DNA of 64,000 bases, taken from assembly GCA_022843925.1 (NCBI GenBank), contig JALHMS010000012.1:62001-126000 (forward strand). Direction: 5' to 3'. The notes under the pieces are model-generated. The model searched no databases. It was not told where the DNA came from and worked only from the letters and a program-made list of their open reading frames with translations. Positions 1 through 64,000 of the stretch are shown one piece after another. The translations under genes were made by a program, and so were the position numbers. Origin of the DNA: Burkholderiales bacterium (GTDB lineage Bacteria; Pseudomonadota; Gammaproteobacteria; Burkholderiales; Ga0077523). The first letter of the stretch is position 1. Each line of letters opens with the position of its first letter.

Positions 1-1
1 G

Positions 2-76
2 ACGGCAGTGAAGTCGCTGCTGCTCGATCACGTGTTCGGCGCCGCCGAGCCGCACCACAGGAGGTTGGTGGCATGA
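2..76 (+). CDS. C-terminal end of an upstream gene (partial)
   Basis: Frame 2 is open from the window edge and ends at TGA 74-76, giving 24 residues that finish HHRRLVA. The stop overlaps the ATG of eboA in an ATGA junction, so this is probably the previous gene of the same operon. Too little is visible to name it. Another ebo-cluster member would be plausible from context, but the sequence does not show that. Confidence 0.5.
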   Translation, partial: TAVKSLLLDHVFGAAEPHHRRLVA

Positions 77-933
77 CGCCCTTCTCACTCATCCGCCGAT
101 GGCTGCACGCACGCCTGCCGGCGGAGGCGACGGCCTGGTTCGACGGCGCGCTGGACGGTGTCATCCGATCGACGAGCGACGGCGATCTGAACCTCGCCTT
201 CGGTCTGGTCCCGCGCAAGCTCGGCAAGGCTGACCTCGCGCTGACCGCCGGCGAACTCCGTGCGGCGCATGCGGCGCGCCCGGGCTGGGATCCCGAACTG
301 TGGAGCGTCGACCAGGCGGCGCGCATCGCGCTGCTGCTCGCCACCCGCGGCGATGCGGATGCCTTCGTGCGACGCCTCGATCTCCTGTGCGCCACGGCCG
401 ACGTGGCCGAGCTGGTGGCCCTGTATCGCGGGCTGCCGCTGTACCCCTGGCCCGAGCGGCATCGGCTGCGGGCCGCCGAGGGCGTACGCACCAACATGAA
501 GGCGGTCTTCGAGGCCGTCGCCCACGCCAATCCGTATCCGGCGGAGCAGCTGCCCGACGGCGCGTGGAACCAGATGGTCCTGAAGGCGCTTTTCGTCGGC
601 AGCGCGCTCGACCCCGTGGTCGGGCTCGATGGACGCGCCAACCCCGCACTGGCGCAGATGCTCTGCGACTACGCGCACGAGCGCTGGTCCGCGGGGCGTC
701 CGGTGAGTCCCGAGCTCTGGCGATGCGTCGGCCCGTTCGCGACGGGAACCATGATCGACGATCTCCACCACGTCATCTGCACCGGCGGGGAGGCGGAGCG
801 CCTCGCCGCCGCCCTCGCGCTCTGGCGTTCCCGCGATCCGGCGGCGGCGAACGTGCTGCAGCGCCACGCATCGCTCGCGGCCGCGGCCGCGGCGAGCGCG
901 GTCGATCGTCGCGCCCCGCGGACCCTGGCGTGA
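73..933 (+). CDS. eboA: EboA family protein
   Basis: A 286-residue cytoplasmic protein with no signal peptide. It carries the EboA family pattern: an N-terminal helical part followed by the conserved stretch around WNQMVLKALF, GLDGRAN and DYAHERW (about residues 156-215). EboA has no known catalytic activity. It marks the ebo operon, which is needed to bring the scytonemin precursor to the periplasm in Nostoc and takes part in nematode repulsion in a Pseudomonas. The start has an AGGAGG at 59-64, eight bases before the ATG, and overlaps the previous stop. eboB follows after 53 bases. The C-terminal tail is alanine-rich. Confidence 0.88.
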   Translation: MTPFSLIRRWLHARLPAEATAWFDGALDGVIRSTSDGDLNLAFGLVPRKLGKADLALTAGELRAAHAARPGWDPELWSVDQAARIALLLATRGDADAFVRRLDLLCATADVAELVALYRGLPLYPWPERHRLRAAEGVRTNMKAVFEAVAHANPYPAEQLPDGAWNQMVLKALFVGSALDPVVGLDGRANPALAQMLCDYAHERWSAGRPVSPELWRCVGPFATGTMIDDLHHVICTGGEAERLAAALALWRSRDPAAANVLQRHASLAAAAAASAVDRRAPRTLA

Positions 934-986
934 AGCCCGATGCCGCTATCGCCAACCCCGAATCCCCACCAAGGCTGGAGGCTCCC

Positions 987-1913
987 ATGAAGTTCATCGA
1001 TCCGCACATCCACATGCTCGCCCGCACCACGGATGACTACGAGCGCATGGCCGCCGCCGGCATCGTCGCCGTGATCGAACCGGCCTTCTGGCTGGGGCAG
1101 CCGCGCACGAACGTGGGCTCCTACATCGACTACCTGTCGTCGCTCGTCGGGTGGGAGCGTTTCCGCGCCGCCCAGTTCGGCATCCGGCACTACTGCACGA
1201 TCGGCCTCAACAGCAAGGAGGCCAACAACGAGGCGCTCGCGGAGCAGGTGATGGAGATCCTGCCGCGCTACCTCGTCAAGGAAGGCGTGGTCGCGGTCGG
1301 CGAGATCGGCTACGACGACCAGACGCCGGCGGAGGATCGCTACTATCGCGCGCAGCTCGCGCTCGCGGTGCAGCTTGGCATGCTGGTCATGGTGCACACG
1401 CCCCATCGCGACAAGAAGGCCGGCACGATCCGCAGCATGGAGGTCGCGTTGGAGATGGGCATGGCACCCGGTCGTGTCGTCATCGACCACAACAACGAAG
1501 AGACGGTGCAGGACGTCCTCGACCGCGGTTTCTGGGCCGGCTTCACGCTGTACCCGAACACGAAGATGGGCAACGAGCGCATGGTCGAGATCGTCCGTCG
1601 CTACGGCCCCGAGCGCATCTTCGTCGACTCCAGTGCGGACTGGGGCGTATCCGATCCCCTCGCCGTGCCGCGCACCGCGCAACTCATGCTGGAGCGCGGG
1701 ATCCCGGTCGATCACGTGGCGGCGGTTTGCTACGGGAATGCGCTCGCCGCGTACGCCCAGAGCGGGCAGATGCAGGCGGCCGACTGGGAGGCCCCGATCC
1801 CCGTGGACCAGCGCACGCTGTTCGAGGGCAACTCCGTGCTGCGCGGCCAGGTCCCGCAGGTGGGCGTGGCTCCGGCCGCGGGGCTTCCGCTCGGCGAACT
1901 GGCGTTCAAGTGA
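987..1913 (+). CDS. eboB: EboB, TatD-like metal-dependent hydrolase
   Basis: A 308-residue TatD-family amidohydrolase-fold protein. The N-terminal metal site DPHIHM has H7 and H9, VGEIGYD supplies the usual glutamate, and HTPH, IDHNNEE and VDSSADWG supply the later metal and acid positions. TatD proteins are metal-dependent nucleases or hydrolases; the substrate of the Ebo branch is not known. I chose ATG 987 because GGAGG at 977-981 precedes it and the fold begins there; the frame stays open far upstream, but that part shadows eboA. It lies between eboA and eboD on the same strand and is presumably co-transcribed. Confidence 0.88.
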   Translation: MKFIDPHIHMLARTTDDYERMAAAGIVAVIEPAFWLGQPRTNVGSYIDYLSSLVGWERFRAAQFGIRHYCTIGLNSKEANNEALAEQVMEILPRYLVKEGVVAVGEIGYDDQTPAEDRYYRAQLALAVQLGMLVMVHTPHRDKKAGTIRSMEVALEMGMAPGRVVIDHNNEETVQDVLDRGFWAGFTLYPNTKMGNERMVEIVRRYGPERIFVDSSADWGVSDPLAVPRTAQLMLERGIPVDHVAAVCYGNALAAYAQSGQMQAADWEAPIPVDQRTLFEGNSVLRGQVPQVGVAPAAGLPLGELAFK

Positions 1914-1944
1914 TGGGGCCTCGCCACGCCAGGAACGCGCCGCC

Positions 1945-3150
1945 ATGACCGTGCGTGTCCTCCACGAAGGCCCGCGGTCCGAACCGACCGTGTATCGCCA
2001 GTCGTTCAGCGTCGCGTACGACTATCCCGTCTATTTCACCGAGCACCTGTTCGACCGCCGGAACCCGGTGTTCGTCGAGGCGCTGGCCCGCCGCGAACCG
2101 GGGAAGCGGCATCGCTTCGTGGTCTTCGTGGAGTCGCACGTCGCGTCGAGCTGGCCCGGTCTCGTGCACGACATCGCCGCCTACGCGGAGCACCACGGGG
2201 AGACGCTGCAGCCCATCGCGCCGCCCGAAGTGCTGGTCGGCGGCGAGCCCGTGAAGAACGATCCGGCGCTCATCACGCGGCTCCAGCACCATCTCTGCGA
2301 GCTGGGCGTCGACCGCCATTCGTACGTGGTCGCGATCGGTGGTGGCGCCTTCCTGGATGCCCTGGGATTCGTGGCGGCGACCACCCACCGCGGCATCCGT
2401 CACGTGCGCATTCCCACCACCGTCCTCGGCCAGAACGACTCGGGCGTCGGCGTGAAGAGCGGCGTGAACGCGTTCGGCATCAAGAACTTCGTCGGTGCCT
2501 TCGCACCGCCGTTCGCGGTGCTGAACGACGCGGCCTTCCTGCGCACGCTGCATCCGCGCGATCGCATCGCCGGTGTGGCCGAGGCCGTGAAGGTCTCGCT
2601 CATCCGCGACGGCGTGTTCTTCACTTGGCTCGAGGACAACGCCGAGGCCTTGCGCGACTCCGATCCCGCAGCGATGTCGACGATGATCCGTCGCTGCGCC
2701 GAGCTGCACATGCGTCAGATCGCGCACGGCGGTGATCCTTTCGAGACCGGCAGCGCGCGTCCGCTCGACTACGGTCACTGGTCGGCGCACAAGCTGGAGG
2801 CGCTCACGCATCACGAGCTGCGGCACGGCGAGGCCGTGGCCATCGGGCTCGCCCTCGACACGCGCTACTCGGTGCAGGTGGGCATGCTGCCCGAGGGCGG
2901 CGATGACCGCGTTTACCGCCTGCTGAAGACGCTCGGCTTCTTTCTCTGGCATCCGGCGATGGAATCGCGGACACCCTCCGGCGATTGGGCACTGCTGCGC
3001 GGCCTCGAGGAGTTCCGCGAGCACCTCGGCGGAGAACTCACCATCACGCTGCTGCGTGGGCTGGGCCAGGGCGAGGAGGTGCACCACATGGACACGGACG
3101 AGATCCTGCACGCCATGGCCTGGCTCCGCCGCCGGGAGATGGGGCGGTGA
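1945..3150 (+). CDS. eboD: EboD, sugar-phosphate cyclase (3-dehydroquinate synthase fold)
   Basis: A 401-residue protein of the dehydroquinate synthase superfamily. The NAD-binding glycine motif AIGGGAFLDALGF and the following IPTTVLGQNDSGVGVKSG stretch are typical, as is AEAVKVSLIRDG before the metal-binding histidines (HWSAHKLE and HHELRHGEAVAIGL). Family members cyclise sugar phosphates (dehydroquinate, valiolone and related products). Its place inside an ebo operon makes it EboD and not the shikimate enzyme AroB. It starts 31 bases after eboB and its stop overlaps the GTG of eboE. The ribosome site before ATG 1945 is weak. Confidence 0.87.
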   Translation: MTVRVLHEGPRSEPTVYRQSFSVAYDYPVYFTEHLFDRRNPVFVEALARREPGKRHRFVVFVESHVASSWPGLVHDIAAYAEHHGETLQPIAPPEVLVGGEPVKNDPALITRLQHHLCELGVDRHSYVVAIGGGAFLDALGFVAATTHRGIRHVRIPTTVLGQNDSGVGVKSGVNAFGIKNFVGAFAPPFAVLNDAAFLRTLHPRDRIAGVAEAVKVSLIRDGVFFTWLEDNAEALRDSDPAAMSTMIRRCAELHMRQIAHGGDPFETGSARPLDYGHWSAHKLEALTHHELRHGEAVAIGLALDTRYSVQVGMLPEGGDDRVYRLLKTLGFFLWHPAMESRTPSGDWALLRGLEEFREHLGGELTITLLRGLGQGEEVHHMDTDEILHAMAWLRRREMGR

Positions 3151-4346
3151 GGCTCGCGGACGGCTCGCATCTCACGTACTGCAGCAACATCCATCCCGGC
3201 GAGACCTGGGACGAAGTCCTCCACGCCGTGGTCACGCACTATCCGATAGTGGCGGGAAAGGTGGCTGCAGGCGCTCGCTTCGGCGTCGGGCTCAGGCTCT
3301 CGGATCGCGCCTCCCGGGATCTCGACGAAGCGGGGCTGCTCGACGCGTTCCGCGGGCTGCTGGACGCCCACGGCCTCTACGTCTTCACACTGAACGGCTT
3401 TCCGTACGGTGCCTTCCACGGCACGCGCGTGAAGGCCGATGCGTATCGGCCCGACTGGCGCGACGATGCCCGTCTGCAGTACACCGACCGCCTCGCCCGG
3501 CAGCTTGCACGGCTTCTGCCGCCGGACGGGTCCGTGACGGGCAGCGTGTCGACGGTGCCGGGGGCCTACAAGGCCGACGTCCGTGGCCCGGACGACATCG
3601 AGCGGATGCGCCGGCAGATCGTGCGTCACGCAGCGACACTGGTGACGATCGAACGGGAGACCCGCCGGCAGATCGTCCTCGCGCTGGAGCCCGAGCCCTG
3701 CTGCTTCCTCGAAACCGTCGACGAGTCCGTGCGGTTCTTCGGCGAGCACCTCTTCGGTCCCGCCTCGGTGCGACAACTGGGCGCGCTTGCCGGGTTGGAC
3801 GCCGCCGACGCGGAGCGGGCGCTGCGGCGTCATCTCGGTCTGTGTCTCGACCTGTGCCACGCCGCCGTGGAGTTCGAGGATCCGCGGGACTGCCTGCGCC
3901 GGCTCGCCGAGGCGGGCATCCCGATCGCGAAGCTTCAGATCAGCGCCGGGCTGCGCATCGCCGCCATGGGTCCGGCCGCGCTTGACGCGTTGATGCGGTA
4001 CGAGGATCCCGTCTACCTGCATCAGGTGGTCGAGCGGACGGCCTCGGGTCTCGCGCGATTCACCGATCTTCCGGAGGCATTCGCCAGCCTACCGGGCCGC
4101 GCAGCGCCCGACGAGTGGCGCGTGCACTTCCACGTCCCCATCTTCCTCGACGATCTCGGCGTGTTCCGATCGACGCGGGACTTCATCGAGGCGGTCCTCG
4201 CCATCCACCGCGAGACGCCGGTGTCGCCGCATCTCGAGGTCGAGACCTACACGTGGAACGTGCTGCCGGCAGCGCTGCGTTCGGGGAGCATCGACGGCGA
4301 CATCGCGCGCGAGCTGGCGTGGGTCCGGGAGCGGCTCGCAGCATGA
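3147..4346 (+). CDS. eboE: EboE, TIM-barrel 'metabolite traffic' protein
   Basis: A 399-residue protein with the xylose-isomerase-like TIM-barrel pattern of EboE: an opening CSNIHPGETW, then TLNGFPYG and FHGTRVK, the acidic ALEPEPCCFLE, the LDLCHAAVEFE motif and the C-terminal LEVETYTWNVLP. These are the positions where this fold usually binds metal and sugar-like substrates. The start is GTG 3147, overlapping the eboD stop (GTGA), which indicates translational coupling. The frame is open further upstream, but that part is a shadow of eboD. The exact reaction is unknown; the family name reflects a proposed role in moving a metabolite to the periplasm. Confidence 0.87.
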   Translation: MRLADGSHLTYCSNIHPGETWDEVLHAVVTHYPIVAGKVAAGARFGVGLRLSDRASRDLDEAGLLDAFRGLLDAHGLYVFTLNGFPYGAFHGTRVKADAYRPDWRDDARLQYTDRLARQLARLLPPDGSVTGSVSTVPGAYKADVRGPDDIERMRRQIVRHAATLVTIERETRRQIVLALEPEPCCFLETVDESVRFFGEHLFGPASVRQLGALAGLDAADAERALRRHLGLCLDLCHAAVEFEDPRDCLRRLAEAGIPIAKLQISAGLRIAAMGPAALDALMRYEDPVYLHQVVERTASGLARFTDLPEAFASLPGRAAPDEWRVHFHVPIFLDDLGVFRSTRDFIEAVLAIHRETPVSPHLEVETYTWNVLPAALRSGSIDGDIARELAWVRERLAA

Positions 4347-4356
4347 GCATCGTCGG

Positions 4357-5229
4357 ATGAGGATCGCCGTTGCGCTCAAGCTCGCCCGGGTATCGAACCT
4401 GCCGACGGTGTGGACCAACGTCATGGCCGGCGCCGTGCTCGCGGGCGCCGGCTGGACCGATCCGCGGTTGCCAGTCGCCATGGTCGCGATGTCGCTCTTC
4501 TACACGGGCGGCATGTTCCTGAACGATGCCTACGATCGTGATTTCGACACCCGCTTTCGTCCGGATCGGCCGATCCCTGCCGGGCAGGTGACGGTCGCCC
4601 AGGTGTTCGGTTGGGGCTACGGGATGATGGCGGGAGGGCTCGTGCTGCTCGTGGGGGCCGCGCAGATGTCGCGCGGCGCCTCGGCCTGGGGCGCTCCGCT
4701 GGGCGGGCTCTGCCTAGCAGGCGCGATCGTGCTGTACGACGCGTGGCACAAGTCGAATCCGCTCTCGCCCGTGGTCATGGGCCTGTGCCGCATGCTGGTG
4801 TACGTGACCGCCGCGCTCTCGGTGGTCGCGATGCCCGGCGCGGCGGTCTACGTGGGTGCCGGTGTTTCGCTCGCGTATCTGATCGGCCTCACCTACGCCG
4901 CGAAGAAGGAGCACCTCGACCGGCTGGATCACGCGTGGCCGCTCGCGTTCCTGCTCGCGCCGGCGGGCTACGGCGCCGTCCTGGCGGTCGCCGCCCCGCT
5001 CACGCTCGTGCCGCTCGCGATGTTGGTGGGTTGGGGCGCTCTCGCCGTGCGACGCCTCTTCCGCCGGGGGCCTGGCGACGTGCCGAAGGCGGTGGTCGCG
5101 TTGATCGCCGGGATATCGTTGCTCGACGCAGTGCTGCTGGCCGGCCATGGCGCACCGGAGGCTGCGGTCCTCGCGATCGTCGCGTTCGTGGTCACGCTCC
5201 GGCTCCAGCGCTGGGTGGCAGGGACATGA
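4357..5229 (+). CDS. eboC: EboC, UbiA-like membrane prenyltransferase
   Basis: A 290-residue, strongly hydrophobic protein with about eight or nine membrane segments. The first UbiA aspartate motif NDAYDRDFD (N56, D57, D60, D64) is intact; the second region reads YDAWHKSNPL and is less acidic than in classic UbiA. UbiA enzymes transfer a prenyl chain to an acceptor at the membrane. In ebo operons EboC is the only integral membrane enzyme and is the likely site of metabolite transfer. It starts 10 bases after eboE, and its stop overlaps the ATG of the ferredoxin gene. Confidence 0.86.
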   Translation: MRIAVALKLARVSNLPTVWTNVMAGAVLAGAGWTDPRLPVAMVAMSLFYTGGMFLNDAYDRDFDTRFRPDRPIPAGQVTVAQVFGWGYGMMAGGLVLLVGAAQMSRGASAWGAPLGGLCLAGAIVLYDAWHKSNPLSPVVMGLCRMLVYVTAALSVVAMPGAAVYVGAGVSLAYLIGLTYAAKKEHLDRLDHAWPLAFLLAPAGYGAVLAVAAPLTLVPLAMLVGWGALAVRRLFRRGPGDVPKAVVALIAGISLLDAVLLAGHGAPEAAVLAIVAFVVTLRLQRWVAGT

Positions 5230-5546
5230 AGTCTTCGAACCATTCGGTCGAGGGAGCGACGTGCGGTCAACCTGCAGGCGCCGTCGTTCCGATGATCGAT
5301 CGCAATCGCTGCGAGGGCAAGGCCGCCTGCGTGGCGGTGTGTCCGACGCGCGTGTTCGTGATCGGTGTGCTCCCGCAGGAGGCGCGTGGCGGGCTGTCGT
5401 TGCGCGGTCGGTTGAAGGGCTTCGCCCACGGCTGGAAGCAGGCGCTCATCGCGGCGCCCGACGCCTGCGAGGCCTGCGGCCGGTGCGTGACGGCCTGCCC
5501 GGAGAAGGCCATCACGCTGGCGCGACGGGACGCGGGGTCGCCCTAG
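5226..5546 (+). CDS. Two-cluster ferredoxin coupled to eboC
   Basis: A 106-residue ferredoxin-like protein. The second motif, CEACGRCVTACP (C81, C84, C87, C91), is a perfect 4Fe-4S site. The first, CEGKAACVAVCP (C29, C35, C39), has lysine 32 where the second cysteine belongs, so it could hold at most a 3Fe-4S or an altered cluster. About 40 residues separate the motifs, including a basic loop. The ATG overlaps the eboC stop (ATGA), so it is translated with the ebo operon. A redox partner for an Ebo enzyme is an inference from position. Confidence 0.8.
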   Translation: MKSSNHSVEGATCGQPAGAVVPMIDRNRCEGKAACVAVCPTRVFVIGVLPQEARGGLSLRGRLKGFAHGWKQALIAAPDACEACGRCVTACPEKAITLARRDAGSP

Positions 5547-5680
5547 GGAGACTCTGCTTCGTTCGCGACCGTGCGAGCGGATCAGAGTATCCCTGGGCGC
5601 ACTGGCCCGGCGGATCTCCCGGCGGGTTGGTGAATAATCGGGTCACCGTTGCGGCCCCACCGCGCGCGTGGAGCCCCTCG

Positions 5681-6508
5681 ATGACGATCGTCCCGCACCG
5701 TGTCCGTGCCATCGCTGCCTGTCTCGCCTTGTGCGCAGGCGGTGCGTCCTGCTCCGCTCTCGCCGACACGGTCGGCAGGGTCGTCCGCTGCGGCGACGTC
5801 GATTGCGGCCAGATGGTGATCCGCGTCTACGAGCGCTTCGAGGACGGTGACGCCCTGCCGGCATTCGAGCGGAAAGGCGTCACCATCCGCGGGCGCTTCC
5901 GACCCGGCGCCGACCGGACGACGAACTTCCGGTTCCTCCAGGCCTTCACGCAGTATCGGCAGGACGACGTGCGATGGATCCGCGATCCGGCCGTGCCGCT
6001 CCCGCCGGCGCACATCGACCCGCCCCCGTTCGGCCAACGCCTCTCGGTGCTCGATCGCAGGAACAAGTTCGTGCGCGTGGACCGCGTGTTCGACGCGACG
6101 CCCTGGTACGACGACGCGGGCGAGTTCCCGCTCTACGAGGATTTCCCGAGAGCCTTTCTCGCCGACGCGAGAAAGTACGGCGCGATCACGATGCATTTCG
6201 AGACGTGGCTGGTGTGCGTGATCGACGAGCGCCAGGGGCCCGAAGCGAACCGGGTGGCCGACGACCGCTATGAAGTCTCGGCCCTGGTGGGTTGGCGTTG
6301 GGGCTACGACATCGTCCATGCCGACGTCGGCCGGATCGGCGTCGATGAGCTCGTCGATTACACCTTCACCATGCGCCCCCTGACCTTCATCGAAGCGCCG
6401 ACCGAGGCCTTCCGGGCGGCGCTGGTGGCCTCATACGGCGGTGCCGTGCAGGATGGCTTCGACATCACCCTCGGGGATTGCCAGCGCTGCTTCGCGGCGT
6501 CGCGCTAG
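5681..6508 (+). CDS. Secreted protein of unknown function
   Basis: A 275-residue protein not recognised. Residues 1-29 form a signal peptide ending in SALA, so the product is exported. The mature part has paired cysteines (RCGDVDC near the start, GDCQRC near the end) that could form disulfides, and many aromatic and acidic residues. ATG 5681 is supported by GGAG seven bases upstream; the longer open frame runs into the ferredoxin gene and is not used. It follows the ebo operon after 134 bases of non-coding sequence and may have its own promoter. The tandem repeat array begins just after its stop. Confidence 0.7.
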   Translation: MTIVPHRVRAIAACLALCAGGASCSALADTVGRVVRCGDVDCGQMVIRVYERFEDGDALPAFERKGVTIRGRFRPGADRTTNFRFLQAFTQYRQDDVRWIRDPAVPLPPAHIDPPPFGQRLSVLDRRNKFVRVDRVFDATPWYDDAGEFPLYEDFPRAFLADARKYGAITMHFETWLVCVIDERQGPEANRVADDRYEVSALVGWRWGYDIVHADVGRIGVDELVDYTFTMRPLTFIEAPTEAFRAALVASYGGAVQDGFDITLGDCQRCFAASR

Positions 6509-6530
6509 CGGGATGACGGGTCCCGATCGC

Positions 6531-7113
6531 GTGCGAAGTTCGTGGCTCGGGCCATGGCTCGACGCGGCGAGGGTTTGGGTACATCGGCGAGTCCAGGAAC
6601 GCGGGCGTCGGGCGGAGCCCGACCCACGGGGGCAGTTGTCAGCGCGGCGGGATCCCTTGGCGAAGATGTTCGTGGGTCGAGCACCGCTCGACACGGCGCT
6701 GGCTTGGGTCGAGCAGCGAGTCCAGTAACTCAGGCGTCGGGCGGAGCCCGACCCACGGGGGTAGTTGTCAGCGCGGCGGGATCCCTTGGCGAAGATGTTC
6801 GTGGGTCGAGCACCGCTCGACACTGCGCTGGCTTGGGTACAGCGGCGAAGTCAGGAACGCGGGCGTCGGGCGGAGCCCGACCCACGGGGGTAGTTGTCAG
6901 CGCGGCGGGATCCCGTGGCGATGATGTTCGTGGGTCGAGCAGCGAGTCCAGTAACGCGGGCGTCGGGCGGAGCCCGACCCATGGGGGTAGTTGTCAGCGC
7001 GGCGGGATCCCGTGGCGATGATGTTCGTGGGTCGAGCACCGCTCGACGCGGCGCTGGCTTGGGTCGAGCAGCGAGTCCAGTAACTCAGGCGTCGGGCGGA
7101 GCCCGACCCACGG
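6531..7113 (+). repeat. 129-bp tandem repeat array with paired hairpins
   Basis: The core GCGTCGGGCGGAGCCCGACC starts at 6605, 6734, 6863, 6960 and 7089. Spacings are 129, 129, 97 and 129 bp; a degenerate partial copy (6531-6604) leads in and the last copy is cut after about 25 bp. Each full unit has two perfect 7-bp hairpins, GTCGGGC-GGA-GCCCGAC and GTCGAGC-ACC-GCTCGAC. The short unit lacks exactly 32 bp between two copies of GGGTCGAGCA, which looks like slippage. Sequence variants let the units be ordered. I see no protein gene in 6509-7219. A weak promoter -10 (TAGAAT, 7173-7178) precedes ilvE. Confidence 0.9.
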
Positions 7114-7219
7114 ACGCGGCCACGGCTCGAGTGCAACGGGGCGGCGACGACCGCGCCGACAGCGTTGCGGACTAGAATCCCCGCACCCCGTGCCCCTGCG
7201 GCCGTCCCGGAACACCGCC

Positions 7220-8311
7220 ATGCCCATCCGCATTCTCCCGATCGCCGACACGAGCCCGGTCGTCCTCCCCGAGCCGCTCGGCTTCGGGCGCCTCTTCACC
7301 CGTCGCATGTACAACCGCCGGTTCGAGGTGGACCGGGGCTGGTTCGATGCCACGATAGGCCCGTACGATCCGATCGTGCTGTCGCCGGGCGCGCAGATCC
7401 TCCACACCGGACAGGCGATCTTCGAGGGGACGAAGGCGTATGTGCGTCCCGACGGGCGGCTCGGCATGTTCCGTCCCGACGCGAATGCAGCGCGCTTCAA
7501 TCGTTCTGCGGAGCGGCTTGCGATGCCTGCCGTGGATCCGGTCGAATTCGTCGATGCCATCGAGACGCTCGTGGCGCTCGAGCGGGAGTGGGCCCCCCGC
7601 GGTGAGGGTTCGTCGCTCTACATCCGGCCGGTCATGATCGCGACCGAGGCGACGATCGAGGTGCGCGCGAGCCGGAGCTATCTCCACTACATCGTGCTGA
7701 GCCCGGCCGGACCCTTCTTCCCCGGCGGATTCCAGCCCGTCGCCGTGCGCGTCGAGGAAGATCACGTGCGTGCCGCCCCGGGCGGCACCGGTGCCGAGAA
7801 GACGGTGGGCAACTATGCCGCCAGCCTCTACGCCACCGAGGCGGCACGTGCGGCGGGCTACCAGCAGGTGCTCTGGCTCGATGCGGTGGAGCGCCGGTTC
7901 GTCGAGGAGGCTGGCGCGATGAACGTTGCATTCGTGTACGACGGCGGTGAGATCGTCACGCCCGCTCTGTCGGGCAGCATCCTTCCCGGCATCACGCGCG
8001 ACTCCGTGCTGCGCCTCGCGCCGGATCTCGGATTCCCGATGCGGGAGGCCCGCCTGGATGTGGACGAGGTCCTCGCCGACATCGCGTCGGGCCGCATCAC
8101 CGAGGCGTTCTGCATGGGGACCGCCGCGGTGATCGCGCCCATCGGACGCTTCGGTCGGCGTGGTCGGGACGTCATCGTCGGCGGCAACGTCGCCGGACCG
8201 GTGGCGACGCGCGTGTACCGTGCGCTCACGGACATCCAGTACGGTCGGGCCGAGGATCCCTACGGCTGGACGCGCATCGTCGACGTCGACGCAGTGCGCA
8301 GCGCGGCGTAG
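7220..8311 (+). CDS. ilvE: Branched-chain amino acid aminotransferase
   Basis: A 363-residue class IV PLP aminotransferase of the long BCAT type. The PLP lysine is K194 in GAEKTVGNYAAS. LHTGQAIFEGTKAY near residue 61 and the C-terminal ITEAFCMGTAAVIAPIG are family signatures. It moves the amino group between glutamate and leucine, isoleucine or valine in the cytosol. I prefer ATG 7220; GTG 7190 is in frame but adds an unlikely basic leader. A TAGAAT at 7173-7178 may be the -10. A small gene follows after six bases. Confidence 0.93.
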   Translation: MPIRILPIADTSPVVLPEPLGFGRLFTRRMYNRRFEVDRGWFDATIGPYDPIVLSPGAQILHTGQAIFEGTKAYVRPDGRLGMFRPDANAARFNRSAERLAMPAVDPVEFVDAIETLVALEREWAPRGEGSSLYIRPVMIATEATIEVRASRSYLHYIVLSPAGPFFPGGFQPVAVRVEEDHVRAAPGGTGAEKTVGNYAASLYATEAARAAGYQQVLWLDAVERRFVEEAGAMNVAFVYDGGEIVTPALSGSILPGITRDSVLRLAPDLGFPMREARLDVDEVLADIASGRITEAFCMGTAAVIAPIGRFGRRGRDVIVGGNVAGPVATRVYRALTDIQYGRAEDPYGWTRIVDVDAVRSAA

Positions 8312-8317
8312 CTCAGC

Positions 8318-8602
8318 GTGGATTCTCGGATCGTCGCCTTCCGCGACGGGCCCGCTCCCGAGGGTGCTTCCGCTCCGTTGGCAGCGCTCTGGCAGGTGGC
8401 GCACGGCGCCTGGGAAATCGCGCACGGACTCGTCCAGGACGATCCGTCGCGCGATGCGGCCTGGGTGCATGCGCATCTGCATCGGGTGGAGGGCGACCTC
8501 TCGAACGCGGCCTACTGGTACCGATGCGCAGGGCAGTCGGTTGCCGGTGATGCGATCGACGTCGAGTGGGCGCGCCTGGTGGACGCGTTGAGCGCCGCCT
8601 AG
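8318..8602 (+). CDS. Small conserved protein downstream of ilvE
   Basis: A 94-residue protein starting at GTG 8318, six bases after the ilvE stop, so probably in the same transcript. Its centre, AWVHAHLHRVEGDLSNAAYW followed by YRCAG, looks like a conserved family often seen as a short uncharacterised protein; no function is known to me. There is no signal peptide or membrane helix. Its TAG stop shares the palindrome CTAG (8599-8602) with the stop of the convergent gene. Confidence 0.65.
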   Translation: MDSRIVAFRDGPAPEGASAPLAALWQVAHGAWEIAHGLVQDDPSRDAAWVHAHLHRVEGDLSNAAYWYRCAGQSVAGDAIDVEWARLVDALSAA

Positions 8603-9306
8603 AAGAACCTGCCGGAGATGATCCGGAAGCCCACGGTGAGCCATTCCGTCCGGTTCGTGCCGTTCCACTGGAATCCGTAGGTGCTGTCCACCTGCAGGCG
8701 GTCGGGGATGATCCAGTACCGCACGCCCACCTGCGAGAAGCGGTCGAAGCCCGTGGCGCCGTACAACTCGCCCAGCAGCACCGTTCGTTGGGTCAGGTAG
8801 TACTCGCCGCCGACGCCCCACGACAGGCCGCGACGTGCCTCGCTCCGGTTGTCCACCATCCCGAGATTCGTGAGGAGGACGAAGCGATCGTCTGCGAACG
8901 ACCTGGAGATCGGTGCGTAGAAGTAGCGGTTGGCCAGGAGGTTCTCTCCCAACGCGATGTCGGCATGAGCGATCACCCCGGCTGCGAGACCCCAACCCCA
9001 ATCGTTGGTGGTCAGTTCCCGGAACAGCATCTTGCCCTGCAACTGGTAGTCACGCTGGCCTGCCTGTCCCGCCGCGGACTGCATACCGCCACCGGCAGTG
9101 ATTTCGACGCCACCCACGTTGCAGGCGGGAAGGGCCCAGAACTCGCGGCTGCCCGGATTGCGCTTCAGCCAGGTCTCGACCTGACACGCGCCTGGGTCCG
9201 TGACGCGTGCATCGTCGACGACGAAGGGGCGTGCGGCAAACGAGAACGAGGCGTGCAGTGTTCCCAGAGCGAGCGCCCCGAGAACGCAAGGGAAGTGGAG
9301 GCGCAA
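8599..9306 (-). CDS. Outer-membrane beta-barrel-like protein
   Basis: A 235-residue exported protein. Residues 1-24 form a signal peptide (cut near SFA-A). The rest alternates aromatic and polar residues as in a beta-barrel, with repeated glycine-rich strands, and ends in an aromatic residue (GRFF), the usual outer-membrane C-terminal signal. Two cysteines (ACQVE and PACNV) lie early in the mature chain. No specific family is recognised; it resembles the uncharacterised transporter/porin-like proteins common in betaproteobacteria. The stop overlaps that of the convergent gene. No operon partner is evident. Confidence 0.65.
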   Translation of the reverse strand: MRLHFPCVLGALALGTLHASFSFAARPFVVDDARVTDPGACQVETWLKRNPGSREFWALPACNVGGVEITAGGGMQSAAGQAGQRDYQLQGKMLFRELTTNDWGWGLAAGVIAHADIALGENLLANRYFYAPISRSFADDRFVLLTNLGMVDNRSEARRGLSWGVGGEYYLTQRTVLLGELYGATGFDRFSQVGVRYWIIPDRLQVDSTYGFQWNGTNRTEWLTVGFRIISGRFF

Positions 9307-9364
9307 TGCTCTCTCTTGTCGACAGGTGGATTCGGCGGGCGCCCTCAGCGCCTTATGCCGGTGA

Positions 9365-9628
9365 TCACTTCGACGCCGCGGGCTCCGCTTCCGAAAGATG
9401 CAGCGCCATGTCCAGCAGCTGACCCTTGGCGGTGTAGTACCGGTCGAGGCGCCATTCGTCGAGCAGTTCGAGCGCCAGCTTGAAGACGTCGTAGTCGAGG
9501 CGGTAGAGATCGGCGAGGAGGAAGCTCTCTTCGGTTTCGAGCGCCAGGACGAAACGAACGAGGATCCGGGAGGACGCTCCGGTCGGGTTGGCGGCGAGGT
9601 ACTTGCGAATCTTCTTGATGGCGGTCAT
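9365..9628 (-). CDS. Small protein of unknown function
   Basis: An 87-residue cytoplasmic protein starting at ATG 9628. It is mostly helical with a basic N-terminus (MTAIKKIRKYL), then LALETEESFLLADLYRLDYD and a leucine-rich second half. No family is recognised. It lies 58 bases from the outer-membrane protein gene on the same strand and could share a transcript with it. A much longer open frame exists upstream but is a shadow of the DUF2252 gene. The 236 bases upstream (9629-9864) show no gene. Confidence 0.6.
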   Translation of the reverse strand: MTAIKKIRKYLAANPTGASSRILVRFVLALETEESFLLADLYRLDYDVFKLALELLDEWRLDRYYTAKGQLLDMALHLSEAEPAASK

Positions 9629-9864
9629 CGGCGTCGTCGCTTTCGGTCTGGGTTGTGGCAACTGCGGGCGGCCTGTCGAGGTGACGGACGGACTGGCCGC
9701 GCCGATCGGCGTCGGTACGGAAACGCATCCGATCGCGTCGAAACTGCGTGCAATCCCGTGATGGCGGGCATCGCAGCCCTGCGGCGCACCATACAGGAGC
9801 CGGAAGGTAACCGGAATGTGAGTGGGGCGCCGATGCGCCGATCGGACCATGGTCCCCTGAAGTG

Positions 9865-11055
9865 CTATTGCAATGGCATCTCGCCCGCAGCGACGAACGC
9901 CTCCCAATCCGCGACGACCTCCAGCGCGAGTCGCCGGGCGATGGACAGCAACGGCTGCCGCCACGCCCGGGACGCTCCGAACGCCACGAGCGCATCGGCG
10001 TCCGCGGAGCCCTGTCGACCCGCGCTCCGCAACTGTGCCCACGCGACGACATCGGCCATGGTGCGGATGACGTCGCGGAATCGATCGAGCGAGTCGCGCG
10101 TCCGGTCGAGTTCGACGCGATCCTCCCCAGGCTGGAGTTCCCGCAGCACGAAGGCGTCGCGGCCCAGCGTGACCGGGTGCAGGAACGCCATCGATGCCGC
10201 CTGCATGCGCTGCTGCAGCGTGGCGATCCGCACGGCTTCGTCGCGCCATGGGGGTTGTGCGAGGGGTACGCGCGACGCGAGCGCCGACGCCCCCGCGCGT
10301 TTCAGATCGAGCAGATAGTGGCCGTCGGGTGCACCGCGGCCCCGCACGAGGATCGCGTACCGCTCCGTGCCGAGGCTGCCGGTGCCGGCGATGCGATCCG
10401 CCACGTCGATGACCTCGAAGAAATCGGGCTCGGACTGCGTCGCAGCGAACGCCCCCATGAACGCACGGACCCGGCTCGCCTGGGCGGGCGTCGTGGGCAG
10501 CGCCTTGCCCGAATCGACCCGCAACGCGAGTTTCGAGCCCTGGCCCACGGTGCGCTTGCGAAGGAACTCCGCCCGGCGGCGTTCGTGCAGTTGCCCGAGC
10601 AGGTCTGCCACGGCGCCGGTGGCGGTTTCGCGCTCGACCCAGCGAGCCTTGCCGGCGGCGAGGGCGTCGGCGTACCGGTCGATGAAGTCGCCGCACAGCG
10701 CGTCCGACTCGTGCTCCGGGAGCCCGAGGTCGCGCGCCGCGGTGTGCAGGCTCGCGAGAAAGCGCACGAGATCCCACGAGGCGGGGGCGAGGGCGGCTTC
10801 GTCGAAATCGTTGATGTCGAAGTGGACCAGCCGGTTGTCGGCCTTGTAGCTGCCGAAGTTCTCGAAGTGGAGATCGCCGCAGGCCCATGCGGGCGGGCTC
10901 TCCGGGAGTTCCGACCGGGCGAGCGAAGCCTGGAAGAGATGACAGCTGCCGCGCAGGAACGCGAAGGGACTCGTCCGCATCCTCGCGTACTTCATCGCCA
11001 GGCGACGCGGATCACGGCCGGCATTGAAGGCGGCGACGCGCTCGACGACGTTCAT
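9865..11055 (-). CDS. DUF2252 family protein
   Basis: A 396-residue protein with the DUF2252 pattern, a kinase-like fold related to aminoglycoside phosphotransferases. KYARMRTSPFAFLRGS lies near residue 22, the GDLHFENFGS loop resembles the HGDLHxxN catalytic loop, and DINDFDEA resembles the metal-binding aspartate. The family is common, but its substrate is unknown. I chose ATG 11055 (MNVVERV); in-frame sequence upstream overlaps the neighbouring gene and is low complexity. The LprI-like gene lies just upstream on the same strand (28-base gap). Confidence 0.85.
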   Translation of the reverse strand: MNVVERVAAFNAGRDPRRLAMKYARMRTSPFAFLRGSCHLFQASLARSELPESPPAWACGDLHFENFGSYKADNRLVHFDINDFDEAALAPASWDLVRFLASLHTAARDLGLPEHESDALCGDFIDRYADALAAGKARWVERETATGAVADLLGQLHERRRAEFLRKRTVGQGSKLALRVDSGKALPTTPAQASRVRAFMGAFAATQSEPDFFEVIDVADRIAGTGSLGTERYAILVRGRGAPDGHYLLDLKRAGASALASRVPLAQPPWRDEAVRIATLQQRMQAASMAFLHPVTLGRDAFVLRELQPGEDRVELDRTRDSLDRFRDVIRTMADVVAWAQLRSAGRQGSADADALVAFGASRAWRQPLLSIARRLALEVVADWEAFVAAGEMPLQ

Positions 11056-11083
11056 CGCATGCGACGCCGTCCGGCGATGGCGT

Positions 11084-11857
11084 TCAGCAGTTGGCGTCGC
11101 TGATCCAACCGACCGACTTCCCGTTGACGTCGAGCACCTGCGTGGCGCCTGGGCAGCCCGTGGGCGGGGCGTCACCGCCGATGTGATAGACGGGCCCCGG
11201 GGGCGGGAGCACTTCGCCGGGGGCGCGTGGCTCGAACCGGAACACCTTGTGCCCTTCGATGTGCGCGATGCACACGTACTCCTTCATCTGCCAGTCGACG
11301 AGGTGCAGACCCACCGACTCGCCATCGCCCGAGGGCCATGCCACCATCAGGCGCGCGACCGGGTTCGGCGTCTCTTCCCGGCAGGCGCGCAGGGCCCGCT
11401 GGTAGCGCGAGAGGTCCCGGGTCCAGCCGCGCCCCGCCGCGGTGATGGGGAGGATGCTCTCGTCCACGCGCGCCCGTCCGCCCGACCTCGGGTACTCGGG
11501 CCGCGATTCGAGTGCGGCGATCCGATGGTGATATCGGCCGGTCAGACAAGCCACCGGATCGGAGGCGCTGCGACAGTCGGACAGGGCGTTCCACCAGTTC
11601 TGCTGCTCGGCATCGAGGACCTTCTGACCCTGCGGGTTGGCGGACTTCAGCAGCTTTGCCCGTGCCACGGCGAGTTGGAGATCGAGGTCCGCGAGGCGCG
11701 GGGATGCGCATACCGTCTTCTCGGTCCAGGACTTCGCCTTCCTGCATACGAAGCTCGGTGCGGCAGCGAGGGTGCTGCAGAAAGCCAGCCCTGCCACGAG
11801 CAGAAGGGCCTGGCCGGCACGCGCCCGCCGCGCCGGGCTGGGGTGGAGCGTTGTCAC
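11084..11857 (-). CDS. Secreted LprI/DUF1311-domain protein
   Basis: A 257-residue exported protein. A signal peptide covers about residues 1-32 (arginine-rich start, then LLLVAGLAF, cut near LAAA). Residues 35-110 match the LprI-like/DUF1311 pattern: FVCRKAKSWTEKTVCA, LADLDLQLA and the later cysteine pair DCRS and VACL. LprI proteins have been linked to lysozyme inhibition, but most members are uncharacterised. The C-terminal half (about 130-257) is not recognised and carries two more cysteines. It sits directly upstream of the DUF2252 gene. Confidence 0.75.
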   Translation of the reverse strand: MTTLHPSPARRARAGQALLLVAGLAFCSTLAAAPSFVCRKAKSWTEKTVCASPRLADLDLQLAVARAKLLKSANPQGQKVLDAEQQNWWNALSDCRSASDPVACLTGRYHHRIAALESRPEYPRSGGRARVDESILPITAAGRGWTRDLSRYQRALRACREETPNPVARLMVAWPSGDGESVGLHLVDWQMKEYVCIAHIEGHKVFRFEPRAPGEVLPPPGPVYHIGGDAPPTGCPGATQVLDVNGKSVGWISDANC

Positions 11858-11984
11858 GGCGGTGTTTCCGGAGTGAGTTCGTGAGGGGTGACGTCATGCA
11901 GCTGCGAATCGTGGTGCCGGGACCCGTACCTGGGGGACGCCTCTGTCTTCGCCCGATTATAGGACCCGATCCCTGGGGGGCAGC

Positions 11985-12719
11985 GTGACGGCAGACCGGG
12001 ACGGCTGCGCCGGTATCGACGGCTGTCGGGGGGGCTGGGCCGTCGCGGTCGTGGCCGTGGAGGGGGTGAACGATGCGGCCCCTCGCACCGTGCGACTCAC
12101 CGTGGTCCCGGACTTCGCGGAAGCGCTGACCCTGGCGGGAGATGCGCAATGCATCGCCGTCGACATGCCCATCGGGCTGCTGTCCAGTCCCCGACCCGGC
12201 GGCCGCGACTGCGACCGCGCGGCCCGGGCACTCCTCGGACGCCAGGGCAGCAGCGTGTTCAGTCCACCCGCCCGTCCGGCGCTTGCCGCCACCGACTACC
12301 GCGAGGCGCAGCGGCTGCAGGGCGCTGGCCTGTCGATCCAGACCTGGAACATCGTGCCGCGCATCCGCGAGGTCGATGCGGTGATGACGCCTTCGCTGCA
12401 GCGCTTGGTGTTGGAGGCCCATCCGGAACTGGCTTTCCGGACACTGGCCGGCCCGGGGGCGGCGTTGGCGAGGAAGGCGTCCGCAGAAGGATTCGCGGAG
12501 CGGGTCGCACTGCTGACGAGGGTCCTGGGGGCGTCGATGCCCGACCTGCGTGCAGTCCGTTCCCGCCTCGGCGCCGCCCGGGTGGGGTTGGACGACCTTG
12601 CCGATGCCCTGGTGCTGGCGGACGTCGCAAGGCGTGTGGCGGGCGGTGACGCCTTCCGGGTGCCGGCGGGGGCTCCGCCGGCGGATGCACACGGGCTGCG
12701 GATGGAGATCTGGTTCTGA
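11985..12719 (+). CDS. DUF429 family protein
   Basis: A 244-residue cytoplasmic protein of the DUF429 family, predicted to adopt an RNase H-like nuclease fold. GIDGCRGGWAVAVV at the N-terminus gives the first acidic position, VDMPIGLL the second, EAHPELAF the third, and GLDDLADALVLA the last. No activity is established for the family. The start is GTG 11985 behind the G-run TGGGGGG. It is divergent from the LprI-like gene and convergent with the isochorismatase gene. Confidence 0.8.
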   Translation: MTADRDGCAGIDGCRGGWAVAVVAVEGVNDAAPRTVRLTVVPDFAEALTLAGDAQCIAVDMPIGLLSSPRPGGRDCDRAARALLGRQGSSVFSPPARPALAATDYREAQRLQGAGLSIQTWNIVPRIREVDAVMTPSLQRLVLEAHPELAFRTLAGPGAALARKASAEGFAERVALLTRVLGASMPDLRAVRSRLGAARVGLDDLADALVLADVARRVAGGDAFRVPAGAPPADAHGLRMEIWF

Positions 12720-12739
12720 CGCGGCCGTCGCGACCGGCG

Positions 12740-13291
12740 TCAGCGCAGGAAGTCCCGCAGGACTTCGCGGAAGCGTGCGTCGCCGGCACGCCGCAACCAC
12801 TCGAACCCCACCATCTCGCGATTGACGATCTCGATTCCGTGGGACCGCATGCGTTCGAGTGCGAGGCGCCGGCTCTCCGGATCCCGCGATCCGACGGCCT
12901 CGGCGACGACGAACACCTGATGGCCGGCGTGTCGCAGGTCGAGTGCCGTCTGCATTACGCACACGTGGGCTTCGGTGCCGCACACGACCATCTGGCGGCG
13001 CGACCAGGCGGGCAGTCCGGCGAAGCAGCCGTCGGCGAAGCACGAGAAGTGGATCTTGCTGCGCAGGCCTTCGGGCGGCAGTTCGGCCGCGAGTGCCGGC
13101 ACCGTGCGGCCGAGGCCGTCGGGATACTGCTCCGAGGCGAGTACCGGCACGTCGAGTCGCTTCGCCAGGCGCACGAGCCAGAGGCACTGTTCGAGAACGC
13201 GGTCGGCATCGTGGATCGCGGGGTGCAGTCGCGACTGGACGTCCACCACCAGCAGCGTCGACTCGGCCACATCGAGGAGGGCTTCGCTCAT
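12740..13291 (-). CDS. Isochorismatase-family hydrolase
   Basis: A 183-residue cysteine hydrolase. The catalytic triad is visible as D17 (LLVVDVQSRL), K79 (RSKIHFSCFAD) and C111 (CGTEAHVCVMQ). Members hydrolyse isochorismate, nicotinamide or related amides; this short form resembles the YcaC/hydrolase branch of unknown substrate. Its ATG overlaps the stop of the thioredoxin-like gene (ATGA, 13288-13291), so it is the last of three coupled genes with the sulfurtransferase and the redoxin. Confidence 0.88.
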   Translation of the reverse strand: MSEALLDVAESTLLVVDVQSRLHPAIHDADRVLEQCLWLVRLAKRLDVPVLASEQYPDGLGRTVPALAAELPPEGLRSKIHFSCFADGCFAGLPAWSRRQMVVCGTEAHVCVMQTALDLRHAGHQVFVVAEAVGSRDPESRRLALERMRSHGIEIVNREMVGFEWLRRAGDARFREVLRDFLR

Positions 13292-13779
13292 GGCGTGAAG
13301 TACGGCGCCAGGATTTCGCGCATCCGCGGCATCGTCTTCGCGCCCCAGTACTTCTCGCGGACGATGCCTTCGCGGTCGATCAGGAAGGCGGTCGGGGTGG
13401 GATAGCGGCGCTCGAAGCCGCATTCGGTCAGTTCGTCGACCATGCCGCCCTGGAGGTTGTAGATGCCGAGCATGCGCGCGACCCGGCCCTTGTCCTTCAA
13501 CTGGTCGACGCCGAGCATGATGACGACCAGCCCCTTGGGTCCATAGGTCTCGACGGCGGATTCGAGGGAGCCGATCTCCAGCGCGCAGTGCCGGCAGTAG
13601 CTCGAATAGAAGTTCACGAGGACCACCTTCCCGCGATGCTCGGCCAGATCGAAGTCGTCGCCGGAGACCAGCAGCCCCTTGAGCGGTGGGGCGGGCTGCC
13701 CGATCTCTACCGCCCCGTGGGCGAAGGCGGCGGCGAGCACGAGGACCAGCGCCAGCAGGCGCACTGCGACGGCGCTCAT
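13288..13779 (-). CDS. Exported TlpA-like thioredoxin-fold protein
   Basis: A 163-residue protein with an N-terminal signal or anchor (residues 1-21, AVRLLALVLVLAAAFA) and a thioredoxin fold with active site YCRHC (C62, C65). It probably acts as a periplasmic thiol-disulfide protein of the TlpA/AhpC-TSA type. The ATG (13779) overlaps the stop of the sulfurtransferase gene, and its stop overlaps the start of the isochorismatase gene: all three are translationally coupled. Confidence 0.87.
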   Translation of the reverse strand: MSAVAVRLLALVLVLAAAFAHGAVEIGQPAPPLKGLLVSGDDFDLAEHRGKVVLVNFYSSYCRHCALEIGSLESAVETYGPKGLVVIMLGVDQLKDKGRVARMLGIYNLQGGMVDELTECGFERRYPTPTAFLIDREGIVREKYWGAKTMPRMREILAPYFTP

Positions 13780-14666
13780 GCGGCGGCGCCCGGGATGGCC
13801 ATGGGCAGGGCGGGATCGGGTGCCCACTCGGAGAGCGAGGCGTCGTACAGGCGGACGTCGCGATGACCGAGCATGGTCAGAAGCATCGTCACGCTCGAGG
13901 CCGCGATGCCGCCCCCGCAGTAGGTGATCACCTTCGGCTTCGCGAGCGGTTCCGCAAGCATCGTGCGGATCTCTTCGATCGGTCGGAACCGGTTGTCCGC
14001 GCCCACCATGGCCGCGGCCGCCACATTGATGCTGCCGGCGATGTGCCCGGGTCGGCCGTAATTCGTGGTACCGCCCCCCGCGTGCTGTTCGGGGCGCAGG
14101 GCGTTGAGGGTGCAGACGTCGCCGGCGCCGATGCCGGCCAGCACGTCGCCCTTCGCGGCGACCATCTCGGGGTGGAAGCGTGCGGTGAACACCTTGCGTT
14201 CCGGGGCGGCGACGGGCCCGGTCTCGACGGGGCGGCCCTCGGCGACCCAGTGCTGGAACCCGCCATCGAGGACGACGGCGCGTTCGTGCCCGAACACCCG
14301 GAGCATCCACCAGAGGCGGGTGGCCCACCAGTGGAAGGCGGTCGAGTAGCAGACCACCGTGGTGTCGTCACCCACGCCCAGGCGCGCCATGCCGTCGGCA
14401 AAGCGCTCGGCCGAGGGGAGCATGAAATGCAGCGGATGCTCGGGATCGGATAGGTCGGCATCGATGTCGGCAAAGCGCGCACCCGGGATGTGTCCCTTCT
14501 CGAAATCCGCCCGCCCCGACAGCACGTCGTAGGGTACGGGGGGCACCGGGTCCACCGGGCGGGGGAGTAGATGGGTCGTGGCGTCCAGGACGACGACCTC
14601 CGAATCGTTGCGGTGCGCCGCAAGCCACGCGGCATCGACGATGAAGCTGGTGGGCGTTGAGGTCAT
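13776..14666 (-). CDS. Two-domain sulfurtransferase (rhodanese family)
   Basis: A 296-residue tandem rhodanese. The C-terminal domain has the active loop YCGGGIAAS with catalytic C249; the N-terminal domain (from about residue 5) contains VVLDATTH, HIPGARFADID and VCYSTAFHWWATRLW and is the inactive partner. Such enzymes move sulfane sulfur from thiosulfate or 3-mercaptopyruvate. The loop differs from the CGSGVTA of classical SseA, so the donor is open. ATG 14666 is preceded by AAAGGCTCC. It is the first gene of a three-gene coupled operon. Confidence 0.88.
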   Translation of the reverse strand: MTSTPTSFIVDAAWLAAHRNDSEVVVLDATTHLLPRPVDPVPPVPYDVLSGRADFEKGHIPGARFADIDADLSDPEHPLHFMLPSAERFADGMARLGVGDDTTVVCYSTAFHWWATRLWWMLRVFGHERAVVLDGGFQHWVAEGRPVETGPVAAPERKVFTARFHPEMVAAKGDVLAGIGAGDVCTLNALRPEQHAGGGTTNYGRPGHIAGSINVAAAAMVGADNRFRPIEEIRTMLAEPLAKPKVITYCGGGIAASSVTMLLTMLGHRDVRLYDASLSEWAPDPALPMAIPGAAA

Positions 14667-14826
14667 CGCGTAGGAGCCTTTCCGGTGGAAGAACGGGGGA
14701 TTCTGGGGCGACACCGGGCCGTGGGCAAGCGCACGGAGGCGGTGCGCGGCATGCGGCTGCCGGGCAAGTCCCGGATTTGTCGCCGATTTTCAATCGCGCA
14801 GTGGACAGGATGTGCCCCAATTGGGT

Positions 14827-14842
14827 TCAATACCGGTTTTGA
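14827..14842. promoter_or_regulatory. Candidate operator in a divergent intergenic region
   Basis: The 248-base region 14667-14914 between the divergent sulfurtransferase and hydrolase genes contains TCAATACCGGTTTTGA, a 16-bp near-perfect palindrome (14 of 16 positions symmetric). A second palindrome, CCCAATTGGG, lies at 14816-14825. This stretch is lower in G+C than its surroundings. The pattern suits a dimeric repressor or activator, but no regulator gene is next to it. This is inference from symmetry only. Confidence 0.4.
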
Positions 14843-14914
14843 GAGGGTCTTCGGCGGTGGGAGCGGAGGAGCTCCGCGCATCCGCAGAACCGCTTTCCAG
14901 GGGGATTCCGCTTC

Positions 14915-15763
14915 ATGGACGACTTCACCGCGGCATTCGAACGGCGGTACAACGCTCGCGCGGCGGTGCCTGAGCACGCACAGCACTTCGATCGTTGGAC
15001 CCGCCTTTCCAAGACCGCCCGCGACGAGCTCGACAGCGATCTCGACATCGCCTACGGCGACCACCCGATGGAGAAGATCGATCTCTTCCGGGCCGAGGGT
15101 CGGTCCCGGGCGCTGCTGATGTTCATCCATGGGGGGTATTGGCGGTCTCTCGACAAGCGCGACCACTCCTTCCTCGCGACCGAGTTCGTGAAGATGGGCG
15201 TGACCGTTGCGATGCCCAACTACGCCCTGTGCCCCTCGGTGACCGTCGAGGACATCGTCAAGCAGATGCTGCGCGCCACCGCCTGGCTCCATCGCACCGG
15301 CAGTCGCTACGGCGCCTTCGGCAACAGCCTGTACCTCGCCGGCCACTCCGCCGGCGGGCATCTCGCCGCGATGATGCTGGCCGCCCAATGGCCGCGATAC
15401 GGCGCGGATCTCCCCGAGAAGCTGGTCGAAGGGGCGATGTCCATCAGCGGCGTGTACGACCTCACGCCCATCGTCCATGTGCCGTCGATCAACACCGACG
15501 TGAAGCTCGACGACGAATCCGCCGTGCGGTTGAGCCCGGCGTTCATGCCACCGGCCACGGATGCCCCGCTGACGATCACCGTGGGCGGCCGAGAGACCGA
15601 GGGTTTCCACGAGCAGCACAACCTGATCAAGCAGCGCTGGGCCTCGGTGATCGCCGAGGATGTGCCGTCCCCGCGCGACAACCACTTCAGCATCCTCGAA
15701 GCGTTCGCGAATCCCGGCTCCGACCTCTTCCGCGCCGCGCTGCGGATGATGAAGATCGGCTGA
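14915..15763 (+). CDS. Alpha/beta hydrolase (kynurenine-formamidase-like)
   Basis: A 282-residue esterase/lipase-type hydrolase. HGGYWRSLDKRDHS is the oxyanion-hole motif, GHSAGGHLAA carries the catalytic serine, and PRDNHFSILEA near the C-terminus carries the histidine. The closest overall pattern is the bacterial alpha/beta arylformamidase type, which also uses HGGYW, but no tryptophan-pathway genes are nearby. It is cytoplasmic. A G-run upstream of ATG 14915 serves as ribosome site. A strong terminator follows at 15788. Confidence 0.82.
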   Translation: MDDFTAAFERRYNARAAVPEHAQHFDRWTRLSKTARDELDSDLDIAYGDHPMEKIDLFRAEGRSRALLMFIHGGYWRSLDKRDHSFLATEFVKMGVTVAMPNYALCPSVTVEDIVKQMLRATAWLHRTGSRYGAFGNSLYLAGHSAGGHLAAMMLAAQWPRYGADLPEKLVEGAMSISGVYDLTPIVHVPSINTDVKLDDESAVRLSPAFMPPATDAPLTITVGGRETEGFHEQHNLIKQRWASVIAEDVPSPRDNHFSILEAFANPGSDLFRAALRMMKIG

Positions 15764-15787
15764 ACGACAGCACTGCCGCCCGATCGA

Positions 15788-15815
15788 GGCCCCGCTCCGG
15801 CGGGGCCTTTTCTTT
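15788..15815 (+). terminator. Rho-independent terminator after the hydrolase gene
   Basis: An 8-bp perfect stem GGCCCCGC/GCGGGGCC with a 4-base loop is followed by TTTTCTTT. It ends the hydrolase transcript just before the radical SAM promoter. Confidence 0.85.
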
Positions 15816-15831
15816 GCGGGTGCCGCCGGTC

Positions 15832-15866
15832 TTGTCAGGTGCGCAAATGGTGTATATAAATACAGT
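15832..15866 (+). promoter_or_regulatory. Sigma-70 promoter with overlapping LexA (SOS) box
   Basis: TTGTCA (15832-15837) and TATAAA (15855-15860) are separated by 17 bases. GTGTATATAAATACAG (15850-15865) overlaps the -10 and matches the LexA consensus CTGT-N8-ACAG at all but one base, with the A/T-rich centre expected. The predicted transcription start falls at about 15867, the A of the start codon, and no Shine-Dalgarno is present. The promoter therefore looks SOS-repressed and leaderless. Confidence 0.75.
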
Positions 15867-16961
15867 ATGCAACAGCGCACCCCAGCGGATGGTGTCACCG
15901 GCCCGCGAAAGGGCCGGGGCGCCGCCAGCAACCCCGAGAACCGCTTCGCCTCCGTCCGGCGCGAAGTGGTGGACGACGGCTGGGAGCCTGTCGATGACGA
16001 CGGCCGGCCCGCGCCGCTTCGAACCCACGTCACGAGGGAGACCGCGAAGAGCATCCTCTCCCGCAACGACTCCCCGGACATCCCCTTCACCTTCTCGATC
16101 AATCCGTACCGCGGGTGCGAGCACGGCTGCGTCTACTGCTACGCCAGGCCCAGTCACGCGTATCTCGACCTCTCGCCCGGGCTCGACTTCGAGACGCGCC
16201 TCTTCGCCAAGATGAACGCTGCGGAACTCCTCCGGGAAGCCCTGCGCAAGCCGGGTCATCGCTGCGAGGCGATCGCGCTCGGTGCGAACACCGATGCCTA
16301 CCAGCCCGTCGAGCGCGACTTCCGCATCACGCGGAGTCTCCTCGAAGTTCTCGAGGCGTGCCACCACCCGGTCACGATCGTCACGAAGAACGCGCTGGTG
16401 CTGCGCGACCTCGACATCCTCGGGCGCATGGCAGCCCGCAATCTCGTGCACGTGTGCATGAGCGTCACGACGCTCGATCACGCGGTGGCGCGGCGGATGG
16501 AGCCGCGCGCGTCGAGTCCGACCCGCCGCATCGAGGCCCTGCAGGCGCTGACGGAGGCGGGTGTGCCGTGCGGCGTGATGGTGGCGCCGATCGTGCCTTT
16601 CCTGACCGATCACGAGACCGAGGCGATCCTCGAGCGCGCCGCGGGTGCAGGCGCCACGCGTGCCGGCTATGTGCTCCTGCGGCTGCCGCTCGAGATCGAC
16701 GCGCTGTTCTGCGAGTGGCTCGCGCACCATTTCCCCTTGAAGGCCGAGCACGTGATGCGCCGCGTGCGCGCCATGCGAGGCGGCCGTTCGTACGACGCCA
16801 CGTTCGGCAAGCGGATGCGCGGCGAGGGGCTCTTCGCCGATCTGCTCGCCCAGCGCTTCGGCAAGGCGTGCGATCGACTCGGTCTGAACCGCGAGCGCCG
16901 GAGTCTCGACACCACGCAGTTCCGGCCTCCGGGGCCCGCGGGCCAGCTCGATCTGTTCTGA
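15867..16961 (+). CDS. PA0069-family radical SAM protein
   Basis: A 364-residue radical SAM protein. The cluster motif is CEHGCVYC (C84, C88, C91) preceded by FSINPYRG, the signature of the PA0069/SplB-related group. KGRGAASNPENRF near residue 15 is the conserved family N-terminus, and no other start codon exists between ATG 15867 and this motif, so the start is firm. The reaction is unknown. I recall the Pseudomonas aeruginosa PA0069 gene being listed in the LexA regulon, which agrees with the LexA box directly before this gene. A role in DNA damage repair or tolerance is an inference. Confidence 0.9.
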   Translation: MQQRTPADGVTGPRKGRGAASNPENRFASVRREVVDDGWEPVDDDGRPAPLRTHVTRETAKSILSRNDSPDIPFTFSINPYRGCEHGCVYCYARPSHAYLDLSPGLDFETRLFAKMNAAELLREALRKPGHRCEAIALGANTDAYQPVERDFRITRSLLEVLEACHHPVTIVTKNALVLRDLDILGRMAARNLVHVCMSVTTLDHAVARRMEPRASSPTRRIEALQALTEAGVPCGVMVAPIVPFLTDHETEAILERAAGAGATRAGYVLLRLPLEIDALFCEWLAHHFPLKAEHVMRRVRAMRGGRSYDATFGKRMRGEGLFADLLAQRFGKACDRLGLNRERRSLDTTQFRPPGPAGQLDLF

Positions 16962-17045
16962 ATTCCAGCGCTCGTCGGTGACGCTTGCGGTCGCAGCCCG
17001 CGTTTCCGGGCGTGCCCGACCCATCCCGATTGCTTACACTGCGGC

Positions 17046-17351
17046 ATGCATCGACTCTGCACCGCCGCCACGCTGCCCGAGGCCCATCTGCTCCGCGATC
17101 TGCTCGCGCAGGCGGGCATCGAGGCCATGGTCTTCAACGAGCATGCCCAGGGCGGGCTGGGCGAGCTGCCGTTCACGCACGCGTGGCCGGAGATCTGGAT
17201 CGCGAGCCCGGCCGATTCCGATCGTGCCCGCAGCGTTGTCGCAGCGCACGAGCGGCCGGCGCCCGCCGGCCCGGACCGTCCGTGCTTCGCCTGCGGTGAA
17301 GTTAGCCCTGCCCATTTCCAGCTGTGCTGGCAGTGCGGTCGCGAGTTCTGA
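17046..17351 (+). CDS. DUF2007 protein with C-terminal zinc ribbon
   Basis: A 101-residue protein. The N-terminal part (LPEAHLLRDLLAQAGIEAMV) is the DUF2007 'putative signal transducing' fold. The C-terminus has CFACGEVSP and CWQCGREF, two CxxC knuckles that would bind one zinc. Its function is unknown. It lies 84 bases after the radical SAM gene and 32 before the deacetylase-like gene on the same strand. Confidence 0.82.
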   Translation: MHRLCTAATLPEAHLLRDLLAQAGIEAMVFNEHAQGGLGELPFTHAWPEIWIASPADSDRARSVVAAHERPAPAGPDRPCFACGEVSPAHFQLCWQCGREF

Positions 17352-17383
17352 AGAGATTCTCCTCGTCTTGGGAGGCCACGCCG

Positions 17384-18418
17384 ATGGACCACGGATTCCC
17401 TGACCGCCGGCGCCGTTTCGTAGGGGCTGTCGGCGCTCTCGTCGTCGGTGCCGGCATGGCGCCGGCGAGGGCGGCGGGCCGCACCGGTCTCGTCAGCGGC
17501 GAAGCCCTCGCGCGGTACGGCTTCTCCGACGGTCATCCGTTCGGCATCGACCGCCAGGGCGCCTTCCTCGCCGAGGCGCGTCGTCGAGGACTTCTGGACC
17601 GCGCCGTGGCGATCGCGCCCGCTGCGGCGGCCAGCCGCGATGTCCTGATGCGCTTCCATACGGACGACCATGTCGATCGGGTGGCCCGCGCCGAAGCCGA
17701 CGGCCTCCGTTGGCTCGACAAAGGCGACACCCCTGTCTTCCCGGGGGTCTACGAGGCATCGGCAGTCGTCGTGGGCAGCGCCGTGGCGTCCCTCGACCGC
17801 GTGATGCGCGGCGAGTGCCTGCGAACCCTGCAGCCGATCGGAGGGCTGCACCACGCCAGCCGCAGCGGCGCCGCCGGCTTCTGCGTCTTCAACGACGTCG
17901 GGGTGGTCATCGAGACCCTCCGGGCGGTGTACGGCGTGCGGCGCGTCGCCTACATCGACATCGACGTGCACCACGGCGATGGCGTCTTCTACGCGTTCGA
18001 GGAGGACCCCGACCTGATCTTCGCCGACATCCACGAGGATGGCCTTCACCGCTATCCCGGCACGGGGCACGCCCATGAGATCGGTCGGGGTGCGGCCGCC
18101 GGCACGAAGATCAATCTGCCACTCCCCCGCGGTGCCGGCGACGACGCGTTCCTCGCCGCTTGGTCCCGGGCCGAGGCACACCTCGATCGCCATGCGCCGG
18201 AGTTCATCGTCCTCCAGTGCGGTGCCGACGGACTGGCAGGGGATCCCCTCGCGGATCTCGCCCTCTCGCCGCGGGTCCATCGCCATGTCGCCACCCGCCT
18301 TCGCGTGCTGGCGGATCGCCACGCCGGCGGACGCCTGATGGCCTTCGGCGGGGGTGGTTACGATCGCAAAAACATCGCGGCCGCGTGGTGCGAGGTGCTG
18401 GCTGCGCTGATCGACTGA
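17384..18418 (+). CDS. HDAC-superfamily deacetylase with Tat-like signal
   Basis: A 344-residue histone-deacetylase/acetoin-utilisation-fold protein with a complete zinc site: H156-H157, DIDVHHGDG (D194, H196), the GADGLAGDP aspartate and the GGGGYD tyrosine. Bacterial members deacetylate polyamines or small amides. The N-terminus reads DRRRRFVGAV followed by a hydrophobic stretch to about residue 30 ending PARA, a twin-arginine type signal. ATG 17384 is chosen for GGAGG about seven bases upstream. An exported member of this normally cytosolic family would be unusual. A hairpin at 18438-18458 may end the transcript. Confidence 0.85.
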   Translation: MDHGFPDRRRRFVGAVGALVVGAGMAPARAAGRTGLVSGEALARYGFSDGHPFGIDRQGAFLAEARRRGLLDRAVAIAPAAAASRDVLMRFHTDDHVDRVARAEADGLRWLDKGDTPVFPGVYEASAVVVGSAVASLDRVMRGECLRTLQPIGGLHHASRSGAAGFCVFNDVGVVIETLRAVYGVRRVAYIDIDVHHGDGVFYAFEEDPDLIFADIHEDGLHRYPGTGHAHEIGRGAAAGTKINLPLPRGAGDDAFLAAWSRAEAHLDRHAPEFIVLQCGADGLAGDPLADLALSPRVHRHVATRLRVLADRHAGGRLMAFGGGGYDRKNIAAAWCEVLAALID

Positions 18419-18437
18419 AGCGGCACCCGCACGGTGC

Positions 18438-18458
18438 GGTGCGAAAGCGAGTCGCACC
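18438..18458. repeat. Inverted repeat upstream of the sigma-54 promoter
   Basis: GGTGCGA and TCGCACC flank a 7-base spacer, 20 bases after the deacetylase stop and about 85-105 bases upstream of the sigma-54 elements. It may be a weak terminator hairpin or an enhancer-type site for a sigma-54 activator. There is no T-run, which slightly favours the second reading. Confidence 0.4.
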
Positions 18459-18522
18459 AAGGTGTGCGCCAGGTCCCCGGAGCCCCAGGGAGCGAGCCTG
18501 TGTGATGCATTGCACCATCCGG

Positions 18523-18538
18523 TGGCACGGGCGTTGCC
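18523..18538 (+). promoter_or_regulatory. Sigma-54 (-24/-12) promoter
   Basis: TGGCAC at 18523-18528 and TTGC at 18534-18537 are separated by five bases, so the invariant GG and GC have the canonical ten-base spacing. Only the last position (C instead of A/T) deviates. Transcription would start near 18549, leaving about 37 bases of leader with CAGGAG before ATG 18587. The promoter would drive the PP2C phosphatase gene. Confidence 0.7.
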
Positions 18539-18586
18539 AAGGCACACTCTCGGCGCAAACGCTCACGAACCGACAGGAGAATCCCG

Positions 18587-19417
18587 ATGACCGCCGCCGT
18601 CACGCCATCGCCAGGCGCGCTCGCCCCGCCTCCCACGGACACCGGAATCGCGATCGGTGCCGCGCAGGCCGGTCAGCGCCTCGTGCTGCGCGTGGGCTGC
18701 GCGTCGGGCACGCCGCCCGGGAAGATCAACGAGGACTTCCACGGTCTTGCGTCCACCGAGCCGATCGACGGACACGGCGTCGTTCTTGCGCTGGCGGACG
18801 GTATCGGGGGCGACGGGGCCGGACGGCAGGCTGCCGAGATCGCGGTACGCACGCTCCTGTCCGACTATCCGGCGACACCCACGTCGTGGCCCGTCACGCG
18901 TGCGCTCGACCGGCTCCTGCGCGCCGTCAACGAGTGGCTGCACAGCGAGGGGCAGCGGCACCGGGACGCCGAGGGCTTCATCGCGACCATGTCGGCGATC
19001 GTGTTCCGCGAGGGTCACTATCATCTGGCCCATGTCGGCGACACCCGCGTCTACCGCCGGCGCGGATCCGTGCTGAAGCAGCTGACGACCGATCACGTGT
19101 GGCCCCGGCACGACCTCCGGCACGTGCCCAAGCGCGCGCTCGGGCTCGATTCGCATCTGGTCGTGGACTACGCCGAGGGCGAACTGTTGTGCGGCGACAC
19201 CTTCCTGATCGTCTCCGATGGCGTGTGGGAGGTGCTGGGCGAGCCACGCCTCCAGGCGGTCCTGGTGGCCCAGCGTGAGCCGGAGTGCGCGGCGGATGCG
19301 CTCGTGACCGAGGCGCTGGCCCAGCAGGCGCGCTACATGGGGCGCAATGACGCATCGGCCCTCGTGGTGCGGGTCGATCCGGAGACCCCCGAGGCCGTCC
19401 CCGGAAGCTTTTCGTAA
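18587..19417 (+). CDS. PP2C-type serine/threonine phosphatase
   Basis: A 276-residue soluble PP2C phosphatase. The metal-binding motifs are in order: [41 protein letters not shown] and [10 protein letters not shown] near the C-terminus. The first 30 residues are proline/alanine-rich and probably disordered. It has no receiver, FHA or kinase domain and no Ser/Thr kinase gene beside it. The ribosome site AGGAG precedes ATG 18587. Expression is probably sigma-54 dependent given the promoter at 18523. Confidence 0.87.
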
Positions 19418-19524
19418 GTCACTGCGGCGTATGGGGATTCGTGATGGGTGTGGGTGTCGCGCCGGCGGCCCCTCGGGGTACAATCCGGGTCCTTTCCCTG
19501 CACGAGCTCACCAAGGAGACAGAC

Positions 19525-20106
19525 GTGGAACACACGCTTCCGGCCCTGCCCTATGCCATGGACGCCCTCGCGCCCCACATCTCGAAGGAGACCTTCGAGT
19601 TCCATTACGGCAAGCACCACCAGGCCTACGTGACGAACCTGAACAACCTCATCAAGGGCACGGAGTTCGAGAACCTCGGGTTGGAAGACATCGTGCGCAA
19701 GTCGAGCGCCGGCATCTTCAACAACGCCGCCCAGGTCTGGAACCACACGTTCTTCTGGCACAGCATGAAGCCCAACGGTGGTGGCGAACCCACCGGCGCC
19801 CTGGCCGCGGCAATCAACGCCAAGTGGGGCACGTTCGCCGCGTTCAAGGAAGCCTTCACCAAGAGCGCGGTCGGCAACTTCGGTTCCGGTTGGACTTGGC
19901 TCGTGAAGAAGGCCGACGGCACCGTCGACATCGTCAACACGAGCAATGCCGGCACCACGCTCACTTCCGGTGACAAGGCGCTGCTGACGATCGACGTGTG
20001 GGAGCACGCGTACTACATCGATTTCCGCAATGCCCGCCCGAAGTTCGTCGAGACGTTCCTGAACTCCCTGGTCAACTGGGACTTCGCGGCACAGAACTTC
20101 GCCTGA
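19525..20106 (+). CDS. sodB: Superoxide dismutase, iron type
   Basis: A 193-residue cytosolic superoxide dismutase. [33 protein letters not shown] and [12 protein letters not shown] carry the metal ligands and second-shell residues; the FFW and length favour iron over manganese. The start is GTG 19525 with AGGAG ten bases upstream, giving the usual N-terminus [21 protein letters not shown] at 19479-19484 is a likely -10. A long terminator hairpin follows. Confidence 0.95.
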
Positions 20107-20217
20107 CCGCCGCCCGCGTCGGCGGGTGGCCCAGCTGATCCGACGCGATGTCGGGCTGCCTCGTCCGGTCGGATGACCTGACGACGCAGCCCGGCCCGAC
20201 GGCAGCCGATGTCGGAC

Positions 20218-20254
20218 AAGACGATGCCCCGCCTCGCGCGGGGCATCGTCTTTT
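20218..20254 (+). terminator. Strong terminator after sodB
   Basis: A perfect 13-bp stem (GACGATGCCCCGC and its complement, extended by two A-T pairs) closes a 5-base loop and runs into TCTTTT. It separates sodB from the signalling island. Confidence 0.9.
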
Positions 20255-20376
20255 CGGGCGCCCGGTTTCTCGCGAAAGGGGCGGGACGGACGATGGTCAT
20301 CCGCTCGCGCAGCTCAAGATGGCTTTGCCGCAGACGTTACGGGAACGTCCCGACCTGGCCTCGACCGAACCCCCAC

Positions 20377-23300
20377 ATGCACCCGTCGTCTCCCGCGGAG
20401 CGCACTCCCCGCCAACCGATGGAGCATCGCCTCGCCTCTGCCATCGGTGTGGCCGGCCTGGTGCTCGTCGCGGGTGTGGCCGTGACGGCAGGCTGGTGGG
20501 TCCACGAACGCGACGTCCGCGGTGAACTGCATCGCCAGATGTTCGATGCCACCGCCGAAGCGGTCGCCCGCCGCCTGGACGATCGTATCGGGGATCATCG
20601 ACAACGGCTCCGCCTGGTCGGGGAGGCCCTGGGCACGAGTCGGAACGATCGCCTCCCCCGCTCGACGTCGCCGGTGATCGCGGGACGATCCGGGCTGGAA
20701 TCGAGCGGTCTCGTCTGGGCCGCTCCCCCGATCGCCGGGGAGACGGGCGCCGACGGCATCGTGGTCGGCCCCCTCCGCGGGACCGGGCCCGCAGCCGATC
20801 CCCATTTCGAGCTTCTCCTGCCCGCCGCGGATGGTGGACCGGCACTGGCGGATCGCCTGCCCCTGCGGGCTCTGCTCCAGGAAGCGCTCTCTGGCGCCGA
20901 GGACAGCATCGCGGCGCGCCTTGCCGCCGGACGAGACTCTTCCGGTGTCTCCGGCGACGCGATGCGGCGGGCGTTGTCCCGCGAACCGCGACACCGCCTC
21001 TCGCGACCGATCCTCAATGGCGGTCCCGGCTGGACCCTGGAACTCTGGTCCACACCGGGGAGCGACGCGCTTCAGGCCAGCCAGCAGGACGCCGTTTGGG
21101 CCTGGGGCACCGCGTTGTCCGTCCTGCTCGCCGGAGCATGCTTCGCCATCGTCGTCCGGCGCAGGCCCGAGACCGTGCCTCCGGCGGTGCCGGCGTCCGC
21201 CAGCTCCGCCCCGTCCCTGCGCAACGCCGTCGACGCCATCCCGGCCCCGCTGATCCTGCTCGACCGCGACCTGCGCATCACCCATCTGAATCGTGACGCG
21301 TGCGTCGCCCTCGGCGTCGAGGACGGTGCCGATCCCGCCGCCGCGTGGGATGCCCGACTGCATCCGGAGGACCGGGAACGCGTCCACACCCTCACCCGCG
21401 CCTCGGCCGACCTGGCGGACGGCAGCGAGATCGAGTTCCGCCTGCGGATGGCCGACGGCAACTTCCGTTGGGTCGCCATCCGTCGGCAACCGAACGCATC
21501 CGCCGGCGACAGCCGGGACGCCCACGTGGCGCTGATGATCGACCTGGACGACAGGCATCGCGCCGAGGCGCTGAGGGAGGAGGGGCGAAGATTCCTCGCG
21601 AACCTGATCGATGCCATTCCCACGCCGCTTCTCGTCAAGGATGCCGGCCACCGGTTCCTGCTGCTCAACCGTGCCGCCCTCGCCTGGACCGGTTGGCACG
21701 CTGCGGAGACGATCGGCCGCAGCGACCGCGATCTGCAGCCCCCCGAGGTGGCCGAGGAACTCATCGCCTTCGACCGTCGGGCGATGGCCTCGGCGGAGCC
21801 CGTCACCTGTGAGCGCACCTTCCGTCTGCCCGGCAACGTCGTGAAGCAGGCACAGGTCCACGAGGCGGGCTTCGATCTGCCCGACGGCGGGCGCGGAGTC
21901 GTGCTCGCGTATCGCGATCTCACCGAGGAGCGCCGGCTCGGCGACCAACTGCGCGAGAACCTCGCGTTCGAGCGTGCGATCCAGGAGAGCGCGAGCTGCG
22001 CGATCGTCTCGACGGACCCGCGCGGCTTCGTCTGCAGCGTGAACGCGGGCGCCGAACGCATGCTCGGCATCGACCGCGGCTCGCTGTCCCGGGTGGCGCT
22101 GACCGACCTCGTCGACATCGGTGCGCTCGCGGAGGTCCGGGTGCACGGTGTCGGGGATCCGGCCGCGGCGTTCTCGCAGCTGGTCGCGCGGGCGGGCGAG
22201 GGCCTGCTCCTGGACCGTGAGCTCACGCTGATGCGCAGCGACGGGGATATCGTCCATGTCACGGCCTCGATCACGCCGATGCGTGATGCCGGCGGCGCGG
22301 TGCGCGGCTTCGTGTTCGTCGCGCACGACACGTCGTCCCGGCGCCAGGCGGAGATGGCACGCGAGGAGACGCAGCACATCCTCGAGACCGTGCTGAACGC
22401 GCTGCCCGTCGCGGTGTTCGCGAAGGACGAGTCGTCCCGTCTCGTGCTCGCGAACGATGCCGTCGCCCACCTGCATGGCCGGTCGCGCGAGGCGATGCTC
22501 GGCTCGCGCGACGACGATCTCCACGACGAGGCCGACGCCCGGCGGCTTCGCGACGAGGATCGTCTGCTCTTCGCCGGCGGCCCGATGCTGCTCACGGAGG
22601 AGTCCTTCGAGCAACCGGGTCAGGGAACGCGATGGATGCGGCGGACCAAGCGTCTGGTGTCGCTGCGCGATGGGCGCCGCATCCTGGTCGGCTCGCTCAC
22701 GGACATCACGTCGACCCGCGAGGCCGATCGGGAGATCGAGCGCCATCGCGCCTTCCTCCGCGCGATCATCAACGCGGTTCCGCACCACATCCACGTCACG
22801 GATTCGCAGCATCGACGCCTGCTTGCCAACGATGCCTTCTCCGCGTGGCTCGGCGCGTCCTCGAACGGCGTGCAGGCGACCGACGATCCCGACATCGCGG
22901 CGCGACTGCAGGCGGATCGCGAGGAGGATGCGCGCGTCCTGGCCGACGGGGCGTCGATCCTCGTCGAGGGGGAACTGCAGAGTCCCACGGGCGATATCGG
23001 TTGGTGGCTGCGCTCGAAGACGCGGCTCGTGCTGCCCGACGGTTCACGCTACGTGGTCGGGGTCACGATGGACATCACCGCCCAGCGCGCCGCGGTGCGG
23101 GAGATGGCGCGCCAGCGCGCGTTCGTCACGCGCATCCTCGATTCCCTGCCGAACCCTGTCTACGTGAAGGACGCCGATCAGGGCTGGGTGCTCGTCAATC
23201 GTGCGTTCGCCGCGCTGGTCGGTGTCGAGCCATCCGAACTCGCGGGGCGGGCCGCCGACGCCGTGACGCCGTTGGCGGCCGTGGCCGACATGCGGGAGGA

Positions 23301-25251
23301 CGATCGCATCGTGCTGCGCAGTCGCCGTCCGTACGCCGGCGAGCGGCGCATCGCCCGTCCGGGCCGCGCCGACGCGTGGTTCCTCGAGAGCAAGGTGTGT
23401 GTCGAACAGGCCGACGGCGAGCCCTACCTCGTGGCCGCACTCGTCGATATCACCGAGCAGAAGCGCGCGGAGCAGGCTCTCGTGCGCTCGACCCGCCGGC
23501 TGCAGTTGCTGAACGATCTCTCGGGCGAGGACGCCATGCGCATGCCCCTCCCGGTCCTGGCGCGCGAGGTCGTGGAAGGCACCGCGCAGATCTTCGCGAG
23601 CGAGCGGGTCGGCCTGCTCGCACTGTCCGGCGGCGGCAGCACGAGTGCGCTCCTGCACGTCGTCGCGCCACCGGGCATGGCGCTTCCCGCGGAGGCCGCC
23701 GACCGGTGCGGCATCTGTCCCGGCGTGCTCACCGCCCTTTCGCATTCGCGCGCGGTCTGCATTCCGGACGTGCAGCGCGATCCGCGGACCGCACCCCATG
23801 CCGAGGCGCTGGCCGCCGCCGGCGTCCGCGCACTCCTGGCGGCGCCGTTGAAGGTGGCGGGCGAACTGCGAGCGGTGCTGTTCATCGAGCGCTCCGATGT
23901 CCGGACATGGCACGCCGATGACAGCGATGTGCTGGTCGAGGTCGCGGAAGCGGTGTCCGTCGCGCTGGCGACGCAGGAATCGGAAGCGAGTCGCCGGCTC
24001 GCGGAACGCGCCCTGCAGGAGAGCGAGTCGGTCCTGAGCGCCACGGTATGGGCTTCCGAGCTCGGGGTCTGGACGTGGCACGCGCGGACCAATGGCGTGC
24101 GCTTCTCCCCCCAGTACAAGCGCCAGCTCGGGTTCGAACCCGACGAGTTTCCCGATACGTTCGAGGCGTGGCGCGCCCAGGTGCATCCCGACGATCTCCA
24201 GCGCGTGCTGGACGAACTGCAGCGGGTGGTGGCGTCGGGCGAGGATCGGTTCCAGGCGGAGATGCGCCTGCGGCATCGCGATGGCGGCTGGCGGCACATC
24301 GTGTCGCGGGCCCAGGTCCAGCGCGATGGCGACGTCGGCAACGTCCGGCTGGTCGGCGGTCACATCGACGTGACGGAGTTCCGTCAAGCCCAGGACGCCC
24401 TGCGCCGCCACCGCGACGAGCTGGAGCAGATCGTCGCGGAGCGCACCCGGCAGCTGACGCTCGCGAAGGAATCGGCCGAGGCCGCGAATCGCGCGAAGTC
24501 CGAGTTCCTCGCGAACATGTCGCACGAACTGCGCACGCCGATGCACGCGATCCTGTCTTTCTCTCGACTCGGCATGGAGCGCGCGGCCGGCACGGACGAG
24601 GCGCCGCAGCGCATCGGCAAGTATCTGGGCCGCATCAACGAGAGCGGGGAGCGCCTGCTCACGCTGCTGAACGATCTGCTGGACCTCTCGAAGCTCGAGG
24701 CCGGGCGGATGTCGTACGAGTTCGCGCGGCACGACCTGCGCGAGGTGGTCGAGGCGGCCGTGATCGAACTGCACGCCCTGGCGCGCGAGAAGGACATCAC
24801 GCTCGACGTGGTGGCGGGCTTCCAGCCCGAGTACGCGGTCTGCGACGCACTGCGCATGGGGCAGGTGATCCGCAATCTGCTGGGCAATGCGATCAAGTTC
24901 ACACCGGGTGGCCGGCGCGTCACGGTCGAGCTGGCGACCGAGGCCGGCGGACTGGCGGATTCCGACGGATCCGGCGCGCCGCGCGAGGCGGTGCGCCTCA
25001 CCGTCAGCGACGAGGGCATCGGTATCCCGGAGGCCGAACTGCAACTGGTGTTCGAGAAGTTCGCGCAGAGCAGCGCCACGAAGACGGGCGCCGGCGGCAC
25101 CGGCCTCGGGTTGTCGATCTCGCGGGAGATCGTGATGCAGCACGGGGGGCTGATCCGCGCGGAGCCGGCACCGGGCGGCGGTGCGGCGTTCGTGGTGATC
25201 CTGCCGCGCGAGCGGCTCGCGGCCGGCGACGAAGGGCGTTCGGTGGCGTAG
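20377..25251 (+). CDS. Multi-PAS/GAF membrane sensor histidine kinase (kinase 1)
   Basis: About 1624 residues. TM1 lies near residues 18-41 and TM2 near 240-261, enclosing a roughly 200-residue periplasmic region of no recognised family. Then come PAS domains starting near 281, 406, 530, 667, 791 and 914, a GAF domain (about 1041-1190), a PAS_3 domain (about 1218), and the HisKA H-box NMSHELRTPMHAI with H1383. The ATPase shows NLLGNAIKFT, DEGIGIP and GAGGTGLGLSI. There is no receiver domain, so a separate regulator must take the phosphate. The start is uncertain (ATG 20377 or 20419); earlier in-frame ATGs lie in or just after the sodB terminator. Several PAS copies share the pattern NALPVxVxxKD, a sign of internal duplication. 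Confidence 0.9.
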   Translation: MHPSSPAERTPRQPMEHRLASAIGVAGLVLVAGVAVTAGWWVHERDVRGELHRQMFDATAEAVARRLDDRIGDHRQRLRLVGEALGTSRNDRLPRSTSPVIAGRSGLESSGLVWAAPPIAGETGADGIVVGPLRGTGPAADPHFELLLPAADGGPALADRLPLRALLQEALSGAEDSIAARLAAGRDSSGVSGDAMRRALSREPRHRLSRPILNGGPGWTLELWSTPGSDALQASQQDAVWAWGTALSVLLAGACFAIVVRRRPETVPPAVPASASSAPSLRNAVDAIPAPLILLDRDLRITHLNRDACVALGVEDGADPAAAWDARLHPEDRERVHTLTRASADLADGSEIEFRLRMADGNFRWVAIRRQPNASAGDSRDAHVALMIDLDDRHRAEALREEGRRFLANLIDAIPTPLLVKDAGHRFLLLNRAALAWTGWHAAETIGRSDRDLQPPEVAEELIAFDRRAMASAEPVTCERTFRLPGNVVKQAQVHEAGFDLPDGGRGVVLAYRDLTEERRLGDQLRENLAFERAIQESASCAIVSTDPRGFVCSVNAGAERMLGIDRGSLSRVALTDLVDIGALAEVRVHGVGDPAAAFSQLVARAGEGLLLDRELTLMRSDGDIVHVTASITPMRDAGGAVRGFVFVAHDTSSRRQAEMAREETQHILETVLNALPVAVFAKDESSRLVLANDAVAHLHGRSREAMLGSRDDDLHDEADARRLRDEDRLLFAGGPMLLTEESFEQPGQGTRWMRRTKRLVSLRDGRRILVGSLTDITSTREADREIERHRAFLRAIINAVPHHIHVTDSQHRRLLANDAFSAWLGASSNGVQATDDPDIAARLQADREEDARVLADGASILVEGELQSPTGDIGWWLRSKTRLVLPDGSRYVVGVTMDITAQRAAVREMARQRAFVTRILDSLPNPVYVKDADQGWVLVNRAFAALVGVEPSELAGRAADAVTPLAAVADMREDDRIVLRSRRPYAGERRIARPGRADAWFLESKVCVEQADGEPYLVAALVDITEQKRAEQALVRSTRRLQLLNDLSGEDAMRMPLPVLAREVVEGTAQIFASERVGLLALSGGGSTSALLHVVAPPGMALPAEAADRCGICPGVLTALSHSRAVCIPDVQRDPRTAPHAEALAAAGVRALLAAPLKVAGELRAVLFIERSDVRTWHADDSDVLVEVAEAVSVALATQESEASRRLAERALQESESVLSATVWASELGVWTWHARTNGVRFSPQYKRQLGFEPDEFPDTFEAWRAQVHPDDLQRVLDELQRVVASGEDRFQAEMRLRHRDGGWRHIVSRAQVQRDGDVGNVRLVGGHIDVTEFRQAQDALRRHRDELEQIVAERTRQLTLAKESAEAANRAKSEFLANMSHELRTPMHAILSFSRLGMERAAGTDEAPQRIGKYLGRINESGERLLTLLNDLLDLSKLEAGRMSYEFARHDLREVVEAAVIELHALAREKDITLDVVAGFQPEYAVCDALRMGQVIRNLLGNAIKFTPGGRRVTVELATEAGGLADSDGSGAPREAVRLTVSDEGIGIPEAELQLVFEKFAQSSATKTGAGGTGLGLSISREIVMQHGGLIRAEPAPGGGAAFVVILPRERLAAGDEGRSVA

Positions 25252-25286
25252 GAGATGGCGCGGCTTCGGGCATCCCGCCCGAGACT

Positions 25287-25718
25287 TCACCGATTGGCAG
25301 GCAGCGCGGCGAGCCCCTTGACCCGGTCGCCGGGTCGGATGCCCCGCTTGCGGAACCAGCCGACATTCGCCTCGATCGACCAGGCCGCGTTGCCCTTGGA
25401 GGCATGCACGTCTTCAGTGAGGGGCAGCATGTCCTCGATGTTGAGGATGCGTCCGTCGGCGCCGACGAATGCCACCGACAGCGGGATCAGCGTGTTCCGC
25501 ATCCACATCGCCTGCGGCCCCGGCTTGTCGTACGTGAAGACCATGCCTTGGTCCTCGCCCAGGCTGCGGCGATGCATGAGTCCGAGGCGTCGCTCGGCCT
25601 CGGTGCCCGCCACTTCCACCCTGAGGGTGTGACCGCGGATCTCCAGGGGGAAGGTGAAGAGCGGGTCCGCCCGCCCGGTCAGCCCGAAGACCAGCCCGAC
25701 GAGCCCGGCCAGTGTCAT
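25287..25718 (-). CDS. DUF192 exported protein
   Basis: A 143-residue protein with an N-terminal hydrophobic signal (LAGLVGLVFGL) and the DUF192 fold: VEVAGTEAERRLGLMHR, QAMWMRNTLIPLSVAFV and NIEDMLPLTED. The family is widespread, periplasmic and of unknown function. It lies in opposite orientation between kinase 1 and kinase 2, facing kinase 1 with 35 bases between stops and divergent from kinase 2. The long upstream extension of this frame is a shadow of kinase 2. Confidence 0.85.
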   Translation of the reverse strand: MTLAGLVGLVFGLTGRADPLFTFPLEIRGHTLRVEVAGTEAERRLGLMHRRSLGEDQGMVFTYDKPGPQAMWMRNTLIPLSVAFVGADGRILNIEDMLPLTEDVHASKGNAAWSIEANVGWFRKRGIRPGDRVKGLAALPANR

Positions 25719-25842
25719 CAAGGCGCCGCGTCGCCGCGCCGTAAAGCCATGGAGCGGACCGACCTCGAACGTCTCGTCCCGACCTGCCGGCCGCGACCCC
25801 GCCGGCCCGCAGCTTCCACGGCCCTCCAACCCCGGACCTTCG

Positions 25843-28800
25843 TTGAACTCCACGGTCACCTCTTCGGAAGACAGGACGCATCTGCGACGCCAGCGGCTGC
25901 CATCGCCGCTGATGGCGCTGGCACTCGGTCTCGTGCTGACCCTCGCCGTCTGGACCCTGACCGAATATGACCGAACGCGCTCCGAGGCGCAACGCGCGGC
26001 CGACGGTGCCGACCGCGTCGCCCACGAACTGGATCGCAGTCTTCGGCTGCTGGAGCAGTCGCTCCGCATGACCGCTGCCGGCGTGCTCTGGCGGACCAGT
26101 CTCGACGCCACGCACTGGGCCGACTTCGCCGACCGCCTGCAGTTGCCGGGTCTCACGCCGGGCGCTGTCGCGGGTCTGGGTTTCGCACCCCGGCAGGTGC
26201 GGGGCAACGGGATCGGCACCGGCGCGACTGGTGCCGACCGTCCGCGGCATCCGGTGCGTTTCGTGAGGCAGTGGGACCCCGCGGCGCCGCTGCCGGAGAT
26301 CGGCGTCGATCTCACGGCCGACTCGCCCCGGATCCCGGACCTCTGGCGCGTGCGCCGCAACCTCGGACCGGTCTACTCGGTCGCGTGGGATCCTGCGGCC
26401 CGGGGCGGGGCGTCCGTACCCACGGCCTGGCTGCTGCTTCCTGTGGAGGACGACGGCTACGCGAAGGGTGGGACCCGCGGGGTCCTGGTGGCGTCGCTGC
26501 GACTGGACGCCTTGCTCGGAGCCGCGCTGGCGACGGGTTCCGGCCTGCTGGGAGAACTCACGGTGCCAGGGGAGGCCGGCACGCCGCTGCGGGTGCGCGC
26601 CGGTGCTTCCGCCTTGCCCACCGCCGGATCGCTGCACACCCGCGATCTCGCCCGCCCAGGGGGCGCCTGGTCGGTCGCCGTGGGCCTGCGGAACCCGACA
26701 CCGATGTTCGGCGGCAGTGGCGTCGTGCTCGTCGCCGGCGCCATCGCGACCGTGGTCGTGGTCGGGTTCGCGGTGCGTACCCGCGAGGTGCGTCGTCGCG
26801 CCGACCGGTTCGAGGATCGCGCCGCGCGGAGCGAATCGCGCTTCGAGTTGCTCGCCGAGTCGGCACCCTTCCTGGTCTGGATGACCGACAACACCTTGTC
26901 TGCCACCTACCTCAATCCGGTGTGGCGGCAACTCACCGGCGCCGAACGGTCGTCGGGCCTCGGGACCTCATGGCGCGACGCGATCCATCCCGACGACCAC
27001 CCGATGCTGCAGGCGGCGCTGTCGACGGAGGGTGACGAAGGCACGTTCCGCTGCCGGATCCTGCATCGCGACGGCAGCCACCGCTGGTTGCTCGTCAACT
27101 ACCGCCGGACGACTGACGAGGCGGGTTCGCCGAGCGGCATCATGGGCGTGGGCATCGACATCGACAGCGTGCACCGGGCGGAGGAACTCCGCGAAGCCGA
27201 CCATCAGTTCCTGCGGGTCCTGCTCGATTCCGTGCCGGCCCCGATATGCGTCAAGTCGGCGGATCTTCGCTACCTCCTCGTGAACGATGCACTGTGCCGC
27301 CTGCTCGGTCGCACCCGGGAGGAGATCCTGGGCCGGGACGACTTCGACCTGTATCCGCCCGACGAGGCCGATGCCATCCGGGCACGCGACAGCCGGGTGC
27401 TCGCCGCGAACACCGCACTCGCGTTCGAGGCGCAGTACAGCTTTCCCGGCGGGCGGGTCATCGATGCCACCGGAGCAAAGACCGTCATCCGGCGCGGGGA
27501 CGGGGCAGCCCTGGTGCTCACCGCCATCAACGATGTCACCGCACTTCGCACGCAGGAGCGTGAACTCGTCGCCGTGGGACTGCGTCTCCAGGTCACCGGG
27601 GAGATCCTCCGGGCGGCACTCGATGCGCGTCCAGCCGCGGTGGTCATCGACATCGCGCTGCGCGGACTCGCAAGGCTCCTGGGGGACGTCCGGGTGACCT
27701 TCTGGACACCGCAGGCGCAGGACGTCGCCCGCGTCGCGCAGTCGTTGGGCACGGCTTCCCTGCCCGCGCTCGAGCCCATGACGGGCGACCCCGGCGCCCT
27801 CGAGCGCTATCGCGATCTGCTCGTGGACCTGCCGTGCCTCGTGCTGCGGGACATCGCGGCGGCCGACGAGCCGGCCGGCATGCACGGTGCGACCGCCGGG
27901 GCCCTGATCGGCGTGCCCGTCCGCGTGCGCGGGAGCCTGTGGGGGATCATCGAGATCGAGGCCCATGCGCCTCGCCAGTGGATGCCCGCGGACGTCAGCT
28001 CCGTCATGGACATGGGCAACGCACTCGCCGCGCACGGCGAGTTCGCCGCGGCGCGGGACGAGCGGGATGCTGCCTATCGCGACGTCGGTGACCAGCGGGC
28101 CTTCCTCGATGCGATTCTGGATTCCATTCCGCATCCGGTCTTCGTGAAGGATCGTGCCCATCGCCTGGTGACGGTCAACCAGGCAGTCTCCGATGCGTGG
28201 CAGCTCCCGAAGTCGGAGATCCTTGGTCGCCGGGACGAGGATCTCATCCCGCACGCGGCCGCGATGCAGGCTTACGAGGAGGACGACCGCGTTTTCGCCG
28301 ACGGCGTCGCGCTCACGCGGGAGACACGGTTCCGGACGCGCGCGGGCAACGGGGAGTGGGCGCTGCTCATCAAGCAGCGGGTGCTGGCCGCCGCGGGGCG
28401 GGAGTGTCTCGTCGGCGTGGCGATCCCCGTGGGGGATCTCAAGGCCGCGCAGCAGCGCGCCGAGGAGAGCGAGCGGCTTCTGTCCGCCGTGCTGAACGCG
28501 ATTCCGACGCCTGTCGTCGCGAAGGACGACGCGCTGCGGTGGGTGCTGGTGAACGATGCCTGCCTTGCAGCCGTCGGCCGGACGCGCGACGCGGCGCTGG
28601 GCCTGACGGATGCGGAGATCCTCCCACCCGCAGAGGCGGCGCGCTTCTCCGAGCAGGACCGCCAGGTGCTTGCGACCGGGCAGGCCCGGCGCTGCGAGGA
28701 GGCCTACCTCCGGGCCGACGGGGTGCAGGCCTGGCGAATCCAGTCGAAGCAGGTGGTCCGCCTGGTCGATGGTCGCAGCCTCGTGGTCGCGGCCGCCATC

Positions 28801-31800
28801 GACATCACGGATCGCAAGCGGGTCGAGAACGAGGCGCTCGCGGTCGGGAGGCGGCTGGAGCTGATGAACGCGCTCGGCGCAGCCACGATCGCCGGCACCG
28901 CCTTCGCGGATGTCGCCAAGTTGGCGGTGGACGGACTCGCGCGACTGGTGTCCTGCAGCGGCGCCGCGTACGCGACGATCGACGCGGACGGGCGTGTCCC
29001 GGCGCTGCATGTCGGGGGATTCTCCGAGGGTGCCGGACCGGGCACCGAGGCCTTCCGGCTGGCGGCCGCGCCCGGACACTATGAACTCCTCGCGAGCGGA
29101 CCGGTGGCCGTGACCCGCGACGTCGACGCGGTGCCTGCCGTTTCCGCCCTGGCCGCCGCCCGCCGGGACGGGGGCATGAAGGCGAGCGTCGAGGTGCCCG
29201 TCATGCGCCGAGGCCGGCTGCGCGGCGTGGCCGCCCTCTGCTCGGACGCGCCGCGGGACTGGTCCGACGAGGAGATCGCGATCCTGCGTGCCGTGGGCGA
29301 TGCCCTGGCCCTCGCACTCGAATCGAGTGAGGCGGCGGCGGAGCGGCTCCGGGCCGAGCGCGGCCTCCGCGAGGCGAAGGACTTCGTCGAGGGGCTGATC
29401 GACGCGGTCCCCCAGGCCATCTTCGTGAAGGACGAGGCCGGACGATGGGTGATGGCGAATCGGGCGTTCCAGCGCATGTGCGGGCTTGAACGGGAGGCTC
29501 TCATCGGGCGCACGAACCGCGAGGTCCACCCGGATGCCTGGGAGCGCATGGACCGCGAGGATGCCGAGGCCTTCGCGAGCCTGCAGCCGCTTCAGTACGA
29601 GGTCCCGGTGCAGGATGCATCGGGTGGCACGACGTGGTGGCTCACCTCGAAGTCGGCGGTGCAACTGTCGGCAGGAACGCGCTATCTGGTGTGCTCCGCC
29701 GCGGACGTGAGCGCGCTGAAGACGGCGTCGGTCGAGGTGGAGCGCGGGCGCCAGTTCCTCGATGCCGTGCTGAATGCCTTGCCGGTGCCGGTATTCGTGA
29801 AATCCACCGACCACCGGTGGGTCATCGTGAACGAGGCCGGCGAACGGTTGTACGGCCGGCCGCGATCGGAACTCGTGGGTTGCACCGACCACGATCTGCA
29901 CGACAAGGCCTTCAGCGACGCGGCGTGGCGCGAGGACGATTTCGTGCTTGCTGGGCACGGTCCCATCGTCGACGAGATCCACATGCCCGTCCGCGACGGA
30001 TCGCCGCGCTGGATCCTCAAGACCAAGGTCGCCACCGCGCTCGCCGACGGCAGCCGCTTCGTGATCGTCGCGAGCCTCGACATCACGGGCCGCAAGCAGG
30101 CCGAGGAGGAGGTCTTCGCAAGCCGGGCCCGCCTCGAGGTGCTGAACGGCATCGCCGGTTGCATGGTGCGGGGGGCGCCGCTCGACGAGACCGTGGCGTT
30201 CGCGGTCCGCAGTCTGTCGGAAGCCCTCGGCGGCACGCCCGTCGCCTATTGGCGGCGGGAGGGCGGGCGGGTCGTGGTGGCCGAAAGCGCCGATGCGGCC
30301 CTGGCCGGCAGTGTCATCGACATCGGTGCGGTCCCGGCCTGCCTTGCCCATCTCGAGGCCGGACGGGCGGTCGTCGTCGCGGATGCGAGTGGGCGCGTCG
30401 ATGCCGGGCTCGACGCCATGGCTGCAGCGTTCGCGGCGTCGGGGATGCGGGCATTCATCGCGATGCCCATCGGTGCCGGCACGGCGTCCGGCCTGCAGGC
30501 TTTGCTCACCCTCTCCTCGCCGGTGCCGCGGTCGTGGACGCCCCATGAGCGCCGCACGGTGCAGGAGGCCGCGGAGAGCCTGGTCCTGGCGCACATCGGG
30601 GACAGCGCGGAGCGTGCGCGGGCGCAGGTCGAGGCGGAACTGCGCGAGAACGAGGCAGTGCTCCAGGCGATGGTGTGGGCCTCGGATCTCGGACTCTGGA
30701 CGTGGGACGCCGTCCGCGATACCTACTGGTTCTCCGAGCGGGCCAAGGGCCAGCTCGGCTATGCGCCGCACGAGTTCGCCGATTCGGCGGCGTGGAGCGA
30801 GCACGTCCTGGAGGAGGACAGGCCGCGATTCGCGGCGGCTCTCAGGGCCAGCCTCCTGTCGGACTCGAACCGCTACGAGATCGAGTATCGGCTCCGGCAT
30901 CGCGACGGCAGCTACCGCAACATGCTGGTCCGGGCCCAGATCCAGCGCGACGCCGCAGGGCGCGCGGTGCGCTTCGTCGGCGCCAACATCGACGTCACCG
31001 ATTTCCGACGCGCACAGGCCGACCTGATCCGGCATCGCGACGATCTCGAGCGGGTGGTGGCGGAGCGGACCGCCGAGTTGGTCATGGCGAAGGATTCCGC
31101 CGAAGCCGCCAATGCGGCCAAATCGGAGTTCCTCGCCAACATGTCGCACGAGTTGCGGACCCCGATGCACGCGATCCTGTCGTTCTCGCGCCTCGGCATC
31201 GATCGCACCGGCGACCTCGACGTGCCGGTACCGAAGATCCGCCAGTACCTCGACCGGATCCATCAGAGCGGTGCACGCCTGCTGGCGCTGTTGAACGATC
31301 TGCTCGACCTCGCGAAGCTGGAGGCCGGGAAGATGCGCTACGAGTTCGCCCGGTGCGATCTGGTCGATGTCGTCCAAGGCATCGTGGCGGAGATGACCGC
31401 CTACGCGAGGGAGAACGGCGTGCGGATCGACGTCCGCCACGAGGGGCCGGTCTTCGCATGGTGCGATGCGCTGCGGGTCGGACAGGTCGTGCGCAACCTG
31501 CTGTCCAACGCGGTGAAGTTCACACCCTCCGGGAAGGTCGTGCGGGTCGTCGTCGATTCAGCCGACGGGGATCTCGTGCGCGTTGCGGTGCTCGACGAGG
31601 GCGTGGGCGTACCCGAGGACGAACTGGAGGCGGTCTTCGACAAGTTCGTCCAGAGCAGCAAGACCAACAGCGGCGCCGGCGGCACCGGCCTGGGCCTCGC
31701 CATCTGTCGCGAGATCGCCAGACAGCACCGCGGGAGCATCTGGGCCCGGAACGATCCCGGCGGCGGTGCCTGCTTCACATTGACGTTGCCTGCGCGGTCG

Positions 31801-31836
31801 GACGACGTCGCGCCACCACGGATGGAGGCGGCATGA
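25843..31836 (+). CDS. Giant multi-PAS/GAF sensor histidine kinase (kinase 2)
   Basis: About 1997 residues from TTG 25843; ATG 25912 is the alternative but would cut into the first membrane helix and drop the basic RRQR flank. TM1 is near 24-40, a CHASE-like periplasmic region near 60-250, TM2 near 292-312. PAS domains begin near 334, 456, 754, 879, 1181, 1305 and 1607, with GAF domains at about 580-735, 1003-1163 and 1430-1585: a repeating PAS-PAS-GAF order. The HisKA H-box has H1769; the ATPase has NLLSNAVKFT, DEGVGVP and GAGGTGLGLAI. No receiver domain. The stop overlaps the ATG of kinase 3. A large antisense open frame here is a codon-bias artefact. Confidence 0.9.
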   Translation: MNSTVTSSEDRTHLRRQRLPSPLMALALGLVLTLAVWTLTEYDRTRSEAQRAADGADRVAHELDRSLRLLEQSLRMTAAGVLWRTSLDATHWADFADRLQLPGLTPGAVAGLGFAPRQVRGNGIGTGATGADRPRHPVRFVRQWDPAAPLPEIGVDLTADSPRIPDLWRVRRNLGPVYSVAWDPAARGGASVPTAWLLLPVEDDGYAKGGTRGVLVASLRLDALLGAALATGSGLLGELTVPGEAGTPLRVRAGASALPTAGSLHTRDLARPGGAWSVAVGLRNPTPMFGGSGVVLVAGAIATVVVVGFAVRTREVRRRADRFEDRAARSESRFELLAESAPFLVWMTDNTLSATYLNPVWRQLTGAERSSGLGTSWRDAIHPDDHPMLQAALSTEGDEGTFRCRILHRDGSHRWLLVNYRRTTDEAGSPSGIMGVGIDIDSVHRAEELREADHQFLRVLLDSVPAPICVKSADLRYLLVNDALCRLLGRTREEILGRDDFDLYPPDEADAIRARDSRVLAANTALAFEAQYSFPGGRVIDATGAKTVIRRGDGAALVLTAINDVTALRTQERELVAVGLRLQVTGEILRAALDARPAAVVIDIALRGLARLLGDVRVTFWTPQAQDVARVAQSLGTASLPALEPMTGDPGALERYRDLLVDLPCLVLRDIAAADEPAGMHGATAGALIGVPVRVRGSLWGIIEIEAHAPRQWMPADVSSVMDMGNALAAHGEFAAARDERDAAYRDVGDQRAFLDAILDSIPHPVFVKDRAHRLVTVNQAVSDAWQLPKSEILGRRDEDLIPHAAAMQAYEEDDRVFADGVALTRETRFRTRAGNGEWALLIKQRVLAAAGRECLVGVAIPVGDLKAAQQRAEESERLLSAVLNAIPTPVVAKDDALRWVLVNDACLAAVGRTRDAALGLTDAEILPPAEAARFSEQDRQVLATGQARRCEEAYLRADGVQAWRIQSKQVVRLVDGRSLVVAAAIDITDRKRVENEALAVGRRLELMNALGAATIAGTAFADVAKLAVDGLARLVSCSGAAYATIDADGRVPALHVGGFSEGAGPGTEAFRLAAAPGHYELLASGPVAVTRDVDAVPAVSALAAARRDGGMKASVEVPVMRRGRLRGVAALCSDAPRDWSDEEIAILRAVGDALALALESSEAAAERLRAERGLREAKDFVEGLIDAVPQAIFVKDEAGRWVMANRAFQRMCGLEREALIGRTNREVHPDAWERMDREDAEAFASLQPLQYEVPVQDASGGTTWWLTSKSAVQLSAGTRYLVCSAADVSALKTASVEVERGRQFLDAVLNALPVPVFVKSTDHRWVIVNEAGERLYGRPRSELVGCTDHDLHDKAFSDAAWREDDFVLAGHGPIVDEIHMPVRDGSPRWILKTKVATALADGSRFVIVASLDITGRKQAEEEVFASRARLEVLNGIAGCMVRGAPLDETVAFAVRSLSEALGGTPVAYWRREGGRVVVAESADAALAGSVIDIGAVPACLAHLEAGRAVVVADASGRVDAGLDAMAAAFAASGMRAFIAMPIGAGTASGLQALLTLSSPVPRSWTPHERRTVQEAAESLVLAHIGDSAERARAQVEAELRENEAVLQAMVWASDLGLWTWDAVRDTYWFSERAKGQLGYAPHEFADSAAWSEHVLEEDRPRFAAALRASLLSDSNRYEIEYRLRHRDGSYRNMLVRAQIQRDAAGRAVRFVGANIDVTDFRRAQADLIRHRDDLERVVAERTAELVMAKDSAEAANAAKSEFLANMSHELRTPMHAILSFSRLGIDRTGDLDVPVPKIRQYLDRIHQSGARLLALLNDLLDLAKLEAGKMRYEFARCDLVDVVQGIVAEMTAYARENGVRIDVRHEGPVFAWCDALRVGQVVRNLLSNAVKFTPSGKVVRVVVDSADGDLVRVAVLDEGVGVPEDELEAVFDKFVQSSKTNSGAGGTGLGLAICREIARQHRGSIWARNDPGGGACFTLTLPARSDDVAPPRMEAA

Positions 31837-34817
31837 CGGCCGGTTCTGCCGCGACGGGGATCGAGCTGCCAGCCGCAGCGGCGCCACGCCCGGGCAGCGA
31901 TCGGCCAGCGTGGCGGGTGCTGCCGTGGTTGGTCGCGGTGGCCGGGGTCGCGGTCACGCTGCTTGCCGCCTGGTTTGCCCGTGAGCGCTGGGACGACGCG
32001 GCCCGGGATCGGCTCGGGGCCATGGTCAGCGCCGAAGCCATGCGTCTCGTCGGCCGCCTCGAGTCTGCCGAAGAGGTCCTTCGCGGCGCGGCTGCCCATG
32101 CGGCACTCACGGATCGGGAGGGCGAGTGGAGCGCCTACGTGGATCGCCTCGAGCTCCCCGTCCACCATCCGGAGATGTCGCGACCCGTGCTCCGTGTGCG
32201 CCCCGTGGATCGCCGCGGCGCGTCGGCGGCCTGGGCCCCTGTCACAGCCGGCGAGGGTGGGCCGGCCGGCGGAGGCGGGGCACTCCGCGTCCGAGTGTCG
32301 GTGCCGGTCCTGCGCGGGACTGCCGCGGGCGGCGACGACGTCGTCGGTGCCGTCGAGTCGACCGTCGTGGTGACCGTCGGCGACCAGGGCGGGACGGTCT
32401 CGCCCAGGCCGGTGAGCTGGACGCTCGGCGCGGTGTCCGAGTCGGCGGTCCGCGCCGCGGCATCGGGCGGGACGATGGCGGTGTCGTCGATGGAGCACCG
32501 CGGGCACCGATGGTGGCTTGCAGCGACCCCTGCACCGGACTTCTTCCGCGACTTCGATGCCGTGGACCCCAACGTCGTGCTGTCGACCGGCCTGTGTCTG
32601 ACGGGCATCGTGGTCACGGCCCTGCTGTTCGCGCAGCGTCGCCGTCCCGCATCGGTCGAGGCCGGTGGCGAGGCCCGGGTCCCGTGGGTCTCGGCCGGCA
32701 GAGACTCCGCTCCGGATCTGCAGCGGGTGATCGACGCGCTCCCGAACCCGCTGTTCGTGAAGAGCGACCAGGCCCGCTGGGTGGCCGTGAACGATGCGTT
32801 CTGCCGACTCGTGGGGCGGCCGAGGGAAGCGCTGCTGGGCCATACGGATGCCGATCTGCTGCCCGCGGAACATGCGGCGCGCAACATGGACGAGGACGCC
32901 ATCGTGCGCCGCACCGGCACCGGCCGGACCTTCGAGGAGCGCCTGATCGGCGCCGACGGGACAGAGCGATGGTTGCTGAAGAACAAGTCCCCGATCCGCC
33001 TGGCCGACGGCACGACCTTTCTCGTGGGGATCGCGACCGACATCACGGAACGTCGGCGCCACGAGCAGTCGGTGCTCGCTTCCCGACACCGGTTGCAGCT
33101 GGTGAACGAGCTGACCGCAGCGGTGGTCGGCGGTCTTCGACGGGTGGATGTGGTCCGGCTTGCCGTCGACCGGCTGGCCGCGACCCTGCCGGGTGCCCGG
33201 GTCACCTTCGCAGCCGGCCTCGGGGAATCCCTGACCGCCGAACGCGTCAGCGGCGGCGCGGATCTCCCGGTGATCGGCGAGGACCGGTTCTCGGTCCGCG
33301 ACGCGGTCTGGGAGTCCGGACTCGCCGCAGGTCTCCCGATGAGCATCGACGACGGCACCCGGGACGGGGCGTATCCCGCGCTGACCAGCCATCTGCACGC
33401 CGCCGGTGTGTCCGCCGTGCTTGAGGCGGCGGTGCGCGGGGAGGGTGGAATGCTGGGGCGCATCGCCCTCGACCGTCGCGGACCGCATGCGTGGACGAAC
33501 GACGAGCGGCAGACCGTCATCGCGGTCGCCGATGCCGTGGCCGTCGTGCTCGGATACCTCCGCGCGAGCGCCGACCGCGAGGCGGCGGTGCAGGCGATGC
33601 GGAACCAGGAGGATGTCCTGCAGGCGGTCATCTGGGCGACGGATCTCGGCGTCTGGACCTGGGACGTGGCCGCGAACCGCGTGCACTGGTCGGTCGAGGC
33701 CAAGCGCCAGCTCGGCTACGGGGACGACGAGCTGGCCGGCAGTTGGGACAACTGGAAGCGCCGGGTGCATCCGGACGATCTCGCCCGTGTCCTGGGAGAG
33801 CTTCAGGCGCGGCTGGACTCGGGTGCCGACCGCTTCGAGTCGGAATTCCGGCTTCGCCACCGCGATGGTCGTTGGATCCACATCCTGTCGCGAGCCCGGA
33901 TTCGTCGCGATGAAGGCGGTACGCCGGTCCGCCTGCTCGGCGGCCATCTCGACGTGACCGAGTTCCGCCACGTTCAGGAGGCGCTGAGGAACCACCGGGA
34001 CGTCCTGGAGCGGAACGTGGTCGAGCGGACGGCGGAGCTGCTGGCGGCCAAGAATGCGGCCGAAGCCGCCAACCGCGCGAAATCGGAGTTCCTCGCCAAC
34101 ATGTCGCACGAGCTGCGGACGCCCATGCATGCGATCCTCTCGTTCGCGCAGCTCGGGATCTCGCGGTCCGGGGACACGGCGAAGACGCGGCAGTATCTGG
34201 AGCGTATCGACACGAGCGGCCGGCGGCTGCTGGGGTTGCTGAACGATCTGCTCGACCTGTCCAAGCTCGAAGCGGGGGCCATGCAATACGATTTCGGCTC
34301 GCACGGCGTCCAGGCCATCGCCGGTGCCGCCATCCAGGAGTTCGCGCTCCTGGCCGGGGAGCGCAGGATCTCGGTGGTGCTCGAAGCGGAGGACATCCCG
34401 GCATGGTGCGATCCGGTGCGTATCGGACAGGTGCTGCGGAATCTCCTCTCGAACGCCATCCGCTTCAGCCCGGTCGATGGCGCGATCCGTCTGGTGGTCG
34501 GGGCGGCTAGCATGGGTGAGGGCGCGGCGACGGCGCCCGCGGTACGGGTGGCGGTCGAGGACCATGGCGTCGGCATTCCGGAAGCCGAACTCGAGACGGT
34601 CTTCGACAAGTTCGTGCAGAGCAGCAAGACGAGGAGCGGTGCCGGTGGCACCGGGCTCGGGCTCGCCATCTGTCGGGAGATCGTCGGCCAGCATCGCGGC
34701 ACCATCCGGGCAGAGGCAACGCCCGGGGGCGGTGCGACAATCGTCATGTTGTTGCCACGGGAGCCGTTATCGCACGTGACTGACTCGGTACATGACTCAA
34801 GGAGTGATATCGCATGA
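31833..34817 (+). CDS. PAS/GAF sensor histidine kinase (kinase 3)
   Basis: A 994-residue kinase translated from ATG 31833, overlapping the kinase 2 stop. TM1 is near 29-49 and TM2 near 248-268, with a periplasmic loop unlike that of kinases 1 and 2. A single PAS (about 296-410), a GAF (about 420-575) and a PAS_3 (about 595) precede HisKA (H759, NMSHELRTPMHAI) and the ATPase (NLLSNAIRFS, DHGVGIP, GAGGTGLGLAI). Its C-terminal half follows the same order as in the other two kinases, so the three share ancestry and differ in sensor length. It has no receiver domain. The stop overlaps the start of the first response regulator. Confidence 0.92.
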   Translation: MTAGSAATGIELPAAAAPRPGSDRPAWRVLPWLVAVAGVAVTLLAAWFARERWDDAARDRLGAMVSAEAMRLVGRLESAEEVLRGAAAHAALTDREGEWSAYVDRLELPVHHPEMSRPVLRVRPVDRRGASAAWAPVTAGEGGPAGGGGALRVRVSVPVLRGTAAGGDDVVGAVESTVVVTVGDQGGTVSPRPVSWTLGAVSESAVRAAASGGTMAVSSMEHRGHRWWLAATPAPDFFRDFDAVDPNVVLSTGLCLTGIVVTALLFAQRRRPASVEAGGEARVPWVSAGRDSAPDLQRVIDALPNPLFVKSDQARWVAVNDAFCRLVGRPREALLGHTDADLLPAEHAARNMDEDAIVRRTGTGRTFEERLIGADGTERWLLKNKSPIRLADGTTFLVGIATDITERRRHEQSVLASRHRLQLVNELTAAVVGGLRRVDVVRLAVDRLAATLPGARVTFAAGLGESLTAERVSGGADLPVIGEDRFSVRDAVWESGLAAGLPMSIDDGTRDGAYPALTSHLHAAGVSAVLEAAVRGEGGMLGRIALDRRGPHAWTNDERQTVIAVADAVAVVLGYLRASADREAAVQAMRNQEDVLQAVIWATDLGVWTWDVAANRVHWSVEAKRQLGYGDDELAGSWDNWKRRVHPDDLARVLGELQARLDSGADRFESEFRLRHRDGRWIHILSRARIRRDEGGTPVRLLGGHLDVTEFRHVQEALRNHRDVLERNVVERTAELLAAKNAAEAANRAKSEFLANMSHELRTPMHAILSFAQLGISRSGDTAKTRQYLERIDTSGRRLLGLLNDLLDLSKLEAGAMQYDFGSHGVQAIAGAAIQEFALLAGERRISVVLEAEDIPAWCDPVRIGQVLRNLLSNAIRFSPVDGAIRLVVGAASMGEGAATAPAVRVAVEDHGVGIPEAELETVFDKFVQSSKTRSGAGGTGLGLAICREIVGQHRGTIRAEATPGGGATIVMLLPREPLSHVTDSVHDSRSDIA

Positions 34818-35722
34818 TGCCCAAGGTCGCAAGATTGCTGGTTGTGGATGACGAACCGTTCAACCTCGAGATCATCGCCGAGCACCTCGACGGTGCCGGC
34901 TACGAGTTGGTGACGGCGAACGATGGGCAGGAGGCGTGGGATCTCCTGCAGAACGCCGGCGAAGACGAATTCGACGCCCTCATCCTCGACCGGATGATGC
35001 CGCGGATGGACGGACTCACGCTGCTGAAGCGGGTGAAGCAGGAGGCGCGCTTCCGCCAGGTCCCGGTCATCATGCAGACCGCCGCCGCGTCGAAGGAACA
35101 GGTGATGGAGGGCATACAAAACGGTGCCTACTATTACCTGACGAAACCGTTCGACGGCGAGGTGCTCGCCACGATCGTCCGCGCCGCACTGGCCGATCGG
35201 GCCGGCTGGAAGGACCTCACGCGATCCGCCCAGCGCGACACGCAGTTGTTTGCACTGATGGTGGAGGGGCGCTTCCAGTTCCGTACGCTCGAGGATGCCC
35301 GCGGCCTCGCGCAGCTGCTGGCGAACGCATGTCCGGAACCTGCCGGGGTGAGTCTCGGACTCCTGGAGCTGCTCGTGAATGCCGTGGAGCACGGCAACCT
35401 GGGCATCACCACGAAAGAGAAATCCCGTCTGCTCCATCAGGGCCTGTGGGAGAAGGATGTGGCGCGCCGTCTCGAGTTGCCGGAGAACGCGCAGAAGTGG
35501 GCCGAGGTGAGCTTCCGTCGCGACAGCGACGCCGTGCGGTTCACGATCCGGGATCAGGGCGACGGTTTCGATTGGAAGGCATTCCAGGAATTCGATCCCG
35601 CGCGCGCCTTCGAGCCGAACGGACGGGGGATCGCGCTTGCCCGACAGCTCTGCTTTGCAGATCTCGAGTACCTGGGCAACGGCAGCGAGCTGCGGTTCTC
35701 GGTGTCCGTTTCGCAAGGCTGA
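34814..35722 (+). CDS. Response regulator with RsbW-like ATPase output
   Basis: A 302-residue fusion. The receiver (about 1-125) has the VVDDE acidic pocket, phospho-acceptor D59 (LILDRMMP), T89 and K111. The C-terminal half is a HATPase_c_2 domain of the anti-sigma-kinase type: N-box ELLVNAVEHGN (N189), G1 IRDQGDGF (D247) and G2 GRGIALARQL. RsbW-type proteins bind a sigma factor or phosphorylate a STAS antagonist; here phosphorylation of the receiver would gate that. ATG 34814 overlaps the kinase 3 stop, so the four genes from kinase 2 onward are coupled or near-coupled. Confidence 0.9.
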   Translation: MMPKVARLLVVDDEPFNLEIIAEHLDGAGYELVTANDGQEAWDLLQNAGEDEFDALILDRMMPRMDGLTLLKRVKQEARFRQVPVIMQTAAASKEQVMEGIQNGAYYYLTKPFDGEVLATIVRAALADRAGWKDLTRSAQRDTQLFALMVEGRFQFRTLEDARGLAQLLANACPEPAGVSLGLLELLVNAVEHGNLGITTKEKSRLLHQGLWEKDVARRLELPENAQKWAEVSFRRDSDAVRFTIRDQGDGFDWKAFQEFDPARAFEPNGRGIALARQLCFADLEYLGNGSELRFSVSVSQG

Positions 35723-35726
35723 CGCG

Positions 35727-36950
35727 ATGCCAGGATTGCGTCCCCCGATGCAGGAGTCGGAGTCGTCCATGTCGGCATGCGCCGGCGGTGGCGCGCCGGA
35801 CACCGCCGACCGCATGGAGATCCTGGTCGTCGACGATTCTCCCTCGATCGTGGCGTTGCTCCGGAGCTACCTCACGGCGCAGGGCCATGGGGTCACCACC
35901 GTCGAGGATGGCGAGGCGGCGGTGGAAGCCTTCGCGAGATTGTCCCCGGATCTCGTCCTGCTGGATGTGGTCATGCCCGGCATGGATGGGATCGAGGTCA
36001 CCAAGCGCCTGAGGGCCATTTCCCGGGATCGCTGGGTTCCGGTCATCCTCGTGTCCTCGCTCCAGACCGAGCAGGATGTCGTCCGCGGTCTCGAAGCGGG
36101 CGCCGACGACTATCTTCCGAAACCGATCAATCTGGCGGTGCTGAAAGCGAAGATTCGTTCCTTTCACCGCATCGTCCGCATGCAGACCGAGATGCGCAGT
36201 CAGACGGACATGCTGCGCAGGCTCCAGGACGAACAGACGTACGAGCACGAATTGGCGGCCTCGCTGATCAAGGCGATCGTCCAGCGCGTCGGGCTCCAGG
36301 AGCCCCGCCTCGCATGGCGCGTCATGCCTTCGGCGCGGTTCAGCGGCGATGTCGTCGCAGCCGAGCGGGGCGCGAACGGGACGTTCTACGCGCTTCTCGC
36401 CGATGCCACGGGGCATGGGCTCACCGCATCGGTCAGCCTGATCCCGGCCCTCCAGATCTTCTACGGCATGGCGCGCAAGGGCTTGCCGCTCGGACAGATC
36501 GTCCGGGAGATCAACGCACGACTGCGGGAGCAGCTTCCCGTCGGCAGGTACGTGGCGGGACTGATGGTGGCCATCCATGACGAGGCTCAGCGATTCGAGT
36601 ACTGGAACGGCGGCATGCCGCCGGCCCTCCTGCTGGCCCCCGACGGGCAGTCCACGCGGGAACTCAAATCCGATCAGGTGGCGCTTGGCATCCTTCCCGA
36701 CGCCGACTTCGACGATTCATGCCGCGAACTGCCATTCGTGCGGGGCGAGCGATTGGTGGCGTACTCCGACGGCGTGATCGAAGCCACGGATCTGTCCGGC
36801 GAGCCCTACGGCATGAGTCGCCTTCTGGCGGCCGTGCACGCCTCGTCGGGCAAGGCCGCCCTCGACCGGGTGATGAGCGATCTCCACGCGCATCTCGACT
36901 GCGCGCCCCATCACGACGACGCCTCGATCTTCACCATCGATCTGGGCTGA
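35727..36950 (+). CDS. Response regulator with RsbU/SpoIIE PP2C output
   Basis: A 407-residue fusion: receiver (about 31-150; D80 in LLDVVMPG, K132), a coiled linker (about 150-185) and a SpoIIE/RsbU PP2C phosphatase with metal aspartates D208 (SGDVV), D226 (ADATGHG), D348 (YSDGVIEATD) and D397-D398. RsbU-type enzymes dephosphorylate STAS antagonists and so oppose RsbW. It follows the previous gene by four bases. ATG 35769 has the better ribosome site (GGAG, seven bases) and M30 also precedes the receiver, so the first 14-29 residues are uncertain. Confidence 0.9.
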   Translation: MPGLRPPMQESESSMSACAGGGAPDTADRMEILVVDDSPSIVALLRSYLTAQGHGVTTVEDGEAAVEAFARLSPDLVLLDVVMPGMDGIEVTKRLRAISRDRWVPVILVSSLQTEQDVVRGLEAGADDYLPKPINLAVLKAKIRSFHRIVRMQTEMRSQTDMLRRLQDEQTYEHELAASLIKAIVQRVGLQEPRLAWRVMPSARFSGDVVAAERGANGTFYALLADATGHGLTASVSLIPALQIFYGMARKGLPLGQIVREINARLREQLPVGRYVAGLMVAIHDEAQRFEYWNGGMPPALLLAPDGQSTRELKSDQVALGILPDADFDDSCRELPFVRGERLVAYSDGVIEATDLSGEPYGMSRLLAAVHASSGKAALDRVMSDLHAHLDCAPHHDDASIFTIDLG

Positions 36951-37011
36951 AACGGGTCTTCAAAGGTGGGTTCCGGCTGGACACCGATCGGCTGTCCAAC
37001 GAGATTTCATG

Positions 37012-37029
37012 CGGGTTTCCGCAAACCCG
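37012..37029. repeat. Inverted repeat upstream of the xoxF promoter
   Basis: CGGGTTT and AAACCCG form a 7-bp stem around a 4-base loop, 33 bases upstream of the -35 of the xoxF promoter. It has no T-run. It could terminate the signalling operon weakly or be an activator site for the xox promoter. The rest of the 263-base gap 36951-37213 shows no gene. Confidence 0.4.
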
Positions 37030-37061
37030 GTGCGTCACGGGCGTACGCTTCGTTTGCAGTG

Positions 37062-37090
37062 TTGACAAGGGGGAGGGGTTCCCTTACTTT
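37062..37090 (+). promoter_or_regulatory. Sigma-70 promoter of the xox operon
   Basis: A perfect TTGACA (37062-37067) is followed by a 17-base, G-rich spacer and TACTTT (37085-37090). Transcription would start near 37097, giving a leader of about 117 bases before ATG 37214. This is among the best promoter matches in the window. Confidence 0.7.
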
Positions 37091-37213
37091 CTCGCGCGGC
37101 GCGGCAACAATTCCCATCGGCGCGCTCTGTCAGGCACTCCGTAGTTTCGAAGTCATGCAAAAACCAAGGCCTCAGGGTGTCACAACCTAGAGGCGTATTC
37201 GGGAGGTACTTCA

Positions 37214-38947
37214 ATGGTGAAGCACTACAAGCGCGCGGCCGTCGTTGCCGCTCTGGCCGTCGCCTCCAGCGGCGCCTGGGCGCAAGGTCTGGACTCGGCG
37301 GAATCGAAGCTCTATCACAACTACGTCACCGACGACATGCTGCTCAACGCCGACAAGGACGCCAGCAACTGGCTCCATTACGGCCGCGACTACGAGACCA
37401 CTCGTTACAGCCCGCTTGCCCAGATCAACCAGGGCAACATCAAGAAGCTGAAGGCCGTCTGGAACCTGTCGTTCGGCGTGCTCGACGGTCAGGACAGCCA
37501 GGCTGTCGTCGTGAACGGCAACGTGTACGTGACCTCGTCCTACAACAAGGTCTGGTCCGTCGACGGTGCCACGGGCAAGGTGAACTGGAAGTACGAGCGC
37601 GAACTTCCGGGTGACGTCTTCCCGAAGCTCTGCTGCGACGTCGTGAACCGCGGTGTTGCGGTGTACAAGAACAAGGTCTACCTGGCCACGCTCGACGCGC
37701 ACATCGTTGCGCTCGACAACGCCACGGGCAAGGTCGTCTGGGACAAGAAGATCGGTGACTACACGTATGCCGAAACCTTCACGATCATGCCGATGGCCCT
37801 TCGCGGCAAGATCATCTTCGGTACGGCCGGCGCCGAGTACGGCGTCCGTGGCTGGATCGCGGCGATCGATGCCGACACCGGTGCCCCGGTGTGGAAGACC
37901 TACACGATCCCCGGCCCGGGCGAGCCCGGCAACGAGACGTGGGCTGGTGAGTCCTGGAAGTACGGCGGCGGTTCGGCCTGGATCACGGGTTCCTACGACA
38001 AGTCGACGAACACGCTGTTCTGGCCCGTGGGCAACCCCGGTCCCGACTTCGATCGTCACGTGCGTCTGGGCGACAACCTGTTCACGAACAGCAACCTCGT
38101 TTTGGACCCCGACACCGGCAAGATCAAGAGCTATTTCAACTACACGCCCAACGATCCGTACGATTACGACGGCGTGAACGAAATGATCCTGGTCGACCTC
38201 GGCGGCAAGAAGATGTGGCTGCATGGTTCGCGCAACGGTCACCTGTACGCGATCGACCGCGAGAACACGATCAAGACGAAGTACGGCAACGAGCACAAGT
38301 GCCTGTGGGTCTCGGCCATGCAGCGCGTGAACTGGACGAAGCCCATCACTCCGGCCAACAACTGCAAGCCGATCTACAACTGGCCCGAGAAGGACGTCGT
38401 GTATGACAAGCTGACGACCGACATCGCGCCGTCCCTGGACGGTGGCAAAGAGTGGCACCCGATGGCGTACAGCAAGCGCACGAAGATGGTCTACGTGCCT
38501 GTGTACGACTTCGCGATGGACCTCCAAGCCAAGAAGATGGAGTGGAAGCGCGGCGAATGGTACCTCGGTGCCAAGGTGCTGAACTTCAACGCGGGCGCCG
38601 GTGCAGTCAAGGCCTTCGATGCCGCCACGGGCAAGCTGGTCTGGGCGAAGTCGATGTCCTACCCCGCAACGGGCGGCATGCTCGCCACGGGCGGCGGTCT
38701 GGTGTTCTACGGCGATCCGGAAGGCTACTTCAACGCCGTGAACGACGAGACCGGTGAGCACCTCTGGTCCTTCAACCTTGGCACGGGTGTGTACGGTAAC
38801 CCGACCAGCTACTCCACCGGCGGCAAGCAGTACGTGTCGATCGTCTACGGTGCGGGCGGCGGCGGTATCTGGCCCCTGTACTACGGCGAGTGGTACAAGA
38901 AGCAGTCGAAGGGCGGCGGCCTGATGGTCTTCTCCGTGGAAGACTGA
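37214..38947 (+). CDS. xoxF: Lanthanide-type PQQ methanol/alcohol dehydrogenase
   Basis: A 577-residue periplasmic quinoprotein with a signal peptide ending GAWA (about residue 23) and an eight-bladed propeller. The vicinal disulfide C140-C141 (KLCCD) lies over PQQ. Metal ligands are E208 (GAEYGVRG) and N274 (VGNPGP); the catalytic aspartate D317 is followed by D319 in PYDYDGVN. The extra aspartate two residues on marks lanthanide-dependent enzymes of the XoxF/PedH group, where calcium-type MxaF has alanine. The chain is slightly short for XoxF. A MoxJ-type protein and a methanol-type cytochrome follow, which favours xoxF. Codon use is biased to common codons as in a highly expressed gene. 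GGGAGGT precedes the ATG. Confidence 0.85.
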   Translation: MVKHYKRAAVVAALAVASSGAWAQGLDSAESKLYHNYVTDDMLLNADKDASNWLHYGRDYETTRYSPLAQINQGNIKKLKAVWNLSFGVLDGQDSQAVVVNGNVYVTSSYNKVWSVDGATGKVNWKYERELPGDVFPKLCCDVVNRGVAVYKNKVYLATLDAHIVALDNATGKVVWDKKIGDYTYAETFTIMPMALRGKIIFGTAGAEYGVRGWIAAIDADTGAPVWKTYTIPGPGEPGNETWAGESWKYGGGSAWITGSYDKSTNTLFWPVGNPGPDFDRHVRLGDNLFTNSNLVLDPDTGKIKSYFNYTPNDPYDYDGVNEMILVDLGGKKMWLHGSRNGHLYAIDRENTIKTKYGNEHKCLWVSAMQRVNWTKPITPANNCKPIYNWPEKDVVYDKLTTDIAPSLDGGKEWHPMAYSKRTKMVYVPVYDFAMDLQAKKMEWKRGEWYLGAKVLNFNAGAGAVKAFDAATGKLVWAKSMSYPATGGMLATGGGLVFYGDPEGYFNAVNDETGEHLWSFNLGTGVYGNPTSYSTGGKQYVSIVYGAGGGGIWPLYYGEWYKKQSKGGGLMVFSVED

Positions 38948-39009
38948 TAGTCGTTCCCCGGGCGGGGTGTGAATCCCGCCCGCTGAAGCGCCGTCTGGCA
39001 GCAAAGCAT

Positions 39010-39045
39010 GGGGAGGGTGAAGCACTTACCCTCCCCTGTTCTTTT
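39010..39045 (+). terminator. Terminator or attenuator between xoxF and xoxJ
   Basis: A 9-bp stem (GGGGAGGGT/ACCCTCCCC) with a 9-base loop is followed by TGTTCTTTT. An additional GGGCGGG/CCCGCCC stem lies just after the xoxF stop (about 38959-38982). Partial read-through here would give much more XoxF than XoxJ and XoxG. The 281-base gap 38948-39228 shows no gene. Confidence 0.75.
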
Positions 39046-39228
39046 GTGGAGCACGAAAACGACTTCAACCGATCCTTGGTGAAGTCGTTGCAACGTCGGC
39101 AGGGCACAAAAATACGAGTCAGGGATGGAGGGGGCTTGCGTCGAGACGATGGAAGATCGCCGGCACAGGACGATGTGTTCAGTTGGTGCAAGTGACACTG
39201 TCGCTGAGCGACAGGTGAGGAGTGCAAG

Positions 39229-40086
39229 TTGAAGAATATGTTGAGACGGTTGGCAGCCATCACCGCGATGCTTGCCTTGGCCGCCGGATCGGTTGGTGCG
39301 GGCGCTGCCGATGACACTGAAGCCGATGAACCCAAGGACGCGCTCGGGCGCTCGAAAGCCCGGGGCATCATCACGGCATGTGCGGATCCGTTCGACTATC
39401 CGTACGCTCTCCAGAACGGAGACCCACCGGGCTTCGATGTGGAGATCCTCCGCGCGATCGCCAAGCGCGGCAACATGCGCATCGAGATGTACTGGGTGAG
39501 CACGGCGGGTCGTGGAGGTACGGCGAAGGCCTTCCGGACTTCGATCCTCGCCAAGAAGTGCGATGTTTTCCTCGGCCTGTCGGACAGCGGCGACGACGAC
39601 ATGCTGATGAACAAGATGCAATTCACGCAGCCCTACATCGGCATGGGCTACGTTCTCGTGACGCAGGGCAAGGCGGCCCCCTTCAAGACACTCGACGAGA
39701 TACGCGAGGCCAACTTCAAGGTCGGCGTCTCGATGTCCACCCCGATGGACGATTTCCTGTTCACGAACAAGATTCCGCGGGAGCTCTTCCTCGACAACCG
39801 ACGCATGATGGGTGCGCTCGGGAAAGGCGAGATCGACGCCGGAATGATGTGGTCCACCGCGCTGGGTGTCGCGCGCCTCGAGTTTCCAAAGGCTGAATTC
39901 CGTATCGCCGACGGTTTCGTGCCGCTCGAGGGCTTGCGGTTCAACGGGGCCTGGGCCATCCGAAAGCAGGACAAGACGCTCATGAAGTTCATCAACGAAG
40001 GCATTGACGAGCTGCTCACGAACGGAAAGATCCGGGAAATCGTGGAAAGCTACGGCGTGCCCTTCTTTTCACCGTTCTCGTCGTAA
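39229..40086 (+). CDS. xoxJ: MoxJ/XoxJ periplasmic binding protein
   Basis: A 285-residue family-3 solute-binding-fold protein with a signal peptide (about residues 1-26, MLALAAGSVGAGAA). The binding-protein core shows ITACADPFDYPYA, GFDVEILRAIAKRG and KCDVFLGLSD, as in the quinoprotein-associated MoxJ group. In methanol oxidation these proteins help make or activate the dehydrogenase and do not feed a transporter. I choose TTG 39229 because GAGGAG lies six bases upstream; ATG 39238 is in frame but too far from it. No transporter genes are nearby. Confidence 0.85.
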   Translation: MKNMLRRLAAITAMLALAAGSVGAGAADDTEADEPKDALGRSKARGIITACADPFDYPYALQNGDPPGFDVEILRAIAKRGNMRIEMYWVSTAGRGGTAKAFRTSILAKKCDVFLGLSDSGDDDMLMNKMQFTQPYIGMGYVLVTQGKAAPFKTLDEIREANFKVGVSMSTPMDDFLFTNKIPRELFLDNRRMMGALGKGEIDAGMMWSTALGVARLEFPKAEFRIADGFVPLEGLRFNGAWAIRKQDKTLMKFINEGIDELLTNGKIREIVESYGVPFFSPFSS

Positions 40087-40115
40087 TCCATTCGCGAATC
40101 TAGGGAGGAATCATC

Positions 40116-40544
40116 ATGAAGAAGTTCAGTCGCTGGATCGGAAGTCTGCTCGCCGGACTCACGATCGCGCTCACGTTCGCTGCCAGCCCTGCCCTGGCCG
40201 AGCAGGATCGCCACGGGATGGAGAACGACATGCCCATCCCGACCGACGAGGCGGCCCTCGAGAACGGCAAGGATCGCTATCAGGCGCGTTGTTCGTATTG
40301 CCATCGCCCGGACGGTCGTGGCGGTAGCAGCGGGGTGTGCCTGGCCTGTCAGAAGTACAAGCACGGCAGCCGTTCCTCCCAGATCTACGCCACCATCGCG
40401 GCCGGGAAGCCCTACACGAAGATGGGCGCGTTCGCGTCTACGTTGTCTTCGGAAGAAATCTTCAACATCGTGGCCTACATCCGAGCGCTCCAGGAGTGGA
40501 AGCTTAAGGATGATGCCGCTGCGGATTCGGGTGCCGGCAAGTAA
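40116..40544 (+). CDS. xoxG: Four-cysteine methanol-associated cytochrome c
   Basis: A 142-residue exported cytochrome with a signal peptide ending ALA (about 28). One heme site is CSYCH (C59, C62, H63) with M103 (YTKMGAF) as likely sixth ligand. A second pair, CLACQ (C75, C78), lacks the histidine and cannot bind heme in the normal way; this four-cysteine layout is known for a methanol-metabolism cytochrome family. It probably takes electrons from XoxF. It follows xoxJ by 29 bases with an AGGGAGG ribosome site. The symbol follows operon position. Confidence 0.8.
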   Translation: MKKFSRWIGSLLAGLTIALTFAASPALAEQDRHGMENDMPIPTDEAALENGKDRYQARCSYCHRPDGRGGSSGVCLACQKYKHGSRSSQIYATIAAGKPYTKMGAFASTLSSEEIFNIVAYIRALQEWKLKDDAAADSGAGK

Positions 40545-40580
40545 CCCGGGCGACTTGCGCAGGGCTGAGCCCCTGCAAAG

Positions 40581-40610
40581 AAAAAGCCGGCCTCGCGCCG
40601 GCTTTTTCTT
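40581..40610. terminator. Bidirectional terminator between xoxG and dut
   Basis: AAAAAGCCGGC and GCCGGCTTTTT form an 11-bp stem with a 5-base loop; the A-run on one side and T-run (TTTTTCTTT) on the other let it serve both convergent genes. Confidence 0.92.
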
Positions 40611-40623
40611 TGGCGCGCAGGGA

Positions 40624-41073
40624 CTACTTCGTTCCCGTGCTCCCGAATCCGCCTGCGCCGCGTTCGGATTCGCTGAATTGCCCGACTTCGCGAAAGTTGG
40701 CGTGCACGACAGGCACGATCACCAACTGGGCAATGCGCTCCATCGGGATGATCTCGAACGTCGTCGCACCACGATTCCAGAGCGACACGAACAGTTGGCC
40801 CTGGTAGTCGGAATCGATCAGACCCACCAGATTGCCCAGTACGACGCCGTGCTTGTGGCCGAGGCCGCTGCGTGGCAGGACCACGGCGGCAAGTCCAGGA
40901 TCCTGAAGATGAATGGCGATCCCTGTGGGAACGAGTTCGGTTTGTCCTGGTGCAAGGGCGATCGCGCTCGCCACGCAGGCGCGCAGATCCAGACCTGCAG
41001 ATCCCGGCGTCGCATACGCTGGCATGTGTTCACGAATCCGATCGTCGAGGATCCTGAGGTCGATGTCGATCAC
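40624..41073 (-). CDS. dut: dUTP diphosphatase
   Basis: A 149-residue trimeric dUTPase. All five motifs are present: [41 protein letters not shown] and the C-terminal [10 protein letters not shown]. It hydrolyses dUTP to dUMP and diphosphate, which keeps uracil out of DNA and feeds dTMP synthesis. The start is GTG 41073, which gives the standard N-terminus [11 protein letters not shown]; no ATG fits. It lies 32 bases after coaBC on the same strand, the usual arrangement. Confidence 0.95.
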
Positions 41074-41105
41074 GAGTGTCGTCTTTTGATGGATGGGAAA
41101 GGGGC

Positions 41106-42302
41106 TCAGCGCGCAGCGGAATAGAGGCGGGCGATGTGGGTGACGAGACGCCGCGCCTGTTCCGACTTGGGCGCACGCGGCAGGACCTGTCGTCCGCTGT
41201 CGTCGAACAGGACGATCTCGCTGTCCTCCGTGCCCATGGACTGCTGCGCGAGGTTGGCAGCGAGAAGCGGAACGTTCTTGCGCCTGCGCTTCGCTTCCGC
41301 GAACTCGTCGAGTCGTTCGCTCTCCGCTGCGAATCCGACGCAGAAAGGCGGGTTCGCCCGGCTCGCGACGTTGGCGAGAATGTCGACGGTGGGCGCGAGC
41401 TCGATGGCGAGAATGCGCGCGTCCTTCTTCAGCTTCTGCTCCTGCGGATGCAACGGCGTGTAGTCGGCGACGGCTGCGACGCCGATGAAGATATCGCATT
41501 CCGTGAGTCGAGCCTCGACGGCCGCGAGCATGTCTGCGGCGCTCACTACATCGATGGTGTCGATGCCGGGCGGTGGCGTGAGGGCCGTGGGGCCGCTGAC
41601 CATGGTGACTTTCGCCCCGGCATCGCGGAGCGATCTTGCAAGGGCATGGCCCATGCGGCCGGAACTGAGGTTGGTGATGCCTCGAACGGCGTCGATGCGT
41701 TCGAAGGTCGGCCCTGCCGTCAGCACCACCCGTACACCGTCGAGAATCCTGGGTTCGAACCAACCGAGGATCTGTTCGCAGAGCGCTTCGGGTTCCGTCA
41801 TGCGGCCCATGCCGGTTTCCCCGCAGGCCTGGGAACCGCTATCCGGGCCGAGGACGACGGCGCCATCCTCGCGCAATCGAGCGATATTGCGTTGGGTCGC
41901 AGGGTGCTCCCACATCTGCCGGTTCATCGCCGGCGCGACCATGAGCGGGCAATCGCGTGCGAGGCAAAGGGTGGAGAGCAGGTCGTCCGCGGCACCGAGG
42001 GCAAGCTTGGCCAGAAAATCCGCGCTGGCCGGGGCCACGACGACGAGATCCGCCGAGCGCGACAGGTCGATGTGACCCATGCCGTTGCCGACCGCAGAGT
42101 CCCAGAGATTCGTATGGACCGGGCGCCCCGAGAGCGCCTGCATCGTGACGCTTCCGATGAAGCGTGTCGCCGCCTCCGTCATCACCACATCCACGGCGAT
42201 CTCCGCCTTCACGAGCAGGCGGCAGAGCTCCGCCGCCTTGAACGCGGCGATGCCGCCGGTGACTCCAAGCAGGATGCGTCGCTGTCCGAAGGTCTGGGTC
42301 AT
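41106..42302 (-). CDS. coaBC: Bifunctional CoaBC of coenzyme A synthesis
   Basis: A 398-residue fusion of phosphopantothenoylcysteine decarboxylase (residues 1-190) and phosphopantothenate-cysteine ligase. [13 protein letters not shown] binds [16 protein letters not shown] carries the catalytic histidine, [12 protein letters not shown] and [12 protein letters not shown] the decarboxylase cysteine; [16 protein letters not shown] and the [12 protein letters not shown] region belong to the ligase. It works with PanB and PanC (54-56 kb) in making coenzyme A. It is divergent from radC; the in-frame part before ATG 42302 is not used. Confidence 0.95.
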
Positions 42303-42375
42303 GGCCGGCGAGTCCGTGAACAAGGGGCCGGAGTGTAAACTGAGTCGCGTCTTCCTCGCGATGGGAGCCGCTGTC

Positions 42376-43050
42376 GTGTCGATCAAGGACTGGCCCGAGC
42401 AGGACCGGCCCCGGGAGAAGCTGCTCAACCGCGGCGCCGGCGCACTGTCGGACTCGGAGTTGCTCGCCGTGGTGCTCAGGACGGGCATGGCAGGGCGCAG
42501 TGCCGTGGAACTGTCCCGCACACTTCTGGCAGATCGTGGGGGGTTGTCGGGCCTTCTCGGGACACCTCGGGAAGGGCTTACCGGACTGCCGGGCTTGGGA
42601 ACGGCAAAGGCCGCGCAACTGCAGGCCGTGCTGGAGATCGCGAGAAGGGTGCTTGCCGAGGAACTTAGGACAAGGGATGTTCTGACGTCGCCCGATCGCG
42701 TGAAGGACTACCTGAGGCTGTCTCTCCAGCATCTGGATCGCGAGGTCTTCGTCGTGATCTACCTGGATGCACAGAACCGTGTGCTGTGCATGGACGAACT
42801 CTTTCGCGGCACTCTCACCCAGACCAGCGTCTATCCGCGCGAGGTCGTCAAGGGAGCGCTTTCGAGGAATGCAGCCGCGGTGATCTTCGCGCACAACCAT
42901 CCCTCCGGCGTTGCAGAACCGAGTCACGCAGACGAGGCGCTCACCCGCGCGCTGAAGAGCGCGTTGGCACTGGTGGATATCGCAGTGCTGGATCATTTCG
43001 TGGTCGGACAGGGCGGCGCGGTATCGTTCGCCGAGCGAGGCCTTCTCTGA
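42376..43050 (+). CDS. radC: RadC, JAMM-domain protein
   Basis: A 224-residue RadC protein: helix-hairpin-helix region ([14 protein letters not shown]) and the JAMM metal motif [14 protein letters not shown]. Despite the name, no role in recombination repair is confirmed for the family. I take GTG 42376, which has GGGAG eight bases upstream and yields the common start MSIKDWP; ATG 42361 is also in frame. Neighbours coaBC (divergent) and rpmB-rpmG (downstream) are the conserved context. Confidence 0.93.
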
Positions 43051-43116
43051 CGGGGTGTTGCGGGACCACTTGATCGGACGGCAGCGCACGGATCGCCGGT
43101 GTTTCGAAGGAGTCGC

Positions 43117-43146
43117 TTGAGGGGGAGGCCCCCCGCGTGGTATAAA
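43117..43146 (+). promoter_or_regulatory. Promoter of rpmB-rpmG
   Basis: TTGAGG (43117-43122) and TATAAA (43141-43146) are 18 bases apart. Transcription would start near 43153, about 28 bases before the rpmB ATG, with CCGGAG as ribosome site. Confidence 0.7.
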
Positions 43147-43180
43147 TCGCGCCTCTCGAATTTCGCCTCCGGAGCTAACC

Positions 43181-43417
43181 ATGGCCCGCGTCTGTCAAGT
43201 CACCGGCAAGAAGCCGATGGTCGGGAACCATGTTTCCCACGCAAACAACAAGACCAAGCGGCGTTTCCTGCCCAATCTCCATCACCGCCGTTTCTGGGTG
43301 GAGACCGAGAACCGGTGGGTCAGCCTCAGGGTGAGCCAGGCTGGCTTGCGCACCATCGACAAGAAGGGCATCGACGTCGTCCTTGCCGAACTGCGTGCTG
43401 CCGGCGACAGCGTCTGA
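43181..43417 (+). CDS. rpmB: Ribosomal protein bL28
   Basis: A 78-residue bL28. The opening [16 protein letters not shown] and the [13 protein letters not shown] region are diagnostic. It is the single-cysteine, zinc-free form. It is followed after 20 bases by rpmG, the standard order. Confidence 0.97.
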
Positions 43418-43437
43418 TAGGGACGGAGATCTGAAAA

Positions 43438-43593
43438 ATGCGCGACAAGATCAAGCTTGAATCCACGGCCGGCACCGGCCACTTCTACACGACCACGAAG
43501 AACAAGAAGACGACGCCTGAGAAGCTCGAGATCAAGAAGTACGATCCCGTGGTTCGAAAGCACGTCATCTACAAGGAAACGAAGCTCAAGTAA
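43438..43593 (+). CDS. rpmG: Ribosomal protein bL33
   Basis: A 51-residue protein starting [20 protein letters not shown] and ending [11 protein letters not shown], typical bL33. It lacks the CxxC pairs, so it is the zinc-independent type. GGACGGAG lies upstream of ATG 43438. It is too short for most ORF cut-offs. A terminator follows after 18 bases. Confidence 0.96.
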
Positions 43594-43611
43594 CCGGCTC
43601 CGTTGCCCGAG

Positions 43612-43640
43612 AAAAAGCCCGCCAAAGCGGGCTTTTTTCG
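43612..43640 (+). terminator. Terminator after rpmG
   Basis: AAAAAGCCCGC and GCGGGCTTTTTT form an 11-bp stem around CAAA, followed by the T-run. The A-run on the left may also let it stop the convergent desaturase transcript. Confidence 0.93.
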
Positions 43641-43715
43641 TTTGGGCGGATCGATCGGCCGGATCCTACGGCGGATCGCGACGGCTCGGACAGTCGCGAT
43701 CCGGGCTACAGCCGG

Positions 43716-44882
43716 TCAGGCGTAGCGACGCAGTTGGCGGGAGAAGTCCGACAGGGAGGCGATCCCGCTTGCCTCGGCCCGGTGGCACCAGTCATCGAGC
43801 TGCTTGACCAGTTGCTCCTTCGAGGCGGTGGATCGTTGCCAGAGCTGCACCAGTTCCTGCCGCATCCCGTAAATCGTGGCGAGCACCTTGCTGTGTTGAA
43901 GGTAGCTCTCCACCCGCACCCGATCGGCATCCGCGACGCGTGCATCGCCGAGCATCAGCCGATCCACCACCGAATGGTCGCTGGTCGCCAAGCCGCGCGA
44001 CTTCAACTTCCCGATCTCTTCGCGATAAGTTGTCTGCAGCGACCGTCCGAATCGGGCAAGCACGTCATACCGGTGGGTGATGACGGCCTGGAGTGTCTCC
44101 AGATCGCATCCGGCGCGCCCGTCGCGCCACGTCAACTTCGGTGCGAGCTTCTTGACCTTGGCGAGACCGACGATTTCCATCGAGCGGATGTAGAGCCAGC
44201 CGATGTCGAACTCGTACCACTTGGATGAAAGTCGCGCCGACGTGCCGTAGGCGTGGTGGTTGTTGTGCAGTTCCTCGCCGCCGATCAGGATCCCCCAGGG
44301 CACGATATTCGTGCTCGCATCCTCCGACTGGAAGTTCCGATAGCCCCAGTAGTGCCCGATGCCATTGATCACACCCGCAGCGAAGAACGGGATCCAGATC
44401 ATCTGCACTGCCCAGATCGTGAGACCGATCGGCCCGAAGAGCAGGAGGTCGATCATCATCATAAGCGCGATCCCCCATTGGCTCCGCTTCGTGTAGATGT
44501 TGCGTTCGATCCAGTCGTCGGGCGTGCCGTGGCCGTACTTTTCCATGGTCTCGAGGTTGTGCGATTCGAGGCGGTACAGCTCGGCCCCTTGCCACATCAC
44601 CTTCCGGATGCCCTTCACCTGCGGGCTGTGGGGGTCCTCGGCGGTCTCGCATTTGGCATGGTGTTTACGGTGAATCGCTGCCCATTCCTTCGTCACCATG
44701 CCGGTGGTGAGCCAGAGCCAGAAGCGGAAGAAGTGGCTGGGGATGGGGTGGAGGTCCAGGGCGCGGTGCGCCTGGTGCCGATGCAGAAAGATCGTGACGC
44801 CGGCGATGGTGATGTGAGTGAGAGCCAGCGCGACAACGATGTAGCCCCACCAAGGAAGATCGATCAACCCGTTATAGGTCAT
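43716..44882 (-). CDS. Membrane fatty acid (acyl-CoA-type) desaturase
   Basis: A 388-residue integral membrane di-iron desaturase of the delta-9/stearoyl-CoA group. The histidine boxes are HRHQAHR (residues 44-50), HRKHH (81-85) and HNNHH (about 216-220), with four hydrophobic segments between them. The 120-residue C-terminal extension is hydrophilic and helical. It introduces a double bond into fatty acyl chains and so tunes membrane fluidity. ATG 44882 has AGAGG upstream; the in-frame extension MPGHSSSEVC is less likely. Confidence 0.9.
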   Translation of the reverse strand: MTYNGLIDLPWWGYIVVALALTHITIAGVTIFLHRHQAHRALDLHPIPSHFFRFWLWLTTGMVTKEWAAIHRKHHAKCETAEDPHSPQVKGIRKVMWQGAELYRLESHNLETMEKYGHGTPDDWIERNIYTKRSQWGIALMMMIDLLLFGPIGLTIWAVQMIWIPFFAAGVINGIGHYWGYRNFQSEDASTNIVPWGILIGGEELHNNHHAYGTSARLSSKWYEFDIGWLYIRSMEIVGLAKVKKLAPKLTWRDGRAGCDLETLQAVITHRYDVLARFGRSLQTTYREEIGKLKSRGLATSDHSVVDRLMLGDARVADADRVRVESYLQHSKVLATIYGMRQELVQLWQRSTASKEQLVKQLDDWCHRAEASGIASLSDFSRQLRRYA

Positions 44883-45013
44883 GCATACCTCTGAAGATGA
44901 ATGGCCCGGCAAGTCACCGGAACAGGCGCGGATTGTAGCCGATCGACGACGGTCGACGCGGCCTCATCCACTGGACAGCTTAGCGACAGATCATCGCAAG
45001 GCCTTGATGACGA

Positions 45014-46315
45014 TCAAGGATTGCCGCGCTCCGGCACCAATCCGGGGGGGATCCCGGTGATCCTGATGTCGCGCTGCGGGAAAGGAATTTCGATGCCGCT
45101 TGCACGGAAGGCGTCCAGGATTGCCAGGCACAGTTCGGACCGCAGCAGGCCGGTGCCGTTCTCCGGATCGCTGATCCAGACGAAGAAGCTGAGATCGATC
45201 CCGCTGTCGGCGAAGCCCTTCACGATGGCGAGGGGCGCCGGGTTCTCCTCTACGCGGGGATGGGCGCTGAGGATCTCCCCGATGACCTCCAGCGCCCGAC
45301 GTACATCGGTCGAGTAGGCCACCTGGACGGCACCATCCACCCGGAGCTTCCGATCGGAGTACGAGTGGTTCAGCACCGTCGAGGTGATCACCGTCTCGTT
45401 CGGAATGATGCTCTCGGTGCCGTCCATGCCCTTGACCACCACGTAGCGGGTCGTCAGACGGGTCACTTCGCCGTAGCGGTTGTCGATGGTCACGAGGTCG
45501 CCGAGCTTGATCGAGCGGTCCAGCAGGATCGCGAATCCGCTCACGTAGTTCGCGGCGATCTTCTGCAGGCCGAACCCCAGTCCGACACCCAGTGCGCCCC
45601 CGAACACCGAGAGCACGGTGATGTCGATCCCGACGAGCGACAACGCGGTGAGGACGCCTATCAGCAGGAGTACGGCTTTCACCAACTTCGAAACGACGAC
45701 CCGCAGACTGGTGTCGAGATGCGCGAGGCGCATCAACCGACGTTCGATCAGACGACCGAGCCAGAGGACGACTGCCATCGTCACGACCACCGCCATGGTG
45801 CCTTCCACCACCTCCAGGGCCGAGATATCCAGAGTGCCGAAACGCACCACGATCTCGGAAAGCCCCTGCCGGATCCGCGGCAGGATCCCCGTGATGTGGA
45901 GGACTGCTCCCACCCACATCGTCCACGCGATCGCGCGTTCGGAGGAGCGCACCCAGTTCGCCCCGGGCACGGCGTAGCGGAGCATGTAGACGGCGATCCG
46001 GATGATGACCAGCGAAGACGACAACGGGATCGCGATGTCGAGCACACGCACCGGCATCGAAACACCGAACCCCGCGCGCGCCGCCACAAGCAGCAACCAC
46101 GCGATCAGGGGCGTGATGATGTGCGGCTGGGACAGGCTCTCGGGGTTGACCTCCGCGTCCGCGGGCGTCGCCATCCGGGCGATCATCGGACGCAGGCGCC
46201 GCGCCGCAAGCCAGGCCAACGCGTAGGCGCCGATGATCACGCCCACCTGCCAGAGGACGGTGACGGTCTCCGCCTCGCGGACGAGGGCGGTGAGAAGGTT
46301 GCTGCTTTCGAGCAC
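45014..46315 (-). CDS. MscS-family mechanosensitive channel
   Basis: A 433-residue membrane protein with about six or seven helices and a C-terminal MscS core: the pore helix VLSVFGGALGVGLGFGLQKI with alternating glycine/alanine, then NYVSGFAILLDRSIKLGD and the beta-domain YVVVKGMDGTESIIPNE. It is a small-conductance-type channel that opens under membrane tension. The start is GTG 46315, the first good codon after the rsmB-like gene; no strong ribosome site is seen. It lies 32 bases downstream of that gene. Confidence 0.87.
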   Translation of the reverse strand: MLESSNLLTALVREAETVTVLWQVGVIIGAYALAWLAARRLRPMIARMATPADAEVNPESLSQPHIITPLIAWLLLVAARAGFGVSMPVRVLDIAIPLSSSLVIIRIAVYMLRYAVPGANWVRSSERAIAWTMWVGAVLHITGILPRIRQGLSEIVVRFGTLDISALEVVEGTMAVVVTMAVVLWLGRLIERRLMRLAHLDTSLRVVVSKLVKAVLLLIGVLTALSLVGIDITVLSVFGGALGVGLGFGLQKIAANYVSGFAILLDRSIKLGDLVTIDNRYGEVTRLTTRYVVVKGMDGTESIIPNETVITSTVLNHSYSDRKLRVDGAVQVAYSTDVRRALEVIGEILSAHPRVEENPAPLAIVKGFADSGIDLSFFVWISDPENGTGLLRSELCLAILDAFRASGIEIPFPQRDIRITGIPPGLVPERGNP

Positions 46316-46347
46316 GGTGATGGTATTCGTTGGGCTGCGGTCCGATT

Positions 46348-47604
46348 CTATGCCTTGCGTTCCAGCACTGCCGCGAAGAACCCGTCCGTCCCGTTCAGGT
46401 GGGGATACAGGCGTAGATGGGGCCCCGGGGCCTCGATCGCAACGCCGGCCCTCCTGAGGATAGCGGGTGCGTCGGCGATCTCCCAACCGGGATGGAGCGT
46501 GAGGAAGTCCTCGACAGCCCCTTCGTTCTCCGTGCGGAGCAGGCTGCAGGTGGCGTAGACGAGGCGGCCACCCACCTTGGGCAGCCGCGCGGCCGCATGG
46601 AGGATCGATGCCTGTTTCGCTCGCAGTTCGTCGATGGCGCCAGGCTTCATCCGCCATTTGATGTCGGGATTGCGGCGGAGCGTGCCCGTCCCGCTGCATG
46701 GGGCATCCACCAGCACCCGGTCGATCTTGCCTGCGAGACGCTTCACCCGGACATCGCTTTCGGTGTCGATGAGTTGCGGATGCACGTTCGAGAGCCCCGA
46801 GCGCTTGAGGCGCGGCTTGAACTGGGTCAGCCGGCGCTCGTTGGTGTCGAACGCATAGAGGCGTCCTTCCGAGCGCATGAGGGCGCCGAGCGCCAGCGTC
46901 TTGCCCCCGGCACCGGCGCAGAAGTCGACGACCATCTGACCGCGGCGGACATCCGTCAGGATCGAGACGAGCTGGCTGCCTTCGTCCTGCACCTCCACGT
47001 GCCCCGACGTGAAGAGTTCATGCCGTTCGAGCGCGGGCTTCTCGCGCAGCCGTACACCCATCGGGCTCAGTGCGCTCGGTGTCGCCTCCACGCCGCTCGC
47101 GGCCAGCGATGCGAGAACGTCCTCGCGGCGGGTGAGCAGCGTGTTCACGCGCAGATCGAGCGGTGCCGGTTCGAGCAGAGCGCGACCGAGCGCCGTCAGG
47201 TCGTCCGGGGCGAATTCCTGCACCATCAGGTCGAACAGCCAGTCCGGCAGGGACAGCTCGACGGCCGGCGGCAAGTCCTCCTTGTGCCCCTTCATCTGTT
47301 CGAGCCAGCCGGTCTCCTCCTTGGAGAGCATCGATTCGATGGAGCGCACCGCGCGACCCTGCTGCAACACCATCCAGGCGAGCACCAGCTTGCGTGGCGC
47401 CTGATCGGGGGCCAGATGCTGAAGGCGCCGGAGATGACGCAGGATGCCGAATGCAGTGTCCGCGACGAGCGCACGGTCGCGGGCGCCGAGGTCCGGGTGC
47501 TCGCGGAACCATGCGCGCATCACGGCATCCGCCGGGTGTTCGAAACGTAGCAGCGCGCGCACGGCATCGGTGAGCGCGGTGACCTGGGGGGCTCTGATAT
47601 CCAA
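46348..47604 (-). CDS. RsmB/NOP-family RNA cytosine-5 methyltransferase
   Basis: A 418-residue enzyme. The N-terminal helical region (about 1-100) resembles the NusB-like part of RsmB; the SAM domain has DFCAGAGGKTLALGAL, DAPCSGTGTLRRNPD and YATCSLLRTENEG, with both catalytic cysteines. It methylates cytosine in rRNA; the rsmB assignment is likely but related paralogues exist. The start is TTG 47604, supported by GGAG six bases upstream; no ATG fits. The mechanosensitive channel gene follows. Confidence 0.88.
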   Translation of the reverse strand: MDIRAPQVTALTDAVRALLRFEHPADAVMRAWFREHPDLGARDRALVADTAFGILRHLRRLQHLAPDQAPRKLVLAWMVLQQGRAVRSIESMLSKEETGWLEQMKGHKEDLPPAVELSLPDWLFDLMVQEFAPDDLTALGRALLEPAPLDLRVNTLLTRREDVLASLAASGVEATPSALSPMGVRLREKPALERHELFTSGHVEVQDEGSQLVSILTDVRRGQMVVDFCAGAGGKTLALGALMRSEGRLYAFDTNERRLTQFKPRLKRSGLSNVHPQLIDTESDVRVKRLAGKIDRVLVDAPCSGTGTLRRNPDIKWRMKPGAIDELRAKQASILHAAARLPKVGGRLVYATCSLLRTENEGAVEDFLTLHPGWEIADAPAILRRAGVAIEAPGPHLRLYPHLNGTDGFFAAVLERKA

Positions 47605-47688
47605 GAAAAACTCCGATGGCCGCGCAGGCGGCCGGGTCAGACCAGCGGCCGGAACCGACGCGCGGCCGGGACTATCAGGCGGCCGGGT

Positions 47689-48471
47689 CTACCGGCCATC
47701 GAACTGCAGCTTGGTCACGTTCGAATCGAACGCCGTGCCGTCCTTCTCGACGATTCGAACCCGCACCGGGAGATGATGATGGGCGATCGACAACCAGAAT
47801 TCGAAACCGCGCTTGTCGTCGCCCCGCTGCACCTTCCTGTAATGAAGCGTATCCAGATCGCCGAGGGTGGACTTGATGCGCTCCCGGGCGACGAATGCGA
47901 CTTCGTACTCGACCAGTCGGCGTCCATCGGTCACCTGCACCGTAAAACTTCCGGAGCGCGGAGGCTCCACGAAAACGAATGCATACGTGAGGCTCGTCTG
48001 ATCGATTGTGAATGGCGGCAGATCGACGGTTTTCCGATCGTCGCCTTCCTGCAGCGTGAGCTTTCTCGCATCCCAGTTGAAGGTCGCGATCTTCGCCGCC
48101 TTGCCCGTCCGCTCCTGGCGGTAGACCAGAGGCTGTATCCCCGACCCGCCCACGAGACCGCGACTTTCGCGCTTCTCGTCCACGCGCTTGAGGAGTCGCG
48201 CGATGCCGGTCGTGCGGGCCTCGCTCACGACCCGGTAGGTGTCGCGGTCGTGCTCGAACACGTCGCGGCCCTCGCCCACCGCGATCCCCCGCGCTTCCAC
48301 GGAGATCGTCATCTCCACACGCATCGGCGCCGTCTGGACACGGGCGAGGGTCCGACCCGTGACGTTGACCGAGGGTGCCACCACGGGCGCCTCCGGCGCA
48401 GTCTCGTCTTCGGAGGCAGCGGCCGTGCCCACCAGGAGCACGCTGAGCAGGGCGGTCGCCAGGGATCTCAT
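47689..48471 (-). CDS. DUF3108 exported protein
   Basis: A 260-residue exported protein with a signal peptide ending AAAS (about residue 20). The DUF3108 pattern is seen from about residue 45: a series of beta strands including VEARGIAVGEG, GLVGGSGIQPLVYRQ and IDQTSLTYAFVF. Function unknown; in betaproteobacteria it usually follows purN, as here. Its ATG overlaps the purN stop (48468-48471). Confidence 0.87.
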   Translation of the reverse strand: MRSLATALLSVLLVGTAAASEDETAPEAPVVAPSVNVTGRTLARVQTAPMRVEMTISVEARGIAVGEGRDVFEHDRDTYRVVSEARTTGIARLLKRVDEKRESRGLVGGSGIQPLVYRQERTGKAAKIATFNWDARKLTLQEGDDRKTVDLPPFTIDQTSLTYAFVFVEPPRSGSFTVQVTDGRRLVEYEVAFVARERIKSTLGDLDTLHYRKVQRGDDKRGFEFWLSIAHHHLPVRVRIVEKDGTAFDSNVTKLQFDGR

Positions 48472-49097
48472 GCGACCTCGGGCACCCGGAGATTGCCGGC
48501 GTGATGCGGGGATCCCGCGAGGCCGACGCGCAGTCGGTCGACGCTGAGCCGGCCAGCCAGGTACCAGCGGACGGCGGCAGGCAGGAGTCGGTGTTCCTGA
48601 GCGAGCACGCGGGCGGCGAGGGAACCCTCGTCGTCGTCGTCCAGGACCGGGACGGCCGCCTGGGCGATGATCGGCCCGTGATCGAGTTCGGGCGTGACGA
48701 GGTGGACGGTGCAACCGTGGATCTTGCAACCGGCCTGGAGGGCGCGGCGATGCGTATCGAGACCGGTGAACGCCGGCAGCAGTGAAGGGTGGATGTTCAT
48801 CAGGCGCCCGGCGTACCGGTTCACGAAGTCCACCCCGAGGATGCGCATGAAGCCGGCGAGGACGACGAGATCCGGCGCATGGTGGTCGATGCGGGTGGCG
48901 AGCGCTGCGTCGAAGCTGCCCCGGTCGGCGTAGAGGCGGTGGTCCACCGTTTCCGTGGCCACGCCTGCTTTGCGGGCGATCTCGAGACCTGCGGCTTCCG
49001 GTCGGTTGCTGATCACCGCGCTGAGCGGAACACCTGCGGCGATCAGCGCCTGCATGTTGCTGCCCCGCCCGGAGATCAGGACGACGACCCGGCTCAT
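48468..49097 (-). CDS. purN: Phosphoribosylglycinamide formyltransferase
   Basis: A 209-residue Pur[13 protein letters not shown] binds the phosphate; the catalytic asparagine, histidine and aspartate are in [12 protein letters not shown] and [13 protein letters not shown]. It formylates GAR with formyl-tetrahydrofolate, step three of purine synthesis. Both ends overlap neighbours by ATGA (purM before, DUF3108 after), so the three genes are coupled. Confidence 0.95.
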
Positions 49098-50143
49098 GGG
49101 ATCACGGTCTGGTGTTCGGAATCCCGGCGGGCGCGGACATGTCCCGCGACCCATGCCTGCTCACCTGCGCCGTTCAGATGGGCCACCGTGCGTTCCGCAT
49201 CCGCTGCGGCGACGACGATCACCATCCCGATGCCGCAGTTGAAGACCCGGTGCATCTCGGCATCCGCGACGTTGCCCTGCGACTGCAACCAGCGGAATAC
49301 GGGGGGGAGGTCCCAGGAGTCGCCGCGGATCTCCGCCGTCACATTCTCCGGGAGCACGCGCGGCACGTTCTCGACGATGCCGCCGCCGGTGATGTGCGCG
49401 ATGCCTTTCACGGGGACGCTGCGGATCAGGTCGAGGACGGGTTTCACGTAGATGCGGGTCGGAGCCATCAATGCCTGGCCCAACGACCGCCCGTCGAAAT
49501 CGGCTGACAGGTCCGTACCCGAGACTTCGACGATGCGGCGGACGAGCGAGTAGCCGTTGCTGTGCGGACCGCTCGAGGCAAGCGCCACGATGACGTCGCC
49601 GGGGGCGATCGCGCGGCCATCGATGATCGCCGAGCGCTCGACCGCGCCGACGGCGAACCCGGCGAGGTCGTACTCGCCGTCGGGATACATGCCGGGCATC
49701 TCCGCCGTCTCTCCACCGATCAGTGCGCAGCCGGCTTGCCGACAACCTTCCGCGATACCGCCGATCACGGCAGCCGCGGTGTCGACGTGCAGTCGGCCAC
49801 AGGCGAAATAGTCGAGGAAGAACAACGGCTCGGCGCCTTGCACGAGGATGTCGTTCACGCTCATCGCGACGAGATCGATGCCAACCGTGTCGTGCGCATT
49901 CAACTGGAAGGCGAGTTTCAGCTTCGTACCCACGCCGTCGGTGCCGGATACGAGCACCGGTTCGCGGTAGCGCTTCGGCACCTCGAACAGCGCACCGAAG
50001 CCGCCGATCCCGGCCAGGACGCCCTCGCGCATGGTGCTGCGCGCCAGCGGCTTGATGCGATCTACGAGGGCGTCGCCGGCATCGATGTCGACGCCGGCAT
50101 CACGGTAGGACAATCCACCGCCGGGCGGTCGGGGCGTGCTCAT
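49094..50143 (-). CDS. purM: Phosphoribosylformylglycinamidine cyclo-ligase
   Basis: A 349-residue PurM (AIR synthetase). [51 protein letters not shown] and [12 protein letters not shown] are family signatures. It closes the imidazole ring with ATP, step five of purine synthesis. It is divergent from hda across 85 bases, the usual arrangement in this class. The stop overlaps the purN start. Confidence 0.96.
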
Positions 50144-50215
50144 GGGGTCTGTGGCGGAGCGGGAGGAGGGGCGAGATTCTACCGGATGGGGCGGGGCCGA
50201 CGGCGGGGGGATTTG

Positions 50216-50221
50216 TATAAT
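50216..50221 (+). promoter_or_regulatory. -10 element of hda, near-leaderless
   Basis: A perfect TATAAT ends seven bases before the hda ATG (50229). With normal spacing the transcript would begin at about 50228, one base before the start codon. No Shine-Dalgarno is visible and the -35 is poor. Confidence 0.55.
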
Positions 50222-50228
50222 CGCGCCG

Positions 50229-50918
50229 ATGAAGCAGCTCGCGCTCGGCCTCGTTGTCGAGGTCACCCTGGGCCTCGAGACGTCGGTGTCCGGCGGCAAC
50301 GCGGAACTCGTCCACGCCCTGCAACGGATCGCCCTGCGGGACGCCGGCCCCCGTGCGGTCTTTCTCTGGGGCGCCCCTGGCTCCGGCCGGAGCCACTGGC
50401 TGTCGGCCTGTGCCGTCGACGCATTGATGGCGGGGCGGGATGTCATCCGGTTCAACCCGGCCGCCGATCCCTTCGCGGGTCCGGCTCTGCACCCGGATGC
50501 CGTCCTGCTGGCCGACGACGCCCATCTCCTTGACGATGCCGCGCAGGTGCGGCTCTTCGTCCGGTGGAACGAGGCCAAGGAGAACGACGCCGCGATCGTC
50601 GTGACCGGCGATGCGCCGCCGGCGACACTCGCGGTGCGCGCCGACCTCGCGACGCGTCTGGGATGGGGGCTCGTCTACCAGGTGCAGACCCTCTCCGACG
50701 ACGAGAAGGCCGAAGCCCTGATCCGCCACGCCCACGCCCGCGGCCTGCGCATGGGGGATGACGTGGCGTCGTACCTGATGAGCCACGGACGCCGTGATCT
50801 GCCGTCGCTGATCGCCGCCCTCGATGCCCTCGACCGCTCCTCGCTGGAGCAGCATCGCCCGCTCACCGTACCCCTGCTGCGCGAAGTGCTCCAGGCGCCG
50901 CCGGTTTCCCGATCCTGA
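50229..50918 (+). CDS. hda: DnaA regulatory inactivator Hda
   Basis: A 229-residue DnaA-like AAA+ protein without a DNA-binding domain. The N-terminal MKQLALGL fits the sliding-clamp-binding motif of Hda. Walker A reads [10 protein letters not shown] and Walker [10 protein letters not shown]; sensor and lid regions follow. With the beta clamp, Hda promotes ATP hydrolysis by DnaA and so limits re-initiation. The start follows a perfect -10 almost directly; upstream in-frame ATGs overlap purM. Confidence 0.9.
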
Positions 50919-50944
50919 CCCCCGCTCTCCAAGGCATGCCATTC

Positions 50945-51604
50945 ATGAAACTCGCGCTTTTCGACCTCGACAACACCCTGCTCGCCGGAGACAGCGACTT
51001 CGAATGGGCGCAGTACCTCATCGAGCAGGGCGTGCTCGATCGCGAGGTCTACGAGGCCCGCAACCAGACCTTCTACGACCAGTATCGCGCCGGGACGCTC
51101 GACATCCACGAGTTCCTCGATTTCCAGCTGAAGCCGCTCGCGCGCCATCCACGGGTGCAGCTCGATCGGTGGCGCGAGGATTACTTCCGCCGGAAGATCC
51201 GCCCGATGATGACGCAGAAGGCGCGCGATCTCGTCGCCAGCCACGCGGCCGACGCCCGGGCCGTGGTCACGGCCACCAACAGCTACGTCACCCGCCCCAT
51301 CGTGAGCGACTTCGGGATCGAGCACCTGGTGGCGACGGATCCCGAGGAACTTTCGACCGGCGAATTCACCGGCAAGGTGCGCGGACTGCCGGCCTTCCGC
51401 GAGGGCAAGGTGGCCCGCGTCGAAGCGTGGCTCGCGGACCTGCGTCTCGGCTGGTCTTCCTTCTCGGAGACCTGGTTCTACAGCGATTCCCTCAACGATC
51501 TCCCGCTCCTGTCGCGCGTCACCCACCCGGTGGCCGTCGACCCCGACGAGACGCTGAAGGAGCATGCGCTGGCGCAGGGATGGCCCATCATCAGCCTTCG
51601 CTGA
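50945..51604 (+). CDS. HAD-IB phosphatase (SerB-like)
   Basis: A 219-residue HAD phosphatase. Motif I is FDLDNTLLAGDS, motif II VVTATNSYVT (threonine), and motif IV YSDSLNDLPLL. This subfamily (HAD-IB, PSPase-like) includes phosphoserine and histidinol phosphatases; the substrate of the gene in this position is not certain. ATG 50945 has AAGG at a suitable distance; ATG 50936 is too close. It lies 26 bases after hda. Confidence 0.9.
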   Translation: MKLALFDLDNTLLAGDSDFEWAQYLIEQGVLDREVYEARNQTFYDQYRAGTLDIHEFLDFQLKPLARHPRVQLDRWREDYFRRKIRPMMTQKARDLVASHAADARAVVTATNSYVTRPIVSDFGIEHLVATDPEELSTGEFTGKVRGLPAFREGKVARVEAWLADLRLGWSSFSETWFYSDSLNDLPLLSRVTHPVAVDPDETLKEHALAQGWPIISLR

Positions 51605-51631
51605 GCGCCGGGTCATGGCATTTCCCGCAGG

Positions 51632-51637
51632 TATAAT
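51632..51637 (+). promoter_or_regulatory. -10 element upstream of pcnB
   Basis: A perfect TATAAT, giving a start near 51644 and a 36-base leader before ATG 51680. No clear -35 is seen. Confidence 0.5.
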
Positions 51638-51679
51638 CCGGCGCCTTCCAGACGCTGTCTTTCCGAGACCCTCCGCCGC

Positions 51680-53074
51680 ATGATCCGAAAACTGCTCGAC
51701 AAGGTGTTCTCCCGGGGCCGTCGTGGCCCGGCCGGAGGGCACCGCGGCGGTGGTGCGCCCGTGACCATCCCCAGTTCGAAGCATGGGGTGACGAAGGATC
51801 GCATCAGCAGCAGTGCCCGGCGGGTCACCGAGACGCTCCAGAGTCACGGATACAAGGCCTACGTGGTGGGCGGCGCCGTGCGCGATCTCATGCTCGATCG
51901 GACACCGAAGGACTACGACGTCGCCACCGACGCCACGCCCGAACAGGTGTATGCGGTGTTCCGCCGGTCCCGCATCATCGGGCGGCGGTTCCGCCTCGTG
52001 CACGTCATGTTCGGCCAGGACACCATCGAGGTGTCGACCTTCCGCGCCAACCAGTCCGCGGGCGATGACGACCACAAGAAGGACGAGCACGGCCGCCTCC
52101 TGCGCGACAACGTCTTCGGCAACCAGGAAGAGGATGCCGTCCGCCGCGACTTCACGGCCAACGCGCTCTACTACGACCCCGGCACCGAGGAGATCATCGA
52201 CTACTGCGGCGGCTACGATGACGTGAAGACCCGCACGCTGCGCATGATCGGGGACCCCAGCGTCCGCTACCGCGAGGATCCGGTCCGCATGCTCCGGGCG
52301 GTCCGGCTTGCGGCCAAGCTCGGTCTGACGATCGAACCGCAGACCGAAGCGCCGATCCGCGAGATGGCGCACCTGATGCAGAACGTCCCGGCGGCGCGCC
52401 TCTTCGAGGAGATGCTGAAGCTGCTGCTCTCCGGCCACGCGGTGGCCTGCATCCAGCGCCTTCGCGCCCAGGGCTTGCACCATGGTCTGCTGCCGATGCT
52501 CGACGTGATCCTAGAGCAGCCCATGGGCGAGCGGTTCGTGATGCTCGCGCTCCAGCGGACCGACGAGCGTATCCTCGACGAGAAGGGCGTCTCGCCCGGA
52601 TTCCTCTTTGCCGCACTGCTCTGGCACGAAGTGCTCGCCACCTGGAATGCGGCCCAGGGGCGCGGCGTGCCTCCGGTGCCTGCGATGCACGAGGCGATGG
52701 ATCAGGTGCTCACCACCCAGGCCGAGAAGATCTCCATTCCGCGGCGCTTCGGCGTCGACATGAAGGACATCTGGCTCCTCCAATGGCGCTTCGAGCAGCG
52801 CTCGGGCAAGCGTCCGTATCGCGTGCTCGAGAGCCCGAAGTTCCGCGCCGGCTACGACTTCCTGCTTCTGCGATGTGAAAGCGGTGAGGTGGATGCCGAG
52901 GTGGGCGAGTGGTGGACGCGATTCCAGGACGTCCCGGAGTCCGAGCGCGAGGAGATGCTGCTTCCCGCCGACAAGGTCGGTGGTGCGAAGAAGCGCCGCC
53001 GCCGTCGCAAGCCACGCGGCGAGGACGGCTCCGACACGGCGGCGCCCGCACCAGCGTCGGGCGACGACGCGTGA
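51680..53074 (+). CDS. pcnB: Poly(A) polymerase I
   Basis: A 464-residue class II nucleotidyltransferase. YVVGGAVRDLMLDRTPKDYD carries the GG and DxD catalytic motifs; EDAVRRDFTANALYYD and YREDPVRMLRAVRLAAKLG match PcnB and not CCA-adding enzymes, as does the arginine- and lysine-rich tail (KKRRRRRK). It adds poly(A) to RNA 3' ends to speed decay. The stop overlaps the GTG of folK. Confidence 0.93.
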   Translation: MIRKLLDKVFSRGRRGPAGGHRGGGAPVTIPSSKHGVTKDRISSSARRVTETLQSHGYKAYVVGGAVRDLMLDRTPKDYDVATDATPEQVYAVFRRSRIIGRRFRLVHVMFGQDTIEVSTFRANQSAGDDDHKKDEHGRLLRDNVFGNQEEDAVRRDFTANALYYDPGTEEIIDYCGGYDDVKTRTLRMIGDPSVRYREDPVRMLRAVRLAAKLGLTIEPQTEAPIREMAHLMQNVPAARLFEEMLKLLLSGHAVACIQRLRAQGLHHGLLPMLDVILEQPMGERFVMLALQRTDERILDEKGVSPGFLFAALLWHEVLATWNAAQGRGVPPVPAMHEAMDQVLTTQAEKISIPRRFGVDMKDIWLLQWRFEQRSGKRPYRVLESPKFRAGYDFLLLRCESGEVDAEVGEWWTRFQDVPESEREEMLLPADKVGGAKKRRRRRKPRGEDGSDTAAPAPASGDDA

Positions 53075-53574
53075 CGGTTGCCGTGGCGGCTTACGTCGGT
53101 CTCGGATCCAACCTCCAATCGCCGCGTCGGCAGATCGCCTCGGCGTTGGCCGCTCTCGGCGCCTTGCCCGGCACGTCCGTGCAGTGTTGTTCATCCCTCT
53201 ATCGGACCGCGCCGGTGGGCTATGCGGGACAACCCGATTTCGTGAATGCCGTGGCGTGTCTGCACACCGCGCTCGGGCCACGGCAACTCCTGGACGCGTT
53301 GCTCGAGATCGAGCGCGAGCACGGTCGCACCCGCTCCGTGCGGAATGGTCCGCGTACGCTCGATCTCGATCTGCTGCTCCACGGCGATGTCCGGCTCGAC
53401 GAGCCCGGACTCCAGGTCCCCCATCCCCGCCTGGCCGAGCGCGCGTTCGTTCTCGTGCCGTTGGCGGAGATCGCGCCGGCACTCGTCCTGCCGGACGGGG
53501 GGGCCGTGTCCGTACTCGCCCCCGCGCTTGCCGGAACCCAGCGTATCGAGAGGATCGACGATGCAGTGGCCTGA
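53071..53574 (+). CDS. folK: HPPK of folate synthesis
   Basis: A 167-residue 6-hydroxymethyl-dihydropterin pyrophosphokinase. AYVGLGSNL opens the fold; ERTR-type EREHGRTRSVRNGPRTLDLD and PHPRLAERAFVLVPL bind ATP and metal. It makes the pyrophosphate precursor for dihydropteroate. The start is GTG 53071, overlapping the pcnB stop. The next gene starts within its end (53561). Confidence 0.95.
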   Translation: MTVAVAAYVGLGSNLQSPRRQIASALAALGALPGTSVQCCSSLYRTAPVGYAGQPDFVNAVACLHTALGPRQLLDALLEIEREHGRTRSVRNGPRTLDLDLLLHGDVRLDEPGLQVPHPRLAERAFVLVPLAEIAPALVLPDGGAVSVLAPALAGTQRIERIDDAVA

Positions 53575-54205
53575 ACGGCTCCGGTATGTGGCGGTGGAGG
53601 GTCCGATCGGGGTGGGAAAGACGAGCCTCGCGCGCCTGCTCGCCACCCATCTCGAGTGCGAACTGCTCCTCGAAGATCCGGGCGCGAATCCTTTCCTCGC
53701 GAGCTTCTACGACGAGCCGGAACGGCACGCGCTGGCGACCCAGCTCTTCTTCCTGTTCCAGCGCATCGATCAGGTTCGACAGGTCCAGCAGGGCGACCTG
53801 TTCCGATCCACGACCGTGGCCGATTTCTTCTTCGCAAAGGACCCGCTGTTCGCGCAGCTCACGTTGTCCGACGGCGAGTTCGCGCTCTACCGGAAGATCC
53901 ATGACCACCTCGCGCCGCAGGCGCCGGTGCCCGATCTGGTGATCTATCTCCAGGCATCGCCGCGCGTCCTGGTCGAGCGGGTGCGCCGTCGCGGCATCGG
54001 GTACGAACGCGGTGTCACGGAAGCCTATCTCTCCAAGCTCTCCGAGGCCTACACCCGCTTCTTCCACGAATACGATGCCGGCCCCGTTCTCGTGGTGAAC
54101 AGCGAGCGCCTGAACTTTGTTGATCGCCCCGAAGACTTTCGGTTATTGTTGCGCCGCATCACGGAGATGCGGGGCACACGCGAGTTTTTCAGCCTCGGAC
54201 CTTGA
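53561..54205 (+). CDS. Deoxynucleoside kinase family protein
   Basis: A 214-residue P-loop kinase. VAVEGPIGVGKTSLA is the Walker A; VADFFFAKDPLFA and the lid-like RVRRRGIGYERGV fit the deoxyadenosine/deoxyguanosine kinase family. It would phosphorylate a deoxynucleoside for salvage. It overlaps the end of folK by 14 bases and precedes panB, the conserved order. Confidence 0.9.
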   Translation: MQWPERLRYVAVEGPIGVGKTSLARLLATHLECELLLEDPGANPFLASFYDEPERHALATQLFFLFQRIDQVRQVQQGDLFRSTTVADFFFAKDPLFAQLTLSDGEFALYRKIHDHLAPQAPVPDLVIYLQASPRVLVERVRRRGIGYERGVTEAYLSKLSEAYTRFFHEYDAGPVLVVNSERLNFVDRPEDFRLLLRRITEMRGTREFFSLGP

Positions 54206-54274
54206 TCCGGCGCGGGCGGCATTGGACCGTTCGCGAACCGTCATCCGCTCCCGTGACACACGGAGGTTTCACAG

Positions 54275-55066
54275 ATGCGCATCGGTCTTTCGCAATTGCA
54301 GTCCCTGCATGCCGCCGGCGAGAAGATCGCCATGATCTGCTGTTACGACTCGGCGATGGCCATCCTCGCCGAGGATGCCGGTGCGGAGATCATCCTCGTC
54401 GGTGACTCCCTCGGCATGCTGGTGCAGGGACACGATTCCACGCTGCCCGTTTCCCTCGATCACGCCGTGTACCACACGACCTGTGTCGCCCGCGGAACCA
54501 GGAAGGCCGTGGTCCTCGGAGACCTCCCGTTCGGCAGCTATCAGGTGAGCCCCGAACAGGCATTCGAGAGCGGTGCGAAGCTCATGGCCGCCGGCGCGAC
54601 GATGGTGAAGCTCGAGGGTGGTGCCGCAATGGCGCCCGCGGTCGAGTTCATGGCGAGCCGCGGCATCCCGGTCTGCGGTCACCTCGGTCTCACTCCGCAG
54701 TCGGTGTTCACGCTGGGTGGCTTCAAGGTCCAGGGCAAGACCGAGGATGCCGCGAAGCGCGTCATCGACGACGCGAAGGCGCTCGAGCGCTCGGGTGCCT
54801 GCATGATCGTCCTGGAGGCCGTACCCGCCGAGGTCGGGCGCCAGATGCAGGAAGCGCTGTCGATCCCGGTCATCGGCATCGGTGCCGGTCCGCACGTCGC
54901 CGGCCAGATCCTGCTGATGTACGACATGCTAGACATCTATCGCGGCCGCAAGGCGAAGTTCGTGAAGAACTTCATGGTCGGGGCGCCTTCCATCTTCGCG
55001 GCGCTCGAGACCTACGTGAAGGAAGTGAAGTCAGGCGCCTTCCCGAGCCCCGAGTACTGCTACTGA
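54275..55066 (+). CDS. panB: Ketopantoate hydroxymethyltransferase
   Basis: A 263-residue PanB. VGDSLGMLVQGHDSTLPV, GDLPFGSY, KLEGGAAMAP and GHLGLTPQSV are family motifs with the magnesium and substrate residues. It converts alpha-ketoisovalerate to ketopantoate. GGAGG stands before the ATG. panC follows after 22 bases. Confidence 0.97.
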   Translation: MRIGLSQLQSLHAAGEKIAMICCYDSAMAILAEDAGAEIILVGDSLGMLVQGHDSTLPVSLDHAVYHTTCVARGTRKAVVLGDLPFGSYQVSPEQAFESGAKLMAAGATMVKLEGGAAMAPAVEFMASRGIPVCGHLGLTPQSVFTLGGFKVQGKTEDAAKRVIDDAKALERSGACMIVLEAVPAEVGRQMQEALSIPVIGIGAGPHVAGQILLMYDMLDIYRGRKAKFVKNFMVGAPSIFAALETYVKEVKSGAFPSPEYCY

Positions 55067-55088
55067 TCGCCCTCGGGCAAGGCTGCCG

Positions 55089-55925
55089 ATGGAAATCATC
55101 CGGACCGTCGCCGAGTTGCGCGACCGGCTTGCGCGCGAGCCCAACGTCGGTTGCGTGCCCACCATGGGCAACATCCACGACGGACACCTGAGTCTGGTGC
55201 GCCTCGGACTCACGCACTCGCCCTTCGTGGTCACGACGATCTTCGTGAACCGTCTCCAGTTCGGCCAGGGTGAGGATTTCGAGAGCTACCCGCGCACGTT
55301 CGAGGACGACTGCGCGAAGCTGGAGGCGGCGGGATGCGCGCTCGTCTTCCACCCCGACGAGCGCGAGATGTATCCCGAGCCGCAGGTGTTCTCGGTGGAT
55401 CCCCCACCGGTCGCCAACAAGCTCGAAGGGCGCTTCCGTCCCGGGCACTTCCGCGGCATGGCGACCGTCGTCCTCAAGCTCTTCAACATCGTGCAGCCGA
55501 AGAGCGCGGTGTTCGGCAAGAAGGATTACCAGCAGATCCACATCGTCCGGCACATGGTCGACCAACTCGCCCTGCCGGTGCGCATCGTGGCTGCGGAGAC
55601 CTATCGCGCCGACGACGGTCTCGCGCTGTCCTCACGCAACCGATATCTGTCGCCGACCGAACGGGCCGAGGCCGCCAGGCTGCACGAGGCCTTGCAGCAG
55701 GTGCGCGTTGCGGTGGAGGGTGGCGATCGGAACTTCGAGGCGTTGGAGTTCGCGGCCGATGCCCTGCTCGCCCGGCATGGGTGGCACGTCGACTACGTGG
55801 TGGTGCGCAGCCGACGTACGCTCACCCAGCCTGGCCCGGACGAGCGCGATCTCGTCGTGCTGGGGGCGGCGAAGCTCGGCAAGACGCGCCTCATCGACAA
55901 TCTCGAGATCACTGCGCCGGCCTGA
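55089..55925 (+). CDS. panC: Pantothenate synthetase
   Basis: A 278-residue PanC. VPTMGNIHDGHLSLV is the HIGH-type nucleotide motif, VFGKKDYQQIHIVRHMV and LALSSRNRYLS complete the ATP and pantoate sites. It joins pantoate and beta-alanine. With panB and coaBC in this window it covers early coenzyme A synthesis; panD and panE are not here. Confidence 0.97.
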   Translation: MEIIRTVAELRDRLAREPNVGCVPTMGNIHDGHLSLVRLGLTHSPFVVTTIFVNRLQFGQGEDFESYPRTFEDDCAKLEAAGCALVFHPDEREMYPEPQVFSVDPPPVANKLEGRFRPGHFRGMATVVLKLFNIVQPKSAVFGKKDYQQIHIVRHMVDQLALPVRIVAAETYRADDGLALSSRNRYLSPTERAEAARLHEALQQVRVAVEGGDRNFEALEFAADALLARHGWHVDYVVVRSRRTLTQPGPDERDLVVLGAAKLGKTRLIDNLEITAPA

Positions 55926-55955
55926 CGACTGTCGGTCCGGAGCGGGCTGCACAAA

Positions 55956-55988
55956 GACGAAGGGCACCCCGAGGGGTGCCCTTCGTCA
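55956..55988. terminator. Long hairpin between panC and the convergent PEP-CTERM gene
   Basis: A 13- to 15-bp perfect stem (GACGAAGGGCACC and complement) with a small loop, lacking a clear T-run. Its position suggests a shared terminator. Confidence 0.65.
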
Positions 55989-56021
55989 TGTCCGGGGGCC
56001 GTGCGTCGCCGATGCTCCCGT

Positions 56022-56759
56022 TCAGTGTGCAACCCGGACACGGCGGCGCGAGAGTCCGAGGAGAGCGAGCCCCGCGGCCAGCATCGCGTACGTGGACGGC
56101 TCGGGGACCGGCGGGGCCACGATGCCCGCGACCCCGAGAACGCCGCCGTTGGCGGCGCGCGGCGTGCCCCGGTCACCGAGGCCGTAGACGAGCCCTGCGG
56201 TGGTGGTGGCCAGGTCGGGTTGGCCGATGGTCGGGAGGGTGCCGCCGCGCACTTCGGCACTGGCGCCCGACACGGTGCTGGTCCAGCTCACCGAGACCAG
56301 ATTGATGCCGTCCTCCGTGCGGATGCTCACGTAGTCCGACGCGTTGCCCAGGGAGATCGCATTGCCCCAGGAGCGGTCCACGACGAGGCCGCCGTTGAGT
56401 GCCGGGTTCGCGCTGCTGCCGAACACGGCGAACGCACCCGGGTCGAGGACGAGGGGGCCGGAGATGGAGAAGGATTCGACGCCTGCACCCCGCTGACTCG
56501 CGACCACGAGGCCTCCGAGGTCCACCGGGACGGTGAGCGCGTTGAACACTTCGAACCATTCGCCGAGGGTGTCGTCGACCCGGGCCGGGTTTGCCATGAC
56601 CTCGCTGATCACGATCTGGCCGGGAACGAGGTCCGCGGCACCGATCGGCGCCGTGGCGCGGGCGGGGTGGATGGAGGCCAGGCCGATGCAAAGGCTGGCG
56701 GCGAAGACGTAGTGGGACAGGTTGCGGCGGGTATTCGGCTGCGTGGTGTTGGATTGCAT
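56022..56759 (-). CDS. PEP-CTERM protein with lamin-tail domain
   Basis: A 245-residue exported protein. It has a signal peptide (to about PARA), a lamin-tail-like beta domain (GQIVISEVMANP and GEWFEVFNA are diagnostic) and a C-terminal sorting tail: VPEPSTYAML, a hydrophobic stretch and SRRRVR. The tail is recognised by the exosortase system of exopolysaccharide-forming bacteria; no exosortase gene is in the window. ATG 56759 has GGGAG at the right spacing; ATG 56765 is two codons earlier. A 10-bp inverted repeat (GCACGGGAGC, 56798-56807 and 56849-56858) lies upstream. Confidence 0.87.
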   Translation of the reverse strand: MQSNTTQPNTRRNLSHYVFAASLCIGLASIHPARATAPIGAADLVPGQIVISEVMANPARVDDTLGEWFEVFNALTVPVDLGGLVVASQRGAGVESFSISGPLVLDPGAFAVFGSSANPALNGGLVVDRSWGNAISLGNASDYVSIRTEDGINLVSVSWTSTVSGASAEVRGGTLPTIGQPDLATTTAGLVYGLGDRGTPRAANGGVLGVAGIVAPPVPEPSTYAMLAAGLALLGLSRRRVRVAH

Positions 56760-56988
56760 GGTCATCTCCCGTCAAGGTCACCGTGGATGGGAACTGCGCA
56801 CGGGAGCGTGAGAGGCGGGCAGGTCTTGGGCTTGCGCCTCAGTGCGTGGCTCCCGTGCAGGTGCGAAGTTAGGCGCGCTGCGGGAGTCCCGAACGGGATG
56901 ACAGTGGGGTAGCAGGATCCGATACGCGGTGTTGCGCCGATGAGAACGCCCGTTTCCGCGCGGTCGCAGGCTGCTTGCGCAGCGCGCG

Positions 56989-58104
56989 TCAGTCCTTCAG
57001 CGCGGTCCCGGGATCCACGAAGGGCGCGTCCAGCTCGTCGGCCAGTGGCGCGTAGGTGATCGATCCGTTCCAGAGCTGCAGCCCCTGCAGCAGCCCGCCG
57101 TCGCGACGCAGCGCCTCGCGCCAGCCGCGGTCGGCCAGCGCCCGCACGTAGGGCAGCGTCGCCTGCGTGAGCGCGAGTGTCGACGTTCGTGCCACGGCAC
57201 CCGGCATGTTCCCCACGCAGTAGTGGACGACACCTTCCTCGACGTACAACGGGTCGGCGTGGGTCGTCTGGCGCGACGTCTCGGAGCAGCCGCCCTGGTC
57301 GATGCCCACGTCGACGAACACCGACCCGGGGCGCATGCCGCGCAGCATGGCGCGGTTCACGAGATGGGGGGCGTGGCGTCCACGCACGAGCACGGCCCCC
57401 ACCACGAGATCGGAGGCGCTCACATGCTGTGCGATCGCCCCGGGCTCGGAGTAGCAGGTCTTGAGACGGGGACCGAACAGATCGTCGAGTTCGCGAAGCC
57501 GCGGGATGTTCACGTCTAGGATCGTCACGTCCGCGCCCAAGCCGATCGCCGTCTTCGCGGCCTGCGTTCCCACCGTGCCGGCGCCGAGCACCGTGACGCG
57601 CCCGGGCGGCACTCCAGGCACCCCCGGCAGACACACACCGCTCCCGCCCTGGGGCAGCATGAGCGCCCACGCGCCCATCTGTATCGAGAGCCTCCCGGCG
57701 ATCTCGGACATCGGAACGAGCAGCGGCAGCCGGCCGGCGGCGTCCGTCACCGTCTCGTAGGCGATGCCGATCGCGCCGGCCGATCGCATGGCGTCCACGA
57801 CCTCGGGGCAGGTGACGAGATGCAGATACGTGAAGAGCACCTGCCCGCGACGGAAGTAGCCGAGCTCGCCGGGCTGCGGCTCCTTCACCTTCACGACGAG
57901 GTCGCAGTCCCAGGCTGCCGCAGCGCCGGATACCAACATGGCGCCCGCGGCAACGTAGTCGGTGTTCGAAAAGCCTGCTCCGGCACCCGCGCCCGTCTGA
58001 ACAATGACCTCATTACCGCTCGACGCCAGGACGGCGGCGCCCGCGGGTGTCAGCGCAACGCGGGATTCGTGGGACTTCGTTTCCTTCGGGATACCGATTC
58101 GCAT
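56989..58104 (-). CDS. ald: Alanine dehydrogenase
   Basis: A 371-residue NAD-dependent alanine dehydrogenase. MRIGIPKETKSHESRVALTP, VKVKEPQPGE and TYLHLVTCPEV form the substrate site, VTVLGAGTVGTQAAKTA the NAD fold and VFVDVGIDQGGCSETSR the C-terminal signature. It interconverts alanine with pyruvate and ammonia. ATG 58104 has a perfect AGGAGG six bases upstream. The channel gene lies 106 bases upstream on the same strand. Confidence 0.95.
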   Translation of the reverse strand: MRIGIPKETKSHESRVALTPAGAAVLASSGNEVIVQTGAGAGAGFSNTDYVAAGAMLVSGAAAAWDCDLVVKVKEPQPGELGYFRRGQVLFTYLHLVTCPEVVDAMRSAGAIGIAYETVTDAAGRLPLLVPMSEIAGRLSIQMGAWALMLPQGGSGVCLPGVPGVPPGRVTVLGAGTVGTQAAKTAIGLGADVTILDVNIPRLRELDDLFGPRLKTCYSEPGAIAQHVSASDLVVGAVLVRGRHAPHLVNRAMLRGMRPGSVFVDVGIDQGGCSETSRQTTHADPLYVEEGVVHYCVGNMPGAVARTSTLALTQATLPYVRALADRGWREALRRDGGLLQGLQLWNGSITYAPLADELDAPFVDPGTALKD

Positions 58105-58210
58105 GGGAGCCTCCTGTTTTCCGATGGCGGGGTGCCCGGGGCACCGTGGCATTCGCTCGGACACCGCGACTTGATCCGACCGGTCGATGCGGCGTTCGTC
58201 TCGATCGCCT

Positions 58211-59062
58211 TCAGCGGCCCGGACTCTTCTCCCGTTCCGATCTGAGGGCCTGTTCGATACCCTCCATCCTACGATCGAGTTCGGCCAGGGCCGCGCGCAC
58301 CGCGCGCAGGTCCCCCAGGGCATCGGGAGCGGCGCCGGTCAGGCGTCGCGCGTCGGCCTCGGCCATCTCCTGGTGACTCTCCTCCAGGCTGTTGATCACG
58401 ACGGCGACGAAGAGATTCACGACGACGAAGGTGCCGAGCAGCACGAAGCTCACGAAGTAGAGCCAATGCAGCGTCCCGAGCTCCATCGCCTTGTGCATGA
58501 TGTCCGTCCACGCCTCCAGGGTCGCGATCTGGAACAGCGTGAGCAGCGCGCGGCCGAGCGTCCCCCAGCGCTCAGGATCGTGCTGCGCGTAGAGGTGATA
58601 GCCTGCGATGCCGTAGACGTAGAAGAGGATCGCCATCAGCGACAGCACGTGCCCCATGCCGGGGATGCAGCGCACCAGCGTCGCGACCATGAGCCGGAGT
58701 TTCGGCAGCGCCGTCACGAGGCGCAGGACGCGCAGCAGACGGATCAGCCGGGCGACCGTCGCGAACTCGCCCGACGCCGGCAGCACCGACAACACGATGA
58801 TCCCGAAATCGAAGAGGTTCCAGCCGTCGGTGAAGTAATCCTGCGGTCGCGGCCAGCGTGCGGCGATCTTGACCGCGGCCTCCAGGACGAAGACCGCGAG
58901 GATCACGTGATCGAGGAAGTCGAAGAGCCCGCCGAAGCTCTCCGCCAGCCGGGCGTTCGTTTCGAGCCCGACGATGATCCCGTTCACCACGATCAAGGTG
59001 ATGAGCCAGCGTTCGAAGGCGGGTGCGGCGACGAGTCGGCGGGCAAAGGCGATCATGCGCAA
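58211..59062 (-). CDS. Bacterial voltage-gated cation channel (BacNav type)
   Basis: A 283-residue single-domain six-helix channel. S1 is about 20-36, S2 46-66, S3 81-96. S4 has four arginines at three-residue spacing (R105, R108, R111, R114), the voltage sensor. S5 is about 134-157, the pore helix and filter FQIATLEAWTD end at 187, and S6 spans 200-227; a coiled-coil tail runs about 250-277. Length and TLE-W filter match the NaChBac/NavAb family and not potassium channels (no GYG). The filter TLEAWTD differs from the usual TLESWSM-type and adds an aspartate at the outer position. The start may be ATG 59062 or 59056. Confidence 0.87.
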   Translation of the reverse strand: MRMIAFARRLVAAPAFERWLITLIVVNGIIVGLETNARLAESFGGLFDFLDHVILAVFVLEAAVKIAARWPRPQDYFTDGWNLFDFGIIVLSVLPASGEFATVARLIRLLRVLRLVTALPKLRLMVATLVRCIPGMGHVLSLMAILFYVYGIAGYHLYAQHDPERWGTLGRALLTLFQIATLEAWTDIMHKAMELGTLHWLYFVSFVLLGTFVVVNLFVAVVINSLEESHQEMAEADARRLTGAAPDALGDLRAVRAALAELDRRMEGIEQALRSEREKSPGR

Positions 59063-59091
59063 CCTGTTTCCGGGGATGGGGCAGTGGAAAC

Positions 59092-59121
59092 GAAAAAGGC
59101 GTCCGAGGTTCCGGACGCCTT
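59092..59121 (-). terminator. Terminator after the FAH-family gene
   Basis: An 8-bp stem (GGCGTCCG/CGGACGCC, plus two A-T pairs) with a 6-base loop; the A-run on the plus strand is the T-run for the minus-strand transcript. Confidence 0.85.
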
Positions 59122-59143
59122 CGCCGTACGGTGCATCAGGAGA

Positions 59144-59989
59144 TCAGCCGCCGACCACTTCCTGGCGCTGCTCGCCGAGCCCGTCGATACCGACGCGCAT
59201 CACGTCGCCGGCCTTCAGGAACACGGCGTTCGGCTTCATGCCCATGCCCACGCCGGGCGGGGTGCCGGTCGTGATGATGTCGCCGGGCTTCAGTGTGAAC
59301 AGGAAGCTCGTGTAGGCCACCAGCTGGCGGATATTGAAGATCATGGTGTTCGTGTTGCCGGTCTGCATCCGCTGGCCGTTCACGTCGAGCCACATCGCGA
59401 GGTTCTGCGGGTCCGGGATCTCGTCCCGGGTCACGATGTACGGGCCGATGGGGCCGAAGGTGTCGAAGCCCTTGCCCTTGTCCCACGTCTGGCCGCGCTC
59501 GAGCTGCCATTCACGCTCGGAGACGTCGTTGCAGATCATGTAGCCGGCCACGTGGTCGAGGGCGTCGGCCTCGGACACGTTCTTCGCCGTCTTGCCGATC
59601 ACGAACGCGAGTTCCACCTCCCAGTCGCCCTTCACCGAACCCTTCGGCAGGACCACCGTGTCGTTCGGGCCCATGATGCAGGACGTCGCCTTGCTGAAGA
59701 CCACTGGCTCCTTCGGAATCGGCATGTTCGATTCCTTCGCGTGGTCGGAATAGTTCAGGCCGATCGCGATGAACTTGCCGACGTTGGCCACCGGCGCGCC
59801 GAAGCGCGGGTTGCCGTCCACCTTGGGCAGGCTGTTCGGATCGATCGCCTTGAGCCGGGCAATGCTCTCGTCGCTCAGCACGACGCCCGTGATGTCGGCA
59901 ATCACGCCCGACAGGTCGCGGATCGCGCCGTTGGCGTCCACCAGGCCGGGCTTCTCGGCGCCTGCTGCTCCGTATCGAACCAGTTTCAT
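59144..59989 (-). CDS. FAH-family hydrolase (diketo-deoxy sugar acid type)
   Basis: A 281-residue fumarylacetoacetate-hydrolase-fold enzyme. FIAIGLNYSDHAKE, PVVFSKATSCI, the metal site DWEVELAFVIG and TGTPPGVGMGM are conserved. Bacterial relatives split 2,4-diketo-3-deoxy-fuconate, -rhamnonate or -pentonate into pyruvate and a hydroxyacid. The SDR gene just upstream would supply such a diketo acid. A strong GGAGGAG lies before ATG 59989. The gap 59990-60110 shows no gene. Confidence 0.88.
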   Translation of the reverse strand: MKLVRYGAAGAEKPGLVDANGAIRDLSGVIADITGVVLSDESIARLKAIDPNSLPKVDGNPRFGAPVANVGKFIAIGLNYSDHAKESNMPIPKEPVVFSKATSCIMGPNDTVVLPKGSVKGDWEVELAFVIGKTAKNVSEADALDHVAGYMICNDVSEREWQLERGQTWDKGKGFDTFGPIGPYIVTRDEIPDPQNLAMWLDVNGQRMQTGNTNTMIFNIRQLVAYTSFLFTLKPGDIITTGTPPGVGMGMKPNAVFLKAGDVMRVGIDGLGEQRQEVVGG

Positions 59990-60110
59990 CTTGTGCTCCT
60001 CCTTGTGTTTGGATCGGGTGAGGCGGTCCATGGGCCGCCGTCAGGGTGATCGGGCCATGCGGGCCATCGACGGCGCGCCGCGACGGCCGCAGCCGGCCGC
60101 GCCCCGGTTG

Positions 60111-60863
<753 letters not shown>

Positions 60864-60908
60864 TCAGTCGCCGCGAAGGGGCGGAAGTATGCCACAGGGT
60901 CTTTCCCG

Positions 60909-60978
60909 GGCACTGTGCCGCGGACCACGCCCGAAGCGACGCGCTTCCCCACGATTTCGGAGGGGGTGGGGATATAAT
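60909..60978 (+). promoter_or_regulatory. Promoter and candidate operators of the sugar-acid genes
   Basis: In the 212-base divergent region 60852-61063, TATAAT (60973-60978) is a perfect -10 pointing to the UxaA-type gene, with a start near 60985. A perfect palindrome GAAGCG-ACG-CGCTTC (60933-60947) covers about -52 to -38, and GGCACTGTGCC (60909-60919) lies further up. These symmetric sites could bind a sugar-acid regulator, but no regulator gene is adjacent. Confidence 0.5.
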
Positions 60979-61063
60979 TCCGCCCCTTCGCTTCGTTTGC
61001 CGCACCTGCCCGCCGGGGAGGCGCGCTCCGGGCATCAGTCACCGAGGGTTACGGGAGAACACC

Positions 61064-62590
61064 ATGCTGCAAGCCGCCGATCTGATCATCCGCCTCAATG
61101 CCGCCGACGATGTGGTCATCGCGCGCGTCGACCTCCCCGCGGGCACCGAGATCATCAAGGAGAACATCCGCGCGGCCGTGGCCGTGCCCGCCGGACACAA
61201 GATCGCCACCCACGACATCAAGCAGGGAGATCCCGTCCGCCGCTACAACCAGATCATCGGCTTCGCCACCCGGCCCATCCGCGCCGGCGAGCACGTCCAC
61301 GTGCACAACCTCGGCATGGGCGACAGCTTCGAGCGCGACTATGCGTTCGGGGCCGACTACCACCCCACCGAGTTCGTCGCCGAACCCGCGACGTTCCAGG
61401 GTTACCACCGTGCCGACGGCCGCGTCGCGACGCGCAACTACATCGGGATCGTCTCCAGCGTGAACTGCTCCGCGCACGTCTCCCGGATGATCGCCAAGCA
61501 CTTCACCGACGAGGTCCTCGCCGAGTACCCGAACGTCGATGGCGTGGTCTCGATCACCCACGGCACGGGCTGCGGCATGGGCTCCACGGGCGAGCCGGTC
61601 GAACTCCTCCGTCGCGTGCTCGGCGGCTACGCCACCCACGTGAACTTCCACTCGACGCTGATGATCGGCCTGGGCTGCGAGGCCAACCAGATCAACGACC
61701 TGCTGGCGGCCCAGGGCCTGAAGCGCTCCGACCAGCTGCAGGCCTTCACCATCCAGGACACCGGTGGCACGGGCAAAACCGTCAAGGAAGGCATTGCGCG
61801 AGTGAAGGCGCTGCTTCCCGAGGCCAACAAGGCCGTCCGCAGGACGGCGCCCGCGAGCCACATCACCCTGGGCCTCCAGTGCGGGGGTTCCGACGGCTAT
61901 TCCGGCATCAGCGCCAACCCCGCCCTGGGTGCCGCGGTGGACATGCTGGTCCGCCACGGCGGCTCGGCGATGCTCTCGGAGACGCCCGAGGTCTACGGCG
62001 CCGAGCACCTGCTGACCCGGCGCGCAGTCACCCGTGAGGTCGGCGAGAAGCTGGTGAAGCGGATCAAGTGGTGGGAGGACTACACCGAGCGCCTCGGCGG
62101 CGAGATGAACAACAACCCTTCCCCCGGCAACAAGGCCGGCGGCCTCACGACGATCCTCGAGAAATCCCTGGGCGCCGTCGCGAAGGGCGGCACGACCGCC
62201 ATGGTGGACGTCCTCGAGTACGCCCAGCGAGCCACGCAGAAGGGCTTCATGTTCATGGACAGCCCCGGCTACGACCCGGTCTCCGCCACCGGCCAGGTGG
62301 CCAGCGGCGCGAACATGATCTGCTTCACGACCGGTCGCGGGTCCGCCTACGGCTGCAAGCCGGCGCCCTCGCTCAAGCTCGCCACCAACTCCGCGCTCTT
62401 CATGCGGCAGGAGGAGGACATGGACATCAACTGCGGCGTGATCGTCGACGGCAAGGCCTCCATCCAGGAAGTCGGGCAGCAGTTCTTCGAGCTCATCCTG
62501 AAGACGGCGTCGGGCGAGAAGTCGAAGAGCGAGCTATGGGGCTACGGCGAGGACGAGTTCGCGCCCTGGGTGCTCGGCCCGACGATGTGA
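61064..62590 (+). CDS. UxaA-family sugar acid dehydratase
   Basis: A 508-residue protein of the altronate/galactarate dehydratase family. The N-terminal SAF domain spans about 8-85 (DDVVIARVDLPAGTEI), and the catalytic part has GYHRADGRVATRNYIGI, THGTGCGMGSTGE and GLGCEANQI. Members remove water from an aldonate to give a 2-keto-3-deoxy acid with an iron site. The neighbours would oxidise and cleave that product, so the substrate may be a pentonate or 6-deoxyhexonate and not altronate. No sugar dehydrogenase, lactonase or transporter is in the window. Confidence 0.88.
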   Translation: MLQAADLIIRLNAADDVVIARVDLPAGTEIIKENIRAAVAVPAGHKIATHDIKQGDPVRRYNQIIGFATRPIRAGEHVHVHNLGMGDSFERDYAFGADYHPTEFVAEPATFQGYHRADGRVATRNYIGIVSSVNCSAHVSRMIAKHFTDEVLAEYPNVDGVVSITHGTGCGMGSTGEPVELLRRVLGGYATHVNFHSTLMIGLGCEANQINDLLAAQGLKRSDQLQAFTIQDTGGTGKTVKEGIARVKALLPEANKAVRRTAPASHITLGLQCGGSDGYSGISANPALGAAVDMLVRHGGSAMLSETPEVYGAEHLLTRRAVTREVGEKLVKRIKWWEDYTERLGGEMNNNPSPGNKAGGLTTILEKSLGAVAKGGTTAMVDVLEYAQRATQKGFMFMDSPGYDPVSATGQVASGANMICFTTGRGSAYGCKPAPSLKLATNSALFMRQEEDMDINCGVIVDGKASIQEVGQQFFELILKTASGEKSKSELWGYGEDEFAPWVLGPTM

Positions 62591-62673
62591 TTGCCGATGA
62601 CCGGGGCGCGTCGCGCGCGTCCCGGTCCGAAGTGCCCGCCCATCCACGCGCAGTGCCCCACCGGGAGAACGGC

Positions 62674-62937
62674 ATGAGCGAAGGAAACGATTCCACCGAT
62701 CCTCTCGAGTTCTTCCGGAAGATGTGGAACCCGATGTCGTTCCCCATGCCCGGCATGTTCCAGCCCACCATGGACCCCGAGGAAGTCGACAAGAAGATCT
62801 TCGAGCTTCAGGCGGTCGAGAACTGGCTGAAGATGAATCTCTCCTTCGTCCAGATGACGGTCAAGACGCTCGAAATGCAGCGCGCCGCGCTGCAGAGCCT
62901 GAAGGACTCGGCCAAGGGCGCACCCCGACAGCCGTGA
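62674..62937 (+). CDS. PhaM-like PHA granule regulatory protein
   Basis: An 87-residue protein. DPEEVDKKIFELQAVENWLK followed by MNLSFVQMTVKTLEMQRAAL matches the conserved helical region of PhaM, which activates PHA synthase and links granules to DNA. The N-terminus is rich in methionine, proline and phenylalanine. The lysine/alanine-rich DNA-binding tail of classical PhaM is missing or reduced to a few residues, so this is a short form. GGGAG precedes ATG 62674. It lies 83 bases after the dehydratase gene. Confidence 0.75.
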   Translation: MSEGNDSTDPLEFFRKMWNPMSFPMPGMFQPTMDPEEVDKKIFELQAVENWLKMNLSFVQMTVKTLEMQRAALQSLKDSAKGAPRQP

Positions 62938-63272
62938 AGATCAACGCCCCCCCACCGCCGGTCTTCACCGTTCCCGACGCGCCGACCATCGGACCGGTGG
63001 ACGCCGCGCGTGCCATCGCGCCGGTCGATGGCGGCAATCGGGGCGCGGGCGATCTCGCCCGGATGTACCAGCGGTTGCCCCCGGAACCGCCGGGGACGCC
63101 GTGGCAGGGACTCGTCGAGCGGCGGGCCCAGGAAGTCATGCGTCGCGGCGAGGAGCGCCGGCAGCGTCAACTGCCGGTCATGATCGATACCCGGACCGGC
63201 CGCGACCGCCGTCAGGCCGCGCGACGCCTGGCCGACGCCGCGCGTCGCCGGGCGATCGACATCAAGGCGTGA
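62934..63272 (+). CDS. Small basic protein of unknown function
   Basis: A 112-residue protein starting at GTG 62934, overlapping the PhaM-like stop (GTGA). The N-terminal 45 residues are rich in proline and alanine; the C-terminal half is arginine-rich and helical (VERRAQEVMRRGEERRQR and RRQAARRLADAARRR). It may bind nucleic acid or the PHA granule surface; position suggests it supplies the basic function missing from the short PhaM-like protein. No family recognised. Confidence 0.6.
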   Translation: MKINAPPPPVFTVPDAPTIGPVDAARAIAPVDGGNRGAGDLARMYQRLPPEPPGTPWQGLVERRAQEVMRRGEERRQRQLPVMIDTRTGRDRRQAARRLADAARRRAIDIKA

Positions 63273-63302
63273 TGCAGGTCCGGGCGGACGGATCGACGTC
63301 TT

Positions 63303-63743
63303 TCACAGCGGTGGCAAGGCCACGCCGATCTGCTCGAGGATGCCGCGCGGCGCGCCGCCTGCGACGGCGTCGGGGCGGATCACCGTGAGGCGGTCCCCCG
63401 CGATCCGATAGTAGAAGCGCTGGTCCGGGATGCGTACCTCGATGCCCGTTGCGGGAACGGGTTCCATGCCGGGCATGTGGAACGTGCCCGAATGGGTCCC
63501 GCCCTGGCGCCAGAGCACGTACCACCAGTCCCCGTCGCGCGCTGGTGGTTCGTGGTCGTAGCGCCAGTCCGGGAAGCCTGCATAGAGCGCGTGCAGGAAC
63601 GGCAGGAAATCCGCCTTCGGGACGGTCTTCCCCGACGCCATGACCACGAGGTCATCGGCCATCGTCGCGGCGATGCGAGCGACGTCGTGGGCCGCGAGAC
63701 CGGCGATGTACTCCTCCAGGATGGCTGGTACGGATTCCCTCAT
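63303..63743 (-). CDS. SnoaL-like (NTF2-fold) protein
   Basis: A 146-residue protein with the SnoaL/ester-cyclase-like NTF2 fold: a helical start (ILEEYIAGLAAHDVARIAAT), then FLPFLHALYAGFPDWRYD and WRQGGTHSGTFHMPGM. Such proteins include cyclases and many uncharacterised members. ATG 63743 is used; longer in-frame sequence overlaps the iminopeptidase gene. It lies 26 bases downstream of that gene on the same strand. Confidence 0.8.
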   Translation of the reverse strand: MRESVPAILEEYIAGLAAHDVARIAATMADDLVVMASGKTVPKADFLPFLHALYAGFPDWRYDHEPPARDGDWWYVLWRQGGTHSGTFHMPGMEPVPATGIEVRIPDQRFYYRIAGDRLTVIRPDAVAGGAPRGILEQIGVALPPL

Positions 63744-63769
63744 CTCGGGTCTTCCTTCTCGGGGATGCG

Positions 63770-64000
63770 TCAGGCGAGCTGCTTGAAGCGCTCGGTGGCG
63801 GCGACGAGTCGTGCGCGGATGCCCGCTTCCCACGCCGAGTGCCCCGCGTCGGCAACGACCTGCAGCATGGCGCTCGGCCAGACGGCGTGCAGATCGAACG
63901 CGCTCACCGCGGGACACACCATGTCGTAGCGTCCCTGCACGATGATGCACGGCAGGTGCCGGATGCGGTCCACGCGATCGAGCAGGCTGTTCGGCGGCAG
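63770..64000 (-). CDS. pip: Prolyl iminopeptidase, C-terminal part (partial)
   Basis: The last 76 residues of an alpha/beta hydrolase that runs off the window. IIVQGRYDMVCP (catalytic aspartate) and VADAGHSAWE (catalytic histidine) are the C-terminal signatures of prolyl iminopeptidase, which removes N-terminal proline from peptides. The N-terminus and serine lie outside the window. Confidence 0.85.
   Translation of the reverse strand: MPPNSLLDRVDRIRHLPCIIVQGRYDMVCPAVSAFDLHAVWPSAMLQVVADAGHSAWEAGIRARLVAATERFKQLA

Follow-up and report, generated by a model that had tools for sequence, protein, structure and literature searches.

A putative two-component-gated partner switch with kinase and phosphatase on separate response regulators in a Burkholderiales bacterium

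The histidine kinase and response regulator genes found in a 64,000-nucleotide stretch of a Burkholderiales genome (contig JALHMS010000012.1, positions 62,001 to 126,000; hereafter the window) probably encode a partner switch like that of HsbR/CrsR, gated by two-component signalling, in which the kinase and the phosphatase reside on separate response regulators and act on a STAS protein encoded on another contig, C11. We assign this reading a probability of roughly two in three. The original prediction tentatively assigned the two receiver proteins, one with a kinase and the other with an opposing phosphatase domain, to a single switch; this role is supported by the STAS gene of the genome, by its co-occurrence with the kinase-bearing regulator, and by loci from the order of Magnetospirillum.

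The two regulators are encoded on the plus strand, and Pfam confirms the domains predicted for both. RR1 (34814..35722) is a TciR/LvrC-type REC-HATPase_c_2 protein with an RsbW-like kinase domain (REC, 8.2e-27; HATPase_c_2, 2.3e-9). Its motifs D59, K111, the N-box E185-N189-H193 and D247xGxG are intact; it aligns over its full length with 21 relatives, and matches the solved structure 9QIH across positions 7-299, also full length (E 5.4e-14). RR1 thus has the TciR/LvrC layout of about 300 aa, with REC at the N-terminus and an RsbW-like Bergerat domain at the C-terminus. RR2 (35727..36950) is a REC-SpoIIE protein, that is, a PP2C phosphatase (REC, 3.4e-30; SpoIIE, 1.4e-38), and its acidic PP2C motifs SGD, LLADATGHG, SDG and HHDD are present. 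No DNA-binding domain was matched by Pfam in either regulator.

In the tree of HATPase domains, built by a quick method from 70 of 72 rows, RR1 groups with lone REC-HATPase proteins and apart from the HsbR-like HATPases, both branches being starred at 100; the kinase role would therefore be played by a different protein. Two HsbR-like proteins (G055 and G062), whose loci are cut by contig ends, are missing from this tree and from the first SpoIIE tree. The latter nested RR2 among the HsbR-like proteins, as expected of a truncated HsbR-like protein; this origin is not claimed here, as with outgroups the placement of RR2 as a sister to the HsbR-like proteins was not rejected (p-AU 0.727). In the outgroup tree, which leaves out G062 and includes a partial G055 (288 aa), RR2 and the HsbR-like proteins cluster, together with six other REC-SpoIIE rows, to the exclusion of the three outgroup rows (100, starred). 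RR2 appears to be allied to the REC-PP2C portion of HsbR/CrsR-like proteins. No solved structure was matched when the segment from the linker to the end of one fused protein served as query.

The window itself contains no STAS gene, as predicted: none of the five PF01740 matches of the genome falls there (PF13466 lay outside the genome-wide search). The candidate antagonist, a CrsA/HsbA-like PF01740 protein, is encoded on contig C11 (24801-25103) by the last gene of a che cluster, behind cheB, and does not adjoin RR1 or RR2, which counts against the switch reading. It has a DS phosphosite, reading DSSALG, whose serine is unchanged in 70 of 70 hand-picked aligned relatives. The STAS tree was built without two of 72 rows (G129 and G138), their loci being cut by contig ends. 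At the same che position, many other genomes have the STAS gene followed by a gene for a fused REC-PP2C-HATPase protein.

The pair of regulators and the STAS gene were both found in related genomes, as the original prediction suggested checking. RR1 adjoins RR2 in 8 of the 12 genus genomes, and the two are neighbours in at least 22 loci among the best 80 of at least 556 relatives, where one locus (L068) is the same contig as genus genome G001 and another (L081), recognised as a triad by eye, lies outside the scripted count of adjoining loci. Because of this recurrence, the RR1-RR2 arrangement is not due to chance. In one genome, G093, the RR1 frame has two stops. The C11-type STAS is present in 31 of the 32 genomes with RR1 (hand-chosen from matches of at least 184 bits, with G049 cut by a contig end and a partial match in G005 uncounted), compared to 13 of 88 without it, or, by family, in 13 of 14 versus 6 of 37; both the kinship of the genomes and their common che clusters inflate these figures. 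In the protein searches, scoring was limited to the top candidates of each genome: at most 19 for RR1, 11 for the fused protein, and 42 and 4 elsewhere. A genome lacking any STAS partner would speak against the original prediction; here an HsbA/CrsA-like STAS exists and co-occurs with RR1. Within the genus, the eight genomes with a full RR1 are exactly the eight with the C11-type STAS (n=12); the other four genomes include G004 and G011, whose completeness is just 79 and 64%. Of the 22 triad genomes in a second set, 21 carry the C11-type STAS (L095 left out of the second-set counts).

The distribution of the fused protein is less uniform. It was found neither in the window's genome nor in the other triad genomes of the first set (0/11), and these 11 genomes have no listed SpoIIE match on the contig of the C11-type STAS; the fused proteins were picked by coverage, 28 being full and 3 partial. 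In the second set, the fused protein persists next to the STAS gene in 6 of 22 triads, perhaps 7, four of the six belonging to Zoogloea; Methyloversatilis is another triad bacterium. The idea that triad and fused protein strictly exclude each other was therefore discarded, and replacement of the latter by the former is not the rule everywhere. The genome G106 has the STAS gene followed by a REC-PP2C gene without the HATPase, and a histidine kinase and an RR1-type gene about 5 kb off on the same strand. Some genomes depart from the co-occurrence. G005 retains RR2 and an RR1 without REC, with no kinase beside them by the H-box pattern and no C11-type STAS at 1e-6, therefore the RR1-RR2 pair can persist without that STAS. 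No C11-type STAS match was found in G014 (RR1 type, 38%), which has another STAS near a SpoIIE match, in G135 (triad), or in G146 of the second set (RR1 type, no triad).

Loci from the order of Magnetospirillum aberrantis (Alphaproteobacteria) connect the RR1 family to STAS proteins by gene neighbourhood. Of 25 loci encoding an RR1-family protein fused to PP2C, 21 have a STAS gene next to the fusion, and the other four show none within the stretch covered. In all six split loci of this order that were examined, the STAS, RR1-type and PP2C genes follow one another, the interval ahead of RR1 reaching about 1.7 kb at most.

Based on these observations, we propose that two of the membrane kinases, K2 and K3, would phosphorylate themselves and serve as phosphodonors to RR1 and RR2, with K1 probably doing the same. 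The Bergerat domain of RR1 would phosphorylate the conserved serine of the C11 STAS, and the PP2C domain of RR2 would take the phosphate off. The phosphorylation state of the STAS protein would then decide which partner it binds, and RR1, as the kinase of the switch, would be under the control of its own histidine kinases. RpoS was considered as an output. The TIGR02394 model is over its cut-off in one of the 14 genomes searched (G077), and in neither the window's genome nor the other genus members searched; if this search is right, the output cannot be RpoS, because the genus has none. Pseudomonas offers FlgM/FliA and a diguanylate cyclase as candidate outputs (PMC6482189).

Three other readings were weighed against this model. 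RR1 might be an anti-sigma factor gated by its REC domain, contacting a sigma factor directly with no STAS protein involved, and RR2 would act elsewhere. Such a role was proposed by the authors of TciR (PMC12826045) and LvrC (PMC13269768), the former reporting no RsbV homologue in Vogesella indigofera, and the RR1-type protein of G014 without a C11-type STAS would agree with it. We consider this reading unlikely, as the N-box and ATP motifs of RR1 are intact, a phosphatase is encoded next door, STAS genes stand near RR1-family genes in the order of Magnetospirillum, and nearly all RR1 genomes have the STAS; moreover, being an anti-sigma factor does not preclude STAS kinase activity, as reported for HsbR (PMC6482189). 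The regulators could also act on another STAS protein of the genome, since genes for two of these exist on contigs C2 and C7. This is decidedly unlikely: the C2 gene adjoins one for a HATPase-PP2C protein and so has its own kinase and phosphatase neighbour, the C7 protein, encoded in a cheA cluster, has DAAG where the phosphosite serine would stand, and within the genus RR1 is tracked by the C11 STAS, to which the comparison of distributions was confined.

Finally, RR1 and RR2 could be a local regulator, by an unrelated mechanism, of the downstream genes at 37214..40544 (plus strand), which encode a PQQ-dependent dehydrogenase of the methanol/ethanol family (TIGR03075 over cut-off), a solute-binding protein and a cytochrome c. 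Their position next to RR1-RR2 is conserved within the genus and recurs in two genomes from another family; the dehydrogenase gene lies 3' of RR2 in the window, in all eight genus genomes fetched (G001-G003 and G005-G009, with only the gene start covered in G008 and G009), as well as in G049 and G093. Across 97 RR1-type loci searched at 1e-12, however, the dehydrogenase occurs in only three, one of them from the genus, and neither regulator has a matched DNA-binding domain, which makes this explanation very improbable.

The split partner switch resembles several described systems. TciK/TciR of Vogesella indigofera (2025), whose target was left open, is a histidine kinase with a REC/RsbW-like regulator of the same architecture as RR1, and TciR homologues with reportedly conserved kinase residues occur in many beta-, gamma- and alphaproteobacteria (PMC12826045). 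RR1 was placed in this family by architecture, TciR being compared by description; it differs in the REC-PP2C gene that follows it and in the co-occurring STAS. LvrC of Leptospira (2026) likewise has REC and Bergerat domains, is phosphorylated by a histidine kinase (LvrB/LvrC) and was proposed to be an anti-sigma factor for an unknown sigma; in the part of that report at hand no PP2C partner is described and STAS is not mentioned (PMC13269768), whereas RR1 has RR2 beside it. HsbR-HsbA of Pseudomonas and CrsR-CrsA of Shewanella direct REC, PP2C and kinase/anti-sigma domains at one STAS protein, and crsR and crsA sit in a che locus, as does the C11 STAS gene (PMC6482189, PMC9855816); this likeness is one of domain order and gene neighbourhood, not of Pseudomonas or Shewanella sequences. 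In contrast to the two regulators described here, with their kinase domain of another lineage, these are single polypeptides, fed by HptB in Pseudomonas (PMC6482189, PMC9855816), and CrsR controls RpoS, for which the genus members searched have no match over the cut-off. SypE of Vibrio fischeri, described in PMC12826045, also unites RsbW-like kinase and PP2C activities acting on a STAS protein, SypA, in a response regulator, which is a single protein with a central receiver. The suggestion of an undescribed multi-input partner switch is thus not supported as a wholly undescribed kind, given TciR, LvrC and HsbR/CrsR in print.

The finding suggests a target for the newly described TciR/LvrC family, namely a small STAS switch protein encoded elsewhere. 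If the model is true, a partner switch can work with another kinase while its antagonist and phosphatase stay of one kind, and two opposing activities can sit under separate receivers, hence under separate or shared inputs; nor would the lack of a STAS gene nearby mean the lack of a STAS partner. A broader proposal, which we hold to be evenly balanced between right and wrong, is that TciR/LvrC-type REC-RsbW proteins are generally histidine-kinase-gated STAS kinases, each with an overlooked and often distant STAS partner, and that here one of them supplanted the kinase of an HsbR/CrsR-type switch linked to che genes, while its input kinases multiplied by local duplication.

The input kinases are encoded upstream of RR1 on the plus strand: K1 (20209..25251, an open frame of 1680 aa), K2 (25843..31836, start uncertain) and K3 (31833..34817). 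They proved to be, as predicted, three large membrane PAS/GAF histidine kinases without receiver domains: Pfam matches HisKA, HATPase_c, PAS and GAF in K1, and each protein has one HELRTP H-box and, within the N-terminal third, a pair of strongly hydrophobic stretches; K3 has a further, weaker one in its GAF domain. ATGA overlaps join K2 to K3 and K3 to RR1, and four bases separate RR1 from RR2, in agreement with the predicted gene joins. The three kinase genes do not form one block, being split by a minus-strand DUF192 gene (25287..25718, PF02643, 1.2e-30) that lies outside the system and adjoins the cluster in genus relatives too. As this gene stands between K1 and K2, K1 is probably transcribed as a separate unit. 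The K2 frame is open from 25654, within the DUF192 gene, with later in-frame starts at 25843 (TTG) and 25912 (ATG). A 125-aa frame between K1 and K2 (25255-25632) was considered as a missed STAS gene and dismissed as a shadow of the DUF192 gene with no Pfam match.

The H-box region is nearly identical across the three kinases and the number of kinases differs among species of the genus, which makes it plausible that they set the kinase/phosphatase balance of the switch. Histidine is the second residue after HELRTP in 37 of 42 kinases adjoining RR1-type genes and in 10 of 26 other kinases of the same stretches, in a comparison where the profile, built from K1-K3, favours the histidine form and some loci represent one genome twice. 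A tRNA-Ser call within K2 (29919-30009) was taken as a false positive.

The kinase-regulator cluster consists of three PAS/GAF histidine kinases, K1 (20209-25251), K2 (ending at 31836) and K3 (31833-34817), and two response regulators, RR1 (REC and HATPase_c_2 domains; 34814-35722) and RR2 (REC and SpoIIE domains; 35727-36950). The block of three kinases and two regulators described in the original prediction is mostly retained: no receiver domain was found in K1, K2 or K3, the regulators have the expected domains, both the K2-K3 and K3-RR1 junctions are ATGA overlaps, and the gap between RR1 and RR2 is four bases. However, a minus-strand DUF192 gene (25287-25718; PF02643, 1.2e-30) splits K1 from K2. 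This gene has the same position in the relatives G006, G007, G008 and G009. Two H-boxes are located between it and RR1 in the window's genome and G006, and one in the other three; K1 of the window's genome and of G006 is on its far side. Because of this placement and these counts, the operon likely comprises K2, K3, RR1 and RR2, with K1 as an added unit. The C-terminal parts of the three kinases have three repeats in common (DNA 70-77% alike), and their H-box regions are nearly identical at the protein level.

A PP2C-type phosphatase gene (18587-19417) precedes K1 and a superoxide dismutase gene; in several relatives from the genus it adjoins the dismutase gene. Downstream of the regulators, the region 37214-40544 encodes a PQQ dehydrogenase of the methanol/ethanol family, a solute-binding protein and a cytochrome c. 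The same set is found downstream of the regulators across the genus and, outside it, in two genomes from another family (G049 and G093); the dehydrogenase is present in 3 of the 97 RR1-type loci searched. An ARAGORN call of tRNA-Ser at 29919-30009, inside the K2 coding frame, is probably a false positive.

Both regulators look active, judging from their motifs. The receiver residues of RR1 (DD at 12-13, D59, T89, K111) and its kinase motifs (N-box E185, N189, H193; D247-x-G-x-G; GRG) are intact, and neither K111 nor the kinase residues vary across 22 sequences. RR2 has intact receiver motifs and all four acidic PP2C motifs, including what we take to be the metal-binding residues.

RR1 has the same architecture as TciR of Vogesella indigofera (PMC12826045) and aligns along its entire length with the protein of PDB 9QIH, deposited as SenB. 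The latter is among the structures in PMC13269768, which describes Leptospira LvrC as a REC-Bergerat regulator. In these papers, an anti-sigma role is proposed for TciR and LvrC with the target left open, and V. indigofera is described as lacking an RsbV homologue (PMC12826045). The arrangement predicted to be undescribed is thus so only in part: the TciR/LvrC architecture is already published, whereas a search of literature that includes few subscription papers returned no paper linking such a REC-RsbW regulator with both a STAS and a REC-PP2C gene.

A tree of 70 HATPase domains places RR1 on one branch, together with stand-alone REC-HATPase proteins and two fusions from Alphaproteobacteria, and the C-terminal HATPases of the REC-PP2C-HATPase proteins on another (100 for each branch). 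The REC-PP2C-HATPase proteins are termed HsbR/CrsR-like from domain order and neighbourhood rather than from likeness to Pseudomonas or Shewanella sequences. Against three outgroup rows, RR2 falls into a single set with six more REC-SpoIIE rows and the REC-PP2C part of the HsbR-like proteins. The topology with RR2 sister to the HsbR-like proteins was not rejected (p-AU 0.727), and a single clade of the HsbR-like rows alone was rejected (p-AU 0.0011). One HsbR-like protein appears to be in two pieces, REC-SpoIIE and HATPase, adjoining a STAS gene (L380, G055:C21:2901-4587).

The window's genome has five PF01740 matches, two of them inside long reading frames (395 and 699 codons). The others are small proteins. 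The STAS on contig C7, in a cheA cluster, reads DAAG at the phosphosite. The STAS on C2 adjoins a HATPase_c_2 and SpoIIE (PP2C) protein (L065 6365-8446), which as read from its sequence probably also has a cyclic-nucleotide-type region; the pair constitutes a second, separate partner switch. The HsbA/CrsA-like STAS on C11 (24801-25103) reads DSSALG, with the DS pair invariant in 70 of 70 STAS rows, and is the last gene of an MCP, CheW, CheR, CheB cluster, whose gene names were assigned by reading and by CheB/CheR comparisons. The STAS partner on which the original prediction depended thus has a candidate in the same genome. In relatives from the order (e.g. L284, L285, L286, L287, L289), CheB is followed by the same STAS and then by the fused REC-SpoIIE-HATPase protein; in the window's genome and its genus this STAS is followed by other genes, e.g. 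thrS.

Given the observed gene order, domains, motifs, RR1 lineage, STAS presence and position, co-occurrence and linkage elsewhere, the best explanation would be a two-component-gated partner switch with its kinase and phosphatase on separate receivers. K1-K3 would pass phosphate to both RR1 and RR2; RR1 would phosphorylate the STAS and RR2 would dephosphorylate it, and the phosphorylation state of the STAS could set its choice of partner. Among readable H-boxes, counted by a profile biased towards K1-K3 and with some genomes counted twice, His is the second residue after HELRTP in 37 of 42 kinases adjoining RR1-type genes, compared with 10 of the 26 remaining kinases from these stretches. 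This shared form is consistent with several kinases feeding into the same regulators.

The anticipated co-occurrence of a STAS gene in related genomes was observed. An RR1-type protein is encoded in 32 of 120 relatives (judged from the match table), and the C11-type STAS in 44 (at 1e-6); the STAS is present in 31 of the 32 RR1-type genomes and 13 of the 88 others (Fisher p 2.9e-17), or by family in 13/14 with RR1 and 6/37 without (p 6.8e-7), both p-values being overstated, since the genomes share ancestry and the STAS moves together with chemotaxis genes. Within the genus, full-length RR1 and the STAS coincide exactly: the same 8 of 12 genomes carry both, and among the remaining four, two are 79 and 64% complete. 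Eleven other RR1-type genomes, from the search of the second set described below, include ten with a STAS match at 1e-4, some of them weak (absent: G146), and the Chitinibacter-like G142-G145 have two matches each.

Several genomes count against the model. G005, from the same genus, retains RR2 and the RR1 kinase domain without REC (L218 4733-6879), with no kinase gene found beside them and no match to this STAS. The STAS is also absent from G014, which has another STAS near a SpoIIE match, and from G135. As for a possible output of the switch, RpoS exceeded the family cut-off only in G077 among 14 genomes searched.

The fused protein was not found in any of the 11 first-set genomes with the apparent triad of kinase, RR1 type and RR2 type (11 candidates scored per genome; G093 included), and when every SpoIIE candidate in these genomes was scored, none was on the contig of the STAS. 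The RR1-type frame of G093 has two stops (L067 1952-2923), a pseudogene or an assembly fault. A second set comprised 22 genomes with the triad, of which G141 appears to duplicate G001; 21 have the STAS and 6 the fused protein, always adjoining the STAS (G129 ends at a contig edge and is undecided); therefore the fused protein and the triad can coexist. The Zoogloea records G125, G127, G134 and G137 combine both with a single STAS match, which suggests that one antagonist receives two inputs. At least two such STAS are found in 14 of 18 genomes with the RR1 type and the fused protein, and in 2 of 12 with the fused protein and STAS without the RR1 type. The additional STAS (L252, L254-L259 and others) often has no SpoIIE gene nearby and could be the partner of TciR-type proteins.

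The best evidence for RR1-family proteins acting on STAS proteins is their linkage in an alphaproteobacterial order. In L128 (Magnetospirillum aberrantis) and L141, a STAS directly precedes a fused REC-HATPase-SpoIIE protein (Pfam). At least 50 of 297 sampled genomes from this order match the L128 protein at 1e-60, a lower bound with four candidates scored per genome and some matches RR1-type or SpoIIE alone. Out of 30 loci, 25 read as fused, 21 of them with a STAS in the stretch examined (the exceptions are L394, L398, L399 and L402, the last ending early), and five read as split, three with a STAS in the short stretch. Six split cases, chosen from the 50 genomes for a separate SpoIIE match beside the RR1-type match and viewed over a longer stretch, all show the gene order STAS, REC-HATPase, SpoIIE on a single strand, with 0 to ~1.7 kb between the STAS and the REC-HATPase gene. 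In G106, a REC-SpoIIE protein without a HATPase match comes directly after a STAS, and the RR1 type with a kinase is ~5 kb from the STAS on the same strand, with two opposite-strand genes between. L128 and L141 have a SpoIIE domain far removed from that of RR2 in the tree, which suggests more than one origin for the association of RR1-family REC-kinases with PP2C and STAS.
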